Source: Bdellovibrio sp. (GTDB lineage Bacteria; Bdellovibrionota; Bacteriovoracia; Bacteriovoracales; Bacteriovoracaceae). From it: DNA of 49,612 bases. Shown here in pieces: positions 1-49,612 of this stretch. The stretch lies in assembly GCA_016187935.1 (NCBI GenBank), contig JACPIU010000002.1, positions 68,956 through 118,567 on the forward strand, written 5' to 3'. The notes below the pieces were generated by a model. The model was given only the letters and a program-made list of their open reading frames with translations, did no database searches and was not told the origin of the DNA. A program made the translations under genes and the position numbers. Within the stretch, counting starts at the first letter, position 1. The number at the start of each line of letters is the position of its first letter.

Positions 1-1
1 A

Positions 2-346
2 AATAAAGAAGCCAATAAGCAGCAGAATAAAGAAGAAAATAAAGATCAAAATCAGGACCAAAAGAAAGATCAGGAACAGGCCAAAAATCAAGATAAGAAA
101 ACAGAAGAACAACAAAATAAAGAACAACAAAATAAAGATAAGCAAGCGCAACAACAGCAAGGCAACGAGCAAAAGAAAGATGAAAAAGCCGAACCGTCTC
201 AAGCATTGGCAAAGAAAGATCAAGGAAAGATGAGTGAAGAAGAGGCCAAGCGATGGTTGCAGGGACTTGATGAAAATAGAAAGAAACATCTCAAGGATAA
301 ATTAGAACAGGCAGGTGGACAGTATCAGCTTGAGAAGGATTGGTAG
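2..346 (+). CDS. batC: BatC-like protein, C-terminal fragment (5' end outside window)
   Basis: The reading frame is open from the window edge to a TAG stop, giving 114 visible residues. The first ~75 are almost entirely Lys, Glu, Gln, Asn and Asp, a low-complexity linker. After it comes a short conserved-looking tail (SEEEAKRWLQGLDEN) ending in LEKDW. A charged linker followed by a tail ending in K-D-W is what I know from BatC-type TPR proteins of the aerotolerance (Bat) operon, and batD and batE follow at once, so context and tail agree. The TPR part would lie upstream, outside the window. The stop is one base before the batD ATG, so the genes are probably translationally coupled. It could equally be a BatB-BatC fusion; only the end is visible. 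Confidence 0.7.
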   Translation, partial: NKEANKQQNKEENKDQNQDQKKDQEQAKNQDKKTEEQQNKEQQNKDKQAQQQQGNEQKKDEKAEPSQALAKKDQGKMSEEEAKRWLQGLDENRKKHLKDKLEQAGGQYQLEKDW

Positions 347-347
347 C

Positions 348-2096
348 ATGAAGTTTTTATTTTTACTTTCCTTTTTATTTGTCCAAGCGGTTTGGGGCGG
401 CGATATTTCTGTGCAGATTGAAGTCGATAATAATAACGTAACGACTCAAGACCAAATCGAGTTGCAAGTGCATGTTCATGGAACGCAGTCTGCATCGGAG
501 CCTCAAATTATGGGGAGTGACAATTTCCTTGTCGAGCAAGCTGGTACTTCTTCTCAGATTCAAATGATTAATGGTACGACAACAATTACCAAGACCTTCC
601 AGTTTATTTTTTCTCCCAAACGTGAGGGAGAATTTACTGTCGGTCCCGCGATCGTTGATGTCGATGGGACTGAGTATAAGAGTGAAAGTATAATCATCAA
701 GGTGTCCAAGGACACTGATCAGACCACATCGCGTGCCGCAGAAAATAAGAATTTATTTGTTGAAGCGGTTGTTGATAAGTTGACTCCCTTTGTGAATGAG
801 CAGTTCATTTATACTTTTAGATTTTTTACTCAAGTCGGAATTGCTAATGCCAATTTGGACTTGCCCGAGTTCAAGGGATTTTGGAAAGAGCCGTTGGGAG
901 AACAAAAGAAGTATATTAAAAACATCAATGGAGTCCAATGGCAGGTGCTGGAACTCTCTTTCCTGCTCACAGCGCTGCGACCAGGCAAAGTCACTATTGA
1001 AGAGGCCCGTTTGATTGGTGAAATAACAGTCGAGGGAACAGGTCGAAGAAATGGACGCTCACTGATCGATCAGTTTTTTGGCGGCCGTTATGCTGAGAGA
1101 AAACGCGTTCAGCTAATTACCAGACCGCTGAATATTGATGTGCGAGACTTGCCGGGAGATCGGCCGGATGGTTTTTCCGGACTGGTGGGAAATTTTACCA
1201 TTGAGGCCCAGAGCGATAAGGACACGCTTAAAATGGGGGAATCCGTCACCATGACTGTCAGATTGAGTGGTTATGGTGCGCTGGAAAATGCGACTCTTGC
1301 TTCCCAAGAAACGGATGAATTTAAATTTTATGATGACAAGCCTGTAAGCAATAAAAATTTAGATTCTGAGGGTGTAATTTCTACCAAGATTTTCAAACGT
1401 GCCATTGTACCAAAAAAAGCAGGCAATCTAACTTTTCCTCCTGTGAAATTAATCGTATTTAATCCGACAACAAAAGTTTATCAGACAATCCAGTCTGGCA
1501 GCTTTACGCTCAACGTACTACCTGGCGATAAAGACGACATCAATCACACGGCATACCACCCCACCTCCGCGAAGAAAAGTATTGAAGTTTTGGGGCAAGA
1601 TCTCATGCCAATTCGCTATGGTCTTGATTCATTGAGCAATACACCGCTTTCGAGGACACAAAGATTAGGTCTCATGCTTATTATTCTTGGCCTGCCATTA
1701 ATCTATGGCGCGCTCCATGTCGTTACCGCACGCCAGCTCCTTTTTAAGGGAAACATCAGTCTTGTAAGAAAGACAAAAGCGGCCAAAGAATTTCTAGCTG
1801 GACATAAGACGCTCATGAACAGTTCTACGTTCGTTGAAGATGCCTTAAATCTTTTAAAGGACTATCTTGGGAACAAACTTAATCTTGATGGAAGATCGAT
1901 TACTCAGTTTGATATTGAGAGAATTTTGGTGCCTTATCAAGTGAGTGCTTCTACGCTCACTCTGACGAAGGAGATTTTTGACATGATTGAAAAGTCCCAA
2001 TACGGTGGTCTTACCTTGACTGGCGAAGATAAGAATAAAATTTGCAAGAAAATCAGAACGCTATTTGATAAATATGAAAAAGAGATGAAATCATGA
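348..2096 (+). CDS. batD: BatD, aerotolerance operon membrane protein
   Basis: This 582-residue protein starts with a signal peptide (MKFLFLLSFLFVQAVWG, cleavage near residue 17). A large periplasmic region of repeated beta-sandwich character follows (for example 'QFIYTFRFFTQVGI', 'RAIVPKKAGNLTFPPVKL'). One transmembrane helix lies near residues 441-460 and a cytoplasmic tail of about 120 residues ends the protein. This is the BatD layout. Bat proteins act with MoxR-type ATPases and VWA proteins at the inner membrane and are linked to stress tolerance; the exact role is unknown. The ATG at 348 was chosen because it follows the upstream TAG by one base and opens directly into the signal peptide; a longer in-frame start at 315 would add 11 residues before it. 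The 3' end overlaps batE by four bases (ATGA), which indicates one operon. Confidence 0.85.
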   Translation: MKFLFLLSFLFVQAVWGGDISVQIEVDNNNVTTQDQIELQVHVHGTQSASEPQIMGSDNFLVEQAGTSSQIQMINGTTTITKTFQFIFSPKREGEFTVGPAIVDVDGTEYKSESIIIKVSKDTDQTTSRAAENKNLFVEAVVDKLTPFVNEQFIYTFRFFTQVGIANANLDLPEFKGFWKEPLGEQKKYIKNINGVQWQVLELSFLLTALRPGKVTIEEARLIGEITVEGTGRRNGRSLIDQFFGGRYAERKRVQLITRPLNIDVRDLPGDRPDGFSGLVGNFTIEAQSDKDTLKMGESVTMTVRLSGYGALENATLASQETDEFKFYDDKPVSNKNLDSEGVISTKIFKRAIVPKKAGNLTFPPVKLIVFNPTTKVYQTIQSGSFTLNVLPGDKDDINHTAYHPTSAKKSIEVLGQDLMPIRYGLDSLSNTPLSRTQRLGLMLIILGLPLIYGALHVVTARQLLFKGNISLVRKTKAAKEFLAGHKTLMNSSTFVEDALNLLKDYLGNKLNLDGRSITQFDIERILVPYQVSASTLTLTKEIFDMIEKSQYGGLTLTGEDKNKICKKIRTLFDKYEKEMKS

Positions 2097-2770
2097 GCAC
2101 TGACATCTCCACCATTTTTGTAAAATCGAATGAGGCCTATAATCGGGCCGAGTATGCTGATGCCATTAAAGGGTATGAAGAAATCGCCGCGCATGGCCAC
2201 TCTATACCCGATGTCTATCTGAATTTGGGTAATGCACATATGAAGTCACAGCATCTTGGCAATGCGATTTTTTATTATAAAAAGGCCTTAGGCCTTTCCC
2301 CCAGAGACCCAGATGTCCGATATAACCTGAAGTATGCGCGTGAGAAAACCATTGACCGGATTGACCCAAAAGCGTCATTCAGTGATGTTGTGGTCCCCTT
2401 TACCAGTGGGGAATATTTGGTTTTGCTGGCGATATTTTCAATTGTGATATGGTCTGCGCAATTCATGCTGCTATATAGAAAGTGGACCTGGCCAAAAATA
2501 GTACGAAATATTTTCATTGTGGCCTTTATTCTTGTCGCCGTTCCCTTCTCGATAAGTTTGGTTCGCAATTCTCATTTCGGTGTTATCACGCATTCCGAAG
2601 TCAATGTTTATTCGGCGATTGGAAAAGATAATGTTGTCCTCTTCACTCTGCACGAAGGCACTGAATTTGATATTCTTGAAAAGCTTGATCAATGGGTGCT
2701 CATTCAATTGGCGGATGGTAAGAAAGGCTGGGTTTCAAGAGAGAAAATTCTCGATTCGATCTTACGCTAA
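2093..2770 (+). CDS. batE: BatE, TPR and SH3-domain membrane protein of the Bat operon
   Basis: The 225-residue protein has TPR helices at roughly residues 1-85 ('DVYLNLGNAHMKSQHLGNAIFYYKKAL'-type spacing). Two membrane helices lie near 107-127 and 136-157. A bacterial SH3-like domain follows at 160-222, with 'LHEGTEFDILEKLDQWVLIQL' and 'GKKGWV' as its recognisable core. This order is that of BatE. The SH3 domain would sit on the far side of the membrane from the TPR only if the helix count is odd; with two helices both ends face the same side, so topology is uncertain. The start overlaps the batD stop (ATGA). The 3' end overlaps the convergent cmoB gene by 9 bases, leaving no room for a terminator. 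Confidence 0.8.
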   Translation: MSTDISTIFVKSNEAYNRAEYADAIKGYEEIAAHGHSIPDVYLNLGNAHMKSQHLGNAIFYYKKALGLSPRDPDVRYNLKYAREKTIDRIDPKASFSDVVVPFTSGEYLVLLAIFSIVIWSAQFMLLYRKWTWPKIVRNIFIVAFILVAVPFSISLVRNSHFGVITHSEVNVYSAIGKDNVVLFTLHEGTEFDILEKLDQWVLIQLADGKKGWVSREKILDSILR

Positions 2771-3727
2771 ATTTGCCATAAAGGCGGTTCGCCAAGGGGC
2801 CGGATAACCTTCCACCGTAAGGTCTGGAAGGTCTGGGTGCAAATAATCAGACAGCGAACGAAAGGTTGACCACTCCGTCACGCGTTGTTCCTCACATGTC
2901 AGTTTGGCATCAAAGATAAGTTGAATATCTTTAAAGCCGCTGCGGTCAAGCCAATTGAAAACGGTTTCTTTGGTTGGAACGAACCACACATTACGCATCT
3001 GTGCATATCGATCTTTGGGAAAAAGACAATAATCCGCCATTCCCGGAATAGTCATTGTCTCCAGGATCAGCTTGCCATGAGGTCTGAGCGACTGGCGTAT
3101 ATACTCTAATTGAAGCAGGGGGTGGGGGTGATGATAGATCACTCCCATGGAAAAAACCACATCAAAAACTTGCTGGAAAAAGCGCAATTCATCGACACCT
3201 AAGAGTTCCATTTGAGTGCGCGGATTCGATTTAAAATATTGCAGGAACTGATACTGGGCATAGTATTGGTCGACAGGGTCGATGCCTAATGCCAGACGAG
3301 GATGATGTTCGGCCATTTGAAAGAGATAGTGACCGTTGTTGCAACCGATATCTAAAATGACCGCATCTTTTAAACCGGGCAAGAAGGGGCGGAGGCGTTC
3401 CCATTTCATATCCGAGCGCCATTCGGCATCTATCCTCTGGCCGAAAAGAGTGAAAGGGCCTTTTCTCCAAGGGGACAAGGTGCGCGCCATTTCAAGACAT
3501 TTCTTCTGATCGCTATCACAAAAATCGCCGGAGGAACCAATATTAACCACACCATCGCTCACACTGCATGCATAGGGACCGGGCCGAAAAGATGCCAGGC
3601 GATCAAGTAAGGGGCGATAGGGTGCCGGGACGATGCGTTGATCAAAGGCCTCCAATCTCCGACGTAAAATATCCTGAAGGGACAGGATATCGATTTTTCC
3701 CGGAAGATCTTTTAAATAATTCAGCAT
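2762..3727 (-). CDS. cmoB: CmoB, tRNA U34 carboxymethyltransferase
   Basis: The 321-residue length matches CmoB (about 320 residues). The Rossmann methyltransferase fold is visible in 'AVILDIGCNNGHYLFQM' (about residues 120-137, SAM-type glycine loop) and 'FSMGVIYHHPHPLLQLEYIRQSL'. The N-terminal extension ('PYRPLLDRLASFRPGPYACSVSDGVVNIGSSGDF') is also typical of CmoB. The enzyme transfers a carboxymethyl group from carboxy-SAM to 5-hydroxyuridine 34 of tRNAs, forming cmo5U, which widens wobble decoding. It lies directly after cmoA: the cmoA TAA and the cmoB ATG share one base, so the two are coupled and make substrate and product in sequence. Confidence 0.88.
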   Translation of the reverse strand: MLNYLKDLPGKIDILSLQDILRRRLEAFDQRIVPAPYRPLLDRLASFRPGPYACSVSDGVVNIGSSGDFCDSDQKKCLEMARTLSPWRKGPFTLFGQRIDAEWRSDMKWERLRPFLPGLKDAVILDIGCNNGHYLFQMAEHHPRLALGIDPVDQYYAQYQFLQYFKSNPRTQMELLGVDELRFFQQVFDVVFSMGVIYHHPHPLLQLEYIRQSLRPHGKLILETMTIPGMADYCLFPKDRYAQMRNVWFVPTKETVFNWLDRSGFKDIQLIFDAKLTCEEQRVTEWSTFRSLSDYLHPDLPDLTVEGYPAPWRTAFMANLA

Positions 3728-4458
3728 TATTTGTACCCAATAAAACTGGCAAAGTTATACCATTTAAATAGCATCGAGATATTTTTTAAACCGGCATTTT
3801 TTAATAGCATCAGATTTTTTTCCTGAGTCCATGGGATCAGGACGTTTTCCAGCGCCTCACGTTTTTGGGCGATTTCTAATTCTGAGTAACCATTACGTTT
3901 TTTGAAGTCATAGTAAAGCTTTGTGGTGAGTTCTTGAATATGGCAATTTTGATTTTTAATTTTTTCACTCAAGATAACGATACCCTTAGGGTCAAGCCCG
4001 CGCACAATCTTTTTTAAGAGCGTAAGTCGATTTTTGGGAGAAATAAATTGGAGGGTGTAATTGAGGATGACCATGTTGGCATTTTGGATTGTTACATCCT
4101 CAATCTTGGATTGCGTGAGCGTAAAATCTCCAACTCCTCTGGCCTTTAATTTTTTATGACAGACTGCGATCATGGGAGCTGACGAATCCACTCCGACATA
4201 AGAAAAATGTCGGTCAAGAATTTGCGCTTCCTGCTCAAGTGCCAAGATCGTATGCCCGGTGGAGCAGCCTAAATCGTAGATACGGGCATGAGTGGGAAGT
4301 TCGAATTTTGCCACATCTAAGATCATCTTATGAATTTCATTATAGAAAGGGATGGATCGACTCACCATGTCGTCAAAAACTGAAGCGACTTCGTGGTTGA
4401 AGTCAAAGGGAGCGACCTCAGGTCTTTTGCGGGAAAAAATTTTATCTCGTTTTTGCAT
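3727..4458 (-). CDS. cmoA: CmoA, carboxy-SAM synthase
   Basis: The 243-residue enzyme converts SAM and prephenate into carboxy-SAM, the cofactor of CmoB. Visible signatures are the N-terminus MQKRDKIFSRK, matching the R-D-x-x-F-S start of the family, then 'VASVFDDMVSRSIPFYNEI', the SAM loop 'IYDLGCSTGHTILAL', and 'VILNYTLQFISPKNR', which corresponds to the 'LNFTLQF' segment of CmoA. The ATG at 4458 was chosen over an upstream in-frame start at 4512 because it has an AAGGAAAGG ribosome site and fits the family N-terminus. It overlaps cmoB by one base. The promoter must lie in the short divergent region shared with the aldehyde dehydrogenase gene (4459-4547). Confidence 0.88.
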   Translation of the reverse strand: MQKRDKIFSRKRPEVAPFDFNHEVASVFDDMVSRSIPFYNEIHKMILDVAKFELPTHARIYDLGCSTGHTILALEQEAQILDRHFSYVGVDSSAPMIAVCHKKLKARGVGDFTLTQSKIEDVTIQNANMVILNYTLQFISPKNRLTLLKKIVRGLDPKGIVILSEKIKNQNCHIQELTTKLYYDFKKRNGYSELEIAQKREALENVLIPWTQEKNLMLLKNAGLKNISMLFKWYNFASFIGYK

Positions 4459-4547
4459 GAGCCTTTCCTTCGCTAACTCGCCGGACAGGGGACGAAGTAG
4501 TATAATCGGCACTTATTGTCTAGTCTGTCTTGACTTTAGAGGGGGAG

Positions 4548-5930
4548 ATGCCCGTGGATTTTTTTGTACACGATCCTTTTAATGGACAAGTCTTACATGC
4601 TTATGATGCTTGGCCGGCTTCACGTCTTTTGGACCAAATTCACAACAGTTGGAAGGCACACCTGGCATGGCGCGATCGCTCTTTCCAAGAGCGCATAAAA
4701 TTTTTGGAAGGCGTTCGGACATTGATGTTGCAAAGAAAAGATGATCTGGCTTCCACCATCACCAGCGAGATGGGCAAGCGTCTCTCTGAGTCCCAGGCCG
4801 AAATAGAGAAATGTTGCGCTCTCATAACTCATTATGAGGAAAACTGCCAAAAATATTTAACCTCCCATTCTATCAAGGCCGATGGCAAGAAACATGAGGT
4901 CTGTTTTGAGCCTTTGGGACCAATTTTATCCATCATGCCGTGGAATTTTCCCTTATGGCAGGCCTTACGATTCGCAATCCCCACCCTCTTTGCCGGCAAC
5001 TCTTTATTGCTGAAGCCGGCACCTGAAACCCCGCTTTCCTCTATGAAAGTGGAAGAGATTTTTAGGCTGGTGGCCCAAAACCTAAATTATGGAGAAGATA
5101 TTTTCATTGTGCTCTTGGCGCACTTGCGCGATCTTGAAAAAGTGATCAGTTCTCCTTTGGTGCGAGGGGTTTCTTTCACTGGTAGCTCGGAAAGTGGCAG
5201 AAAAGTGGCCGAGCTAGGCGGACGTCATCTGAAAAAAGTTTTGTTGGAATTAGGAGGTTCAGATCCCTTCATCGTGCTCCCTGATGCCAATTTAGAAGCG
5301 GTTGTGCCCGAAGCTGTTCGTTCCCGCATGATCAATTGCGGACAAACCTGTATTTCCGGAAAGCGCTTTTTGTTGCCTCACAATCTTAAAGATCAATTTA
5401 TTGAGCGCATGAAAAAATATTTTCTTGATTTGAAAATAGGTGATCCGCGCCACGCCACAACTACCTTGGCCCCAATTTTTCACTCTCGCGGGATGAAGTC
5501 CCTCGAGGAATTGGTGACTGATGCAGTAGAGAAGGGGGCCTGTGTGCATTTAGGTGGGGGCCCGGTCCCGGGACATCCCCAGTTTTTTTCACCGACAATT
5601 TTGTCAGGAATTACGTCTAAGATGAAACTCTATTCTGCGGAAGCCTTTGGGCCGGTGAGTTTGATCTTCGAGTATAGCGATGTTGGGGAAGCCATTCGCT
5701 TGGCCAACGGAACTCCCTATGGACTCGGGGCGAGTGTATGGGGCCAAGACGCTGCTCAGTGTGAATATGTGGCACGGCAAGTGGAATGTGGAAGCATTTT
5801 TGTGAACGGTGTGGTCAAATCAGATCCACGAGTTCCCTTTGGGGGCATCAAGGCCAGTGGGTTTGGACGTGAGCTTGGGGAATTGGGGATTTTAGAATTT
5901 ACCAACGCAAAGAGCTACAATTTTTATTAG
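4548..5930 (+). CDS. NAD(P)-dependent aldehyde dehydrogenase, succinate-semialdehyde dehydrogenase (Sad)-like
   Basis: This is a full-length aldehyde dehydrogenase of about 460 residues. The catalytic cysteine is Cys268 in 'NCGQTCISGKR', and the general-base glutamate is Glu234 in 'LLELGG', 34 residues earlier as in the family. Cofactor and oxyanion segments are 'IMPWNFPLWQALR' (Asn oxyanion), 'LLKPAPETPLSS' and 'VSFTGSSESGRKVAE'. The short length and 'PFNGQVLHAYDAWP' start resemble E. coli Sad/YneI, so succinate semialdehyde is the best substrate guess, but aldehyde specificity cannot be read from sequence. The start is uncertain: ATG 4548 directly abuts a GAGGGGGAG ribosome site, and GTG 4554 has better spacing (6 nt). 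The response regulator follows after 13 bases, which suggests cotranscription. Confidence 0.8.
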   Translation: MPVDFFVHDPFNGQVLHAYDAWPASRLLDQIHNSWKAHLAWRDRSFQERIKFLEGVRTLMLQRKDDLASTITSEMGKRLSESQAEIEKCCALITHYEENCQKYLTSHSIKADGKKHEVCFEPLGPILSIMPWNFPLWQALRFAIPTLFAGNSLLLKPAPETPLSSMKVEEIFRLVAQNLNYGEDIFIVLLAHLRDLEKVISSPLVRGVSFTGSSESGRKVAELGGRHLKKVLLELGGSDPFIVLPDANLEAVVPEAVRSRMINCGQTCISGKRFLLPHNLKDQFIERMKKYFLDLKIGDPRHATTTLAPIFHSRGMKSLEELVTDAVEKGACVHLGGGPVPGHPQFFSPTILSGITSKMKLYSAEAFGPVSLIFEYSDVGEAIRLANGTPYGLGASVWGQDAAQCEYVARQVECGSIFVNGVVKSDPRVPFGGIKASGFGRELGELGILEFTNAKSYNFY

Positions 5931-5943
5931 GTCCTGAATTCTT

Positions 5944-6612
5944 ATGAAGACTCTATGGGTATTAGAAGACAATGATGGCTGTTTGGAAATTTACAGAGAC
6001 ATTCTCTCTGATCACTATCATGTTGAACTGATGAAAGACATGGCCGGATTGTTTCAGATGACTAAGGATCTGCATGCTCCCGATCTACTCATTTCAGATA
6101 TAATGCTGCCTGATGGTAAATTTATCAATCACTTAAACGACTATCGTCAAATTCATCCCGATACTCCAATCATCATAGTCTCTGGTCTTGACGATTATAG
6201 TACTATTCGACATTTCTTTATGAATGGCGTTGTTGACTATTTAACTAAGCCATTTCGGCCCTCAGAATTGCTGGTAAAGGTCCAACGGGTGATGGAGCAA
6301 AGAAATGTTTCGGGCAGCCTGAGTCTCGGGATCGATGGTAAAAATGTCATCGTCGATGGTATTACTATGGATAATCTGACGACTAAGCAGATTCAAATTC
6401 TTTCACTCTTCCTGCAAACCACTGATCGCCGTGTCCAAAAAGATGTTTTGATGAAATCGGTGTGGGGCAGTACCACGGTTCATCCCAAGGCCTTGGATGT
6501 GCATATTTACCATCTGAGGCGTAAATTAGAGGATTATGGCCTGCAGATTAAGTCCAGCGGCCACGGTGAATGGCAATTATTGTCGCGCTACGTGGCACAG
6601 AATACTAAGTAA
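5944..6612 (+). CDS. OmpR/PhoB-family response regulator, orphan
   Basis: The 222-residue protein has an N-terminal receiver domain. Its acidic pocket is Glu8-Asp9, the phospho-acceptor is Asp52 in 'LLISDIMLPDG', the switch residue is Ser80, and Lys102 is in 'YLTKPF'. A C-terminal OmpR-type winged helix follows (about 130-218, 'LTTKQIQILSLFLQ' then 'HPKALDVHIYHLRRKL'). It should be a DNA-binding transcription factor controlled by phosphorylation. No histidine kinase gene is adjacent. Its position between the aldehyde dehydrogenase and aconitase genes may reflect local regulation of carbon metabolism, but that is only inference. The gap to the aldehyde dehydrogenase gene is 13 bases. Confidence 0.88.
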   Translation: MKTLWVLEDNDGCLEIYRDILSDHYHVELMKDMAGLFQMTKDLHAPDLLISDIMLPDGKFINHLNDYRQIHPDTPIIIVSGLDDYSTIRHFFMNGVVDYLTKPFRPSELLVKVQRVMEQRNVSGSLSLGIDGKNVIVDGITMDNLTTKQIQILSLFLQTTDRRVQKDVLMKSVWGSTTVHPKALDVHIYHLRRKLEDYGLQIKSSGHGEWQLLSRYVAQNTK

Positions 6613-6710
6613 AGTTCTGGCGACTTGATTTGCCGTCTATTTTCAAAGATATCTTTTTTACGTAAGATGAATGTTTTAATTTTTGTAACTTTTGAACAGA
6701 GGTGACCGCC

Positions 6711-9386
6711 ATGAGTCGAGTCTTAAAAGAATTAATTGTGGGAAAAAATAAATACTGGATGTACAGCATTGAGGAGACCAAGAAATTAGGCCTCAAGAAC
6801 ATTGATAAGCTTCCTAAAAGTATGAAGGTTCTTCTGGAAAACCTTCTTCGTCATGAAAATGGCACGACAGTTGTCTGGGAAGATGTGGAAGCGATTGATA
6901 AGTGGGCCACCAATCCTAAAGAAGTAAAATCAGAGCATGAGATTGCTTATCACCCCGCGCGCGTGGTTATGCAAGATTTTACCGGAGTTCCAGCAGTTGT
7001 CGACCTGGCCTCTATGCGCGAAGCCGTGGCTTCCTTCGGTGGGGATGTTTCCAAGATTAATCCACTTTCACCTGTTGATTTGGTTATCGATCATAGTTTA
7101 CAGGTAGAGTATTTTGGAAATGCCGAAGCCTTTGATAAGAACGTGGCCCTTGAATATGAACAAAATGAAGAGCGTTATAAATTTCTAAAATGGGGACAGC
7201 AGGCCTTCAAAAATTTCCGCGTTGTTCCGCCTGGTACCGGAATTATCCATCAGGTCAACCTGGAGTATTTGGCCAAGGTTGTGTGGACCAAATCGGAAGC
7301 TGGAAAAACTTATGCTTTCCCTGACACATGCGTCGGGACTGATTCACACACCACCATGATCAACGGTCTGGCCGTTTTGGGGTGGGGAGTTGGCGGGATT
7401 GAAGCCGAGGCGGCCATGCTCGGACAGCCTGTCACGATGTTGATTCCTGAAGTGGTAGGCTTCAAATTATCGGGAAAGGTACCTGAAGGCGTTACCGCAA
7501 CAGATCTTGTTTTAACTGTGACGGAATCCTTACGCAAACATGGTGTGGTCAATAAATTCGTCGAATTTTATGGCCCGGGAATTAAAGAGCTTTCTCTCGC
7601 CGATCGCGCCACGCTTGCCAACATGGCCCCTGAGTATGGCGCCACCTGTGGTTTTTTCCCCATTGATGAGAAAACCATCGACTATTTACGTTTTTCCGGC
7701 AGAGATGAAGAAACTATTCAGCTGGTGGAAAGCTATGCCAAGGCCCAGGGACTTTGGTCGACGAAAGGTGAAGCTGATCCGGTGTTTAGCTCAACCCTAG
7801 AATTAGACATGGGCACCGTTAAACCCTGCATTGCTGGACCTTCGCGGCCTCAAGATCGCATTAATTTAAGTGATGTCAAACCAGTTTTTGGCAAGGCCCT
7901 GCAAACCACCTTCAAATGTCCGCCCGATGCGATACAGAAGGAATACAGTGTCGAGGGAGAAAATTATAAACTTAAAAATGGCGATGTTGTTTTGTGCGCC
8001 ATCACTTCATGCACCAACACCAGCAATCCATCAGTGCTCATGGCCGCAGGACTTTTGGCAAAAAAAGCACGCGCACTTGGATTAAGTGCTAAACCATGGG
8101 TAAAAAGTAGCATTGCGCCGGGTTCTAAGGTCGTCACAGATTATTTGGTGGAAGCAGGCCTGCAACAATACCTTGATCAATTGGGATTCAATCTGGTTGG
8201 TTATGGTTGTACGACATGTATTGGAAATTCAGGCCCGCTGCCGATCCAAATTTCCAAAACGATTAACAGCAATAATATGATCGTCGGAGCGGTTCTCTCA
8301 GGAAACAGAAACTTTGAAGGGCGTATTTCGCCCGATATTAAGGCCAACTTCTTGGCCTCTCCTCCTTTGGTTGTGGCCTACGCCATTGCCGGAAATATGA
8401 GTATCGATTTAACCAACGAAGCGATTGGAAAAGGCAAAGACGGAAAAGAGGTATTCTTGAAAGATATTTGGCCGTCAAACAAAGAAGTAGAGGATTGTGT
8501 ATTAAAAAATGTGACGAGCAAGATGTATAAAGCACGTTACCAAAATGTATTTGAGGGAGATGCTCGTTGGAAAGCAGTCAAAGCGCCAACCGGAGAACGT
8601 TTTGCTTGGGATCCTAAGTCGACCTATATCAGGAATCCTAGTTTCTTTGATAATTTGAAGAAAGGAACCAGTGACACCTTCTCCGTAAAAGATGCCAATA
8701 TCTTGGCCCTTTTCGGCGACTCCGTAACCACCGATCACATTTCGCCCGCTGGTAATATTAGCTCGAAATCCCCCGCTGCCAGTTACTTGAACGAACGTCA
8801 AGTTGAGAAAAAAGACTTCAACTCATACGGGTCTCGTCGCGGCAATCATGAAGTCATGATGCGCGGAACTTTTGCCAATATTCGGATTAAAAATGAAATG
8901 TTGGGTGGAATCGAGGGAGGATTGACCAAGTTCGTTCCCAGCGGGGAGCAGATGTCTATCTACGATGCCGCCATGAAGTATATTGAAAAAAATATTCCTC
9001 TGGTTGTCATTGCAGGCAAGGAATACGGTACCGGATCTTCCAGGGATTGGGCCGCCAAGGGCACCTGTTTACTGGGTGTCAAGGCCGTTATCGTGGAAAG
9101 TTTTGAACGTATTCACCGTTCAAATTTAGTGGGCATGGGGATTATGCCACTGATGTTCCAAAAGGGCGTGACACGTAAAACTTTGAATTTGACTGGTGAT
9201 GAGAAAATTTCATTGCAGCCAAGAGGCCCTTTAAAACCCAAAATGACAGTCGAGATGGTGATCGAAAGAAAGAGCGGGCAAAAAGACCAAGTGGAACTGG
9301 CCTGTCGTATAGATACCTTGGATGAACTCAATTACTTTAATAATGGCGGTATTTTGCAATATGTACTACGCCGATTGCGTGGTTAA
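6711..9386 (+). CDS. acnA: aconitate hydratase, AcnA type
   Basis: This 891-residue enzyme, the same length as E. coli AcnA, isomerises citrate to isocitrate in the TCA cycle. The three 4Fe-4S ligands are Cys434 ('AITSCTNTSNPS'), Cys500 and Cys503 ('GYGCTTCIGNSGPL'). Active-site segments 'CVGTDSHTTMINGLAVLGWGVGG' and the C-terminal swivelling domain signature 'GKEYGTGSSRDWAAKG' are intact. The ATG at 6711 was chosen over an in-frame GTG at 6702 because AGAGGTGA sits at proper distance from it. A 98-nt gap separates it from the response regulator, so an own promoter is possible. A 66-nt gap without a clear hairpin follows. Confidence 0.95.
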   Translation: MSRVLKELIVGKNKYWMYSIEETKKLGLKNIDKLPKSMKVLLENLLRHENGTTVVWEDVEAIDKWATNPKEVKSEHEIAYHPARVVMQDFTGVPAVVDLASMREAVASFGGDVSKINPLSPVDLVIDHSLQVEYFGNAEAFDKNVALEYEQNEERYKFLKWGQQAFKNFRVVPPGTGIIHQVNLEYLAKVVWTKSEAGKTYAFPDTCVGTDSHTTMINGLAVLGWGVGGIEAEAAMLGQPVTMLIPEVVGFKLSGKVPEGVTATDLVLTVTESLRKHGVVNKFVEFYGPGIKELSLADRATLANMAPEYGATCGFFPIDEKTIDYLRFSGRDEETIQLVESYAKAQGLWSTKGEADPVFSSTLELDMGTVKPCIAGPSRPQDRINLSDVKPVFGKALQTTFKCPPDAIQKEYSVEGENYKLKNGDVVLCAITSCTNTSNPSVLMAAGLLAKKARALGLSAKPWVKSSIAPGSKVVTDYLVEAGLQQYLDQLGFNLVGYGCTTCIGNSGPLPIQISKTINSNNMIVGAVLSGNRNFEGRISPDIKANFLASPPLVVAYAIAGNMSIDLTNEAIGKGKDGKEVFLKDIWPSNKEVEDCVLKNVTSKMYKARYQNVFEGDARWKAVKAPTGERFAWDPKSTYIRNPSFFDNLKKGTSDTFSVKDANILALFGDSVTTDHISPAGNISSKSPAASYLNERQVEKKDFNSYGSRRGNHEVMMRGTFANIRIKNEMLGGIEGGLTKFVPSGEQMSIYDAAMKYIEKNIPLVVIAGKEYGTGSSRDWAAKGTCLLGVKAVIVESFERIHRSNLVGMGIMPLMFQKGVTRKTLNLTGDEKISLQPRGPLKPKMTVEMVIERKSGQKDQVELACRIDTLDELNYFNNGGILQYVLRRLRG

Positions 9387-9452
9387 GAGGGAACGCTCAC
9401 TCAGGCCATCTTCGACCGCTCTTGCGTCGTCAGTCCTTGTTAAGAGGTACTC

Positions 9453-10586
9453 ATGATTTATTTGGATAATGCGGCCTCTTGGCCGATCCTACCATCTGTG
9501 ATGGGAGTGCTTGGCCGTTCTCTCGCAGATGATTACGCTAATTTATCCGCTGCACATCGCTTGGGGAAAGACCTTTTTGAAAGAGTCGAGGTGATACGTC
9601 AGGATTTTTTAAACTTGGTCGACGCTCCTCAAGGATATCAATTTTATTTTACCAGCTCGGCCACTGAATCTAATAATTGGGCCATCTGGCAGAGGGCATT
9701 TACGTCTTGTGATGAAATTCTTTATAGCCGTGCCGATCACCCCAGCATCACTGTGCCTTTGGAAAAAAGTGGTGCAAAGTTGCGAAATATTCCCCGGCAT
9801 ATGGATGGTCGGATTGATCAAAATCAATTATCTGACATGATAACAACAGACACAAAGGGCCTCTTTGTGACTTGGGTCAACGGTCAGAGTGGACATCTTG
9901 AAGACGTCGCAGCTTTGGCAAGAGAGGCCAAACGTCGTAATCCTGAAATTTACGTTCATGTCGATGGTGTTCAAGGATTTGGAAAACACGCAATTTCTTT
10001 GCGGGATGATGCAATTGATTCTTTTTCTCTTTCCTCTCACAAAATCGGTGGTCCCAAAGGCATTGCCGGTATTTATTTCAGAACTATGCCGAGTAAGCTG
10101 TTGCTTCATGGAGGAGGCCAAGAACATGGCATGCGTGCCGGAACTCCGCCTTTTCCCTTGATCGTTGCAATGCAAGAGGCGGCCCAATGGATGAACCTTC
10201 ATCGGGAGACATTATGGGCCAAAATGCAACAATTGAATCAAGCATTTCGCTCTTTTTTTTCAACAGATAAAATTATTTCATTTCCTTTTTTGGAAGAACA
10301 TTGTTCCCCTTATATTGTCATGCTCGTGGTGAGAGGGGTGTCCAGTGACATTATCCTTCGACACCTTGAAATGGAGCAGGTTTTTTGCGCCAGTACGGCC
10401 GCCTGTTCCTCTAAGATTAAGGGCACGAATCCCACCTTCCTAGATTTGAGGATTCCTGAGGACTTGCACAAAAATGTTTTGCGTCTTTCTTTTGGGCAGC
10501 AGAACTCTTTGGAAGATGTGAAGACCTCATGTAATTTGCTCAATCGTGTTTTGCAAACCATTTCTCTTCTTACCCATAAGCGTTGA
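9453..10586 (+). CDS. cysteine desulfurase (NifS/IscS family), probable sulfur donor for ThiI
   Basis: The 377-residue fold-type I PLP enzyme begins 'MIYLDNAASWP', the family's N-terminal signature. The PLP lysine is Lys197 in 'SLSSHKIGGPKG', preceded by the aspartate of 'VHVDGVQGFG'. The mobile cysteine is in 'FCASTAACSS' (Cys318 is the likely catalytic residue). It converts cysteine to alanine and passes on persulfide sulfur. ThiI starts 10 bases downstream, so the pair resembles the NifZ-ThiI couple of Bacillus, where a dedicated desulfurase feeds tRNA 4-thiouridine synthesis. No IscU, IscR or Suf gene is near, which argues against a general Fe-S role. The ribosome site AAGAGGT precedes the ATG. 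Confidence 0.87.
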   Translation: MIYLDNAASWPILPSVMGVLGRSLADDYANLSAAHRLGKDLFERVEVIRQDFLNLVDAPQGYQFYFTSSATESNNWAIWQRAFTSCDEILYSRADHPSITVPLEKSGAKLRNIPRHMDGRIDQNQLSDMITTDTKGLFVTWVNGQSGHLEDVAALAREAKRRNPEIYVHVDGVQGFGKHAISLRDDAIDSFSLSSHKIGGPKGIAGIYFRTMPSKLLLHGGGQEHGMRAGTPPFPLIVAMQEAAQWMNLHRETLWAKMQQLNQAFRSFFSTDKIISFPFLEEHCSPYIVMLVVRGVSSDIILRHLEMEQVFCASTAACSSKIKGTNPTFLDLRIPEDLHKNVLRLSFGQQNSLEDVKTSCNLLNRVLQTISLLTHKR

Positions 10587-10596
10587 TAATAATTTT

Positions 10597-11826
10597 ATGC
10601 AACAAGCTCTTTTAATTTCTGTCGATGAACTCTGGCTCAAAGGTAAAAATCGTGACGATTATTTTGAAATGATGCGTGAACATTTACGCGAATATTTTTT
10701 TGCACAACAAGTGGGACCTTTTTCCATTAGAAACCAAGGTCAGAGATTTCTATTTGAGTTTAGAGGGCCCCACAATACAATTCCAGAAAATTTAATCAAT
10801 GGAATTAGATTGTTGCCTGGGTTACATACAATTATCCCGGTTGAATGTGTGGTCGAGCGTACCATAGAAGCAATGTTCGCGGCCGCACAACGTTCGATTC
10901 TTAAAATGAAATCAAAGAAATGGCCTTTCACTTTTAAAGTTGAGACCTACCGTTCAGATAAAAAATTTCCTATGAATTCCATGGAAATTTCACGCCAGCT
11001 TGGTCATCAATTATTGGAAGTCTTTCCTGAACTTAAGGTGGATGTTCATAAACCTGATTTTTTAATCGAGGTGTTTGTTGAGCATGAAAAGATTCTGGTG
11101 GCATCGGAATATTTCCGCGGGATGGGAGGTCTTCCTATCGGGACAGCAGGTCATGCAGTGACTCTCATTTCGGGGGGGATTGATTCGCCTGTTGCCAGTT
11201 ATTTTATGGCGAAACGGGGGCTGGCCCAGACCTTTGTCTTTTTTCATGCATATCCCTATGTGGGAGATGAGGTGAAAGAGAAAATCATCAAATTGGTTGC
11301 GCTTTTAGCTCCTTCCCACCGTACAACGAGATTGATGGTGATCCCTTTTGGCAAGATTCAAGAAATAATTGGAATGCATGCTTACCCGGAATATCGAACA
11401 GTTTTGTTTCGTCTTTACATGTTGAAAACGGCAGAATTATTGGCCGAGAAAATAAATGCCGGGGCGCTCATCACCGGCGATGGATTAGGTCAGGTGTCGA
11501 GTCAAACACTGGTAAATCTGTCGGTTATTAATACTCTTCTCAAGTTAATTGTTTTACGGCCCCTGATTGGGCTAAATAAAATTGAAATCATTGAATGGGC
11601 CAAGAAGATTGGAACATACGAAACATCCATCATGCCACACGATGATGCTTGTGCTCTTTTTGCGCCAAAACGCCCCACCACACGGGCGAACCAAGATTAT
11701 GTGAAAGAGTTTTTACTAAGACATCCACTGGGAAGTGAGCAGCTATCGGCCCTATCCACTGCTCAGATATATGCGTTTGATGTGCGTGGACATCACACTA
11801 AATTGCAGAATTTTTTGTTTGAGTAG
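10597..11826 (+). CDS. thiI: ThiI, tRNA 4-thiouridine synthetase, short form without rhodanese domain
   Basis: This 409-residue protein carries an N-terminal ferredoxin-like and THUMP region (about 1-165) and an adenylating PP-loop domain with 'LISGGIDSPVASYFMAKRG' (SGG from residue 192). It activates U8 of tRNA with ATP for sulfur transfer. The C-terminal rhodanese domain of the E. coli protein (482 residues) is absent. The tail is of the Bacillus type, with one cysteine in 'DDACALFAPKRPTT'. The short form usually works with an adjacent dedicated cysteine desulfurase, and one is present. The start at 10597 (MQQALLISVDELWLKGKN) gives the family N-terminus; an upstream in-frame start at 10546 would overlap the desulfurase gene by 41 bases. 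The ribosome site is weak, so translational coupling is likely. Confidence 0.9.
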   Translation: MQQALLISVDELWLKGKNRDDYFEMMREHLREYFFAQQVGPFSIRNQGQRFLFEFRGPHNTIPENLINGIRLLPGLHTIIPVECVVERTIEAMFAAAQRSILKMKSKKWPFTFKVETYRSDKKFPMNSMEISRQLGHQLLEVFPELKVDVHKPDFLIEVFVEHEKILVASEYFRGMGGLPIGTAGHAVTLISGGIDSPVASYFMAKRGLAQTFVFFHAYPYVGDEVKEKIIKLVALLAPSHRTTRLMVIPFGKIQEIIGMHAYPEYRTVLFRLYMLKTAELLAEKINAGALITGDGLGQVSSQTLVNLSVINTLLKLIVLRPLIGLNKIEIIEWAKKIGTYETSIMPHDDACALFAPKRPTTRANQDYVKEFLLRHPLGSEQLSALSTAQIYAFDVRGHHTKLQNFLFE

Positions 11827-11874
11827 AATGATTGTCCGTCTAAAAAGATCATCCAATCATCTTGTGGTGTCTGG

Positions 11875-11904
11875 CAGATACCTGCAGATATCTGTAGATA
11901 CCTG
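11875..11904. repeat. three tandem near-palindromic decamers
   Basis: Three 10-bp units follow each other exactly: CAGATACCTG, CAGATATCTG and TAGATACCTG. The middle unit is a perfect palindrome. The array lies in the 163-nt gap between thiI and prc, about 85 nt before the prc ATG. The 10-bp period puts each unit on the same face of the helix, which would suit a protein-binding array, but function is unknown. A similar decamer array is at 44931-44960. Confidence 0.6.
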
Positions 11905-11989
11905 TATTGTATATACCTAAAGATTCTCTCTTTAAGGAATAAGACGAGAGGATTATTATAAGCTAGAGATTAGTTTTGAGGGATTATTC

Positions 11990-14176
11990 ATGAATAAGTT
12001 TTTAAGTGCTCGGATTTTACTAATTGTTATTGTCCTTTTCACCTTCGGTGCCGGGGCAACTGTCAATGTTGACCGGAATAAACTGGTTGGCAATATTATA
12101 AAAAATGCTTTGGAGTCCTATCATTATTTAGGAAACAAGGTGGATGACTCTGTTTCACAAAAGGCCTTTAAGGAATATCTGAAGCGCCTCGATTTTGGAA
12201 AACAAATGCTCTTGCAGTCGGATGTCAAAGAACTTGAAGCCTATCAGATGCAAATGGACGATGAAATAGTGAGTGGTGAGGTTTTACTTGTTGATCGCTC
12301 CATAAAAATTGTACGTGATCGTATTGCTAAACTAGATACATGGCGCACCGAATTTTTTAAAAAGAAATTTGATTTTGATCAAAAAGAATACATTGAGGTA
12401 GATCCAGAGAAGCGAGATTTTTTCACGACTGAAGACGATTTAAAGAAACACTGGCAAAAAATATTCAAGCAAGCAGTGTTGTTACGCTATCTGGACTTGG
12501 ATGAAGAACAAAGTGATGATCCCTTATCTCCTCTAAACAAGAAAAATAAGGCCAAGAAAAAAGTCAAAAAGAAAAAGATGACCGATGCTGAACTATGGAA
12601 AGAAGCTTATGAGGCCATCGATAAAAAGTACAAGATTTATTTCGAGCGTATCTTAAAAGAAGTTCCAGATGACTATTTGGAAAAATTTTATAATTCGATT
12701 GCCCACATTTTTGATCCGCATACCGTTTATCTCCCTCCTAAGAAAAAGGAAGATTTTGATATTGATATTTCCGGCAGCTTGGAAGGAATCGGAGCAGTTT
12801 TGCAGGAGGATGGCGCTTATATAAAGGTCGTCAGCATTGTGCCAGGCGGGGCAGCATGGCGGGAAAAGGAACTGGAAGTCGAGGATATTATCTTATCCGT
12901 GGGACAGGGGGATAAAGAGCAGGTCAGTTTGGTGGATATGCGAGTGGACGATGCTGTTCGATATATCAGAGGGCCTAAAGGCACCGAAGTAAAATTAACC
13001 GTAAAAAAAGTCGATGGCACGCGAAAAGTGATAAAAATAGTTCGCGACGTCGTGCAAATCGGGGCTTCATTCGCCAAAAGTTCCATCTTGCAAGTAAAAA
13101 ATATGGGTGTACGAGTTGGCTATATTTATCTTCCCAAATTTTATCGCGACTTTGATGAAAATGCCCGGAACTGTTCTGATGATGTCAAAAAAGAAGTTGA
13201 GAGTTTAAAAAAGAAAAAAGTCGATGCTATTATTCTCGATTTGAGGAATAACGGTGGTGGTGCTCTAGAAGACGCGCGTATCATGTCGGGCTTTTTTATT
13301 GATAAAGGGCCTATTGTACAGATCCGAAATCAGAGAGGTGGCACGGAAATTTTAAAAGATGGGGACCCTGAGATTACGTATGACGGTCCACTCATTGTGA
13401 TGACCAATCGTTTTTCGGCTTCGGCATCTGAAATTGTCGCTGGAGCGTTACAAGATTACGGACGGGCGGTGGTTGTAGGGGGAGAATTTTCTCACGGCAA
13501 AGGTACAGTACAGGCGGTTGTTAATCTTAACCAAACACCCTTGCTTTCCATGTTCGGTCCAACCATGGGGGCCTTAAAAGTCACCATCCAGAAGTTTTAT
13601 AGGGTCACGGGGGCATCAACACAGTACAAAGGGATCACTCCTGACATTATCGTCCCTGATCCCTTCGGTTATGCCGAAAGCCGTGAGCAGGATTTGGATT
13701 ACTCACTTAAGTGGGATCAAGTTGAAAAACAGGCATTCACCCCATGGACAAAAAGCAAAGTTGACATGGATATGCTAAAGAAACGCTCGGGAGCGAGAGT
13801 GGCCTCAAACAGTCGCATGAAAAAGGTTATTGAGAGTGTGGAGTATCTAACCAAAAAGAGGAAAGAAACTCTTGTGCCGATTTCATTGGTCGAGGTTAAG
13901 GCCAAAGACGAAGAAAATCAGCAGATGACCAAGAGATTAAAACTCGAAGAGGTGAATGAAAATATTTTGGTTTCGGATTATGAGGAATCCTTGAAAAGTT
14001 CCGATGGAAATACCATTGATCTAAAAGATCCGAAGTGGAAAAAAGATTTTGAACAAAGAAAAGAAGAATGGGTGAAACAATTACGCCAAGATCCTGGATT
14101 GGAAGAAGCAATCTTTGTGGCCGATGATATGGTTTCCATGTCGAAGGGACAAACATTAAATCTATCAAGTAAATGA
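11990..14176 (+). CDS. prc: Prc/Tsp, C-terminal (tail-specific) processing protease, S41A
   Basis: The 728-residue protein has a signal peptide or anchor at residues 1-25 and an N-terminal helical Tsp domain ('SYHYLGNKVDD', 'FLKRLDFGKQ'-like). A PDZ domain near 260-350 ('GSLEGIGAVLQEDGAYIKV', 'VDDAVRYIRGPKGT') precedes the S41 protease domain. By alignment in my head to E. coli Tsp, the nucleophile is Ser478 in 'RFSASASEI', with Asp489 and Lys504 ('HGKGTVQ') completing the Ser-Lys site. A C-terminal helical extension follows. It degrades or trims periplasmic proteins by their C-terminus, including peptidoglycan hydrolases in other bacteria. A lysine-rich insertion (about 180-200) is unusual. 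RDD-protein gene follows after 28 bases. Confidence 0.93.
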   Translation: MNKFLSARILLIVIVLFTFGAGATVNVDRNKLVGNIIKNALESYHYLGNKVDDSVSQKAFKEYLKRLDFGKQMLLQSDVKELEAYQMQMDDEIVSGEVLLVDRSIKIVRDRIAKLDTWRTEFFKKKFDFDQKEYIEVDPEKRDFFTTEDDLKKHWQKIFKQAVLLRYLDLDEEQSDDPLSPLNKKNKAKKKVKKKKMTDAELWKEAYEAIDKKYKIYFERILKEVPDDYLEKFYNSIAHIFDPHTVYLPPKKKEDFDIDISGSLEGIGAVLQEDGAYIKVVSIVPGGAAWREKELEVEDIILSVGQGDKEQVSLVDMRVDDAVRYIRGPKGTEVKLTVKKVDGTRKVIKIVRDVVQIGASFAKSSILQVKNMGVRVGYIYLPKFYRDFDENARNCSDDVKKEVESLKKKKVDAIILDLRNNGGGALEDARIMSGFFIDKGPIVQIRNQRGGTEILKDGDPEITYDGPLIVMTNRFSASASEIVAGALQDYGRAVVVGGEFSHGKGTVQAVVNLNQTPLLSMFGPTMGALKVTIQKFYRVTGASTQYKGITPDIIVPDPFGYAESREQDLDYSLKWDQVEKQAFTPWTKSKVDMDMLKKRSGARVASNSRMKKVIESVEYLTKKRKETLVPISLVEVKAKDEENQQMTKRLKLEEVNENILVSDYEESLKSSDGNTIDLKDPKWKKDFEQRKEEWVKQLRQDPGLEEAIFVADDMVSMSKGQTLNLSSK

Positions 14177-14204
14177 TTAAGATTTTCAAAACTTGGAATG
14201 GATT

Positions 14205-14915
14205 ATGGCAACAACTTCTAATGATGATAAAAAGACAGAAGACTGGGATTTCAAAATCAATGATGTTGAGAAAGAAGATCGTTTAGAAAAAGGGTCGAAA
14301 CGTGCGGTGAGCGACACGGGTGTCAGAAAGCTAATTAAACGCAATAAGAGCGATGATTTGAAGTTAGCATATGACAAGGTTCCCAAACGTGCGTCACGCT
14401 CTGATGCTGAAGCATACATCAATAAAAGCCAACATACTCATGGTACCAAGGATACAAGCACTCCCATGCTCGCGGTGCGCGCACAGGCGTTTGCGATTGA
14501 TGCAGTTATTATCGGAGTGTTTTATTTATTGGCCAGGAACGCTCAATTGCTCGACGTCGTCTTTAACTGGGTGGACCAGGCCATGCTTAAATCTGGAATG
14601 GGCCAATTACCCGACAACCCTAATGTTGATTACATATTGTCTGGCGGGATTTTTGCTGTATGCTATTTCTGTATTTTTGTTGTTCTTACTACCTTTACCG
14701 CCAAGTCACCTGGAAAATTTGTGGCAAAGATTTTAGTCGATGATATTGACGGGGGAGATATCGGTTTTGTACGAACGTTTTTACGGGAAATGATTTTTAA
14801 ACCCATCTCAGCTGTTAGTATTATTGGAATCCTGATCGCTTTTATGAATCCTCACAGACGGGCGCTTCATGATTTTTTGGCCAAATCAGTGGTCAGAAAA
14901 GATTACAACCATTAA
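14205..14915 (+). CDS. RDD-family membrane protein
   Basis: This 236-residue protein has a charged, probably disordered cytoplasmic N-terminus (about 80 residues, many Lys and Asp). An RDD domain follows with helices around 'AVRAQAFAIDAVIIGVFYLL', 'SGGIFAVCYFCIFVVLTTF' and 'ISAVSIIGILIAFM'. Recognisable marks are the Arg-x-x-Ala-x-x-x-Asp of the first helix, 'SPGKFVAKILV' and 'HRRALHDFLAKSVVR'. RDD proteins are small integral membrane proteins of mostly unknown role; some work in ion exchange. The ATG at 14205 was preferred to an upstream in-frame TTG at 14193. The stop is one base from the convergent pilT stop. Confidence 0.8.
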   Translation: MATTSNDDKKTEDWDFKINDVEKEDRLEKGSKRAVSDTGVRKLIKRNKSDDLKLAYDKVPKRASRSDAEAYINKSQHTHGTKDTSTPMLAVRAQAFAIDAVIIGVFYLLARNAQLLDVVFNWVDQAMLKSGMGQLPDNPNVDYILSGGIFAVCYFCIFVVLTTFTAKSPGKFVAKILVDDIDGGDIGFVRTFLREMIFKPISAVSIIGILIAFMNPHRRALHDFLAKSVVRKDYNH

Positions 14916-14916
14916 T

Positions 14917-16008
14917 TTATTTTTCAATCAACAATTGCTGTTGGAAGTCGCTGGCACCTTCAACTGATTCTAAAGCTGTGTCTTTGGTAATAATACCCTT
15001 CTTGAATAGTTCCATAATGTGCTGTTCAAAGCTTTGGCTTCCGTTTCCTGATGGCCCACGTCCTTCTTGGATAATCTCCAAAATGCGCCCCAAGGGTTCT
15101 TCACCACGGATGCATTCTTTAACCCCGGGAGTCGTTAACATTATTTCAAGGGCCAGAACTATATGCTTGCCTTGGGCCCCTTTCAACATGCGCTGACCAA
15201 TCGTGGCATAAAGATTTTCTGACAAGCGCTTGCACACATCCGGTTGTTCTTCCGGTGGGAACATAGAAATAATTCGCCCGATTGTGGTAATGGCATTTGT
15301 AGTGTGCACCGTAGATAAAACCAAGTGACCGGTTTCAGCGGCCTTTAAGGCAATGCCCACCGTTTCAGGGTCACGCATTTCACCAATTAAAATAATGTCA
15401 GGGTCTTGGCGTAAGGCCGCTCGCAATCCGGCCTGGAAGCTTTCCGTATCTCGACCAACTTCTCGTTGTGTCAGTCGGGATTTTATTTGAGGATGAATGT
15501 ATTCAATAGGATCTTCGATAGTGATGATGTGGGCATGATTGAGATGATTAATATGATTAATCATGGCCGCCAAAGTGGTACTTTTTCCTGAACCGGTAGG
15601 TCCCGTGACTAAAATTAAACCGTATTGGTGGAGAGCAATTTCTCCAATGATAGGAGGGAGTTGAAGTTGCTCAATGGTGGGAATGGAATTCCGTACAATG
15701 CGCAAAATAATTCCCATCTTCTCATTGAAATGGAAAAAATTGAAACGCAGGCGGCATGTATCGGGAATGGTAAAACCTCCATCGAGCTCCTTAATATTAT
15801 GCAGCTGCGAAAAGGTCTGGTCATTTTGAAAAATAATTTTGCAAATATCTTCGATATCTTCTTTGGCAAAGGGTCTGGTTTGTACAGGAACCAGATCGCC
15901 ACGAATTCTCAGGCATGGCGATTCGCCCATTCTCAAATGGATATCGCTAGCATGATTTTGTATTGCTACTTGGACAAGGCCGATTAAATTTTTTAAAGTG
16001 AAAGCCAT
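14917..16008 (-). CDS. pilT: PilT-type retraction ATPase (twitching motility)
   Basis: The 363-residue secretion ATPase starts 'MAFTLKNLIGLVQVAIQNHASDIHLRMGESP', the PilT N-terminal domain. It carries a Walker A motif 'VTGPTGSGKST', the Asp box 'IITIEDPIEYIH', a Walker B region 'DPDIILIGEMRDPET' and the His box 'TGHLVLSTVHTTNA'. This set defines PilT/PilU retraction motors of type IV pili, which act at the inner-membrane pilus base. The start at 16008 (GGAG upstream) is preferred to an in-frame one at 16038 because the latter would run into the preceding gene. It lies 13 bases after the papain-like protease gene, so the two may share a transcript. No pilB, pilC or pilin gene is adjacent. Confidence 0.9.
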   Translation of the reverse strand: MAFTLKNLIGLVQVAIQNHASDIHLRMGESPCLRIRGDLVPVQTRPFAKEDIEDICKIIFQNDQTFSQLHNIKELDGGFTIPDTCRLRFNFFHFNEKMGIILRIVRNSIPTIEQLQLPPIIGEIALHQYGLILVTGPTGSGKSTTLAAMINHINHLNHAHIITIEDPIEYIHPQIKSRLTQREVGRDTESFQAGLRAALRQDPDIILIGEMRDPETVGIALKAAETGHLVLSTVHTTNAITTIGRIISMFPPEEQPDVCKRLSENLYATIGQRMLKGAQGKHIVLALEIMLTTPGVKECIRGEEPLGRILEIIQEGRGPSGNGSQSFEQHIMELFKKGIITKDTALESVEGASDFQQQLLIEK

Positions 16009-16021
16009 TTTGGTCTCCGAA

Positions 16022-17485
16022 CTAGTTCGAAATATCAAGTGATCGTAAGGCCATGAGAGCGCGAGGGATCAAATTTTTCTTGACCCATGCCTCTGTCAGA
16101 CAAGCGTGGCCTCCTGCTCCCCAACCTTCAGACCAACTATTGCTTACGATATAACACAGGGAACCTTCACTTTTATATTTTTCACCAAGCTTCATATGGC
16201 CGACAATAATAAGTGCATGTCCCGCAGCGTGAGAATCGGTGGCGCCTGCGAGATTGCTGTCGGCCAGAGTGACCAGTCCCTTCGTGGTGTAAAAGTTGGG
16301 AGTCAGAGTAAAGCCCGCCATGACAGGAATATTTTGTTCTAAGGTGCTTTTGATTTCTGCCTGTGAATTTAATGGATAGTATTCCTTGGCCTGGGCGACT
16401 CCGCGTCCGGTACAACTATTGCTCATCGGAATTTGGGTTTCATTTCCGGGTAAACTGGTGTCGACATAAGGACAATCTTGCTCTTTAGGAATGGATTTTC
16501 CTTTGGTATGAGTTTGTTCAAGGGCCTCTAAAACCCAAGAACCTTTGTCGCTGCACGGCCTGCTTGCACAATTTGGTTTGCTCACCCAATAGAAATATTG
16601 TTCTGATAAATCAACGTCAATACCATTTTGCGCGAGCAGAAGTTCGTGCGCCCGAACGCCCGCAAAGGCAGCGCAGGTTGGTCTTTTGGCCTGATCACGA
16701 ACAGGCACTTCGAAGGCGCGGGGAATAAGCCATACATCACTTGTATTGACATTGGCCGAGGAGAGGGAAATTTTTTTGCTTTTTTTAGCAAAACTCCCTT
16801 GAGGAGCACTGCTACCAAAACTCTGCACAGGAATGGTATTTTCCTTATATGTCTCAAGATTTTTTAGGAATTCCTGCTGTTTCTCTTTCCAGCGCGCATA
16901 AGTATCTTGCACTTGAGCACGCATACTCTTGAGGGTTTCCTGATTCTTGCGTTTTAAGTTGCTGAGATTTCTTAAGTATTGATCACGCAAACTTTCACCC
17001 GGTCTAGCAGCTTCCTTGTTATCATCTGAACTATTTTCAGCAGGAGCATTTTTGGCATCCGTTTTGGTTTTTTCCCGGGCCTTGGCCACAAGATCAGCAC
17101 CACCTTCACCATCATTTAATTTCAGTCCTTGGTCCTCTGCCACTTTTTCTCGATTCTTCTTGAGCATTTCTTGAATTTTTTGTTCACCCGCGGATAGTTT
17201 TTTGGGAGTTGGAGCGGGTGTCGGAGTTGGTTCTGGTTCTGGAGTTGGTTCAGGTTTAGAATCTGGTTTCACCGCCGTATCATCCGGTTTGACCGAAGGA
17301 GTATCGGGAGTATGAACGATGCCGGTTTCAGATTCCAGGGCACCCAAAACGGCCATCGTATTGGGACCAAAATCGGCCGTGACTTCGTTCTTGGCCGAAA
17401 CAGTTTTGGCCCAGACCATCGACGGAATTAAAAATAGGGTGATGATTATGACTACATTTTTCATACTTTTACCGAGCATATGCAT
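16022..17485 (-). CDS. secreted papain-like (C1) cysteine protease with long helical prodomain
   Basis: The 487-residue protein starts with a signal peptide (hydrophobic core 'VVIIITLFLIPSMVWA'). A proline/glutamate/threonine stretch near residues 65-95 ('KPEPTPEPEPTPTPAP') and a charged helical region to about 210 follow. The C-terminal half is a C1-type peptidase: Gln and Cys271 in 'VRDQAKRPTCAAFAG', His423 in 'AAGHALIIVGH' and Asn449 in 'SNSWSEGWGAGG'. The usual CGSCW around the catalytic cysteine is here PTCAAF. At least six further cysteines in the catalytic domain suggest disulfides and an extracytoplasmic place. The ATG at 17485 has GAGAGG at five bases. In a predator it could digest prey proteins, which is inference only. 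Confidence 0.85.
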   Translation of the reverse strand: MHMLGKSMKNVVIIITLFLIPSMVWAKTVSAKNEVTADFGPNTMAVLGALESETGIVHTPDTPSVKPDDTAVKPDSKPEPTPEPEPTPTPAPTPKKLSAGEQKIQEMLKKNREKVAEDQGLKLNDGEGGADLVAKAREKTKTDAKNAPAENSSDDNKEAARPGESLRDQYLRNLSNLKRKNQETLKSMRAQVQDTYARWKEKQQEFLKNLETYKENTIPVQSFGSSAPQGSFAKKSKKISLSSANVNTSDVWLIPRAFEVPVRDQAKRPTCAAFAGVRAHELLLAQNGIDVDLSEQYFYWVSKPNCASRPCSDKGSWVLEALEQTHTKGKSIPKEQDCPYVDTSLPGNETQIPMSNSCTGRGVAQAKEYYPLNSQAEIKSTLEQNIPVMAGFTLTPNFYTTKGLVTLADSNLAGATDSHAAGHALIIVGHMKLGEKYKSEGSLCYIVSNSWSEGWGAGGHACLTEAWVKKNLIPRALMALRSLDISN

Positions 17486-17622
17486 TCTTGCCTCTCAAAA
17501 TGGTTTACAATATTGTAGTTCTGTCTTCCAAAGAGGCAAAGTATACTGAGGTCGATTTGCAAAAAATAAGGTAAAATTAGGTTGTTGAAAGTTTTGATCA
17601 ACTAAGTTTGCTTGGACTTAAT

Positions 17623-18648
17623 GTGAAAATCTTAATTATTCGTTTTTCCAGCATGGGCGATATTGTTCAGGCCATGGCCGTGATTTCTGCCATCTTGCAC
17701 CGCTACCCTGGCGCTACCATTGACTGGGTGTCGAAGCAAGAATTTTGCGGGTTATTGGAACTGGATAAAAGGATCAATCAAATTTGGCAACTTGATCGAA
17801 AGCAAGGATTCCCAGGACTTCTGCGCCTGGCCTTTCAGATCAAAAAAGGCCAACAAGAGAGTCCCTACGATGTTATCTACGATGCCCATCAAAATATGCG
17901 TTCGCTGGTTCTCAAATGGATTTTGCGACCCTTCTGGTTTGCCTTCCCAAGAGGAGTGTATACTCGTTCTAAAGAACGGGTCAGGAGAATGTGCCTGTTC
18001 TTTTTACGGCTGAATTTTTTTCCAAAACCATTTCGCGGCATGCTTTCTTACTTAAGACCCCTGCGTTCCTTGGGCCTTCCCGTTGATCATATTTTAAAGG
18101 GACAATGGAATTTTCCTCAGAGCACTCGTGATCGAGTGCAAAGTCTGCTTCCCAAAACCAACCACATTGCCTTGGCCCCTTCAGCGGCCTGGGCCATGAA
18201 AAGATGGCCAGTAGAGCATTGGAGAAATTTGGTGGGATTGCTACCAAACCAACACTTCGTCCTTCTGGGTGGGCCACAAGACAATTTTTTAGCAAACATT
18301 ACTCAGGCAGCTCCCGAGCGTGTGTTGAATTTGGCCGGCAAGCTATCCCTTGCGGAAAGTGCCTATGCCATCACTTGCTCTGAACTTCTGGTTTCTGCCG
18401 ATACGGGCATGATTCATATGGCCGATTTATTAGGCCATCCTGGTATTTCCTTGATGGGCCCAACGGCTTTCGGTTTTTGCAGCGGGAGTAGCATAAAAAC
18501 ACTGGAAGTCGCCTTCCCATGTCGTCCATGTACCAAGGATGGTCGTGGTAAGTGTCGACGCAAAATCTATCAAGAATGCATGACGGCCATCACTCCGGAA
18601 GTTTTGGCCCTGGCCATAAGAGAGATGAAAGATCAAAAGAATGTATAA
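17623..18648 (+). CDS. heptosyltransferase-like glycosyltransferase (GT9)
   Basis: This 341-residue GT-B enzyme starts 'VKILIIRFSSMGDIVQAMAVI', the canonical start of LPS heptosyltransferases. Other marks are 'HIALAPSAAWAMKRWPVEHW' and 'LVSADTGMIHMADLLGHPGISLMGPT', the donor-binding segment of family GT9. It ends with a cysteine-rich stretch ('CRPCTKDGRGKCRRKIYQECM') also common in the family. It most likely transfers a sugar, perhaps heptose, to lipid A-core. GTG 17623 was chosen because it begins exactly at the family N-terminus; an in-frame TTG at 17608 is an alternative. The ribosome site is weak. No other LPS gene is adjacent. Confidence 0.85.
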   Translation: MKILIIRFSSMGDIVQAMAVISAILHRYPGATIDWVSKQEFCGLLELDKRINQIWQLDRKQGFPGLLRLAFQIKKGQQESPYDVIYDAHQNMRSLVLKWILRPFWFAFPRGVYTRSKERVRRMCLFFLRLNFFPKPFRGMLSYLRPLRSLGLPVDHILKGQWNFPQSTRDRVQSLLPKTNHIALAPSAAWAMKRWPVEHWRNLVGLLPNQHFVLLGGPQDNFLANITQAAPERVLNLAGKLSLAESAYAITCSELLVSADTGMIHMADLLGHPGISLMGPTAFGFCSGSSIKTLEVAFPCRPCTKDGRGKCRRKIYQECMTAITPEVLALAIREMKDQKNV

Positions 18649-18710
18649 CTTCCTATAGAATGGGGCCATAGAACCGGGGGCCGATATCTGCCAATAGCAT
18701 TAACAACCTG

Positions 18711-20357
18711 CTAAGTGATTCCCAGCAGTTTCTTCTTCATTCTCCAAAGGAGATGGCTCACATAAGGCCGGCGATTTTCACGGGTCGCGACCATGAGGAG
18801 TTTGGTAATTTTCAAATTTTCCGAGTCGGAATAGAGAATTGTCAGGAGTTCGTGGATATAGTTGGTACTGAGAGTGATATAGTTGTCGGTACCAATTCCA
18901 AGTTGCACACCTTTTTTCTCCCACCAGGAAAAGGGATGATCTTTGTAATCGGGAAAACAGCCGGTTAATTTTAAATTGGAAGAAGGCAGTGCCACCAGAC
19001 CAACTTTTTTATTAATCATTCGGTTCAAAACGTCATGCTGATAATGTTCGATCTCTCTGGCAGTATGAAACTTAACTTTGAGGAATTCCAAGCGTTCGCG
19101 GTCATTCAAGCGTGTCCCTCGGATAACTTTCTGCCGCACTTTTGTGTCATACCAAAGCATGTCCATGATTTCCATGTAATCTAACGTATTCTTCTCGATA
19201 GGAACACCCTGTGCATTATTTTCCATCACCCTTTGATAGATCCGGTGAAAATAATAATTAGGATTGATCCCAAGTGAGAGTCCATGTTCAAGTGTATCAA
19301 TATGCCAGATGTTCATGGCATTATCGACCGATTGGATACCAGTTCGTAAAATTCGCCAGGTTTCACCATGGTGACTGCGAATTTTTAAACCATGGTATTG
19401 AAGACGACGAAGTCCGGATCGCATTTCCTCAAAATGTTTTTTGCGGAAAAGTTCCCGTTCATCGCCCACCGTATCGATATCACACAGATGGGGGATAAGG
19501 TGAGGGTATTTCTCCAGGAGGCCTAATACTGATTCTACTTGTGCGTTGACATGGGCCTGCTTATTTTTAAATGCTTTACTGTCAAAAAACTTGGCCTCCT
19601 TTCTAAAACTCGGCGAAAGCACAAAACCAAAAAAAGGGTGATCTTTTTGAAATAATTTAAAACCGTCGTAGAGACCCAACACCACGTCTTCATCGGCCAA
19701 TTGGTCGAGTCCTGGAATTTGTTCATCACTCACTGAGGTCACTCGTGACAAGGTAAATTTCAGTCGTATATTACCGACATTATATTTTTCATAGAGTTCT
19801 TGGGCCATATGATAAGCCGCTTCTTTATGGGATTCTCTGGAGTTGAGAATTAATTTGGGTAACAACAGAATTTTGAGATAGCGATCAAATTGTTCGCCCT
19901 CTTTCAGACGAATAAGCTTGTCCACATCTTCGGCCGATTGAATAGGAAGCGTCTCTTCGCCGTAAACTTCAATGATTTTTTGTTCGTAAATTTTGTGCTG
20001 AGGACCTTCTAATAATTTTTTGAGTCGAGGGAAAATAAACTCAGCACTAAGACTTCCTGTAAGGTGAATATGTTCTTCATAATAGGTAAGGGGGAAAGTC
20101 TTAAAAAATTGAAAAAGCCCAGATGAGATGGGGTGATTGAGGAGTGTATTGATATCGACTTCATCTTCTTGGAATCCTTTTATCAGACGGCGAAATTCAT
20201 TAATGGGTTTTAAAAGAACGGTGTCTTTGCGAATATCTGGATCAAGCGAGAGTAATTCCAAGGTGTGATTCAAGGAAACTCCGTTAGTTTCGCTGATCAG
20301 TTGGATAAGGTGTTCAGTGAGTTCGGCCACCAGTTCTCGATCTTTTTGGATTGTCAT
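18711..20357 (-). CDS. adenosine deaminase-like metal-dependent hydrolase, long form
   Basis: All metal and catalytic positions of the adenosine/AMP deaminase fold can be placed: His96 and His98 in 'EEHIHLTGS', His329 and Glu332 in 'RSHHGET', His358 in 'TLEHGLSLG', 'LPSSNLKLTG' for the CPTSN segment, and Asp491 in 'LGIGTDNY'. The enzyme should deaminate a purine-like base or nucleoside. At 548 residues it is much longer than adenosine deaminase (about 330-350). An N-terminal ~90-residue extension and a large insertion between the first and second motifs account for this. Substrate is therefore open; AMP- or aminodeoxyfutalosine-deaminase-like activity is possible. The DnaJ-type gene lies immediately upstream with a 3-base gap, so both form one operon. 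Confidence 0.75.
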   Translation of the reverse strand: MTIQKDRELVAELTEHLIQLISETNGVSLNHTLELLSLDPDIRKDTVLLKPINEFRRLIKGFQEDEVDINTLLNHPISSGLFQFFKTFPLTYYEEHIHLTGSLSAEFIFPRLKKLLEGPQHKIYEQKIIEVYGEETLPIQSAEDVDKLIRLKEGEQFDRYLKILLLPKLILNSRESHKEAAYHMAQELYEKYNVGNIRLKFTLSRVTSVSDEQIPGLDQLADEDVVLGLYDGFKLFQKDHPFFGFVLSPSFRKEAKFFDSKAFKNKQAHVNAQVESVLGLLEKYPHLIPHLCDIDTVGDERELFRKKHFEEMRSGLRRLQYHGLKIRSHHGETWRILRTGIQSVDNAMNIWHIDTLEHGLSLGINPNYYFHRIYQRVMENNAQGVPIEKNTLDYMEIMDMLWYDTKVRQKVIRGTRLNDRERLEFLKVKFHTAREIEHYQHDVLNRMINKKVGLVALPSSNLKLTGCFPDYKDHPFSWWEKKGVQLGIGTDNYITLSTNYIHELLTILYSDSENLKITKLLMVATRENRRPYVSHLLWRMKKKLLGIT

Positions 20358-20360
20358 AAA

Positions 20361-21425
20361 TTATCCTTTCTGGGATTGCAAAACATCATAGGCCATCTGA
20401 ATGTTAGTGAAATTTTCATTCGCTATCTTCAACCATTGTGTAGGAACCCCCCTCGACATCAGTTTATCGGGATGTTTTCTATTGGCCAGATCTTTATAGA
20501 TTTTTCGGATTTCTTCCATGCTCGACATTTTCTTGAGACCAAAGATTCGTAAGGCCCCTTGAAGATCTTTATTCCCATTGATAGGGGCAATGGGGATCAG
20601 GGCATCAAAGACGAAGGCCCATTCCCGTATTTTGTTCAGAAGTCGCTCGGGGCCACCAAATTCTTCTTGGCGTTTAGGCACAAAAAGTTGAATAAAAAGT
20701 GCATCAAGTCCACGGCTGGCGCTGCCTTTGTTCATCTGACCAGTTTTAAGAATGGTGGCCAAAGATTCCTTTTCATTTTTTCCCAGCATAATCGCCCAGA
20801 CCAAATCCATACTTTTCACTAATGAATGGGCGCGATAATGAGTTTGTTGGGATTGGAAGTCAACCATGGGTGAACTTCCCGTATCGATGGATTGTGCAAG
20901 ATGGGCCAGGAAGAGATGAAACTCGATGAGGTTGATGCTTTCTTCAAAACCGGGTAATGTTTTGGTATTTAATTTCAGAAGTAAATCGTGATCAACAATC
21001 CATTTCAGACTACGCCCGACATCTTGGGCCTCACATCGGATACACCAGCGCTGCTGCATGCGCTGCTGAAGTTGAGCATATAATTTGCCATCTCCCCACT
21101 GCAGGTGATCGAAGAGTTCCAACATTTTTTTAGTGCCGCTTTGATCTCCACCTTTTAAAAGCAGATTTTGATAGGCCATTTCAGTGGCACTTCTGTGGGG
21201 TGTCGCCTCAGCGTGTGATTGAGAAGCTTGACCGCTGAATCCGCTTTTCGCGCGTAAAATGTCTTTTTGTCTTTCTATCATGCGGTTAAGATCGTGAGGT
21301 CTTTTAGATTTCCCAATGGAAATTCGATTGAATAAGCTTTGCAGCATAACTGCCAGAACTTTTCCAACGATGAACACTAAAAACAGAGAGATTACTCCCC
21401 GTATGATCAATTCAGTTTTAAGCAT
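20361..21425 (-). CDS. membrane-anchored DnaJ-domain protein (DjlA-like)
   Basis: The 354-residue protein has one N-terminal membrane helix ('LIIRGVISLFLVFIVGKVLAVML', residues about 5-28). A central helical region includes a C-x-x-C pair ('RWCIRCEAQ'), and a J-domain ends the protein ('SSMEEIRKIYKDLANRKHPDKL', HPD at 318-320). Type II-anchored J-proteins with a C-terminal J-domain are DjlA-like co-chaperones that recruit DnaK to the inner membrane. The middle may correspond to the TerB-like domain of DjlA, which I cannot confirm. The start at 21425 opens into the membrane helix but has no clear ribosome site; an in-frame start at 21494 would add 23 residues. It is the first gene of an operon with the deaminase-like gene. 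Confidence 0.7.
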   Translation of the reverse strand: MLKTELIIRGVISLFLVFIVGKVLAVMLQSLFNRISIGKSKRPHDLNRMIERQKDILRAKSGFSGQASQSHAEATPHRSATEMAYQNLLLKGGDQSGTKKMLELFDHLQWGDGKLYAQLQQRMQQRWCIRCEAQDVGRSLKWIVDHDLLLKLNTKTLPGFEESINLIEFHLFLAHLAQSIDTGSSPMVDFQSQQTHYRAHSLVKSMDLVWAIMLGKNEKESLATILKTGQMNKGSASRGLDALFIQLFVPKRQEEFGGPERLLNKIREWAFVFDALIPIAPINGNKDLQGALRIFGLKKMSSMEEIRKIYKDLANRKHPDKLMSRGVPTQWLKIANENFTNIQMAYDVLQSQKG

Positions 21426-21562
21426 AAAAACTATTATATTCGAGAAATGGTTAAAAATGCACAAAGTGCAAAACTCAGGTATCTGATACGTCACCTCACA
21501 ATTTATGCTATTTCGGTCTATAATAATTGGACATTGCCAAGATATTTTCAGGGGATTTTGCG

Positions 21563-22576
21563 ATGGCCTACTTTGAATTGGAAAAAATTTCTTTACCGCT
21601 TAATCTGACCTGGAAAATCGCGCGCAATTCTTCCACTGAAAAAAATAATTTCGTGGTCCGTGCCAAAGGCAACGGAAACATGAAGGGACTGGTGGGAATG
21701 GGCGAGGTAGCTTTCAATGTACGCTATGGGGAAAGTGCCGCTCTCACCGAGGAGGCGTTTAAACGTTTTCAACAAGAATGGAATCCCGAATGGCATACCA
21801 TGGAAGAATTTCAAGATTATATGGCAGAAATGAGCAATATTCCTGCCTCTCTTCGCTTTGGTCTGGAAGCGGCATTTATTCATTTTTTATCCCAGTTTAT
21901 TGGTAAAGATATTCCTACTTTTTTGCGTTTGAAAAAGATTAATGCCATCAGTACTTCTTTTTCATTGCCAATTATGCCGGTGGAAGAAATTGCCGATTTT
22001 GTGACTTCCAGGAAATTAACCCGCTTTGCATCTTTAAAAATCAAAATAGACAACCAGAATGTTTTTGAACGTGTAGCTGCTTTGAGTGCCGTTTACAACG
22101 GATGGATTCGCGTTGATGCCAATGAGGCCTTTTCTGATGCCAATGAATTCTTGAAAGTGGCAGAAAGCTTGAAGCCTTTCCGCATTCAGTTTATTGAGCA
22201 GCCGCTGCCTGCCGATCATTTTGAAGATTATAAACGCATCAAAGGCAAATCGCCCTTTCCGCTTTTTGCCGATGAATCGATAACCGATAAGGAAATCATT
22301 TCCTTTCATAAGGATCGCTTCCATGGCGTCAATATTAAATTGATGAAGAGTGGCGGTATTTTCAAGGCCATGGGCCAATTGAAGGCCGCGCGCTCTTTAG
22401 GTTTGAAGACCATGCTCGGGTGCATGGTTGAAACCAGTTTAGGTATTTCATGGGCCATGCATTTAGCTTCTCTGGCCGATTTTTATGATCTGGATGGACA
22501 CCTTCTCTTGGCGGCAGACCCTTTTAATCTTATCCAAGAAGATGAAGGTAAATTGATTTGGCCGGAGTACCACTAG
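21563..22576 (+). CDS. L-Ala-D/L-Glu-type dipeptide epimerase (enolase superfamily)
   Basis: This 337-residue protein has the capping domain and barrel of the mandelate racemase/muconate lactonizing group. Visible active-site parts are the K-x-K pair ('LKIKID'), metal ligands Asp ('RVDANEAF'), Glu ('QFIEQPLP') and Asp ('FADESI'), and the opposing lysine in 'NIKLMKSGGI'. The segment 'MLGCMVETSLGISWAMHLASL' is typical of dipeptide epimerases that recycle murein peptides. The reaction is epimerisation of the second residue of a dipeptide; the exact dipeptide is uncertain. The ATG at 21563 has AGGGGA at seven bases. The stop codon overlaps that of the convergent outer-membrane gene (a shared CTAG). 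Confidence 0.85.
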   Translation: MAYFELEKISLPLNLTWKIARNSSTEKNNFVVRAKGNGNMKGLVGMGEVAFNVRYGESAALTEEAFKRFQQEWNPEWHTMEEFQDYMAEMSNIPASLRFGLEAAFIHFLSQFIGKDIPTFLRLKKINAISTSFSLPIMPVEEIADFVTSRKLTRFASLKIKIDNQNVFERVAALSAVYNGWIRVDANEAFSDANEFLKVAESLKPFRIQFIEQPLPADHFEDYKRIKGKSPFPLFADESITDKEIISFHKDRFHGVNIKLMKSGGIFKAMGQLKAARSLGLKTMLGCMVETSLGISWAMHLASLADFYDLDGHLLLAADPFNLIQEDEGKLIWPEYH

Positions 22577-23823
22577 AAGAAGAGACGAAATTCCAGATCA
22601 TATCGTGTGTAATTGGGAATATTTTGGCCGCGTAAGGTTTTTTGCCCACTCACGCTGAGCGAGATCGGTGCGAAAAATCTTTTTTTCTTGAAAAGTTCCA
22701 CTGTCGTAAAGGCCACTTCAGCTTTGGCAATGTGTGAAGATTTGGCAGTATCTTTTGCCAGAATAGCGTTTGCTTCGCTATAGGCCGATTCATATTTCGA
22801 TTCAAAAGTGTAGTTGTAGAGATATGAAAGCGTTGAGCTGAACATGTCGTTAAATTTATAGGTTTCTCCGGCAAAAAAGTCTATTTTATCGCCCAGTTTT
22901 TCATAGAAGGTCGCTTTCTTGCTGCCTAACAGATATTCGGAAGAATCTGGAACTCGCAAAGTTTTTGAAGCCGGCGCTTGGAAAGTATATCTTAGTGATG
23001 AATCACTGTACCAGTTACTAACTCCCGCGCGGAATCCACCGCCAAATTCTGCAAAGAGATCGAATTGCCCATCACCAAAGGCAATATCTTGAATAATATC
23101 CGGATCGTCGGTCCTGCCAGTGGGAAGAACGATCCCCAAGGTGGTGGCCAACCCGGCATCGGCCCAATCCGTCAGGCGATAGATGGCCGCAAGTTCAATA
23201 TCGCCCAAACCCTTTCCCTGCCAGTCACCGATGGGACGATAACCATAATAATTTACGACAGTAGATTGAATGACGCCCCCGCTGGCGTCGGGCAAACTAT
23301 TTGTTACTCCCATGATGATTGAATTTACCGCTGTGACAGTATTGGGATCACTGTTGTTCATGCGTAAGAGTCTTTGAACTTCCTCGTTATTATTACCTTT
23401 GGTTCGCACCATCTCAATATCGACATTGGCATTGAAATAAGGAAAGCTAATGTAGCTGGTAAATCGATCTGTAATGCCGAAGGCCACTCCCAGTCCCTGT
23501 ACATCGACCTGAGCATCAGCACTGATCTCATATTCCCCCAATTGGAGAGCGTCGTAGGCCTCTGGAGATTGGGCGTGGAGTGCTTGCAAATAATTGGAAA
23601 AAATCGCCTGGGCCCCCTCAAGAGCACGGGCATCCAAACTTAGCTTAAGAAAGTACTCTTTTTCCTGCTTGTTTCCGGTAAAGGATGAATTGATATTCTC
23701 AGTCGTTACCTGACGTAAGACTACGCAACGCACGCCTTTGGGGAGTGTGTCGTAATAGGCAGCAAATGCTTCAAATGACACATTAAAAAAGATGCTGAAT
23801 AACAGGAGAAGATGTTTGCGCAT
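22573..23823 (-). CDS. outer-membrane beta-barrel protein, function unknown
   Basis: The 416-residue protein has a signal peptide (MRKHLLLLFSIFFNVSFEAFA). It continues with alternating polar/aromatic strands ('VAFGITDRFTSYISFPYFNANVDIEM', 'ADAGLATTLGIVLPTG', 'LSYLYNYTFESKYES') and ends in phenylalanine ('YDLEFRLFF'), the usual C-terminal signal of Bam-inserted barrels. One or two large inserted loops lie near residues 140-180. It looks like an outer-membrane channel or transporter of the general 'transporter' barrel type, but I recognise no specific family. It converges on the epimerase gene with overlapping stops. Confidence 0.65.
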   Translation of the reverse strand: MRKHLLLLFSIFFNVSFEAFAAYYDTLPKGVRCVVLRQVTTENINSSFTGNKQEKEYFLKLSLDARALEGAQAIFSNYLQALHAQSPEAYDALQLGEYEISADAQVDVQGLGVAFGITDRFTSYISFPYFNANVDIEMVRTKGNNNEEVQRLLRMNNSDPNTVTAVNSIIMGVTNSLPDASGGVIQSTVVNYYGYRPIGDWQGKGLGDIELAAIYRLTDWADAGLATTLGIVLPTGRTDDPDIIQDIAFGDGQFDLFAEFGGGFRAGVSNWYSDSSLRYTFQAPASKTLRVPDSSEYLLGSKKATFYEKLGDKIDFFAGETYKFNDMFSSTLSYLYNYTFESKYESAYSEANAILAKDTAKSSHIAKAEVAFTTVELFKKKRFFAPISLSVSGQKTLRGQNIPNYTRYDLEFRLFF

Positions 23824-23838
23824 TGCGCAATTGTGCCT

Positions 23839-23872
23839 TTATCTGATGTTGCTCGCTAGCGAAATCAGATAA
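23839..23872. promoter_or_regulatory. 9-bp inverted repeat, 16-nt spacer, upstream of the barrel gene
   Basis: TTATCTGAT at 23839-23847 is exactly mirrored by ATCAGATAA at 23864-23872. The spacer itself contains the palindrome TCGCTAGCGA. It sits 16 nt upstream of the start of the minus-strand barrel gene and in the divergent region shared with the lipoprotein gene. It may be an operator or a 5' leader hairpin. A nearly palindromic GCGCAATTGTGC lies between it and the start codon. Confidence 0.45.
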
Positions 23873-23922
23873 GTCTGCATTTTTTTCAATTCAAGCTAAG
23901 TGCTCGAAAAAAGGTTAGAAGT

Positions 23923-23980
23923 CTGAAAGGCGTAGGTCCTTCGGTAGTCAACCCTGTACGACCGTTCAGGAATTTTTTTT
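23923..23980 (+). terminator. hairpin followed by eight T, candidate sRNA terminator or attenuator
   Basis: CTGAA (23923-23927) pairs with TTCAG (23965-23969). Inside, GG, CGTA and GG pair with CC, TACG and CC, with small mismatches. A run of eight T (23973-23980) follows. No coding gene ends just upstream on this strand, so it would terminate a small RNA starting in the divergent region, or attenuate the lipoprotein transcript. Confidence 0.45.
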
Positions 23981-24008
23981 ATGGGGGCCTTCATTGATGT
24001 AAGATTCC

Positions 24009-24017
24009 TGGTATAAG
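24009..24017 (+). promoter_or_regulatory. possible extended -10 promoter for the lipoprotein gene
   Basis: TGGTATAAG fits an extended -10 (TGn plus TATAAG). No good -35 is seen. It lies after the T-run hairpin and 48 nt before the lipoprotein ATG. Confidence 0.3.
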
Positions 24018-24065
24018 GGCGTCAGGGAATTTCTGTCAAGTTTTTTACACCAGCGAGAATTTGCT

Positions 24066-24884
24066 ATGGGACATAAAAATATTGGCCATTTTTTAGCCGT
24101 CCTTTCGAGTGTTGTATTGAGTTTGGTTTTGGCGATTTTTGCTGTCGGTTGTGTGACGGAAGAAAAAATAACTCCCGCTTTTCCTATCGAACGCCTTGAA
24201 GATCAAGTGAATCGTGGCTCACCCCTAACATTTTTTATTCCTATTCAACGGGTTCCTGTTCAGGATGAGTTCAGTACTATTGGAAGTATTGGACATATCG
24301 GTGGGGCCTTTCGTCGATTGGCGGAAATGATCGCTGATGTCAGTATAGAGCGCGGTCAAACCGGTGTACTCGACCTTGATCCCATCGAATATGATTTGAA
24401 AGATTTGGATGGCGTGGATTTTGCTTTCGTAAAGGAAGTCCTGCTCCAAAATGTGCATATAGTGATGGATGAAGATACTAATCCAGATCATGAAAGTGCA
24501 ACGGCACCTAATTTTGCTTTTATCAAATCGTTGGAAGTTTATATCAAGATTAACGATGCAACAGGCGCTACAGCACCTATCGTGGCAACCACCAGTGGCA
24601 GTGGCAGTGGCGAAGGGAAAGCACTTGTTGACGCCAATACTTTACCAGAGCGTTACAAAGGAGCGCTGTTGGCATTAAGCTATTATAAAGGAATTAGCGA
24701 CCTTAGCTGTGCAGGAAAATGTTTCGATATGACAGTCCATCAAGGCAATTGGAAGCAAGTTTTGAAAAATAATAGGCGTGTAACTCTGTATGTTCACCTT
24801 GTGCTTGATCATGCTCCAAAGTTTTCATTCAGCTTTGGTGGACACCTCCTGTTGCGTGTTTTAGTCGATTTAAATGGGATTTGA
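24066..24884 (+). CDS. predicted lipoprotein, function unknown
   Basis: The 272-residue protein starts with a long signal peptide ending in a lipobox ('LAIFAVGC'), so it should be lipidated at that cysteine and held in the envelope. The mature part mixes predicted beta strands and acidic segments ('GVLDLDPIEYDLKDLDGVDF', 'VKEVLLQNVHIVMDEDTNPD'), a Ser/Gly run near residue 178 ('TTSGSGSGEG'), and a C-terminal strand-rich domain ('FSFSFGGHLLLRVLVDLNGI'). No family was recognised. The ribosome site is poor. A GT4 glycosyltransferase gene follows after 68 nt, with a hairpin between. Confidence 0.65.
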   Translation: MGHKNIGHFLAVLSSVVLSLVLAIFAVGCVTEEKITPAFPIERLEDQVNRGSPLTFFIPIQRVPVQDEFSTIGSIGHIGGAFRRLAEMIADVSIERGQTGVLDLDPIEYDLKDLDGVDFAFVKEVLLQNVHIVMDEDTNPDHESATAPNFAFIKSLEVYIKINDATGATAPIVATTSGSGSGEGKALVDANTLPERYKGALLALSYYKGISDLSCAGKCFDMTVHQGNWKQVLKNNRRVTLYVHLVLDHAPKFSFSFGGHLLLRVLVDLNGI

Positions 24885-24903
24885 TCTACAGGATGTTCGA
24901 AAT

Positions 24904-24932
24904 GCAGGCGTGAAGCAGGAGCAATCGCCTGC
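24904..24932. promoter_or_regulatory. 7-bp inverted repeat between lipoprotein and GT4 genes
   Basis: GCAGGCG (24904-24910) and CGCCTGC (24926-24932) are exact mirror copies with a 15-nt loop. There is no T-run, so it is not a standard intrinsic terminator. It ends 20 nt before the GT4 start and could influence that gene's translation or RNA stability. Confidence 0.35.
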
Positions 24933-24952
24933 GATAGACAGAAGGAAGGACT

Positions 24953-26116
24953 TTGAGAATAGGGTTTGATGCTAAGAGGGCATTTCATAATTTTCGTGGA
25001 CTTGGCAATTATTCAAGAACTTTGCTGGACGGTCTATCTAAATATTTCCCGGAAAATGAATACTTTTTGTTCACTCCGCCATTTAAGGACGAGAGGGCGA
25101 TTGCTTTTATGCGAACTCATGCCGCTCTTAAAGTGGTTGCCCCGGAAGGTATCTTGAAAACTGTACCGTCACTCTGGAGAAGTGTTCTTCTTGCCAATGA
25201 ATTAAAGCATCGCGATCTCGATATATATCATGGTCTGAGCCACGAGCTGCCGCCTTTTTTTCATATGCGTACTAAGTGTGTCGTGACCATGCATGATCTT
25301 ATTTTTATAAGATATCCCGAGTTTTTTCCCTGGATCGACCGAAAGATATATCTGCGTAAATTCAATCATGCTGTAAATCGGGCCGATATAGTATTGGCCA
25401 TCTGCGAGCAGACCAAGTGTGATTTAATTGATCTTCTTAAAACGCCGGAGAAAAAAATTGTTGTCGCCTATCAAAGTTGTGATCCGATTTTTTACGCCGA
25501 TTATTCTTCTGCTGAAAACAAGGAAGTGGTACGCAGATACGGGGTCCAAAATGATTTTATCCTCTCTGTCGGGGCGCTTGAAGAGAGAAAGAATCAATTG
25601 GGTTTGATTGAGGCCTTTAAATCTTTGCGTGAAGACCTTGATCTGGTCTTTGTAGGGAAGGGAAAAGATTATAAGAAATTAATGCAAGCAAAGCTTCATG
25701 CATATGGTTTAGAAAAACGTACCCATTTTTTAGAGAATCTTCAACATCAGGAATTGCCGCATTTTTATCAAGCAGCCGCGCTATTGGCCTATCCTTCTTT
25801 TTTTGAAGGTTTTGGTCTTCCCATCGTCGAAGCATTGTTCTCAGGCTGTCCGGTGGTGACTTCTGAAGGTTCTTGTTTTCCTGAAGCGGGAGGGCCTAAA
25901 ACTTTGTATATCAATCCCAACAAGGCCGACGATTTGGCCCAGGCCATGCAGCGGGTCTTAAGTAATGCCGAGCTTAGACAGGAAATGATTCAGAACGGCC
26001 GTGATTATGTCCAACGATTTCATCAGGCCAAGACGACGCAACATTTAATGGGCCTTTATCGTGGGGTTGGTTTGCGTGCGGGAGTTACTTCTTCGTTGTC
26101 ACTAAATTCAAATTAA
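24953..26116 (+). CDS. GT4-family glycosyltransferase
   Basis: The 387-residue GT-B enzyme opens 'MRIGFDAKRAFHNFRGLGNYSRTLL', a start shared by family 4 transferases. It has the donor-side motifs 'ILSVGALEERKNQLGLIEAF' and 'PSFFEGFGLPIVEALFSGCPVVTS' (the E-x7-E segment). It should add a hexose or similar sugar to an envelope polysaccharide; sugar and acceptor are unknown. The start codon is TTG with AAGGAAGGA directly before it, which decides the start together with the family N-terminus. The 3' end overlaps the convergent exbD gene by 32 nt. Confidence 0.85.
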   Translation: MRIGFDAKRAFHNFRGLGNYSRTLLDGLSKYFPENEYFLFTPPFKDERAIAFMRTHAALKVVAPEGILKTVPSLWRSVLLANELKHRDLDIYHGLSHELPPFFHMRTKCVVTMHDLIFIRYPEFFPWIDRKIYLRKFNHAVNRADIVLAICEQTKCDLIDLLKTPEKKIVVAYQSCDPIFYADYSSAENKEVVRRYGVQNDFILSVGALEERKNQLGLIEAFKSLREDLDLVFVGKGKDYKKLMQAKLHAYGLEKRTHFLENLQHQELPHFYQAAALLAYPSFFEGFGLPIVEALFSGCPVVTSEGSCFPEAGGPKTLYINPNKADDLAQAMQRVLSNAELRQEMIQNGRDYVQRFHQAKTTQHLMGLYRGVGLRAGVTSSLSLNSN

Positions 26117-26477
26117 ACAGTTCTTGCGTTTTGAGTAAGTCAAACACTTTGATAATGCGTTCATAGCGTACATTTTTATCTATTCGAACTTCTACCGGTG
26201 TGGTCTTATCGGACACCAAGCGTAGCTCGCTTTCCATTTGGGTGAAATCCAAGCGCTTTCCGTTTAAGGCCAGTTCTTCTTCCGACAGCTCAACTAAGAG
26301 TTGTTTTTGGTTAGCTTCTTTGGTAGCGCCGGTTTCTGCTTTGGGTAAATTAAGCAGCAGGGCCCATTCTTCCTTTTTAAAAACAGTGCTGACCAAAAAG
26401 AAAATAAGCAGCAAAAAGATAAGATCTATCATGGGCGTTAAGTCTGGTACAAAAGGTTCGCGGCTGCGTTTCTTCAT
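26085..26477 (-). CDS. exbD: ExbD/TolR-family proton-channel subunit
   Basis: This 130-residue protein has a short cytoplasmic N-terminus and a single membrane helix with the family's proton-carrying aspartate, Asp18, in 'PDLTPMIDLIFLLLIFFLVST'. A periplasmic domain follows ('QLLVELSEEELALNGKRLDF', 'PVEVRIDKNVRYERIIKVFDLLK'). It forms a proton-driven motor with the upstream ExbB-like protein, 13 bases away in the same operon. No TonB or TolA gene is next to it, so the energised partner is unknown. The 3' end overlaps the convergent GT4 gene. Confidence 0.88.
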   Translation of the reverse strand: MKKRSREPFVPDLTPMIDLIFLLLIFFLVSTVFKKEEWALLLNLPKAETGATKEANQKQLLVELSEEELALNGKRLDFTQMESELRLVSDKTTPVEVRIDKNVRYERIIKVFDLLKTQELFNLNLVTTKK

Positions 26478-26490
26478 ATCATCTCACAAA

Positions 26491-27012
26491 TTAAAGAAGC
26501 CGATTGGTTAGTTCACGCTCCAAATGGACTTCCAAACGATCCAGAACACCGATTAAGTAGGTATGACCAATGTAATGCGGAATTGCAACGATCAGCCCGC
26601 CCACCGTTGTGATAAGCGCCAGAGAAAGTCCTTCGGCAAATTGAGAAGGATTTGACATGCCCGTTACGGCGATAAGCTTAAAGGCCATATAGACGCCCAC
26701 AACGGTGCCTAAAAGTCCGAGCAAGGGTGAGATGGCGGCAATCAAGCGGATAGCGTTGATACCCTTTTCCGCTTGGGCCATGTAGGTATTGAGTTCCTGT
26801 TTTGCCAACTGGACTTTACTCTCAGGATCTCGTTCCTTTCCTTGATTAAGATTAATGCGATCAGTAATCGTTTGTGCTGTGACGGCGATGGATTTTTCAC
26901 AAGAATAAAGTGTGAATAATTTGAAGGCCATCAGACCAAGCCCGATGATATTTAAAAATAGGAGCACATACATGATGGCCCCACCTTCCTGGATGTAAAC
27001 CCATAAATTCAT
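26491..27012 (-). CDS. exbB: ExbB/TolQ-family proton-channel subunit
   Basis: The 173-residue protein has three membrane helices: one near the N-terminus ('AIMYVLLFLNIIGLGLMAFKLF') and two in the C-terminal half ('LIAAISPLLGLLGTVVGVYMAFKLI' and 'GLSLALITTVGGLIVAIPHYIG'). These carry the MotA/TolQ/ExbB signature G-L-L-G-T-V-x-G. It builds the pentameric stator around ExbD. The ATG at 27012 has AAGGAAG at six bases and is preferred to an in-frame GTG at 27018. It is short for ExbB (usually about 200-240) because the loop between helices 1 and 2 is small, as in minimal members. Confidence 0.88.
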   Translation of the reverse strand: MNLWVYIQEGGAIMYVLLFLNIIGLGLMAFKLFTLYSCEKSIAVTAQTITDRINLNQGKERDPESKVQLAKQELNTYMAQAEKGINAIRLIAAISPLLGLLGTVVGVYMAFKLIAVTGMSNPSQFAEGLSLALITTVGGLIVAIPHYIGHTYLIGVLDRLEVHLERELTNRLL

Positions 27013-27157
27013 AATCACTTCCTTAACGTTATTAAATCTTCACTCTATTGTGCTTTACCGTTTCTTGTCCGGCAACATGTTTGATCAATTCTAGTCTTTT
27101 CAATAGAAGAGACATTTGAGTATTATGTGCCTCTTAAATATACAGCGGGAGAGATGT

Positions 27158-28942
27158 TTGAAATTTCCAAAAGACTTGATTTTTTGTTTGGTGTTTAGCT
27201 TAAGCCTCCATAGTTGTACCACAGCACGACCCATCACCCCCAAGACCGGCCCTTGGTACTTCAAGCACGATCAAGGGGCTTCCCTTCGAACTAAAGTTGA
27301 GCGAAGTGGGCAGAAGTATGGTGTGGCGACGCAAGGTTCTGGTGCTACGGAAGCTTCTCGCCGAATGTTTGAATTAGGTGGCAATGCTGCAGATGCGGCC
27401 ACCGCAGCTTCTTTTGCCATCTCTGTTGAACGTCCACAGTCAACCGGTTTGGGCGGAGGCGGTTTTCTACTTTACTATCATCCTTCATTTAAGAAAGGTC
27501 CGGTAGCTTTTGATTTTCGTGAAATGGCCCCTGCCAAATCCCATGCGAAAATGTTTCTGGATGATAAGGGGGAGGTGATTCCCGATAAATCATTGACTGG
27601 AATACATTCAGTCGGAGTGCCTGGACTAGTTTCGGGCATCATCAAGTTTCATCGCCGTTTTGGTGTCCTGCCTCTTTCTGTCGTGATGGCGCCGGCCATT
27701 GCCATGGCCGAAAACGGTATTTCGGTCTATCCAGAATTGGCCGAAGCGATCGAGTCAGAGGCGGAACGCTTACTTAAGTTTCCGGCTTCAAAAGAAATTT
27801 TTCTTCCAGGCGGACAGGGCCTTAAAGTAGGCCAGATTTTAATACAGAAAGATTTGGCCAACACTTTGAGGGACATTTCGGAAAAGGGAGAGGCCGGTTT
27901 TTATTCGGGTAGCGTGGGCAGGAAAATTGCGAAATATTCAAAGAGTTTAGGCCAACAAATTAGCTTAAACGATTTGCAGAGTTATCTTGTAAAAGAACGG
28001 GTACCGGTATCGGCGCAATTTGGTGATTATACTCTCTATTCCATGGCCCCCCCTTCTTCAGGTGGGGTCCATATCGCGCAAATTATTGGCATGTCTCATG
28101 GCTTGTTAAGGCCAGAAAAGGGGCCGATGGATGAGCATAATATTCATGTGGTCGCCAGTGCCATGCAGATGGCCTTTTATGATCGGGCCCGATATCTCGG
28201 TGATCCTGATTTTGTAAAGGTGCCACTGGATACTTTAATCAGTCAAAATTATTTGCAGGATTTGCAAGGGCGGATAAAAGGTGATGTCGCCCGTAAGGGT
28301 GACGATTTTGCCGTGTGGCCGGATGCCTTTCACTTCAAGGGCCCTAAAGAGTCTGACCAAACTACTCACTTTTCAATTTTAACCAAAGATGGCGAAGCTG
28401 TTGTTTCGACTCAAACGATCAATGGGCATTTTGGTAGTGCCATTGTTGTTCCGGGCACAGGAGTAGTTTTGAATAATGAGATGGATGATTTTGCCACCAA
28501 AGTGGGGGCCTCTAATCTCTTTGGCGCGATCGGTGGTGAGAACAATCTTCCTGCCGCAAAAAAGCGTCCCTTAAGTTCCATGTCACCAACTTTGGTTTTC
28601 AAGAAGAACCGGCCGATTTTGGCCTTAGGTACACCATCAGGAACACGCATTCTGACTTGTGTCGCCCAGACAGTCATCAACCGCCTTATTTACGGCATGG
28701 ATCTCTATGACTCTGTTGCTTTACTGCGCTATCATCAACAATGGATGCCGGATAAACTTTTTGTCGAAGCACGTGGTTTGCCAGATCGTCAACATCAGGC
28801 CCTGACGGCCATGGGGCACATCATTGAGACAAAGGATATCGGTTGTCGCATTCAGGCGGTAGAATTAATCGGTGATATGAATGATAGAAAAATTAATGCG
28901 GTTTCAGACCCGCGTGGAGAAGGATCTTCATATGCGTTATAG
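27158..28942 (+). CDS. ggt: gamma-glutamyltransferase, predicted lipoprotein
   Basis: This is a complete GGT of about 594 residues. The autocatalytic and nucleophilic threonine is Thr402 in 'DQTTHFSILTKDGEAVV', and substrate-binding segments 'GTGVVLNNEMDDF' and 'RPLSSMSPTLV' are intact. N-terminal motifs 'GSGATEASRRMFELGGNAADA' and 'STGLGGGGFLLYY' fit too. It cleaves or transfers gamma-glutamyl groups, for example from glutathione. The N-terminus has a lipobox-like 'LSLHSC', so it may be a lipoprotein. TTG 27158 (GGGAGAG upstream) gives the cleanest signal peptide; ATG 27125 or TTG 27116 are alternatives. The 3' end overlaps the next gene by 11 nt. Confidence 0.9.
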   Translation: MKFPKDLIFCLVFSLSLHSCTTARPITPKTGPWYFKHDQGASLRTKVERSGQKYGVATQGSGATEASRRMFELGGNAADAATAASFAISVERPQSTGLGGGGFLLYYHPSFKKGPVAFDFREMAPAKSHAKMFLDDKGEVIPDKSLTGIHSVGVPGLVSGIIKFHRRFGVLPLSVVMAPAIAMAENGISVYPELAEAIESEAERLLKFPASKEIFLPGGQGLKVGQILIQKDLANTLRDISEKGEAGFYSGSVGRKIAKYSKSLGQQISLNDLQSYLVKERVPVSAQFGDYTLYSMAPPSSGGVHIAQIIGMSHGLLRPEKGPMDEHNIHVVASAMQMAFYDRARYLGDPDFVKVPLDTLISQNYLQDLQGRIKGDVARKGDDFAVWPDAFHFKGPKESDQTTHFSILTKDGEAVVSTQTINGHFGSAIVVPGTGVVLNNEMDDFATKVGASNLFGAIGGENNLPAAKKRPLSSMSPTLVFKKNRPILALGTPSGTRILTCVAQTVINRLIYGMDLYDSVALLRYHQQWMPDKLFVEARGLPDRQHQALTAMGHIIETKDIGCRIQAVELIGDMNDRKINAVSDPRGEGSSYAL

Positions 28943-30035
28943 TCGCTTTTCAGCTGCCGGTATGACCCTGGTTGAAGTGATGATCGCTTCGTCGATTGGC
29001 GTGGGAATTTTCCTTTTTTTAAATAATGCTATGATCAAATTACAGAAGGCGCAAACGCGCTTTGAAAGAAGAGGGGAAGTCGAGGAGATCAAATGGATTT
29101 TAAAACGACACCTCTCCGATATGAGGGCGTATGAGGAGAACCCTTCCGATGAAGTACCAACTCGCGCCAACCAAAGTAATTTTTATTATTTTCAAAACCG
29201 TCGCTCACCGCTCTTGCCTTTGACTTCAACTGAAAAAGAAATGCAATCAGTGAAGAAAGATTTCAAATGTCCTGGTGACATGCCTGGTTGTCGGGTGGCG
29301 GCCTTTGATTATAAAGGGCAGCATCTTGTCCTTGAGAGTTTGAAGCTTCCCCGTCCTGGACTGGTGCTGGCCACCATCGGTTTTGAAACTCCTGATGATA
29401 AGATCACTCGCAGTTTTCTACCCGAACTCAAAGTGCAATTGGTGGATCAAAATGATGATTCTGAAGTCAGAGTGGTCCCCAAAATGTTTTATGTTAATCA
29501 GGAAGGTGGTGCTCAATTTGGTACCTCCGGCCCGACCGAAGCCGGGACTTCTTCGCCGGTAGCAACTTTAGTCGATCCCGTTTCGCGTGCCAATTGTTAT
29601 GCTAAATTCGTGCAGGCCTATCCGGAACAGAAGGAGCTTGCGAAGGAACTTTGTATCAAGGCGAAAAATTCCGCACCGGCAGATTGCTTCATTCGCATGA
29701 AGAAAGAATTTTCTGTGGATGATATTCTGGCGATTATTACTTGTTCACAGGCGGTCAATTCCATGCCGATCGAGTGTTTTAAAACCGCTAAAACCGCTGT
29801 TTCTATCGGGGATGACGGCCATGCTTTATTGTGTAGTGGTGCTGCCAGTTTAGAGCCAATTAATTGCTATAAGCTTCTTAAAGAAAAGGGTGCCATCAAT
29901 TTACCCGAAATGCTGGAACTTAAGATCTGTGCCCGCGCCTTCGACATTTCCCCCGCGGAGTGTCTGCTCAAGCTCAAGGCCATGGACGAAGTTTCGCTCC
30001 AGAATGCTCTTTTCCTTTGTCCTCACCACAAATAA
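28932..30035 (+). CDS. prepilin-like protein with C-terminal cysteine-paired helical repeats
   Basis: The 367-residue protein starts with a class III prepilin signal: 'MRYSRFSAAG' then 'MTLVEVMIASSIGVGIFLFLNN', cleavage after Gly10 and Glu at position 5 of the mature form. This fits minor pilins of the PilW/GspJ kind. The middle (residues ~30-210) has pseudopilin character with a C-P-G-D-M-P-G-C segment. Residues 222-363 form five repeats of about 30 residues. Cysteines lie at 222, 241, 252, 271, 282, 301, 312, 333, 344 and 363. Start ATG 28932 gives the signal at once; the longer in-frame ORF start at 28881 would bury it. It overlaps the ggt stop, so the two are coupled. It should be assembled into a pilus or pseudopilus tip. 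Confidence 0.8.
   Translation: MRYSRFSAAGMTLVEVMIASSIGVGIFLFLNNAMIKLQKAQTRFERRGEVEEIKWILKRHLSDMRAYEENPSDEVPTRANQSNFYYFQNRRSPLLPLTSTEKEMQSVKKDFKCPGDMPGCRVAAFDYKGQHLVLESLKLPRPGLVLATIGFETPDDKITRSFLPELKVQLVDQNDDSEVRVVPKMFYVNQEGGAQFGTSGPTEAGTSSPVATLVDPVSRANCYAKFVQAYPEQKELAKELCIKAKNSAPADCFIRMKKEFSVDDILAIITCSQAVNSMPIECFKTAKTAVSIGDDGHALLCSGAASLEPINCYKLLKEKGAINLPEMLELKICARAFDISPAECLLKLKAMDEVSLQNALFLCPHHK
29595..30020 (+). repeat. coding repeat: five ~30-residue units with two cysteines each
   Basis: First cysteine of each unit is at residue 222, 252, 282, 312 and 344. Second cysteine is at 241, 271, 301, 333 and 363. The spacing is C-x18-C-x10-C, with two extra residues in unit four. Units share the pattern A/S-x-x-C-F/Y ... 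I/L-C-x-x-A-x-x-x-x-P. The coordinates run from the first to the last repeat cysteine codon. Confidence 0.85.
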
Positions 30036-30058
30036 TTTCGGTTGAAAAAACCGAAATT
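30034..30058. terminator. bidirectional intrinsic terminator
   Basis: AATTTCGGTT (30034-30043) and AACCGAAATT (30049-30058) form a perfect 10-bp stem with loop GAAAA, flanked by A-rich and T-rich ends. It overlaps the stop codon of the prepilin-like gene and abuts that of the convergent small gene at 30060, so it can end both transcripts. This is one of few convergent pairs here with a terminator. Confidence 0.75.
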
Positions 30059-30059
30059 T

Positions 30060-30281
30060 CTAGTTGAGGATACGAGAAACGTAGAGGCGAAAAGATTTGT
30101 CTTTTGAGCGTCGAATGGTGCAAAAGCCTGACTCTTTTCGTTCAATTAAGAACGAATAAAACTCGGGGCAGGTGTCGGCCACTTCGAGAACCGACTTTCC
30201 CTCATGCTCGCCAAAATCAATGTAAACTTTATCTTCTTCGAGAATTCCCGTGAGCGGACTGGTCTCCTGCTGTAACGCCAT
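30060..30281 (-). CDS. small conserved-type protein, DUF3820-like
   Basis: This 73-residue protein has a core 'VYIDFGEHEGKSVLEVADTCPEFYSFLIERKE'. A core of this form, with a G-K-x-x-x-E-V and a later F-Y/W-x-F-L, recalls small DUF3820-type or exonuclease-X C-terminal modules ('FGKYKGKPLSEV...YLxWL'), which are linked to nucleic-acid binding. I am not sure of the match. The ATG at 30281 is preceded by GGAGGG. It stands alone and has an inverted repeat 57-87 nt upstream of its start. Confidence 0.6.
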   Translation of the reverse strand: MALQQETSPLTGILEEDKVYIDFGEHEGKSVLEVADTCPEFYSFLIERKESGFCTIRRSKDKSFRLYVSRILN

Positions 30282-30337
30282 TATTCCCTCCTTGGAATGA
30301 TGTTGGGCCTTATCCTATGTCGGCAAAATTTTCCTAC

Positions 30338-30368
30338 TTCGCCGAACTCTAATATTGAGTTTGGCGAA
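30338..30368. promoter_or_regulatory. 12-bp imperfect inverted repeat in a 370-nt gap
   Basis: TTCGCCGAACTC (30338-30349) and GAGTTTGGCGAA (30357-30368) pair with one mismatch across a 7-nt AT spacer. It lies upstream of the minus-strand small gene and could be an operator or a leader hairpin. The gap 30282-30651 has no convincing gene. Confidence 0.4.
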
Positions 30369-30411
30369 AAGTTTTGAAAAAGGGAAGAAGAAACAATTGG
30401 AAAAAATTTCC

Positions 30412-30526
30412 TGCAAGAAAATATTACAATGGTGGACCGATCAGCTCTTGTTTTTGCAATCACTTGAAGATCTCATGGAGGCAAAGAGCAACCGGCCTTG
30501 AGCAAGAAAAATTTACAATGGGGCCA
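30412..30526. repeat. imperfect direct repeat pair in the same gap
   Basis: GCAAGAAAATATTACAATGG (near 30412) recurs as GCAAGAAAAATTTACAATGG (near 30502), spaced about 90 nt. Coordinates are approximate and span both copies. The copies end in ACAATGG. Function unknown. Confidence 0.4.
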
Positions 30527-30577
30527 AAGGGCCCCACTTTATACTCCTCACGATTAGATTTTCACGTGAGTGAAAAT
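30520..30577. other. two perfect hairpins in tandem
   Basis: GGGGCC (30520-30525) and GGCCCC (30530-30535) close a 4-nt loop. ATTTTCAC (30558-30565) and GTGAAAAT (30570-30577) close a 4-nt GTGA loop. Both are perfect stems in non-coding DNA. Confidence 0.5.
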
Positions 30578-30592
30578 GCAAAGCAAGAGTGG

Positions 30593-30637
30593 TATACCCG
30601 TAGCGGTTTGCTTGAAAAGCAAAGTGCGAAGGGTATA
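30593..30637. other. 45-nt structured element: nested stems with an internal loop
   Basis: TATACCC (30593-30599) pairs with GGGTATA (30631-30637). TTTGCTT (30607-30613) pairs with AAGCAAA (30617-30623). Between them lies GTAGCGG opposite GTGCGAA. GCG can pair with TGC (one G-U), leaving GUA opposite GAA, a combination seen in loop-E-type motifs. It lies 14 nt downstream of the barrel gene stop on the minus strand, so it could be a 3'-UTR structure or part of a small RNA. Confidence 0.45.
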
Positions 30638-30651
30638 AAGGCAAGGGGAGG

Positions 30652-31359
30652 TTAAAAATTGTAAGCGTACCCAACCATCATTTTTGTGCCGGACATATTG
30701 GTGCTCAAGTCGCGTTGGTCATATTCCAATTCACCGCGCGTAGTGTATTGGCTAACACTATCCGCGGCCGGAGTGCCATTGGAGGAAGTGACGATATTTC
30801 GTTCGATGGGAAGATAGCGCCAACCTCCTTCGAGTACGACGGCATGGGGGCCCCAAAGAATTTCCACCCCGAGTCCGATTAAGTAGCCTAAGTTGGAACC
30901 TTCCGCGTCTACAGTGAAAGTGTCCTCTTTGATGGAGGTTTTTTGATTTCCGTAGGCCACTCCGGTTTCAAAGAATAGTTTCACTTCCTGGCTTTCCAGA
31001 GGATAGAGCTTAAAATGCGCTTCTACGGCGTAGCCTGTTGTACTGTATTCATAGGCTCCGCTGCCTTCTTCTTGCATAAAGTAACTTGGACGCAACTGGA
31101 AGCCGAGCATTCCTGCTCGCCATTGAATGAAAGGGCCGAACTCATAGGCCCGCTCTAGGTCACTGGCGGCAATACCGCCAGCGCGCTGATTGGCGCGCAC
31201 GCGTAGAGTATTTAAGTGCGTTTGCTCGCTGTTGACAAAACCACCCATGACACCAACGGACATGCTACCACTGGAACCACGGGCCGCCCAAGCGGCAGAA
31301 GACAGAGTCACAATCATGAAAGAAAATAAAAGGACAAACAAGACAAAAACTATTTTCAT
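30652..31359 (-). CDS. outer-membrane beta-barrel protein, function unknown
   Basis: The 235-residue protein has a signal peptide ('MKIVFVLFVLLFSFMIVTLSS', cleavage near A-W-A). It then shows OmpW/OmpA-barrel-like alternating strands ('AVEAHFKLYPLESQEVKLFFETGVAYG', 'NLGYLIGLGVEILWGPHAVVLEGGWRYL') and ends 'MVGYAYNF' with terminal Phe. This size suits an 8-strand barrel. ATG 31359 was chosen because GAGGTG lies five bases before it; an in-frame start at 31392 would precede the signal peptide. No specific family could be named. Confidence 0.7.
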   Translation of the reverse strand: MKIVFVLFVLLFSFMIVTLSSAAWAARGSSGSMSVGVMGGFVNSEQTHLNTLRVRANQRAGGIAASDLERAYEFGPFIQWRAGMLGFQLRPSYFMQEEGSGAYEYSTTGYAVEAHFKLYPLESQEVKLFFETGVAYGNQKTSIKEDTFTVDAEGSNLGYLIGLGVEILWGPHAVVLEGGWRYLPIERNIVTSSNGTPAADSVSQYTTRGELEYDQRDLSTNMSGTKMMVGYAYNF

Positions 31360-31467
31360 AAAGCACCTCGCTGTAATCACATCTTCTTCCATTTTAAATT
31401 AAAATCAAAATATTGGGGAAAAAGGTTAAAAAAGATCGACGTCTGCACTGTAAAAAATTCTCAATTT

Positions 31468-32262
31468 TCAGGAAGAGGCTGATTCATACTTTCTAAGTCC
31501 GTAGAACCAGAACTTTGTCATGATCATGTAGAGAACAATCATGGCAATCATCTGGAGTAGCAGGGGAAAACAGTCAGACTTTTTGAAAATGAAACGCACA
31601 CTGGGCGTACCGATAAGTAAAACAGGGCAGAACAGGGTGAAAATTCTTTTGGCCCATTGGCCATAGACGAAATCCGGCCATCTTGCCACATTTTGCAATT
31701 GCATACGCAAAAAGTTAATACCATTCCCTTCAATAAGCCAAAACATCAGAGTCGAAATGATAATTTCAATTTCCACCATGATGAGCAGGGAGATAAGAAG
31801 CAAAAAGGGAAGTAATAAAAAATCTATAATATGCAGATCTGCCCTGGCCCCAAAGTGGATCAGGAAGTAGATAACCAAAGGAGTATTGAGCATGGTTGAA
31901 ACTCGGATACTGCGAAAAAAGACAAGAAAAATACTGGAAACAGGCCTGATGAAAATGTAGTCAAGGACCCCACTTTTTAAATCAAGAGCAAAGATCCAGA
32001 AATTCTCGGATAAGAAACTCATGTGCAAATTATCAATGGCCAGCATGAAACTCAAAAAGAAAAGAAACTGGTTGCGGTTCCATCCTCCAATCGTCTGGAC
32101 ATGTTGAAAAATAAAATCCACCGATCCCAGCACACTCGCGTAAAAAAAGAGATCCATGATGACGATAAGAAAAAAACTGGTTCGAAAGGTCGTGGCCCGG
32201 GAAAAAGCGCAATCTAGAAATTTCTTGTAAACCGACAAATAGATTTTAATTTGTCCCAGCAT
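31468..32262 (-). CDS. ABC-2-type transporter permease, COG3694-like
   Basis: This 264-residue protein has about six membrane helices ('FFLIVIMDLFFYASVLGSV', 'IFLVFFRSIRVSTM', 'FLLLPFLLLISLLIMVEIEIII', 'MIAMIVLYMIMTKFWFYGL'). Together with its neighbours it matches an uncharacterised ABC exporter trio (two dissimilar permeases plus one ATPase; I associate them with COG3694, COG4587 and COG4586). The substrate is unknown. The ATG at 32262 starts two bases after the upstream permease stop; an in-frame start at 32343 would overlap that gene deeply. It is last in the operon. Confidence 0.78.
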   Translation of the reverse strand: MLGQIKIYLSVYKKFLDCAFSRATTFRTSFFLIVIMDLFFYASVLGSVDFIFQHVQTIGGWNRNQFLFFLSFMLAIDNLHMSFLSENFWIFALDLKSGVLDYIFIRPVSSIFLVFFRSIRVSTMLNTPLVIYFLIHFGARADLHIIDFLLLPFLLLISLLIMVEIEIIISTLMFWLIEGNGINFLRMQLQNVARWPDFVYGQWAKRIFTLFCPVLLIGTPSVRFIFKKSDCFPLLLQMIAMIVLYMIMTKFWFYGLRKYESASS

Positions 32263-32264
32263 AC

Positions 32265-33077
32265 TCACATTCCCGCGCCAGTATAGAGGCGCAGCCCACG
32301 GCGCCAGACCATGACATTGAAAGTACAAAAGACCAGGGCCCAAGCAGAAAGAATGATAAAGACTTTAGGTTCAAGAGGATGCAGTCCCATAGCAACTTTG
32401 ACCGGATAATACACCATGTAGGGAAAGGGCGAATACGCCAGGATTGATTTCAGCGTTTGTGGGAAGAGATCGAGGGGAATGACGGCGCCGGATAAGAAAG
32501 TTGTGATGATATTCAACAGAACCCTTAACACCCATGTCTCTTCCAACCAAAAGGCCACAAGCCCGGCCAAGAATTGCAAGGTGAATTGTAAAATACTAAT
32601 GAACATGGCGAGCATCAACACGCCGACAAGAGCTGCCGCCGTGGGGAAGTAAATGACATTACAGGCAGCAAGAATACTTGCGGTAAAAAAGGCCACCGGC
32701 CACTCAAGGGTTTGGAAGGCGAAAAAACCCGCCGTTTGATATTCCCAAAAATTAAACGGATAAATTAGATAGGTAGAAATTTTTCCCAGCCGAATATCGG
32801 TACTCAAGTCAAAATTGGCGTTCCCTTGGGTGAGCATGGAGAAAACCAAAATCCAGCCATGATATTGCAACATGCTGTCCAGAGTAAAACCACCAATCAT
32901 GACGGGGTTATCGGCCGAGTTGCCGATCCCTTTATAAATTTCTCTCCAGAGCGAATATTTGACGAAGAAAAATACTAAAACGGGACCGATGACCTGGAGA
33001 AAAAAGTTAATGCGATAGGCAGTGTACTGGCCCCACCAGATACGAATTGTTTGTGACCATTTGCCCCAGCTTTTCAT
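32265..33077 (-). CDS. ABC-2-type transporter permease, COG4587-like
   Basis: The 270-residue protein has six predicted membrane helices ('VIGPVLVFFFVKYSLWREI', 'YHGWILVFSMLTQGNANFD', 'VAFFTASILAACNVIYF', 'ALVGVLMLAMFISILQFTLQFLAGLVAFW', 'FIILSAWALVFCTFNVMVW'). 'GKISTYLIYPFNFWEYQTAGF' near residue 110 is of the type found between helices in this family. It overlaps the ATPase gene by four bases (start ATGA) and precedes the second permease by two, so all three are translated together. It should form a heterodimeric channel. Confidence 0.78.
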   Translation of the reverse strand: MKSWGKWSQTIRIWWGQYTAYRINFFLQVIGPVLVFFFVKYSLWREIYKGIGNSADNPVMIGGFTLDSMLQYHGWILVFSMLTQGNANFDLSTDIRLGKISTYLIYPFNFWEYQTAGFFAFQTLEWPVAFFTASILAACNVIYFPTAAALVGVLMLAMFISILQFTLQFLAGLVAFWLEETWVLRVLLNIITTFLSGAVIPLDLFPQTLKSILAYSPFPYMVYYPVKVAMGLHPLEPKVFIILSAWALVFCTFNVMVWRRGLRLYTGAGM

Positions 33078-34093
33078 GCGGAGGAATGTCCGCTGGGGCG
33101 CGCGAGTGAAGGGTTTTCCAAGATTTTTTTCATGACACGTTCGATGGGAAGTTTTTCCGTCGAAAATTCACTGACAGGGAATTCATTCAATATTTGTACC
33201 GTAACTTCCTTGAGATGCTCGGTAGGGACGCGCAGAGCTACTTGATTGCCCATTTCATTCCATGTCGGTTCAAAATCCGGCCAGAGATCTTGCTTAAAAT
33301 CGATAGCTTTGCTGAAATTAAAAGTCACAATTTTATTTTTGCCTAAAATTTGCGTGAACTGTTCAATCGGGCCATCAAAATGTTTGGTCCCACCAATAAT
33401 CAAAATAAGGCGTTTGCACAAAGCTTCCACATCCGCCATATAGTGGCTGGTGACAACGATGGTACATTTGTGCAGTTTATGATAATCCAAAAGAAAGTTA
33501 CGAATGTTTTCTTGCGCCACCAGATCAAGTCCAATGGTCGGTTCATCTAAAAAAATGACATCGGGCGAATGCAGAAATGAGGCCAGCAATTCCAGCTTCA
33601 TGCGTTCACCCAGCGAAAGTTTTCTGACGTGAATTTTAAGCTTATCCTGCACCTGAAGGAGAGATGACAGCATATCGAGACGTTGTTTAAATTCGCGATC
33701 AGGGATTTCATAATACTTTTGCAAAAGAAGAAAGGAGTCCAAGGCCGGAATATCCCACCAGAGTTGCGATTTTTGTCCCATGACAAGAGAAATTCTTTTG
33801 CGAAATTGCTTGTCGCGTTTCCATGGTTCATGACCGATGACTTGTACCTGTCCGCTTGAAGGCACAATAATCCCAGTCCACATTTTCATGATGGTCGTCT
33901 TGCCTGCACCATTGGGGCCCAAAAGCGCGATCATCTCGCCTGGCTTGACTTGCAGATTAAAATCCAAAACAGCGCGATTTTCCTTGTAGGGACGGAACCA
34001 TAAGGAACGAATAGCTCCCCAAAGACCCGGGTTCTTTTCGTAGCTGCGAAAAGTTTTGGCTAAATTTTGACTTTCAATTACATATTCCATCAT
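33074..34093 (-). CDS. ABC transporter ATP-binding protein, COG4586-like
   Basis: This 339-residue ATPase has Walker A 'GPNGAGKTT', Q-loop 'SLVMGQKSQLWWDIPALDSF', signature 'LSLGERMKLELLAS', Walker B 'VIFLDEPTIGLD' and H-loop 'VVTSHYMADV', all intact. The N-terminal segment 'YEKNPGLWGAIRSLWFRPYKENRAV' and the long C-terminal tail fit the COG4586 group, where the ATPase is about 320-340 residues. It powers export through the two downstream permeases. Two ATGs (34093, 34090) are adjacent and no strong ribosome site is seen, so coupling to the upstream secreted-protein gene is possible (26-nt gap). Confidence 0.87.
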   Translation of the reverse strand: MMEYVIESQNLAKTFRSYEKNPGLWGAIRSLWFRPYKENRAVLDFNLQVKPGEMIALLGPNGAGKTTIMKMWTGIIVPSSGQVQVIGHEPWKRDKQFRKRISLVMGQKSQLWWDIPALDSFLLLQKYYEIPDREFKQRLDMLSSLLQVQDKLKIHVRKLSLGERMKLELLASFLHSPDVIFLDEPTIGLDLVAQENIRNFLLDYHKLHKCTIVVTSHYMADVEALCKRLILIIGGTKHFDGPIEQFTQILGKNKIVTFNFSKAIDFKQDLWPDFEPTWNEMGNQVALRVPTEHLKEVTVQILNEFPVSEFSTEKLPIERVMKKILENPSLARPSGHSSA

Positions 34094-34119
34094 CTGAAGG
34101 TGCCGTTAGGAAAACGATT

Positions 34120-34905
34120 TCAAAAATTTCCATTGTACAGTAATTCAATCCTGGCGGAAGAGATAGGGGGCTCTTCCTGACCAGCTCTTTCTTTACCATA
34201 ACTGGTTTTTGCCTTCAAATAATAGGGCAGAGATTTTTCAATTGCAAATTGCTCACCGGTATCTCGCCCCGGTCGCAAATAATAAAAAGTTTCAAGGCCA
34301 AGACCATCAAAATATTTTTTTACCGTAACCTCTTGTCCTCCCTGATAATAGGCCCTGCCGATGATATCGCAGAGTTCGTTTCTAAATTCCACTTCGGTAC
34401 GATCGGTGCGCAAACGATAAGAAATTTCGGTTTTAAGTTTGTTGACGAGTCCCCCTTCATTTTCCTCAAAGGAATCAGACAGCGTATTGGAGGATACAAA
34501 GCCATTTCCATTCCTCCTCCAGGTCCTTTGGAAAATCCCATATTTTTCGTTGATGGCCGTCATCATCCATTTGTTAAAAAAACGCCCCATTCGCCGTTTG
34601 CCGTCCTTTCTCTCTTCGGCCGTGGGTTCGTTGGAATAGGGAATGTAGGGAGTATTGAAGTAACCGCGTTTATCCCGCTTCATTAAAAAACGGTTGAGGC
34701 GATTGTCTTGTAATTCTTTTTTAGCAGAATTGATCTCAAGATCCGAGAGCAGTAAGGGAAAAAAAGATTCATATTCGAGGGGCAAATTGTGGGAATCGGT
34801 AGGGGCCGATTTCTTTTGCTCAATGAGCACATCGGCATGTAAACGACCAGTCAATAGGAATACAATAAAAAGAATGGCCTTGAGCTGATTATACATAGCG
34901 TTCAT
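34120..34905 (-). CDS. predicted secreted protein, function unknown
   Basis: About 261 residues from the ATG at 34905; a signal peptide ('MNAMYNQLKAILFIVFLLTGRLHA') is clear. The mature part is rich in charged and aromatic residues ('GRFFNKWMMTAINEKYGIFQRTWRR', 'YYLKAKTSYGKERAGQEEPPISSARIELLYNGNF') and ends with Phe, with strand-like segments in the C-terminal half ('TEISYRLRTDRTEVEFRNEL', 'GLGLETFYYLRPG'). It may be a small barrel or a barrel-associated protein. It is first in a run with the ABC exporter genes, so it may be its cargo, partner or regulator. An in-frame start at 34977 would bury the signal; ATG 34896 is another choice. Confidence 0.55.
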   Translation of the reverse strand: MNAMYNQLKAILFIVFLLTGRLHADVLIEQKKSAPTDSHNLPLEYESFFPLLLSDLEINSAKKELQDNRLNRFLMKRDKRGYFNTPYIPYSNEPTAEERKDGKRRMGRFFNKWMMTAINEKYGIFQRTWRRNGNGFVSSNTLSDSFEENEGGLVNKLKTEISYRLRTDRTEVEFRNELCDIIGRAYYQGGQEVTVKKYFDGLGLETFYYLRPGRDTGEQFAIEKSLPYYLKAKTSYGKERAGQEEPPISSARIELLYNGNF

Positions 34906-35024
34906 TTTACTCTGGGTCTGATCTAACGCAAGGTGTTTCCCATTAATCATTGTGAGGCCTGAATTTTCCCTTTTCACTTTGAGATAGATATTGAAAATTA
35001 TTCAAAGTTTCTAAAGATGGAGTC

Positions 35025-35053
35025 TTGACGTATGTCATAGGCGACTTCATATT
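35025..35053 (+). promoter_or_regulatory. sigma-70-type promoter for the small basic protein
   Basis: TTGACG (35025-35030) and CATATT (35048-35053) are separated by 17 nt. The expected start near 35060 lies about 11 nt before a strong AAGGAG. Position and spacing support real expression of the gene at 35082. Confidence 0.45.
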
Positions 35054-35081
35054 AAATCAATCATCTCAGAAAGGAGAATTT

Positions 35082-35228
35082 TTGAAAAAGGCAGTGTCTC
35101 TCACTAGTGTTTATGTCCTAAAAAACGGAGTCCTCATTCCTCTAAAAAGTAATCCGATAAAGCTTAGGTCCGTTGCTCCCAAAGTTACTAAAAAACCTAA
35201 ACGCAGCAGTAAAGTGACCAAGTCATAG
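35082..35228 (+). CDS. small basic protein, TTG start, function unknown
   Basis: This 48-residue frame starts at a TTG with AAGGAG (35071-35076) at five bases, giving MKKAVSLTSVYVLKNGVLIPL and then a tail rich in lysine and arginine ('APKVTKKPKRSSKVTKS'). The pI must be very high. It has no recognised domain; a nucleic-acid-binding or ribosome-associated role would fit the charge but is speculation. The promoter at 35025 and the ribosome site are the reasons to take it as real. An upstream in-frame start at 35025 would overlap the promoter. It stands between the secreted-protein gene (divergent) and the trypsin-like gene, 127 nt downstream. Confidence 0.5.
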   Translation: MKKAVSLTSVYVLKNGVLIPLKSNPIKLRSVAPKVTKKPKRSSKVTKS

Positions 35229-35355
35229 TTTCATTCCCAACCCATTTCTTAAGCGCAATGATTTTTGTCCGAGAGTAAGATTTTGTAAGTATACACGTCC
35301 ATTGAATGTCTCCTATATTTTTCTTCGTCTTTTTTAGGATGAGAGTGGAGGACAT

Positions 35356-36120
35356 ATGCAAGGGATGCAGAAGAAATTTTACAGTCTTGGACTCCAAGAA
35401 GTGGTGTTGGGAATGGTGTTGCTGGCGGGACAAGGAGTTTTCGCCGCAGATAAAACGATTTGCGGTCCCAGCGATGATCGCGATCTCTCTGACAATGTTA
35501 AAATTGGGCGAGTTCTAGAGCGCGGTGCGCCAGCAGGATGTACAATTACTTTGATTGGACGCTCCTGTGTTCTTTCTGCTGGGCATTGTATCGGAACTTT
35601 TCATGTGGCCGAGTTCAATACACCTCCTTCTAGCAATGGGCGAATTGCCCATCCGGCCGAAAAAGACATCTATGAAGTTGATCGTGCCTCTATCGTCTCT
35701 AAAAATAATGGTCAAGGTGATGATTTTGCTGTGTTCCGTTTGAAGGCCAACAACATCACAGGCCAGTACGCTGGAGAAGTGCAAGGCCACTACAACGTCT
35801 CTTTTGATCCACCTCGAGTTGGGGCAATGGTAAGAATTACTGGCTATGGTGCTGACCGCTCACAAGGAGACAGAAACTATGCCCAGCAATCACACGTAGG
35901 TCCCATAACCCAGATTTCTGATACTATTCTCTACCATCAGGTTGATACCATGGGAGGAAATAGTGGAAGTACCGTTATCCTGGAAGAGGAGCAAGAAATC
36001 ATCGGTATCCATACCCATGGTGGTTGCAGCAGCTATTCCGGTTCAAATGCTTCGACCTTAATCAGTGCTCATAGCGCCCTCAAACAGGCGATTCAGAATT
36101 GTTTGAAGCTAGACAACTAG
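35356..36120 (+). CDS. secreted trypsin-like serine protease (S1)
   Basis: The 254-residue protein has a signal peptide ('LGLQEVVLGMVLLAGQGVFA') and a chymotrypsin-fold domain. The catalytic His is in 'CVLSAGHCIG', the Asp in 'QGDDFAVFRLK' and the Ser in 'DTMGGNSGSTVI'. Cys pairs around the His ('SCVLSAGHC') fit a disulfide. It resembles V8/glutamyl endopeptidase-type bacterial S1 proteases; specificity cannot be read. ATG 35356 follows GGAGG at four bases. It overlaps the convergent gene by 12 nt. Confidence 0.88.
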   Translation: MQGMQKKFYSLGLQEVVLGMVLLAGQGVFAADKTICGPSDDRDLSDNVKIGRVLERGAPAGCTITLIGRSCVLSAGHCIGTFHVAEFNTPPSSNGRIAHPAEKDIYEVDRASIVSKNNGQGDDFAVFRLKANNITGQYAGEVQGHYNVSFDPPRVGAMVRITGYGADRSQGDRNYAQQSHVGPITQISDTILYHQVDTMGGNSGSTVILEEEQEIIGIHTHGGCSSYSGSNASTLISAHSALKQAIQNCLKLDN

Positions 36121-36690
36121 TGCTCGAGCGATGATAGTCGAAAGAAAAATAAAGACATAAAATCCGATTCCTCTCAAGGCCAGCCACCACCAGTTGCCTA
36201 ATTTAAAGGCGGCCACAGTTGTGAGCATGGCATGAAGATAAAGTGCCGCACCCATTGTCCAAGTGTTTGTGATTAATATTTGGCGAAACCAATTCTCGCG
36301 AAGGAGCATTTTAATTTGCTCCTCCATCTGGGCCGGGATCAGACCATGATATTTTTCCATCATAAGAAGGATGTAGGGCCGATCCATAAAATAGGAAATG
36401 ATAAGGACGCTGGCAAAAACTGAACTCAAGATTGCTGGTTGGAGTTTTAAGAAAATCGGGGATTGTTTTTTATAGGAAATCAAGGTCATGATGACAACCG
36501 AAACCAGGGTAAAGACTGTTACTGAATCTAATTCATTAAAACTAACAAAAGTCCAAACAGCTTCGACAATGGCCATGACTATGGTTGTTATCAAGGCGGC
36601 CTTCATGGAGAGAAAAGCATCAACAATCACAAAGGCCAGAAGTGGCAGAAGTCCAAGAAAGAGAGAAAAAAAAGTAGAATTGTCGCCCAT
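36109..36690 (-). CDS. multi-pass membrane protein, IspZ/YciB septation-protein-like
   Basis: This 193-residue protein has five to six membrane helices and the layout of the YciB/IspZ family: 'LGLLPLLAFVIVDAFLSMKAALITTIVMAIVEAVWTF' resembles the family's N-terminus. 'KLQPAILSSVFASVLIISYFMDRP' resembles the central K-x-x-P-A-I/V segment, and a 'GAALYLHAML' stretch lies near the third helix pair. In E. coli the protein is an inner-membrane factor of cell envelope and division. Sequence similarity is partial, so the family is likely but not proven. The 3' end overlaps the trypsin-like gene. Confidence 0.55.
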   Translation of the reverse strand: MGDNSTFFSLFLGLLPLLAFVIVDAFLSMKAALITTIVMAIVEAVWTFVSFNELDSVTVFTLVSVVIMTLISYKKQSPIFLKLQPAILSSVFASVLIISYFMDRPYILLMMEKYHGLIPAQMEEQIKMLLRENWFRQILITNTWTMGAALYLHAMLTTVAAFKLGNWWWLALRGIGFYVFIFLSTIIARALVV

Positions 36691-36730
36691 TGCATAATTT
36701 TACAACGAGGATGACAACAAAGACCACAAT

Positions 36731-36759
36731 CTGACAAAATAATGCGATTAGTTTTATAT
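36731..36759 (+). promoter_or_regulatory. sigma-70-type promoter for the DUF4156 lipoprotein
   Basis: CTGACA (36731-36736) and TTATAT (36754-36759) with 17-nt spacing. The likely transcription start is only a few bases before the GGAG ribosome site at 36772, giving a very short leader. Confidence 0.4.
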
Positions 36760-36781
36760 ATTTTTACAGTTGGAGAAAATC

Positions 36782-37081
36782 ATGAAGTTTTTGTTAATGG
36801 TCTTGCTTCTTGTTTCTTTTGTTCATTGTGCTTCTAATCCCAATCAACTTACTGAAGATGGGAAAAAGGTTCAAGTCATACCTGGAAAAAAACCCATGGA
36901 AGGTTGTGAAGTGGTGGACAAAGTTATTGGTGAAAATGATATTGGAAGCATCCAAGTTTCCACCAATAAAGTTCGCAATGCCGCTGCCAAAAAGGGCGCC
37001 AATTATGTTCTAATCGAAGATGAAATACTCAATGGCGGTAAGGCCAAAGTTATTGCCACTGCTTATACTTGCACAGAATAG
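36782..37081 (+). CDS. DUF4156-like small lipoprotein
   Basis: The 99-residue protein has a lipobox ('LLLVSFVHCAS'). Its mature part 'CEVVDKVIGENDIGSIQVSTNKVRNAAAKKGANYVLIE' matches the DUF4156 layout (G-C-x-V/L at start, then V-R-x-A-A-x-K-G-A-N-Y-V). Such proteins are small envelope lipoproteins of unknown role, found across proteobacteria. ATG 36782 has GGAG at six bases; an in-frame TTG at 36770 overlaps that site. Confidence 0.8.
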   Translation: MKFLLMVLLLVSFVHCASNPNQLTEDGKKVQVIPGKKPMEGCEVVDKVIGENDIGSIQVSTNKVRNAAAKKGANYVLIEDEILNGGKAKVIATAYTCTE

Positions 37082-37105
37082 TAGTATTGGAAGGCGGCTT
37101 CAGGA

Positions 37106-37600
37106 TTAATTTCCGGGGGCCGCTGACTGACATTGCTGCCGAATTGTTTTTAGCATTTCCACATCATCACGCTCTAAAATAGCTCTGATTTGTGCAGTCA
37201 GTTCGGGATAGTTTCGGATAACATTGACAAAACGGCATAGGATTCCCCTGGCCTCAGGGGTTACGGCCAGGTCGACTTGAAAGCCTGTTACATTATATTT
37301 GGTTTCATAAATGATTGGGGCGATCAACTCTTTATATTTTAGAGTCACTCTTTCCCCCATACTTTTGGACAGTTCGGCGCCCAATTTACTGTCTCGAACG
37401 GAAAAATTCCAAGTGAGATTATCGCCGCTGCCCAGGTCGAGGGTTCCTTCATAAGTTTTGAGTACCCATCCCTTTTGAGACAGCCTTACCAGGCGGCCGC
37501 TGCGTGAACCAGAGGAATAAGGATAGCTAAGAACCGCCCACACAACCAAAAGTGATAGTGCGAATAGGAAAAAGAGTCCAAAAATAATCTTGCGTTTCAT
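37106..37600 (-). CDS. conserved-type single-pass membrane protein, function unknown
   Basis: From ATG 37600, 164 residues: an N-terminal membrane helix ('IIFGLFFLFALSLLVVWAVLSY') and an extracytoplasmic domain with 'YSSGSRSGRLVRLSQKGWVLKTYEGTLDLG' and 'NLTWNFSVRDSKLGAELSKSMG'. I recall this motif order from a widespread uncharacterised family sometimes misnamed after 6-phosphogluconate dehydrogenase; no enzyme signature is present. The ORF is open upstream to 37813, but that part overlaps the divergent transporter gene and lacks a helix. Two cysteines lie near the C-terminus. No partner is evident. Confidence 0.65.
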   Translation of the reverse strand: MKRKIIFGLFFLFALSLLVVWAVLSYPYSSGSRSGRLVRLSQKGWVLKTYEGTLDLGSGDNLTWNFSVRDSKLGAELSKSMGERVTLKYKELIAPIIYETKYNVTGFQVDLAVTPEARGILCRFVNVIRNYPELTAQIRAILERDDVEMLKTIRQQCQSAAPGN

Positions 37601-37677
37601 GCAATTGAGTTTATGAGGTCCCGGTTTAAGTGACAAGGGCCTTCCTCTTTGATAAGAACATTCCACGGAGAGTTTTG

Positions 37678-38814
37678 ATGGTGAATACCACTTGTGATGA
37701 AGCGAAGACGCCTGAAAAGAAAGACCCTGAAAAGCCTGAGACGAAAGAAAAAGTCGATGACGAAGGAGCATCTCGTGGCACCGGTGTAGGTCTGGATAGG
37801 AGGCTGATGACAAATATCACCGAACCCAGTTTGGCGATATTGGCGTTTGTTTGCGTAACCTTTATTTTGGTCTATACAAAAACCATTGCCGTACCTTTTG
37901 TTCTGGCCTTTTTCCTTTATAGTGCTTTGGTACCACTTTTAAATTGGTCTGTAGTCAAATTTAAATTACCGAGACTTGTGGTGATCGGTATTTTTGTGGT
38001 GATGGGCCCGCTTATTCTTTTGGGTTTGATTTTACCCTTGATCAAATCGGTGGAAAGTGTTTTTGGGGACATTAATCTCTATCGCGAACGGCTGACTAGT
38101 TTGGCCAGCTCATTTAGCGTTTGGATTACTCATAAGATACCTCTTCTGTCCCTGGTGAAGTGGAAGTCTTCCAACTTTTGGAGCAAAATTCCTTACGAAA
38201 ATCTCGCTCATTATGTAACCGATTTCTTTATAAACTTTTTTGTTTACATCACCCTCATGTTTATCTTTCTCTTTTTCATGATTATTGGCGGAACTGGTAT
38301 CGGTCCGAGAGAAGGATTGATTCCCGAAATACAGCAGAAGATTGCCCATTATCTGCTCAACAAATTTATGATTTCATTTGGGGTCGGCCTTATCAGTTTT
38401 ATCCTCTATGTTTCATTAAATCTTGATCTTTCATTCATGTTTGGGGCCCTGGCCTTTATCTTGAATTTCATTCCCAATGTGGGAGGTATTATCGCCAGCG
38501 CTCTCCCCATTCCCGTCGTGCTGCTTCAATATGGTGTAGGATGGCAGTTCTACCTGGTCTTGATTTTTAACATGATCTTTCAATTTCTCGTGGGGAACAT
38601 TATTGAACCGAAAGTTTTGGGTGATTCCATGGAGTTGCATCCCATTGTCATTCTGGTTTTCTTGATGTTCTGGGGATTGGTGTGGGGGCCGATTGGAATG
38701 TTCCTGGCAGTCCCGATTACTGCAATTATGCGAATAGTATTCGAGCGCATTGACGTCACTCGTCCGGTGGCCGAACTCATGTCGGGCCGTATTCCGCCAT
38801 CCTTAAAGCGTTAA
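37678..38814 (+). CDS. AI-2E-family transporter (PerM/TqsA-type permease)
   Basis: The 378-residue protein has about eight membrane helices ('LAILAFVCVTFILVYTKTIAVPFVLAFFLYSAL', 'RLVVIGIFVVMGPLILLGLILPLI', 'GALAFILNFIPNVGGIIASALPIPVVLLQYG', 'VGNIIEPKVLGDSMELHPIVILVFLMFWG'). 'FIPNVGGIIAS' and 'EPKVLGDSMELHP' are the family's conserved segments. Members export small molecules or act in ion exchange; the substrate here is unknown. ATG 37678 follows CGGAGAG; the earlier in-frame start at 37630 lacks a good site. It starts divergently to the gene at 37106-37600. Its stop overlaps the GNAT gene stop. Confidence 0.88.
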   Translation: MVNTTCDEAKTPEKKDPEKPETKEKVDDEGASRGTGVGLDRRLMTNITEPSLAILAFVCVTFILVYTKTIAVPFVLAFFLYSALVPLLNWSVVKFKLPRLVVIGIFVVMGPLILLGLILPLIKSVESVFGDINLYRERLTSLASSFSVWITHKIPLLSLVKWKSSNFWSKIPYENLAHYVTDFFINFFVYITLMFIFLFFMIIGGTGIGPREGLIPEIQQKIAHYLLNKFMISFGVGLISFILYVSLNLDLSFMFGALAFILNFIPNVGGIIASALPIPVVLLQYGVGWQFYLVLIFNMIFQFLVGNIIEPKVLGDSMELHPIVILVFLMFWGLVWGPIGMFLAVPITAIMRIVFERIDVTRPVAELMSGRIPPSLKR

Positions 38815-39536
38815 GAGAAAATTTCAATTTCAAAAACAGTTTGAAGGCCGAGTTTCTTATACAGGCCTTCGGCATAAGAGCCTTTTAAAACTTGCAAGGT
38901 AATGGTTTTTTGGGGGTTGCTTTTTGAAGAGGATACAATTTCATTCATAATGGCCGTACTTATTCCTTGTTTTCTGGCTTCAAGCAGAGTGGTTACGGCA
39001 TAGATGCCTAAGGTGCGGTCATTTTTTATCGTAAGAGCAACTCCTGATGGAGTGTTGTTGATTTTGGCGACGTAAAAAGTCTGAGTTGCATTATGAAGAT
39101 TGGCAATATTAAATTTACGCATCCATGGATACCATTGGTTAAAGACTTCCGGGGTAGAGCAAAATCCTTTTCCTTGCACCAGACTGAACTCTTCCAAATG
39201 CGCCAGGGATGATTTCTTTTCAATAAGCACGTGGGGGTTAATTGAAGGAGTGTTTAAGCGCTTTGGACTTAAAACCATATAGCTTAGAGAGTGCGTGTAT
39301 TTTTTGTTTTGCTTGAGCCAGTTTGTGTTTTGCTCCCCCGCCCAGGGGGTCTTATAGAAAGTCGTAAAATCATTCACCAAATCACCTAAGGGCGAGGGGC
39401 CAACGAAAACAAAGGTGAACTCCTTTTTTTCGCTTTTTACCAACCAGTGATCACCATCGGGACTCGCTTGGACCACACCACGATGAGTACTTAAGAATTC
39501 CAGATGGTTTTGCAGCAATTCTTGATTATTTTTCAT
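38811..39536 (-). CDS. GNAT-family N-acetyltransferase
   Basis: The 241-residue protein has a non-conserved N-terminal half. The C-terminal GNAT fold shows 'FYVAKINNTPSGVALTIKNDRTLGIYAVTTLLEARKQGISTAIMNEIV' (motif A with R-x-x-G-I-S/T for acetyl-CoA) and 'YKKLGLQTVFEIEIF'. The acceptor is unknown. It is divergent from the ArsR-type gene across a region containing a perfect palindrome, so it is probably a target of that regulator. The 3' end shares its stop with the convergent transporter gene (TTAA). Confidence 0.8.
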   Translation of the reverse strand: MKNNQELLQNHLEFLSTHRGVVQASPDGDHWLVKSEKKEFTFVFVGPSPLGDLVNDFTTFYKTPWAGEQNTNWLKQNKKYTHSLSYMVLSPKRLNTPSINPHVLIEKKSSLAHLEEFSLVQGKGFCSTPEVFNQWYPWMRKFNIANLHNATQTFYVAKINNTPSGVALTIKNDRTLGIYAVTTLLEARKQGISTAIMNEIVSSSKSNPQKTITLQVLKGSYAEGLYKKLGLQTVFEIEIFS

Positions 39537-39552
39537 TTGACATAAACCTCAT

Positions 39553-39574
39553 TAGTTAGATATATATCTAACTA
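39553..39574. promoter_or_regulatory. perfect 22-bp palindromic operator between GNAT and ArsR-type genes
   Basis: TAGTTAGATAT (39553-39563) is followed at once by its exact reverse complement (39564-39574). The last base is the A of the ArsR-type gene's ATG, and the other end lies 16 nt before the GNAT start. A bound repressor would block the ArsR-type gene's start and the GNAT promoter together. TATATAT within the palindrome may be part of a -10. No ribosome site precedes the ArsR-type ATG. Confidence 0.75.
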
Positions 39575-40767
39575 TGGATGTTGTCAAAAATAATATTGGA
39601 AAGGCAGTAGAATTTACGGAAGGACTTCGTTTTGAGTTTTTCTACGCCCTGTCTCATATTACCGATAACAATTCGAGTCTTCACCAGCAATGGAAGAGAG
39701 AGTGCTTAAGGAAGTTGCCTAAGAATTTTTACACCAATTTCGAACAGTTGGGCTCTTCTCATTTATTATGGCCGATTTTTGCCACTTTAGTACCTGAACT
39801 TAAGTCGAATTGCTCTTATGAAGAGTTGTTGAAAAGTATTCAAGAGACAGATTTGAAGATACTCCAAAGAAAAGTCTTGCTTGGATTTATTCATGATGAA
39901 CCTGGCGTTAATTTTTGCTTGGAGCGAAAACTCACCTTGAAAGAGACTATCGCCCGATCCAAAAGTGAGAAGCGAGAGTGGTTAATCCATGTCGGGCTTT
40001 ATCCTTATTCGGAAAGTTCGGCCCTAGTGCAGGCCATGGAATTCCTGATCACTCATCCCTCAAAATTCAAGAAAATTCTCTTGCAAGAGATGGATATCTT
40101 TTGGAGTGCCTGTTTTAAGCATACGTGGAAATTACTTTTGAGATCGTTGCAAAAATCGGCGGCTGAATTACAGACTGCCTATAGCGAACAAAATGATTTA
40201 ACCGTCATTTTTGACAAATCTAACGTCAAGGCCATTTACAATGAATCCAAAAAGCAGATTGAGGCCTTGCGCGGTGGATACACTGTAAAGTTGAAAGAAA
40301 TCAAAAAATGTTATTTCATTCCCTCGGCCTTTAACCAGGTCGGATGGTGGAATTCTCTTGAGGATCAAAATGGTGATAAATTGGTTTTTTTTCCTTATTT
40401 CGACCCGGTACTTAACATTGATTTGGCCATCGTGGAAGATCACAAAAACAGGAATATGGACCCTGATCCTTTTTTGATTTTTAAATCTCTCGGAGATCCC
40501 ACCCGTTTTGCCATGATCAAAATGATTGCTGAGCATCCAATGTCCTCAACAAATATTTCCCGCAAGTTAAGTTTAAGCAAGGCCACTGTTTCTCATCATG
40601 TTTCTTTGTTAAGACAGGCCGGTTTGCTTGAGGAAAATTATTCAGACGGCCAAGTCATGCTTGGAGTGAAGCAAGAAACCTTTGAAAAAATTTCAGAGAT
40701 AACATGCAGTTATTTTAAAATTAATAAACTCAAACCAGGAGAGTTGTATGGTGGTAAAAGCCTCTAA
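39574..40767 (+). CDS. ArsR-family transcriptional regulator with long N-terminal domain
   Basis: This 397-residue protein has a C-terminal ArsR winged helix (about 300-375): 'FKSLGDPTRFAMIKMIAEHPMSSTNISRKLSLSKATVSHHVSLLRQAGLLEE'. The N-terminal ~290 residues are helical, begin 'GLRFEFFYALSHI' and recall the DUF5937-type sensors fused to ArsR domains in other phyla. There is no CxC metal site in the HTH. The start codon abuts the palindromic operator, so autorepression is likely. The gene overlaps the TRASH-type gene by 20 bases, making one operon. Confidence 0.8.
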   Translation: MDVVKNNIGKAVEFTEGLRFEFFYALSHITDNNSSLHQQWKRECLRKLPKNFYTNFEQLGSSHLLWPIFATLVPELKSNCSYEELLKSIQETDLKILQRKVLLGFIHDEPGVNFCLERKLTLKETIARSKSEKREWLIHVGLYPYSESSALVQAMEFLITHPSKFKKILLQEMDIFWSACFKHTWKLLLRSLQKSAAELQTAYSEQNDLTVIFDKSNVKAIYNESKKQIEALRGGYTVKLKEIKKCYFIPSAFNQVGWWNSLEDQNGDKLVFFPYFDPVLNIDLAIVEDHKNRNMDPDPFLIFKSLGDPTRFAMIKMIAEHPMSSTNISRKLSLSKATVSHHVSLLRQAGLLEENYSDGQVMLGVKQETFEKISEITCSYFKINKLKPGELYGGKSL

Positions 40768-40945
40768 TCCCAGGAAGAAAACATTTTGTGCTTGCTGCCC
40801 CAAGTGGGAAATCAAAAGGCCAGAGCAATGTTCAAACACCAAAACGTACAAGGCCAAAAAATACTATTTTTGCACCAAAAAATGCAAAGATCGTTTTGAA
40901 AAATCTCCCGAAAAATTTATGGCGATGGAATCTGCTTGGCCGTAG
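40748..40945 (+). CDS. small TRASH/YHS-like zinc-ribbon metal-binding protein
   Basis: The 65-residue protein has cysteines at 14, 16, 17, 28, 42 and 46. The C-terminal block 'YKAKKYYFCTKKCKDRFEKSPEKF' is the hallmark of TRASH/YHS modules (Y-x-F-C-x-x-x-C-x-x-x-F-x-x-x-P-x-x-F), which bind Cu, Hg or other heavy metals in chaperones and resistance proteins. ATG 40748 is preceded by GGAGAG, and it lies inside the end of the ArsR-type gene, so it is coupled to it. The 3' end overlaps the convergent cNMP gene by 29 nt. Confidence 0.78.
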   Translation: MVVKASNPRKKTFCACCPKWEIKRPEQCSNTKTYKAKKYYFCTKKCKDRFEKSPEKFMAMESAWP

Positions 40946-41384
40946 TCAGGTTTTCGATGAGATCATTGGCCTTTTTTAGCCTTTTCGTTACCAAACGAGT
41001 GACATTGAGTACCAGTAAGGAAAAGATTTCAGGGCGCTTGGTATAAAAGGAGTAAAATTCTTCGTAGGTGATAACCAGGACATCGGTAGGGGCACTAGCG
41101 ATGACATGGGCGGTTCGCCGAGTTTCGTTGATAAGTACCAGTTCGCCGAAAATGTCACCTTTCGAAAGCTTGGCAAGAGTTTTACGCTCTTTTAGATGAT
41201 CGACCACCACTTCGGCCTCACCCGAAAGGATGATACAGATTTCGGTCCCCATATCGCCTTGCTTGATGATGGACTGGCCTGGTACATAAGAGGCCACAAA
41301 ACAGCGTCTGATGATATCTTCCACCTCGTTATCATAGAGTTCATGAAACAGGGAACAGCCCCTGACAAGATCGGCCATGGACAT
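40917..41384 (-). CDS. cyclic-nucleotide-binding domain protein without DNA-binding domain
   Basis: This 155-residue protein is one CAP-type cNMP-binding domain: 'VPGQSIIKQGDMGTEICIILSGEAEVVV', then the phosphate-binding cassette 'GDIFGELVLINETRRTAHVIASAPTDVLVI', with the P-E-L/V and R-R-T/S pattern. A short C-terminal helix follows ('LLVLNVTRLVTKRLKKAND'). There is no helix-turn-helix, so it is a sensor or effector rather than a CRP regulator. It begins one base after the stop of the MotA-like gene (ATG 41384, AAGG upstream), and with that gene and the MotB-like gene forms an operon. Confidence 0.82.
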   Translation of the reverse strand: MSMADLVRGCSLFHELYDNEVEDIIRRCFVASYVPGQSIIKQGDMGTEICIILSGEAEVVVDHLKERKTLAKLSKGDIFGELVLINETRRTAHVIASAPTDVLVITYEEFYSFYTKRPEIFSLLVLNVTRLVTKRLKKANDLIENLTTAKQIPSP

Positions 41385-41385
41385 A

Positions 41386-42306
41386 CTAGGCGCCTTTTTG
41401 ATCCGATTTACGATTTCCAGCATCCAAACGTTTTTTGATTTCTTGCACTTCGTGGATGAGTTCCGGCAATGATTTTTTCATGAGACCTTCGAAAGATTGG
41501 TCATCATGCAATGATAACCACAAATTTTCAAAGCAGTTCTCCACCATCTTAAAGGTTTGTTGGCGCATGCCACGAACCGGAGCGATGGTGTTGAGAAGTG
41601 TCATGACGAGCGAGCAGATAATTCCTGCGATAGATGTTTCCATAGAGAAACTTACACCTAAAACGAAACGAGTAAGGATTTCTCCGGATTTTTCAAGATT
41701 TTGAAAATCGATTTTGGCGATCTCCGGTAAGGCCATACAAATGCCAATAAATGTGCCGAAGATACCAAGAACGACAAACAGTCCGGGTAAAACGTCGAGC
41801 ATGCGAGAAATGGGTCCTATCGGTAGCAGACCGAGCATCTTGGTCCAGCCATCATCACGGTCCAAGATTCTCTCCGTTAGATCGGTGAAATTGGGAGGAA
41901 ACTGGGATTTGAAGGAGCCGGCTTCGGATCTGATGGAGTGGTAGAGACTGCGTTCACCACTCACGAAATCACGCATGCTGACCACGTTTTGCGCCTTCAT
42001 GCGAAGTCCCACCAATTTTGCCAGGCGTCCTTGACGATGACGGACCGCACGGGTGGGAAGTTTTTCCCTGACTTTTTCAAGTAGCTGCCCGAGATAGGCT
42101 TCGACATCATGCAGTTTTTGCTCCGAAGGGAGCTTGGCATCGAGGGCCATAATCTTCTGCAATTCATTGGAGAAAGAAGAAAAGTAGGCATTGTTACGTT
42201 TGCTGGCCCCCCAACCAAGCCAGCGGCATCCTAATGCCAGCACTAAAACCACGCCCATGAATTCGATTAAGTAATTGGAAAAGAAGAAAAACAACAGGTC
42301 CAACAT
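41386..42306 (-). CDS. MotA/TolQ/ExbB-type proton-channel protein
   Basis: The 306-residue protein has an N-terminal helix ('LLFFFFSNYLIEFMGVVLVLAL') and a cytoplasmic loop of about 140 charged residues. Two further helices near 172-195 and 212-238 ('VLPGLFVVLGIFGTFIGICMALPEI', 'LGVSFSMETSIAGIICSLVMTLLN') hold the MotA/TolQ signature G-x-x-G-T-F-x-G. A ~65-residue C-terminal tail ends the protein. The layout is that of ExbB/TolQ/ZorA channel subunits. It follows the MotB-like gene by three bases and precedes the cNMP gene by one, so the three should act together. Confidence 0.82.
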   Translation of the reverse strand: MLDLLFFFFSNYLIEFMGVVLVLALGCRWLGWGASKRNNAYFSSFSNELQKIMALDAKLPSEQKLHDVEAYLGQLLEKVREKLPTRAVRHRQGRLAKLVGLRMKAQNVVSMRDFVSGERSLYHSIRSEAGSFKSQFPPNFTDLTERILDRDDGWTKMLGLLPIGPISRMLDVLPGLFVVLGIFGTFIGICMALPEIAKIDFQNLEKSGEILTRFVLGVSFSMETSIAGIICSLVMTLLNTIAPVRGMRQQTFKMVENCFENLWLSLHDDQSFEGLMKKSLPELIHEVQEIKKRLDAGNRKSDQKGA

Positions 42307-42309
42307 GGA

Positions 42310-44079
42310 TCACTCCTGGTTCAATGATTCGAGAGTTGTTAATAGTCCTTCATCATGATCTTTGAGCGTAAAGACGATCTCTACTCGTCGTGATTGGCGG
42401 CAGTCATATTCACCGCAGCCAAGGTCTTTAATTACACTGGCCGGTGTGCGACCAGATTTGACTCCCGGATGAATAATGGGTTCTGAAAAACTTCTTCCTC
42501 CGGCCGATACCAGCAAGCGGAATTCATCCTTGTTTTCGAATTGGCCGAATTCTTCGCTAAAGATATACTTCACAATTTCTCGTGCGCGATCAGTACTGAG
42601 AGTGAGGTTATAAGTATAAGCGTCTTGCTCTCCGCCTAATGGATCGACGAATGTTTTCTTGTATTCCGGAGAAGCGTGGCCTACGAAGGCAACACTTTCG
42701 ATTTTGCTGGCAAGACGGACATCTCCCAGAAGGGCCTGGGTATAACGGGGAACTACACGTTTCAAGGCCTCTTTGGCCTCCGGGCGCAAGATAGAGGAGT
42801 CGCGTTCAAAGGTAAAATCGCCCTCCATGCGCATGATCAGTTTGCCGGTCTCTTTGTCCACGATGACATTGACGCCACTGTTGGCCAATTTATCAGCAAT
42901 TCGGTTGGCTATGCGGCCGCGCAGACTTTTTCTGAAATCGGCCAAACCCTTGCCCAGTTTACCAAGTCTGTCCCTGAATTCTCGGTTCTGTGCAATAAGC
43001 TCGCGCTTATTTTCCGCGCAAGTTTTTTCTTGTTGATCAAGTTTTACCAACTTCGCGGTCAGATCCGTGAGTTCTTTTTGTTGGCGACTATTATTTTGCT
43101 GCAGACCCTGATTATCCTTTTCCAGTTGCCCTACGCGGCCTCCAAGTTCTTTGGCCCTGCCAGTGGCCTCTCCCAACCTGCTTTCCAGTCCTCCGCTGCG
43201 GAACTTCTCATGGCCCAATGACCGCTCTAATGCTGTAATCCGTCCCCCCATCTGTGCCTCTTTTTGGGCGTGGGCATATTCGGCCTGCATGGCCTCTCGC
43301 CCTTTCTTTTCTAAATTGCCCACCATACTTTGCAGCCATTCAATGTCTTTTTTATAGGTCGCATTTCTGCGTTCATTGGTCTTCGCTTCTTGAAAGAATT
43401 TGTCCCTTTCCATTTGGGTCGTCTTGGCCATTTTTTGGGTTTCCGCCAGTTTGGCCTTGGTTTGCTCGAGTTCTTTTTGCTGCCGGTTTTTGGCCTCGAC
43501 CATGCGTTGTTTTGAAGTCTCGAGTTCCTGCTCCAATTTGGTGCGGGCATCTTGGACCTTCTTCATGGCCACCTGAATCTCTTTCATCTCACGTTCATTC
43601 TGTTTGCGTTCTTGTTCCATCTGCCGAACCAGTGCCAACGTGCTGTGAAATTCTTGATCTTTTTTTGCCAATGTCACATTCAAGTTCTTAATGACGACTT
43701 CTTTGGTCTCCTGGTCTTTCAAAAGCTTTTCCACCACCTGCCGATGATCTTGCATTTTTTTGGAAAATTGATTGAGTTCAACCATCTTGGTAGTAATGAT
43801 GTCCTGATATTGCTGCATCTCTTGAACAGACTGTTCAAGTTTCTGTCTTCGTTTATCATTCTCTTTGATGACTTTGTCAGGGACTTGGCCTTTGACGAAT
43901 TCTTCATGTTCTTTTTTCTGTTGGACGGTTTGCAGGGTATTGATACCTGAACGCAGAAGCGCGAAGACAAACATCACCAGAAAGATGACGGCCATCGTGG
44001 TGAACATATCACTATATGACGTCCAGACGCTACCATCCTCTTTTTCCGAGGATTTATCTTGAGAATCGTGATCGGCCAT
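42310..44079 (-). CDS. MotB-like/OmpA-domain protein with long coiled coil
   Basis: From ATG 44079 (AGGAG at six bases) the protein has 589 residues. The N-terminus is short and acidic. One membrane helix at about 25-42 ('MFTTMAVIFLVMFVFALL') follows Asp24, which sits where MotB has its proton-carrying aspartate. A coiled coil of about 320 residues (roughly 50-375; heptads rich in Lys, Glu, Gln) comes next. A C-terminal OmpA/MotB peptidoglycan-binding-type domain ends it (about 410-589, 'FTFERDSSILRPEAKEAL', 'VAFVGHAS', 'LSTDRAREIVKYIF', 'RRVEIVF'). An ordinary MotB has about 300 residues without such a coil. It is first in the operon with the MotA-like and cNMP genes. Confidence 0.82.
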   Translation of the reverse strand: MADHDSQDKSSEKEDGSVWTSYSDMFTTMAVIFLVMFVFALLRSGINTLQTVQQKKEHEEFVKGQVPDKVIKENDKRRQKLEQSVQEMQQYQDIITTKMVELNQFSKKMQDHRQVVEKLLKDQETKEVVIKNLNVTLAKKDQEFHSTLALVRQMEQERKQNEREMKEIQVAMKKVQDARTKLEQELETSKQRMVEAKNRQQKELEQTKAKLAETQKMAKTTQMERDKFFQEAKTNERRNATYKKDIEWLQSMVGNLEKKGREAMQAEYAHAQKEAQMGGRITALERSLGHEKFRSGGLESRLGEATGRAKELGGRVGQLEKDNQGLQQNNSRQQKELTDLTAKLVKLDQQEKTCAENKRELIAQNREFRDRLGKLGKGLADFRKSLRGRIANRIADKLANSGVNVIVDKETGKLIMRMEGDFTFERDSSILRPEAKEALKRVVPRYTQALLGDVRLASKIESVAFVGHASPEYKKTFVDPLGGEQDAYTYNLTLSTDRAREIVKYIFSEEFGQFENKDEFRLLVSAGGRSFSEPIIHPGVKSGRTPASVIKDLGCGEYDCRQSRRVEIVFTLKDHDEGLLTTLESLNQE

Positions 44080-44213
44080 AGAAACTCCTGGACCACTATG
44101 GGAAACAAAACATCGTCGATAACAATCGGACATTTTTCAAACAACTTGAGAATTTGAAGCATCAAAATTACCCAATATTGTTTTCTTTATTTTTTGGTTA
44201 TATAAATTATCTT

Positions 44214-44924
44214 ATGAAAATGCTTTTGTTGTTCTTTTGCTTCTTGGTCATGCCTTCAGCTATTGCCAATGTCGTGCTTGAACCGTATGCCGGTTATATT
44301 GTTGATGGAGATGCTAAGGCCAATAAAGACGTCAGCGGCAGCAATAAAGATTACACGAACTCTTATTCAGGTGTGACCGTTGGGGGGAGGATTGGCGTTC
44401 GTTATCAATATTTGATTTTTGGCGTCGGTTATAGCATGGCCAAATTTGATATGCGCTATAACTCCACTGCGGATAATGGTAATACTGAGACTTTTCACGA
44501 TCAATATCGGGCCAAGTATAAATCTCTTTTTGGAGGATTTACCTTCTCTTCGGCGTTTAAATTAATCGGTAACTATTATCAGGAAGTATCTTTTGAAGAC
44601 CGCGATCCTGTGCTGTTGCAAAATGGTTCCGAAGTTCTAGGAGGGGCCGAAGGGGCAACTCAGACCGGTGATAAATTCTATGGCCATGGATATGGCGTAT
44701 TGCTTTCGTATACAGGTTATAAAGGTCTTGGGATTGATATCGAATATCGCAAGCTGAAGATGAGCAAATTCAAAGATGTCAGAAACGAAAACTATGGAGA
44801 TGTTTCCAACACCATGGCCATCGGGAGTGGTGCCGTTTTTACTAAATATTCTTCCACTGAAATTGTTCTTACCCTGGGTTTTTCTTTCGAGTTTTTTTCT
44901 TGGAGAGAAGGGCCGAGACATTAG
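44214..44924 (+). CDS. outer-membrane beta-barrel protein, function unknown
   Basis: The 236-residue protein has a signal peptide ('MKMLLLFFCFLVMPSAIANVV') and barrel-type strands with aromatic girdles ('LEPYAGYIVDGD', 'SYSGVTVGGRIGVRYQYLIFGVGYSMAKFDMRY', 'GYGVLLSYTGYKGLGIDIEYRKL', 'STEIVLTLGFSFEFF'). It looks like an 8-strand OmpX/OmpW-size barrel. ATG 44214 was chosen because the signal peptide starts there; the in-frame start at 44154 lies inside the divergent promoter region. It separates two minus-strand operons and itself runs on the plus strand. Confidence 0.7.
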   Translation: MKMLLLFFCFLVMPSAIANVVLEPYAGYIVDGDAKANKDVSGSNKDYTNSYSGVTVGGRIGVRYQYLIFGVGYSMAKFDMRYNSTADNGNTETFHDQYRAKYKSLFGGFTFSSAFKLIGNYYQEVSFEDRDPVLLQNGSEVLGGAEGATQTGDKFYGHGYGVLLSYTGYKGLGIDIEYRKLKMSKFKDVRNENYGDVSNTMAIGSGAVFTKYSSTEIVLTLGFSFEFFSWREGPRH

Positions 44925-44930
44925 GGGGGA

Positions 44931-44960
44931 ATATCCTCAAATATCCTAAGATATCCTAAG
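44931..44960. repeat. three tandem decamers (second array)
   Basis: ATATCCTCAA, ATATCCTAAG and ATATCCTAAG follow exactly, then ATGTC. Read on the minus strand the unit is CTTAGGATAT, where ATCTTAGGAT is almost palindromic. The array fills the gap between the barrel stop and the kinase stop and covers the kinase TAG. It parallels the array at 11875-11904. Confidence 0.6.
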
Positions 44961-46017
44961 ATGTCTTTCGTTTTCCATGAAAGGTAAGCATATTGGCATT
45001 ATCGCGTGAGATCGCATCGCGAATCAAGGCCTGATGAATTTGGCGCCGGAGATGGTCGCGCGATTCTTGAATTTCAGTTTTGAAGTGCTCTTGCAGGAAT
45101 TTTTCCAGATCACTTTGGCCAACGTGATTCTGTTGATCGAGACCTTTCAAGGCCTTGACCACGTCTTGCATGCAACTGTAGCGACGTCGGTGTTGTGCCG
45201 CCAACATTTTGAGAATGATGGTTTGGGTTTGTTCAAAAAGAGATGGATCATAATCTGAAGGGGGTGGAATTTCACATTTGTCTATTTTACGAATGATCTC
45301 GATGGTATTTTCCCCCGGAAAAAGACGTTTCCCCGTGGTCATCTCCCAAAAAACTATCCCGAGAGCAAATTGATCGATGCGGTGATCATAATATTTTCCC
45401 CGAATATACTCTGGGGCCATGTAAGATGGTTTTCCTTTCAAAGTTCCGGCTTGGGTCTTTTCTCCCGATTCGTGCAAGCGCGCCATGCCAAAGTCGATAA
45501 CCTTGATGTGACCATCAAAAGTGACCATGATGTTATGAGGCGAGACATCCCGATGAATCAGGCCTTGTTTTTTTTGGGCGAATACCTGCGCACCACTTAA
45601 TTCGTGGGCATATCCCAATCCTTTGGCAGCTTCGGTAATGATATGAGCAATAAGGGCATGGGGAAGTTTGATATTTTTTTTGGCCAATTTTTCTTGCAGA
45701 ATTTTAAGATTAAAACCTTCTACATATTCCATGACACAATAGAGTTGTTCCTGCTCTTCGCCGGAAGCATAACATTGAGCGATATTCGGGTGTGATAAAC
45801 GAAAGGCCGTTTGAACTTCGGAGAGGAACATCTTTTTAAATTCAGTTTTGGCCGAGTACTTACGCTTTACCACTTTGATGGTGACAACTCGATGAAGCGG
45901 TATGGCCCCTTTGCCATTTTCCAAGGTTGTAGTTTGACCTTGAAGGGCACGATAAATACTTCCCATGCCACCTTGGGCGAGGTGATCAATAATGATGTAA
46001 TTTTCAAAATGCAGCAT
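44956..46017 (-). CDS. serine/threonine protein kinase
   Basis: The 353-residue protein is a cytoplasmic Hanks-type kinase. It has a glycine loop 'LAQGGMGSIYRA', Lys48 in 'VVTIKVV', catalytic loop His155-Arg156-Asp157 'HRDVSPHNIMV' with Asn162, DFG at 175-177 ('VIDFGMAR'), and an APE-like 'YMAPEYIRG'. HRDVSPHN is common in myxobacterial and related kinases. There is no C-terminal membrane helix or sensor; a ~60-residue helical tail follows. It is last in an operon with the HD-GYP-like and unknown genes, 5 bases behind the former, so these probably act in one pathway. Substrates are unknown. Confidence 0.9.
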   Translation of the reverse strand: MLHFENYIIIDHLAQGGMGSIYRALQGQTTTLENGKGAIPLHRVVTIKVVKRKYSAKTEFKKMFLSEVQTAFRLSHPNIAQCYASGEEQEQLYCVMEYVEGFNLKILQEKLAKKNIKLPHALIAHIITEAAKGLGYAHELSGAQVFAQKKQGLIHRDVSPHNIMVTFDGHIKVIDFGMARLHESGEKTQAGTLKGKPSYMAPEYIRGKYYDHRIDQFALGIVFWEMTTGKRLFPGENTIEIIRKIDKCEIPPPSDYDPSLFEQTQTIILKMLAAQHRRRYSCMQDVVKALKGLDQQNHVGQSDLEKFLQEHFKTEIQESRDHLRRQIHQALIRDAISRDNANMLTFHGKRKTS

Positions 46018-46022
46018 AGGCT

Positions 46023-47012
46023 TTAGGCCATTTTGCCTTGGTCAAACACTGAAGCCAAGGCCTCTGAGGCCTTTCGGAATACGCCGCTTACAAATTGATT
46101 TTTAATTAATTCAACCACAGTTCGGCATCGGTCGGCATGGAGAGCTTCCCGATAGGTTTTGTCAAACATTTGGTCGACGAAGTAGTGTGCCACAATATAG
46201 ATGGCCGTGAGTTGGGAGATACGTTGATAACTAATACCCTTGGGAAAGCCACCTCCACTTGGCATTTCATGATGTTGCTCCACGATCGTGAGAGTTTCTT
46301 GAGAGAAAAACTTAGATTCCTTGGCCAGCAAATGGGCGGTATTGAGAGGATGAAAGGTAATTTTTTTAGTCAGATTCTCTTTGGCCAGACCGCTATCCTT
46401 TAAAAGATCAAAATCTTCCGGTAAAAGTTCGACATCACAAAGCATCGCGGCCAAGGCGACTTTTTCTTTGACGGCATCATTGGCCCAATTGAATTGATCA
46501 ACCATGAGACAAGCTACTTGTGAGGTCAAGAGAGCATAAGTAAATTCGCGGCTGCATTTTTTTTTAAATTCCGAGAACTTCCCCAACAAATTAGTCATAT
46601 GGATGGTTTTAACCGTTCCCTGGGTGAGGGCCTGCGCAACTGCAAGAGTGTCTTCCTCTGTGTTTTCGCGCAGGATAAGAGATTTTAGCACGTCATGAGC
46701 GCCGGCCAATAGCGAGATTTCGGGTGGTTTAGTTGGTTCGGCAACCGCAATGGAGAGGCGAGCGGTGATGGCCTTTCGCACGGAAGTCGTAAAGTAGTCA
46801 TAGTCAGCGAGAGTCAAGTAAACTTCCGTGACACCACGATTTTTATATTTTTCTAAGATACTTTCGAAATTATCTTCCTTTTGAGAGACTTTGATGAATT
46901 TCTCATCTGAAAGACGCAGGTAAAGTTCCAGCTGATATTCCGCTCCATAAGAGATTAAGGCATCAATGCGAATTTTTCGAAAGGCATCTGCGGTTGGCTT
47001 ATGATCACTCAT
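46023..47012 (-). CDS. HD-GYP-like domain protein with degenerate HD site
   Basis: In this 329-residue protein the N-terminal ~90 residues form a separate domain ('SYGAEYQLELYLRLSDEKFIKVSQ', 'TEVYLTLADYDYF'). The C-terminal half resembles HD-GYP: 'FHPLNTAHLLAKESKFFSQETLTIVEQHHEM' (HHE at 247-249), then 'GGGFPKGI' (253-260) in place of GYP, then 'AIYIVAHYFVDQM'. The first metal dyad, normally H-D, reads C192-D193 ('MLCDVELLP'), so catalysis on c-di-GMP is doubtful and a receptor role may apply. It overlaps the upstream unknown gene by four bases and precedes the kinase gene by five. Confidence 0.72.
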   Translation of the reverse strand: MSDHKPTADAFRKIRIDALISYGAEYQLELYLRLSDEKFIKVSQKEDNFESILEKYKNRGVTEVYLTLADYDYFTTSVRKAITARLSIAVAEPTKPPEISLLAGAHDVLKSLILRENTEEDTLAVAQALTQGTVKTIHMTNLLGKFSEFKKKCSREFTYALLTSQVACLMVDQFNWANDAVKEKVALAAMLCDVELLPEDFDLLKDSGLAKENLTKKITFHPLNTAHLLAKESKFFSQETLTIVEQHHEMPSGGGFPKGISYQRISQLTAIYIVAHYFVDQMFDKTYREALHADRCRTVVELIKNQFVSGVFRKASEALASVFDQGKMA

Positions 47013-47890
47013 ACATGTCGTGATCGTTGCCAGTCGATAATGGGAGAAAAAATAGTATCTATTTGAGAGCCGTCATAGGGAATGAGGTTCATGTCTCCGT
47101 CAAGCAGTTCGAGATTTGAGGTTACGAAAATCACATCGGCATAGGGGTCGAGAGTTTTGTAATGGCGGATGAAGGCCATTTCTTCCATGAGATTATCGAG
47201 AATCAACATGACACAAAGAACCGAACCACTTCCTCGTCTCACGGGAATTCGAGGTGCCATGAAGGACAATTCTTGAATCTTTGCTTTGAGATAGGTTTCG
47301 CGCAAATTCCTATCTTCCGGCGCCCTGTCGTTCGTGATCAGGTGAAAAACAATTTCGATGCCAAAGCGCGCCATATCTTCATGGGAGATGGCAAGTAAGG
47401 CCAGGGCCTCGTCAGTGGTGGTCACCAATTTTTTGCTCACGGGGTCCACAATCGGGCAGAAGATAATTTCTTCCGTGATGTATTCGTGCCCTTCATAAGG
47501 TGAGATTTTTATTGGATTGAGAAAGATAACAGTGGGTTGCTTGCTATTTTGAAAACGCGTGATCAAGTCGCCGAGCATGAACTGTCGGGCAATTTGTCCG
47601 TGCAATCCGGCCTTACAATCGGTCTTATAATCGTTTCTGGTTAGCTCTGTCAGTGTGTGGGCACGAAGAATGCGAAAAATTAATTCATCTTTGGTAAAGG
47701 CGGCGATGAAAGAGTGGCCGCTGGAATCATTCCATACGATGGGGGCGCCTTGCTCATTCACCGGGCACAAAACGAGATCATAATGACCGGGCATTCCCTG
47801 AGGGCCAGCGGGATTTTGAGCAATCGGCCAATTGCCTGCCAGTGATTTCTTCCAGAATTCTAAATTCGCATGAAATGCCATGGCCCCCAT
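47009..47890 (-). CDS. unrecognised cytoplasmic protein, operon with HD-GYP and kinase
   Basis: About 293 residues without signal peptide or clear membrane helix. Visible features are 'HYDLVLCPVNEQGAPIVWNDSSGHSFIAAFTKDELIF', 'AGLHGQIARQFMLGDLITRFQN', 'DEALALLAISHEDMARFGIEIVFHLI', and a C-terminal 'VLCVMLILDNLMEEMAFIRHYKTLDPYADVIFVTSN', which has the alternating hydrophobic pattern of a Rossmann-like or receiver-like fold without a recognisable phospho-acceptor set. I cannot name it. Start ATG 47890 follows GGGGGGA; ATG 47881 is possible. It is first in the operon and overlaps the next gene by four bases. Confidence 0.6.
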   Translation of the reverse strand: MGAMAFHANLEFWKKSLAGNWPIAQNPAGPQGMPGHYDLVLCPVNEQGAPIVWNDSSGHSFIAAFTKDELIFRILRAHTLTELTRNDYKTDCKAGLHGQIARQFMLGDLITRFQNSKQPTVIFLNPIKISPYEGHEYITEEIIFCPIVDPVSKKLVTTTDEALALLAISHEDMARFGIEIVFHLITNDRAPEDRNLRETYLKAKIQELSFMAPRIPVRRGSGSVLCVMLILDNLMEEMAFIRHYKTLDPYADVIFVTSNLELLDGDMNLIPYDGSQIDTIFSPIIDWQRSRHV

Positions 47891-47956
47891 GATTCCCCCC
47901 ACGATTAGTATGCAGCTTTGATACCATAATAACTATCTGTTGGGTAAGAGGGCGGA

Positions 47957-48036
47957 GGAGGGTGCCAGGTGACTTATGGTGGCGATAGTGCGTCATGCAA
48001 TAACGCATCACGGCAACATCTCGCTTGGCACCCTCC
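47957..48036. repeat. 80-nt element with 11-bp perfect terminal inverted repeat
   Basis: GGAGGGTGCCA (47957-47967) is mirrored exactly by TGGCACCCTCC (48026-48036). Inside are TGCGT (47989-47993) and ACGCA (48003-48007), which can form a second stem. GGTGCC recurs three times nearby on one strand or the other. It sits just downstream of the minus-strand cysteine-rich gene and before the unknown gene, and may be a REP-type element or a 3'-UTR structure. Confidence 0.5.
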
Positions 48037-48046
48037 CTCCGGCACC

Positions 48047-48628
48047 TTAAAGCATGTTTCCACCGGGATGTTCGGTGAGAGGTAAATCTTCAGTAGAGAG
48101 GGTAGGGCAAGTGGCCTGGGCCTCCAGGTAGAGTCCTTCGGTTTGAAAAACATCTTGAATACACTGATAAGTAATGGCAAAGGCGTGGATTTTGGAGCAT
48201 TTGTTTAGGATATTTTTTTGGATACAGTCAGTGCGGGCGGCCAGCCCTGAAGGAGAGGCCACCGCTGTAATGCCTGCGGGGAAACGTCCAAGAATTTTAT
48301 CATACACAAATAACTCAAATTTTGTGGTGAGAAGAATGAGAAAGTATCGTTCGAGGTTTTCTTTGGAGAGAGAAATCACGGCGCAGCGATCGAGTGGTCC
48401 CAGAATTTCGACGGTGTGAGCATTTTTCGGAATTTTAAGGTCAAGGCAATTGCAGAAATCCACGTATTCGTCGAAATTGCCACCAGTCAGTCCTTGGCCA
48501 AGCGGATGTGAGAGTATTTCCCCCATACATTGTTCGGTAAATAAATTTTCGCCAAGTGATTTTGCGGATGCACTTGTTGTCTGGGTTAGGATAAGAATCA
48601 AAATGGCCAGGGCCAGAATTGGCCGCAT
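48047..48628 (-). CDS. secreted cysteine-rich protein, function unknown
   Basis: This 193-residue protein has a signal peptide (MRPILALAILILILTQTTSASA) and eight cysteines in the mature part ('EQCMGEIL', 'VDFCNCLDL', 'LDRCAVISL', 'RTDCIQKN', 'NKCSKI', 'YQCIQDVF', 'ATCPTL'), which could form four disulfides. It is therefore likely periplasmic or secreted. No family was recognised. ATG 48628 has GGAG nearby. It is followed by a structured element and then, in the same direction, the three-gene kinase operon. Confidence 0.7.
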   Translation of the reverse strand: MRPILALAILILILTQTTSASAKSLGENLFTEQCMGEILSHPLGQGLTGGNFDEYVDFCNCLDLKIPKNAHTVEILGPLDRCAVISLSKENLERYFLILLTTKFELFVYDKILGRFPAGITAVASPSGLAARTDCIQKNILNKCSKIHAFAITYQCIQDVFQTEGLYLEAQATCPTLSTEDLPLTEHPGGNML

Positions 48629-49129
48629 AAAATCTCCTGGAAACTATTATACCAGAAATCGCTGGAAGCCCCTATTTTCCCTATGAGACGGCGTTTTTTG
48701 CCATGTAATGAGTATGGTAAGTATGGCATCTCTGCCAAAGATTGTTGTCAGGCCTCCTGGCCTGCCACCCTACGGGGCGCTTCGCGCACATAATTGGCCA
48801 TCATGTGTACTGAATTAGGCACTTTGACAGTAATTAAGGACTTAGTGATTCTGACAGCAGGGGGCAGCAATTAAGCCCAAATCCGTCATTAGACACATCG
48901 CACTTCCGCTGCGAAGTTAATTTCACAGAACTTTCCGACGATATTTAGCTGCGCTTGTCTTCGACCGACATTACCGCCAGATTATGTGGGGAAATATTTT
49001 TTCTTCAAAAACCAAACGGTGCCACACGCCCAGTGGTAGCTACAATGCATTATTATTCTTTAATTCAGAAAGTACATTGCATGCATAAATACCGCCACCG
49101 GGTTATCAGATATCGTCTGTCTGCGAACT
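48629..49129. other. 500-nt gap without a convincing gene
   Basis: The gap holds a perfect hairpin (CAGGCC at 48749-48754, GGCCTG at 48759-48764, loop TCCT), the IS21-like end described next, and a weak stem ACTTC/GAAGT (near 48904-48919). A plus-strand frame at 48955-49239 looks like a shadow: it has no ribosome site and runs across the HNH gene antisense. Confidence 0.5.
48806..48875 (+). mobile_element. possible solo end of an IS21-family element
   Basis: The stretch starts TGTACTGAATTAGG and then has TGACAGTAATTAAG (48825-48838) and GGGCAGCAATTAAG (48862-48875), matching at 11 of 14 positions, 37 nt apart. Multiple copies of a G-G/A-C-A-G-x-A-A-T-T-A-A block near a TG start are what I know from IS21-type ends. 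No istA/istB frame is in the window, so this is a remnant at best. Confidence 0.35.
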
Positions 49130-49612
49130 TCACCCAAGCGAAAAACAGGAAAATTTTTGATAGGCGAGTTTGTTATGCTCGGAACAAAGTATGCGCATGT
49201 TACTTTGCGCTGTTTCTCCGCAAATTGAGTGCGGTGTGATGTGGTCACACTGCAAGAATTGGAGACTCTCACAGCGAGTGCCATTGGCGCTCACAAACTC
49301 ACAGCGATATTGGGCCTTTTTTAGTAACTCTCGCCGCAAAACGACGCCAGCGCCTCTGGCGGAAGAAGATTGACGGACTTTGGTTTGCTCTCTTTTGGGT
49401 GCCGCAAATGTGGCCATAATTTTTTTAAAAGCATCGCGGTCTTTGGGCTCTTGCAAACGGGCCTTGGTGTCCTCCCATAACTGATAAGTTTCTTCATCGA
49501 CTTCAATTGTAATCACGCGCTTTTTTTTCGCCAGATTGAAGTACTCACGCAATTCTAACTCCGCAGCGGCAACGGATTTCCCGAGTGTCAAATTTAACGC
49601 CTCGACATTCTG
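49130..49612 (-). CDS. HNH endonuclease, 5' end outside window
   Basis: The frame is open to the window edge, so the N-terminus is missing. The visible 160 residues begin with 'LELREYFNLAKKKRVITIEVDEETYQLW'. They end in an HNH domain: 'QYRCEFVSANGTRCESLQFLQCDHITPHSICG', then 'NMRILCSEHNKLA'. The motif histidine is in 'CDHI', the asparagine in 'SNMRILC' and the last histidine in 'SEHN'; cysteines at both ends of the motif probably bind a structural metal. Proteins with this architecture are often multicopy in Bdellovibrionota. Role unknown (self-propagating or defence-linked nuclease both possible). Confidence 0.82.
   Translation of the reverse strand, partial: QNVEALNLTLGKSVAAAELELREYFNLAKKKRVITIEVDEETYQLWEDTKARLQEPKDRDAFKKIMATFAAPKREQTKVRQSSSARGAGVVLRRELLKKAQYRCEFVSANGTRCESLQFLQCDHITPHSICGETAQSNMRILCSEHNKLAYQKFSCFSLG

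Follow-up and report, generated by a model that had tools for sequence, protein, structure and literature searches.

A prepilin-like protein with a C-terminal array of cysteine-spaced repeats in the Bdellovibrionota

The fusion gene and its product

The window analysed here, a stretch of 49,612 nucleotides from contig JACPIU010000002.1 of a Bdellovibrio sp. genome, carries a gene (28932..30035; ATG at 28932, stop codon at 30033-30035) for a protein of 367 amino acids, in which a prepilin is fused to a tandem repeat. Orthologues are present in five further genomes. It lies on the forward strand, as do its neighbour ggt and the parts of the gene located below. Directly upstream we found ggt (27116..28942), coding for gamma-glutamyltranspeptidase (Pfam G_glu_transpept, E 2e-144) from a putative start codon. 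An earlier sequence-only reading of this DNA had pointed out that the two genes overlap; with the ggt stop codon ending at 28942 the overlap is 11 nt. An alternative in-frame ATG at 28881 would give the pilin a longer leader. The start at 28932 is preferred, since GGAGAAGGA, a ribosome-binding-like site, is located about 7 nt ahead of it and the overlap with ggt is comparably short in relatives.

The protein has the architecture of modular pilins, with a pilin module, a linker and an extra C-terminal module. It begins with a prepilin leader (MRYSRFSAAG; 28932..28961), for which cleavage is expected after G10. The class III prepilin signal proposed by the sequence-only reading is indeed present, running across the expected cleavage site as G10/M11-T-L-V-E15 into a hydrophobic helix, and it is conserved across the six orthologues. 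The Pfam N_methyl motif matches the window protein with 16.3 bits, under the cut-off of 21.2, and was matched in all six proteins at E values up to 1 (best 2.3e-4); the copy of G286 has the canonical G/FSLVE. The pilin module (residues 11-190; 28962..29501) comprises the hydrophobic N-helix, with glutamate at mature position 5, and a pilin-like region with the invariant cysteines C113 and C120. Beyond the short N_methyl motif, Pfam and PDB searches returned no family or structure match for the middle region of the pilin. A linker rich in Gly, Ser and Thr follows (residues 191-217; 29502..29582). An AlphaFold model of the whole protein, from an alignment of two sequences only, reached a pLDDT of 34.

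Twelve cysteines are found in the protein, at positions 113, 120, 222, 241, 252, 271, 282, 301, 312, 333, 344 and 363. The sequence-only reading had counted ten, which is correct for the tail, and its ten positions are exact on the translation; the pair C113/C120 belongs to the pilin part. The tail consists of five tandem units with periods of 30, 30, 30 and 32 residues. Within a unit, 18 residues separate the first cysteine (A) from the second (B), and 10 more lead to the next A, so that the proposed C-x18-C-x10-C pattern with its 30-residue period holds in general; unit 4, with C-x20-C, departs from it and makes the period once 32. Likewise, the motifs C-F/Y and C-x-x-A, claimed for every unit, each occur in four of the five. 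Six pairs of tail cysteines are exactly 30 residues apart, a number that never rose above 5 in 100,000 random placements of ten cysteines over the 162-residue tail, although the best of all periods from 8 to 59 was taken in each trial. Units 1 (C222, C241; 29595..29684) and 2 (C252, C271; 29685..29774) are delimited by cysteine spacing, profile and orthologue alignment, and unit 3 (C282, C301; 29775..29864) by profile matches and orthologue alignment. Cysteine spacing and orthologue alignment define unit 4 (C312, C333; 32 residues; 29865..29960) and unit 5 (C344, C363; 29961..30032), which ends the protein with LCPHHK.

Conservation and genomic setting

The pilin-repeat fusion is present in six genomes (G000, G002, G034, G171, G284 and G286) from three genera of one family. 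Both parts together were matched in no other of the 369 genomes of the phylum that were searched. The contig of G002 (MEPP01000001, Bdellovibrionales bacterium GWA2_49_15) is, by matching coordinates, the same contig as that of locus L009; in G284 and G286 the fusion gene is split over two contigs, and the halves were joined at their overlap for the alignment. The four orthologues from outside the window's genus are 35-40% identical to the window protein. Among the six, the mean pairwise identity is 0.57 for the N-helix, 0.43 for the pilin body and likewise for the repeats, while the linker, with 0.32, is the least conserved part. All twelve cysteines are invariant. Of 150 positions 30 are invariant, and the probability that the ten tail cysteines would all be among them by chance is about 3e-8. 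For the most similar pair of orthologues, G000 and G002, dN/dS is about 0.05 in the pilin part and about 0.03 in the repeats; since dS is near saturation, these values are taken only as a sign of strong purifying selection.

In all six genomes the fusion gene directly follows ggt, overlapping it or nearly so, and the outer neighbours of the pair differ among them. The tie between the two genes is real as a gene arrangement. In the window's family ggt is found in 100 of 129 genomes, and at 25 other ggt loci inspected no prepilin-like ORF lies behind it, with just 302 and 2 bases available downstream at two of these loci. Near the pair, the window contains glycosyltransferase-like and ExbB/ExbD (TolQ/TolR)-like genes (24953-27018), named from their ORFs. 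Such neighbours also occur in G171 and were not seen in the stretch of G034 inspected.

The fusion pilin gene sits apart from the other pilus genes. A prepilin peptidase is present in the same genome (three Peptidase_A24 hits above cut-off), together with four DsbA-family hits. N_methyl marks nine places, and four prepilins, the fusion pilin included, lie outside two clusters: one on contig C9, which we take for a gsp-like cluster that includes several prepilins, and one on contig C19, which we take for a PilT/PilC/PilA-like cluster, both judged from their ORFs. A PilT-like ATPase of the T2SSE family is encoded in the window at 14917-16038.

Contig C8 of this genome holds two further prepilin-type ORFs, about 1.6 kb apart. 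One (L105:2125-5127, reverse strand) codes for 1000 amino acids with 29 cysteines. It has an N_methyl match below the cut-off (16.9 bits), YadA head repeats (PF05658, E 1.6e-17) and, at its C terminus, a Peptidase_S74 chaperone (PF13884, E 1.4e-5). The other (L105:6713-9046, forward strand) codes for 778 amino acids with 18 cysteines and has no domain except N_methyl (20.6 bits, cut-off 21.2). MAT fibres, described from Bdellovibrio in the same phylum, are surface fibres with exchangeable adhesive tips (PMC10769870), and the 1000-residue product is perhaps a pilin-anchored, MAT-like trimeric fibre. The MAT fibres themselves are trimeric and beta-helical, and the word pilin is absent from the main text of PMC10769870.

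The repeat family in the phylum

The sequence-only reading had tentatively linked a motif of the type LCSGA...AP..C to predatory bacteria, and among the results that would speak against its proposal it had named the lack of any repeat family in a profile search. A family does exist, and the motif is present in this phylum, to which the predatory bacteria belong. Of 291 genomes sampled from the phylum, 33 gave a match to a profile of eight units (A2), pilin units among them. With a 31-row unit profile, 10 of 66 genomes in family f6 had the repeat, as did 17 of 129 genomes in the window's own family, one doubtful match in G207 included. The distribution within the phylum is patchy. These profiles were built from single units, as overlapping two-unit windows were misaligned in MAFFT. 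The doubtful match (L090, G207:C53) was not counted as a family member, for the ORF taken at this locus has a different cysteine pattern: it carries another cysteine-rich repeat, like 'CPKPSVLTALSSLDPKTQAEQYKMCINSLIPRTKNCC', unlike the C-x16-20-C-x10-C family.

Beyond the fusion pilins, most matches are small ORFs of about 120-355 amino acids with signal-peptide-like N-termini and three to nine copies of the repeat, and these free proteins of relatives appear to be secreted. In one of them (L020) 'CANKAYQGNFNLDQAVLLCSGATSNAPID' is repeated nearly unchanged. The subfamily with L017, L018 and L026 has one extra cysteine about 11-20 residues ahead of the first unit, which gives an odd number of cysteines; this cysteine may stay unbonded, form a bridge between two copies or find its partner in the first unit.

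Homology between the pilin tails and the free proteins was assessed with a profile free of pilin sequences, made from 63 units of 24 small free proteins. It matched the six fusion tails with 20.8-35.7 bits and the tail of the window protein with 32.5 bits. In comparison, 1000 shuffles of the G000 tail with every cysteine left in place gave no score above 10.3 bits, so that the tail is homologous to the free proteins beyond the shared spacing of cysteines. In the reverse search, a profile made from all six fusion pilins picked up several free proteins by way of its tail.

The repeat unit had no usable match in Pfam, NCBIfam, PHROGs or the PDB, where different subsets of pilins, unit profile and free proteins were run per library, and searches of viral contigs and plasmids yielded no relatives. 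Two hits were judged spurious. ANKLE2_3rd (Pfam) scored 27.4 bits against a cut-off of 27 for one free repeat protein, as a sum of short matches of which no single stretch passes, and FDH3_beta (NCBIfam) scored 19.8 bits against a cut-off of 240. The units here span 29-32 residues, in contrast to the 36 residues of the Sel1-like repeats of Hcp proteins, and Pfam scans of the pilins and of representative free proteins gave no Sel1 match, nor did any PDB chain match. As far as we searched, in these libraries and in the open-licence literature, the repeat family seems undescribed; it may have been described elsewhere.

Cysteine pairing and the possible role of the repeat array

The sequence-only reading had proposed helical hairpins, each perhaps closed by a disulfide. 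An AlphaFold model of the repeat domain, built from two sequences only and of low confidence (pLDDT 44), shows five pairs of helices, ten in all. Within a pair, A lies in the leading helix and B at, or close to, the end of the trailing one, which hints at two helices per repeat unit. In a parse of 41 arrays, B is the last cysteine and an A comes before the first B (35/41 and 40/41). The exceptions are five arrays in which an extra cysteine precedes the first A by 11-12 residues, and L160, which was judged by eye; the parse also shortened the long arrays of L030 and L031. In arrays without the extra upstream cysteine only a bond between A and B of the same unit gives every cysteine of the array a partner, and one disulfide per unit is therefore the most likely arrangement. 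In the subfamily with the extra cysteine this parity argument does not discriminate.

The same protein, with the same helical repeats, could instead have its disulfides between the B cysteine of one unit and the A cysteine of the next (C-x10-C). We regard this as possible but doubtful. HcpB and HcpC, with Sel1-like repeats, and Csep1P form alpha/alpha arrays with one disulfide per hairpin and serve us as working analogues; the bonded pairs of Csep1P are C-x8-C, at a position conserved with HcpB and HcpC (PMC12904459). As these proteins bond the short gap, the pairing within the unit is something we infer. Moreover, C-x10-C is the most constant gap of the family, whereas the other gap varies more. 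However, bonding between units would leave two conserved cysteines unpaired in every array that lacks the extra upstream one.

On balance, we think it probable that the protein is a modular minor pilin, or a pseudopilin, that displays an array of disulfide-stapled alpha-hairpins as a ligand-binding tip. The N-terminal pilin module would be processed by prepilin peptidase and enter a type IV filament, and five alpha-helical hairpin units would be presented past the linker. In each unit, one disulfide would join the first cysteine, close to where helix A begins, to the second, where helix B ends. With these bonds made in the periplasm, the array may become a rigid rod or arc and act as the functional module, which would bind an extracellular ligand at or near the tip of the filament. 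Candidate ligands are matrix components and, on another cell, surface proteins or glycans. Two findings count against this reading: the gene follows ggt and sits apart from other pilus genes, and the middle region matched no pilin family beyond the N_methyl motif.

The filament could also be a secretion pseudopilus, since the genome has the gsp-like cluster with its several prepilins. The protein would then be a type II secretion pseudopilin, for instance an adaptor for cargo or at the tip, perhaps serving the co-encoded GGT. The pairing with ggt, kept in six of six genomes while the outer neighbours differ, is in line with this role, which we nevertheless consider unlikely. Given the frequency of ggt in the family and the other ggt loci inspected, GGT needs no pilin, and several GGT N-termini resemble lipoprotein-like signals, as judged from their sequences. 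In addition, the two genes may be neighbours for no other reason than coupling to a promoter already in place.

It is improbable that the cysteines serve metal binding, redox reactions or cross-links between molecules instead of structural disulfides. Regularly spaced cysteines in the helical repeats of CagY from Helicobacter pylori can cross-link copies of this protein (PMC2581425). In our repeats, however, the motifs CXXC and CXXCH are absent, the protein bears a signal for export and its genome encodes DsbA-family proteins, and the even number of cysteines per array fits intramolecular pairs. A decaying orphan prepilin with accidental repeats, to which the low N_methyl score might point, is hardly credible in view of the low dN/dS, the cysteines invariant across three genera and the profile-level homology to other proteins.

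The preferred reading, a modular pilin with a stapled hairpin array, has precedents. Pilins onto which a binding module has been grafted occur widely, and they are expected to sit at the filament tip; PilB and PilC of Streptococcus sanguinis, CofB and TcpB share an N-terminal pilin module, a short linker and a bulky functional module at the C terminus (PMC8179133). In those pilins the module is a vWA, lectin or beta domain, whereas here it is a tandem repeat of paired cysteines for which no relative was found in Pfam or the PDB. Hence modular pilins are already known, and what is new, as far as we searched, is the repeat module itself. CagY offers a further parallel, with helical tandem repeats and regular cysteines on the filament of a secretion system (PMC2581425). 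In contrast to our protein, it is of the VirB10 type and has a main motif of 38-39 residues in variable copy number, and we found no evidence of homology to the repeat described here.

Overall, our data link a striking cysteine pattern to a repeat family that is patchy and apparently uncurated, in a phylum noted for its predators, with one clear case in which the repeat module has been grafted onto a pilin. Structurally, the repeat may be of interest as a small scaffold stapled by disulfides. More tentatively, the family could be an exchangeable scaffold, exported as free arrays in many Bdellovibrionota and grafted onto a pilin in one lineage, by which other cells, such as prey, are recognised at the tips of pili. 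Type IV pili of B. bacteriovorus have been reported to play a role in prey recognition and attachment (PMC4237445), which makes the repeat module a concrete and testable candidate for a ligand-binder at the tip.

Follow-up and report, generated by a model that had tools for sequence, protein, structure and literature searches.

Three adjacent genes on the minus strand were found to occupy positions 44956 to 47890 of the window, the 49,612-nucleotide stretch of a Bdellovibrio sp. contig that was analysed as a whole. The first (47009..47890) encodes a soluble protein of 293 aa, with an ATG at 47890 as start codon and a GTG at 47902 as a possible alternative. The second (46023..47012) encodes a Bd1817-like protein of 329 aa composed of an N-terminal domain and a degenerate HD-GYP domain, and the third (44956..46017) a soluble Hanks-type Ser/Thr kinase of 353 aa. 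The three-gene cluster reported in a preliminary description of this DNA is real; the first two genes overlap by 4 bases (ATGA, 47009-47012) and a 5-base gap (46018-46022) precedes the kinase gene, both exactly as described. With two sister species, the first junction is instead a gap of 34 and 33 bases, and the overlap, being confined to the window species, is therefore weak evidence of coupling. The upstream neighbour of the first gene (48047..48628, minus strand) encodes a predicted secreted protein of 193 aa; it adjoins the first gene within the genus, is found on the opposite flank of that gene in two genomes from a different genus, and is loosely associated with the cluster.

Orthologues of the trio occur in two other species, with identities of 88% and 81% for the first protein, 87% and 75% for the HD-GYP-like protein, and 85% and 78% for the kinase. 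The dN/dS values across the three genes were 0.035-0.066 in comparisons with unsaturated dS, and pN/pS values were 0.10-0.19 where dS was saturated. Purifying selection acts on all three genes, and the conserved orthologues together with these low ratios argue that the trio is not a reading-frame artefact. The genes lie together in all three genomes of the genus, with order and strand unchanged despite synonymous sites near saturation among these species, and relative to the sisters extra DNA flanks the trio in the window on both sides with none inside it. Each of these observations weighs against the notion that the genes are neighbours without shared function, adjacent in one genus through descent only, as does the proximity of the first gene to a kinase gene in one other genus. 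That explanation is considered quite unlikely, although the absence of the 4-base overlap from the sisters and the differing neighbours of the first gene and of HD-GYP relatives outside the genus are consistent with it.

A motor operon on the same strand lies within a 6.1-kb block missing from both sister species. With blastn (window 33001-49612), positions 38814 and 44965 were only 23 bases apart in sister L077, and the same junction spanned 22 bases in sister L078, where the match resumed at 45010. The extra block holds the motor, cNMP, HTH, GNAT and barrel genes; matches to the MotA-like protein in the sisters were of 36-37% over about 140 residues, with one of 47% over about 110. Since the block is also missing from the sister whose three genes are the more divergent, it is more simply read as an insertion in the window lineage. 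Thus, the shared strand noted in the preliminary description stands, but the functional link to the motor that it implied was rejected given the absence of the block from both trio-bearing sisters.

Outside the genus, the trio was found at none of 33 first-protein loci, of which several are cut by contig ends; the same loci had no HD-GYP relative and the kinase in one case. Loci L077-L100 are records of genomes also seen under G handles and are not independent. The earlier proposal that the HD-GYP-like protein feeds the kinase therefore retains adjacency within the genus (3/3) but not beyond it (0/33), and co-occurrence of the genes was likewise divided, the trio staying together within the genus and parting outside it. 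Elsewhere the neighbours of the first gene are varied; a PP2C-cNMP gene adjoins it in three genomes and a short kinase lies one gene away in one, phospho-signalling neighbours that favour the signalling module proposed below. In one genome, the methionine sulfoxide repair gene msrA adjoins the first gene and is followed by a kinase, and in two genomes of another genus an msrA-like gene is next but one to it. No kinase-HD-GYP pairing was detected around 11 of 12 HD-GYP paralogues encoded in this genome (the twelfth, C8:1185-1595, returned no hit) or around 16 other relatives, a hand-picked subset of the matches from outside the genus. FHA-domain genes adjoin two HD-GYP relatives, on the same strand at L155 and convergently at L156.

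The first protein was earlier described as unknown, and this description holds: no convincing family was found in Pfam, NCBIfam or PHROGs, and fold searches with a moderate predicted model (pLDDT 77) returned weak matches only (best E 0.07 for PDB, 0.02 for viral entries). The best VIA match had a Z of 4.6 over 85 residues. The Tic22 fold was ranked first by Foldseek yet was weak (E 0.07, TM 0.16-0.20; VIA Z 3.4-3.9), and VIA matches under Z 4 to P-loop, SAVED and CARF chains over residues about 157-277 were given no weight. Single weak Pfam matches in 2 of 25 members (YQBQ-like, E 0.0005; DUF6965, E 0.001), unshared by the others, were attributed to chance. A suspected resemblance of the first half to SseB gained no support, with hhalign probabilities of <1 percent against both E. 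coli SseB alone and nine SseB sequences; the SseB family (PF07179) had no match in the window's genome, and an internal repeat was sought in the protein with no support. The family was found only in the Bacteriovoracaceae, in 36 of 368 genomes of the phylum, and ten of its residues (D149, L165, R214, G220, E236, E237, F240, Y244, F255 and S258) were invariant in the first alignment.

The third protein matches Pfam Pkinase with an E of 3e-42, and its catalytic motifs, all of which are shared with the Hanks-type Ser/Thr kinases (PF00069), are complete: the G-loop, K48, E67, HRD (155-157), DFG (175-177) and APE (201-203). By these motifs, the kinase looks catalytically intact. It is 42% identical to a long paralogue in its own genome and lacks a C-terminal extension as large as that of this longer Bacteriovoracaceae kinase. 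Following removal of L173 and L178 as duplicates of L191 and L193, a tree separated the short kinases, this one among them, from the long ones (support 100/99); a common origin of the short kinases is not claimed because the tree program warns of long branches.

The HD-GYP-like protein matches Pfam HD_5 above the cut-off (E 1.9e-7), and its landmarks are Y159, C192-D193, H221, HHE (247-249), GGGFP (253-257) and H276. As had been read earlier, HHE and GGGFP are present and Cys-Asp replaces His-Asp. The codons of C192-D193 (46434..46439, minus strand, counted from the gene start at 47012) are TGT GAT on the gene strand (atcaca on the plus strand), and in all three orthologues of the genus the pair replaces the His-Asp dyad (H221-D222 in PmGH). 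The loop reads HHEMPSGGGFP against HHExxDGxGYP, retaining HHE and the glycines, with Phe for Tyr and Ser for Asp. The structure predicted from three sequences only has a pLDDT of 42.

PmGH of Persephonella marina (PDB 4MCW) is an active tri-iron HD-GYP phosphodiesterase. The window protein shares with it the equivalents of D222, H250, H276, H277 and I294 and the HHE loop, and lacks those of H189, H221, D305, K225, D308 and Y285. PmGH H189 corresponds to window Y159 (A160 in the other register), H221 to C192, D305 to H276, and E185 to R155 or, in the other alignment register, E156; the full set of seven to eight HD-GYP metal ligands is incomplete in this alignment. D193, H221, H247 and H248 of the window protein are taken here to correspond to the part of the PmGH metal centre that faces the G site. 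Substitution of H189, H221, K225 or D308 by Ala essentially abolished PmGH activity (PMC4159591). With metal and catalytic residues missing whose loss abolished or greatly reduced activity in PmGH, phosphodiesterase activity of the window protein is predicted to be almost certainly absent, in agreement with the inactive enzyme of the preliminary description. The four remaining metal-ligand residues and the HHE motif could be taken to indicate a still-active phosphodiesterase with an altered metal site, but the replacement of all four residues needed in PmGH makes this very improbable.

The loss pattern extends to relatives. The equivalents of D222, H250, H276 and H277 are invariant in all 30 related sequences examined; these were selected by their similarity to the window protein, a choice that favours the HHE region, whereas the D222 and H250 equivalents lie beyond that motif and their retention is less subject to this bias. 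The H221 equivalent is lost in 22 of the 30, and each of the four quartet residues is kept in 22/22 of these, whereas H189 is kept in 2, D305 in 5, and K225 and D308 in none. This contrast argues for selective retention, and on these alignments the H221-lost relatives are a conserved pseudo-phosphodiesterase family, not a decaying gene. No description of the Cys-Asp HD-GYP family, the trio or the first protein was found in a literature search that covered few subscription papers.

Among relatives with a solved structure, the nearest is the unconventional HD-GYP protein Bd1817 from Bdellovibrio bacteriovorus (PDB 3TM8). A profile of the 30 relatives matched it with an E of 8.9e-34, profile positions 11-284 aligning with residues 21-291 of the chain across both domains. 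Bd1817 is described as inactive on c-di-GMP (PMC4159591, PMC8177086), with a closed lid and no known role (PMC4159591) and with Asn for the last Asp (PMC8177086). Both proteins have lost the GYP Tyr. In the alignment, Bd1817 keeps the HD motif and loses the second His of HHE; the window protein is the reverse, having lost the HD His and an upstream His and retained HHE, and several ligands of the Bd1817 binuclear iron centre differ in it. The window protein may likewise be a scaffold that binds no nucleotide and instead docks the kinase or the first protein, any metal in the quartet being structural. This possibility, favoured by the inactive, closed state reported for Bd1817 (PMC4159591), by loss of the GYP Tyr, and by the absence of a K-x-Y-R motif from the other 27 of the 30 relatives, is a serious if doubtful one. 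Against it, conservation of the metal quartet and of the G-x-GFP loop far exceeds that of most of the protein, as would be expected of an occupied pocket, and K-x-Y-R is retained in the three trio orthologues.

This motif, K285-T-Y287-R288 in the window protein, aligns with the c-di-GMP contacts R650-x-Y652-R653 of DvhD from Desulfovibrio vulgaris (PDB 9RBZ), an HD-GYP protein without metal ligands that is reported to work as a c-di-GMP receptor (PMC13090378); PmGH, too, has base-contacting residues at this place. As described there, DvhD does not hydrolyse its ligand, and the loss of hydrolytic metal ligands is common to both proteins, the HD motif being SQ in DvhD and CD in the window protein. 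DvhD, a receptor in the membrane that carries dCache and PAS domains, lacks both HD and HH; unlike it, the window protein is soluble, retains the Asp-His3 quartet, shows GFP in place of GYP, and has a kinase neighbour. By analogy, a role for the HD-GYP-like protein as a c-di-GMP receptor is plausible. In its favour, the PmGH complex with c-di-GMP contained only the iron of the G site (PMC4159591). The change of GYP to GFP, which removes a Tyr that contacts phosphate in PmGH (PMC4159591), speaks against such a role. The genome carries 3 GGDEF and 8 PilZ genes, and c-di-GMP is therefore likely made; given that K-x-Y-R is missing in the other 27 sequences, the HD-GYP family at large may not bind it.

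The cysteines suggest another function. In a metal or redox sensor, the quartet would hold one iron or zinc, Cys153 and Cys192 (in the places of D183 and H221) would respond to redox state, and the kinase would report. Consistent with this, Cys occurs at 153 in 19 and at 192, as the commonest residue there, in 15 of the 22 H221-lost members, with both in 14, and msrA or a similar gene lies beside or near the first gene in the three genomes noted above. Nevertheless, the equivalence of C153 and D183 depends on register (the HMMER alignment to PmGH is one residue off), seven of the 22 have another residue at 192 (Arg in 4, Val or Ala in 3), and msrA is absent from the window cluster; such a sensor is judged unlikely.

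The explanation preferred, tentatively and with somewhat less than even confidence, is a small cytoplasmic signalling module in which a non-hydrolytic cyclic-dinucleotide receptor controls a Hanks kinase. The HD-GYP-like protein probably reads a signal instead of destroying it. Most likely it would bind a cyclic dinucleotide (c-di-GMP or cGAMP) uncut, perhaps held around one metal ion; we infer that ligand binding would alter how it contacts the kinase from the gene five bases further on, which would relay the signal through Ser/Thr phosphorylation, and that the first protein may be an adaptor or substrate of the kinase. A broader reading, fairly unlikely as it stands, is that the protein represents a branch of undescribed HD-GYP-like proteins, widespread in the Bacteriovoracaceae, in which catalysis was lost and the Asp-His3 metal site and Cys pair became a metal- or redox-gated, possibly dinucleotide-binding, switch, acting here on a Ser/Thr kinase with a lineage-specific partner. 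If this switch reading is true, a second-messenger or redox input would be converted directly into protein phosphorylation. Non-catalytic HD-GYP proteins are thinly studied, the examples in the papers cited being Bd1817, which has no known role, and DvhD. The 22 sequences form a conserved family with a consistent loss pattern that differs from both, and in one genus its member has a fixed kinase neighbour. Consequently, a single system may serve to test two questions: which ligand an HD-GYP domain without catalysis binds, and whether, in these relatives of predatory bacteria, cyclic-dinucleotide signals pass straight to Ser/Thr phosphorylation.

Three genes on the minus strand are arranged head to tail: the first (47009-47890) encodes a 293-aa protein of no family, the second (46023-47012) a 329-aa protein matching the HD_5 family above cut-off, and the third (44956-46017) a 353-aa protein kinase. 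The four-base overlap of the first two genes and the five-base gap before the kinase gene, both noticed in the preliminary description, are exact. All three proteins are probably cytoplasmic, because none has a stretch hydrophobic enough for a membrane helix (peak 19-residue Kyte-Doolittle means of 1.61, 1.10, and 0.88, respectively). The window is part of contig 47 of a 4.4-Mb genome.

A profile of 30 relatives of the HD-GYP-like protein, itself included, found its best PDB match in the inactive HD-GYP protein Bd1817 (3TM8; E 8.9e-34, spanning both domains), followed by V-cGAP3 (5z7c), PmGH (4MCW), and DvhD (9RBZ and 9RC0; PMC13090378). Residues were mapped against the metal ligands that PMC4159591 describes for PmGH, an active tri-iron phosphodiesterase. 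D222, H250, H276, and H277 of PmGH are kept (window D193, H221, H247, and H248); H221 corresponds to C192, D305 to H276, D308 to V279, the catalytic K225 to L196, and the GYP Tyr to F256. PmGH H189 falls on Y159 when anchored on same-genome paralogues and Bd1817. In the HMMER alignment to PmGH, whose register near H189 differs by one residue from that anchoring, it falls on A160; neither is His. E185 falls on R155, or on E156 in the alternative register. The protein is predicted, with high confidence, to be no longer catalytic. The genome holds 13 HD-GYP-like matches, including 46023-47012; of the 12 in the 30-sequence alignment (window included), only three (at loci L105, L109, and L111) combine the motif His with the catalytic Lys.

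Within this alignment, H221 is lost from 22 sequences, and the Cys-Asp earlier recognized in place of His-Asp proved to be the commonest substitution (15 Cys, 4 Arg, 2 Val, and 1 Ala). The equivalents of D222, H250, H276, and H277 are each present in 22 of these 22, H189 in 2, D305 in 5, and K225 and D308 in none; Cys153 occurs in 19. Of the eight sequences that keep H221, seven retain H189. As judged from the alignment, Cys-Asp is the commonest state within a family of putative pseudo-phosphodiesterases, and the quartet kept throughout while other ligands are lost is a conserved pattern and not decay. The kept Asp-His3 quartet of the window protein is presumably the G-site side, by comparison with the HD superfamily. 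A metal or redox sensor is one main rival reading of such a protein. In PmGH, D222 is described as a bridge from the G to the M site and E185 as one from M to H, and the c-di-GMP complex as containing the G-site iron alone (PMC4159591).

DvhD is an inactive HD-GYP protein with demonstrated c-di-GMP binding, and its R650A and double Y652A/R653A changes are reported to weaken the stabilisation that the ligand confers (PMC13090378). Window K285-T-Y287-R288 aligns with R-S-Y-R of 9RBZ, taken from its spacing as R650-R653. Nucleotide binding is favored for the trio HD-GYP-like proteins in particular, because K-x-Y-R is kept in all three trio orthologues and in 0 of 27 other relatives. Loss of the GYP Tyr (F256) counts against such binding, and a ligand-free scaffold is the other main rival. 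The c-di-GMP messenger probably exists in this organism, since its genome carries three GGDEF and eight PilZ genes.

Trio order and strand are identical in all three genomes of the genus. Because the proteins of the two sister species retain 75-88% amino-acid identity with those of the window despite near-saturated synonymous sites between genus orthologues, and dN/dS is 0.035-0.066 (first two genes, those pairs where computable), the genes are maintained. The four-base overlap is not kept in the sisters, where 34 and 33 bases separate the first two genes. The first protein is present in 36 of 129 genomes of the family; a profile search found it in 36 of 368 phylum genomes (15 of 181 genera), all 36 within that family. 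Relatives identified with this protein belong for the most part to Bacteriovoracaceae, Halobacteriovorax, and Bacteriovorax records, and Bdellovibrionales bacterium GWA2_49_15 and isolate nzgw164 are nearest to it. Co-occurrence of the trio, earlier suggested as a check, holds within the genus, but among the 36 first-protein loci an HD-GYP relative is found in just three and the kinase in four, counts that are lower bounds because several loci stop early at contig ends. The fourth kinase-bearing locus (genome G031) has the order first gene, msrA, kinase; in G140, of the same genus, an msrA-like gene and kinase are preceded by a different gene.

Recurring neighbors of the first gene are often signaling genes, with no single fixed partner. 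At 8 of 36 loci it lies directly downstream of a gene clustering with CheR methyltransferase (domain tested in L048 alone, the remainder assigned by clustering). In three genomes with Halobacteriovorax record names (L046, L049, and L050), the next gene follows after 7 bases, and in L049 its product joins a PP2C phosphatase to a cyclic-nucleotide-binding (cNMP) domain; genes resembling Tex and an ABC-type ATPase come after the PP2C-cNMP gene at these loci. Two genomes of one genus have, after the first gene, a relative of gene 48047-48628 of the window and next an msrA-clustering gene. The window itself has a strong hairpin (47953-48046; -51 kcal/mol, z -3.75) in the gap separating the first gene from gene 48047-48628, a stretch with no counterpart in sister L077; a genome search for a second full copy returned none, and one 27-base partial. 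The predicted model of the first protein (mean pLDDT 77) gave no convincing match in the fold search. Its invariant residues lie mostly in the second half (R214, G220, E236, E237, F240, Y244, F255, and S258), and this clustering suggests a binding or active site.

The kinase has all expected motifs (G-loop, K48, E67, HRD, DFG, and APE), and a search of the genome gave four matches. A longer kinase, mostly ~600-760 aa, is close to universal in the family (of 125 genomes, 117 had a hit with E at or below 1e-60); the window kinase is of a separate short type and, in a tree with long branches, falls together with the short kinases from G031, G034, and G140.

The motor operon nearby, earlier noted on the same strand as the trio, is absent from this place in both sister species. 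There, the end of the kinase gene directly adjoins the counterpart of window gene 37630-38814, and the intervening 6.1 kb with the motor genes is missing. In the window this block (38815-44964), encoding GNAT, HTH, cNMP-binding, ZorA-like MotA, long coiled-coil MotB/OmpA, and small barrel proteins, sits between kinase and transporter and is likely an insertion; because it is missing from both sisters, the proximity of the trio to motor genes is probably accidental. The MotA-like protein is a weak match to anti-phage ZorA models, its best hit (E 8e-9) falling well short of the cut-off.

HD-GYP relatives at two loci (L155:245-3164 and L156:4219-7067) have as immediate neighbors genes of FHA proteins, which bind phosphothreonine, and this again hints at a tie to Ser/Thr phosphorylation. 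Tentatively, and at somewhat less than even odds, the HD-GYP-like protein may be a receptor that would bind a cyclic dinucleotide without hydrolysis, possibly around one metal, and would control the neighboring kinase; the first protein would then act as adaptor or substrate in the module.
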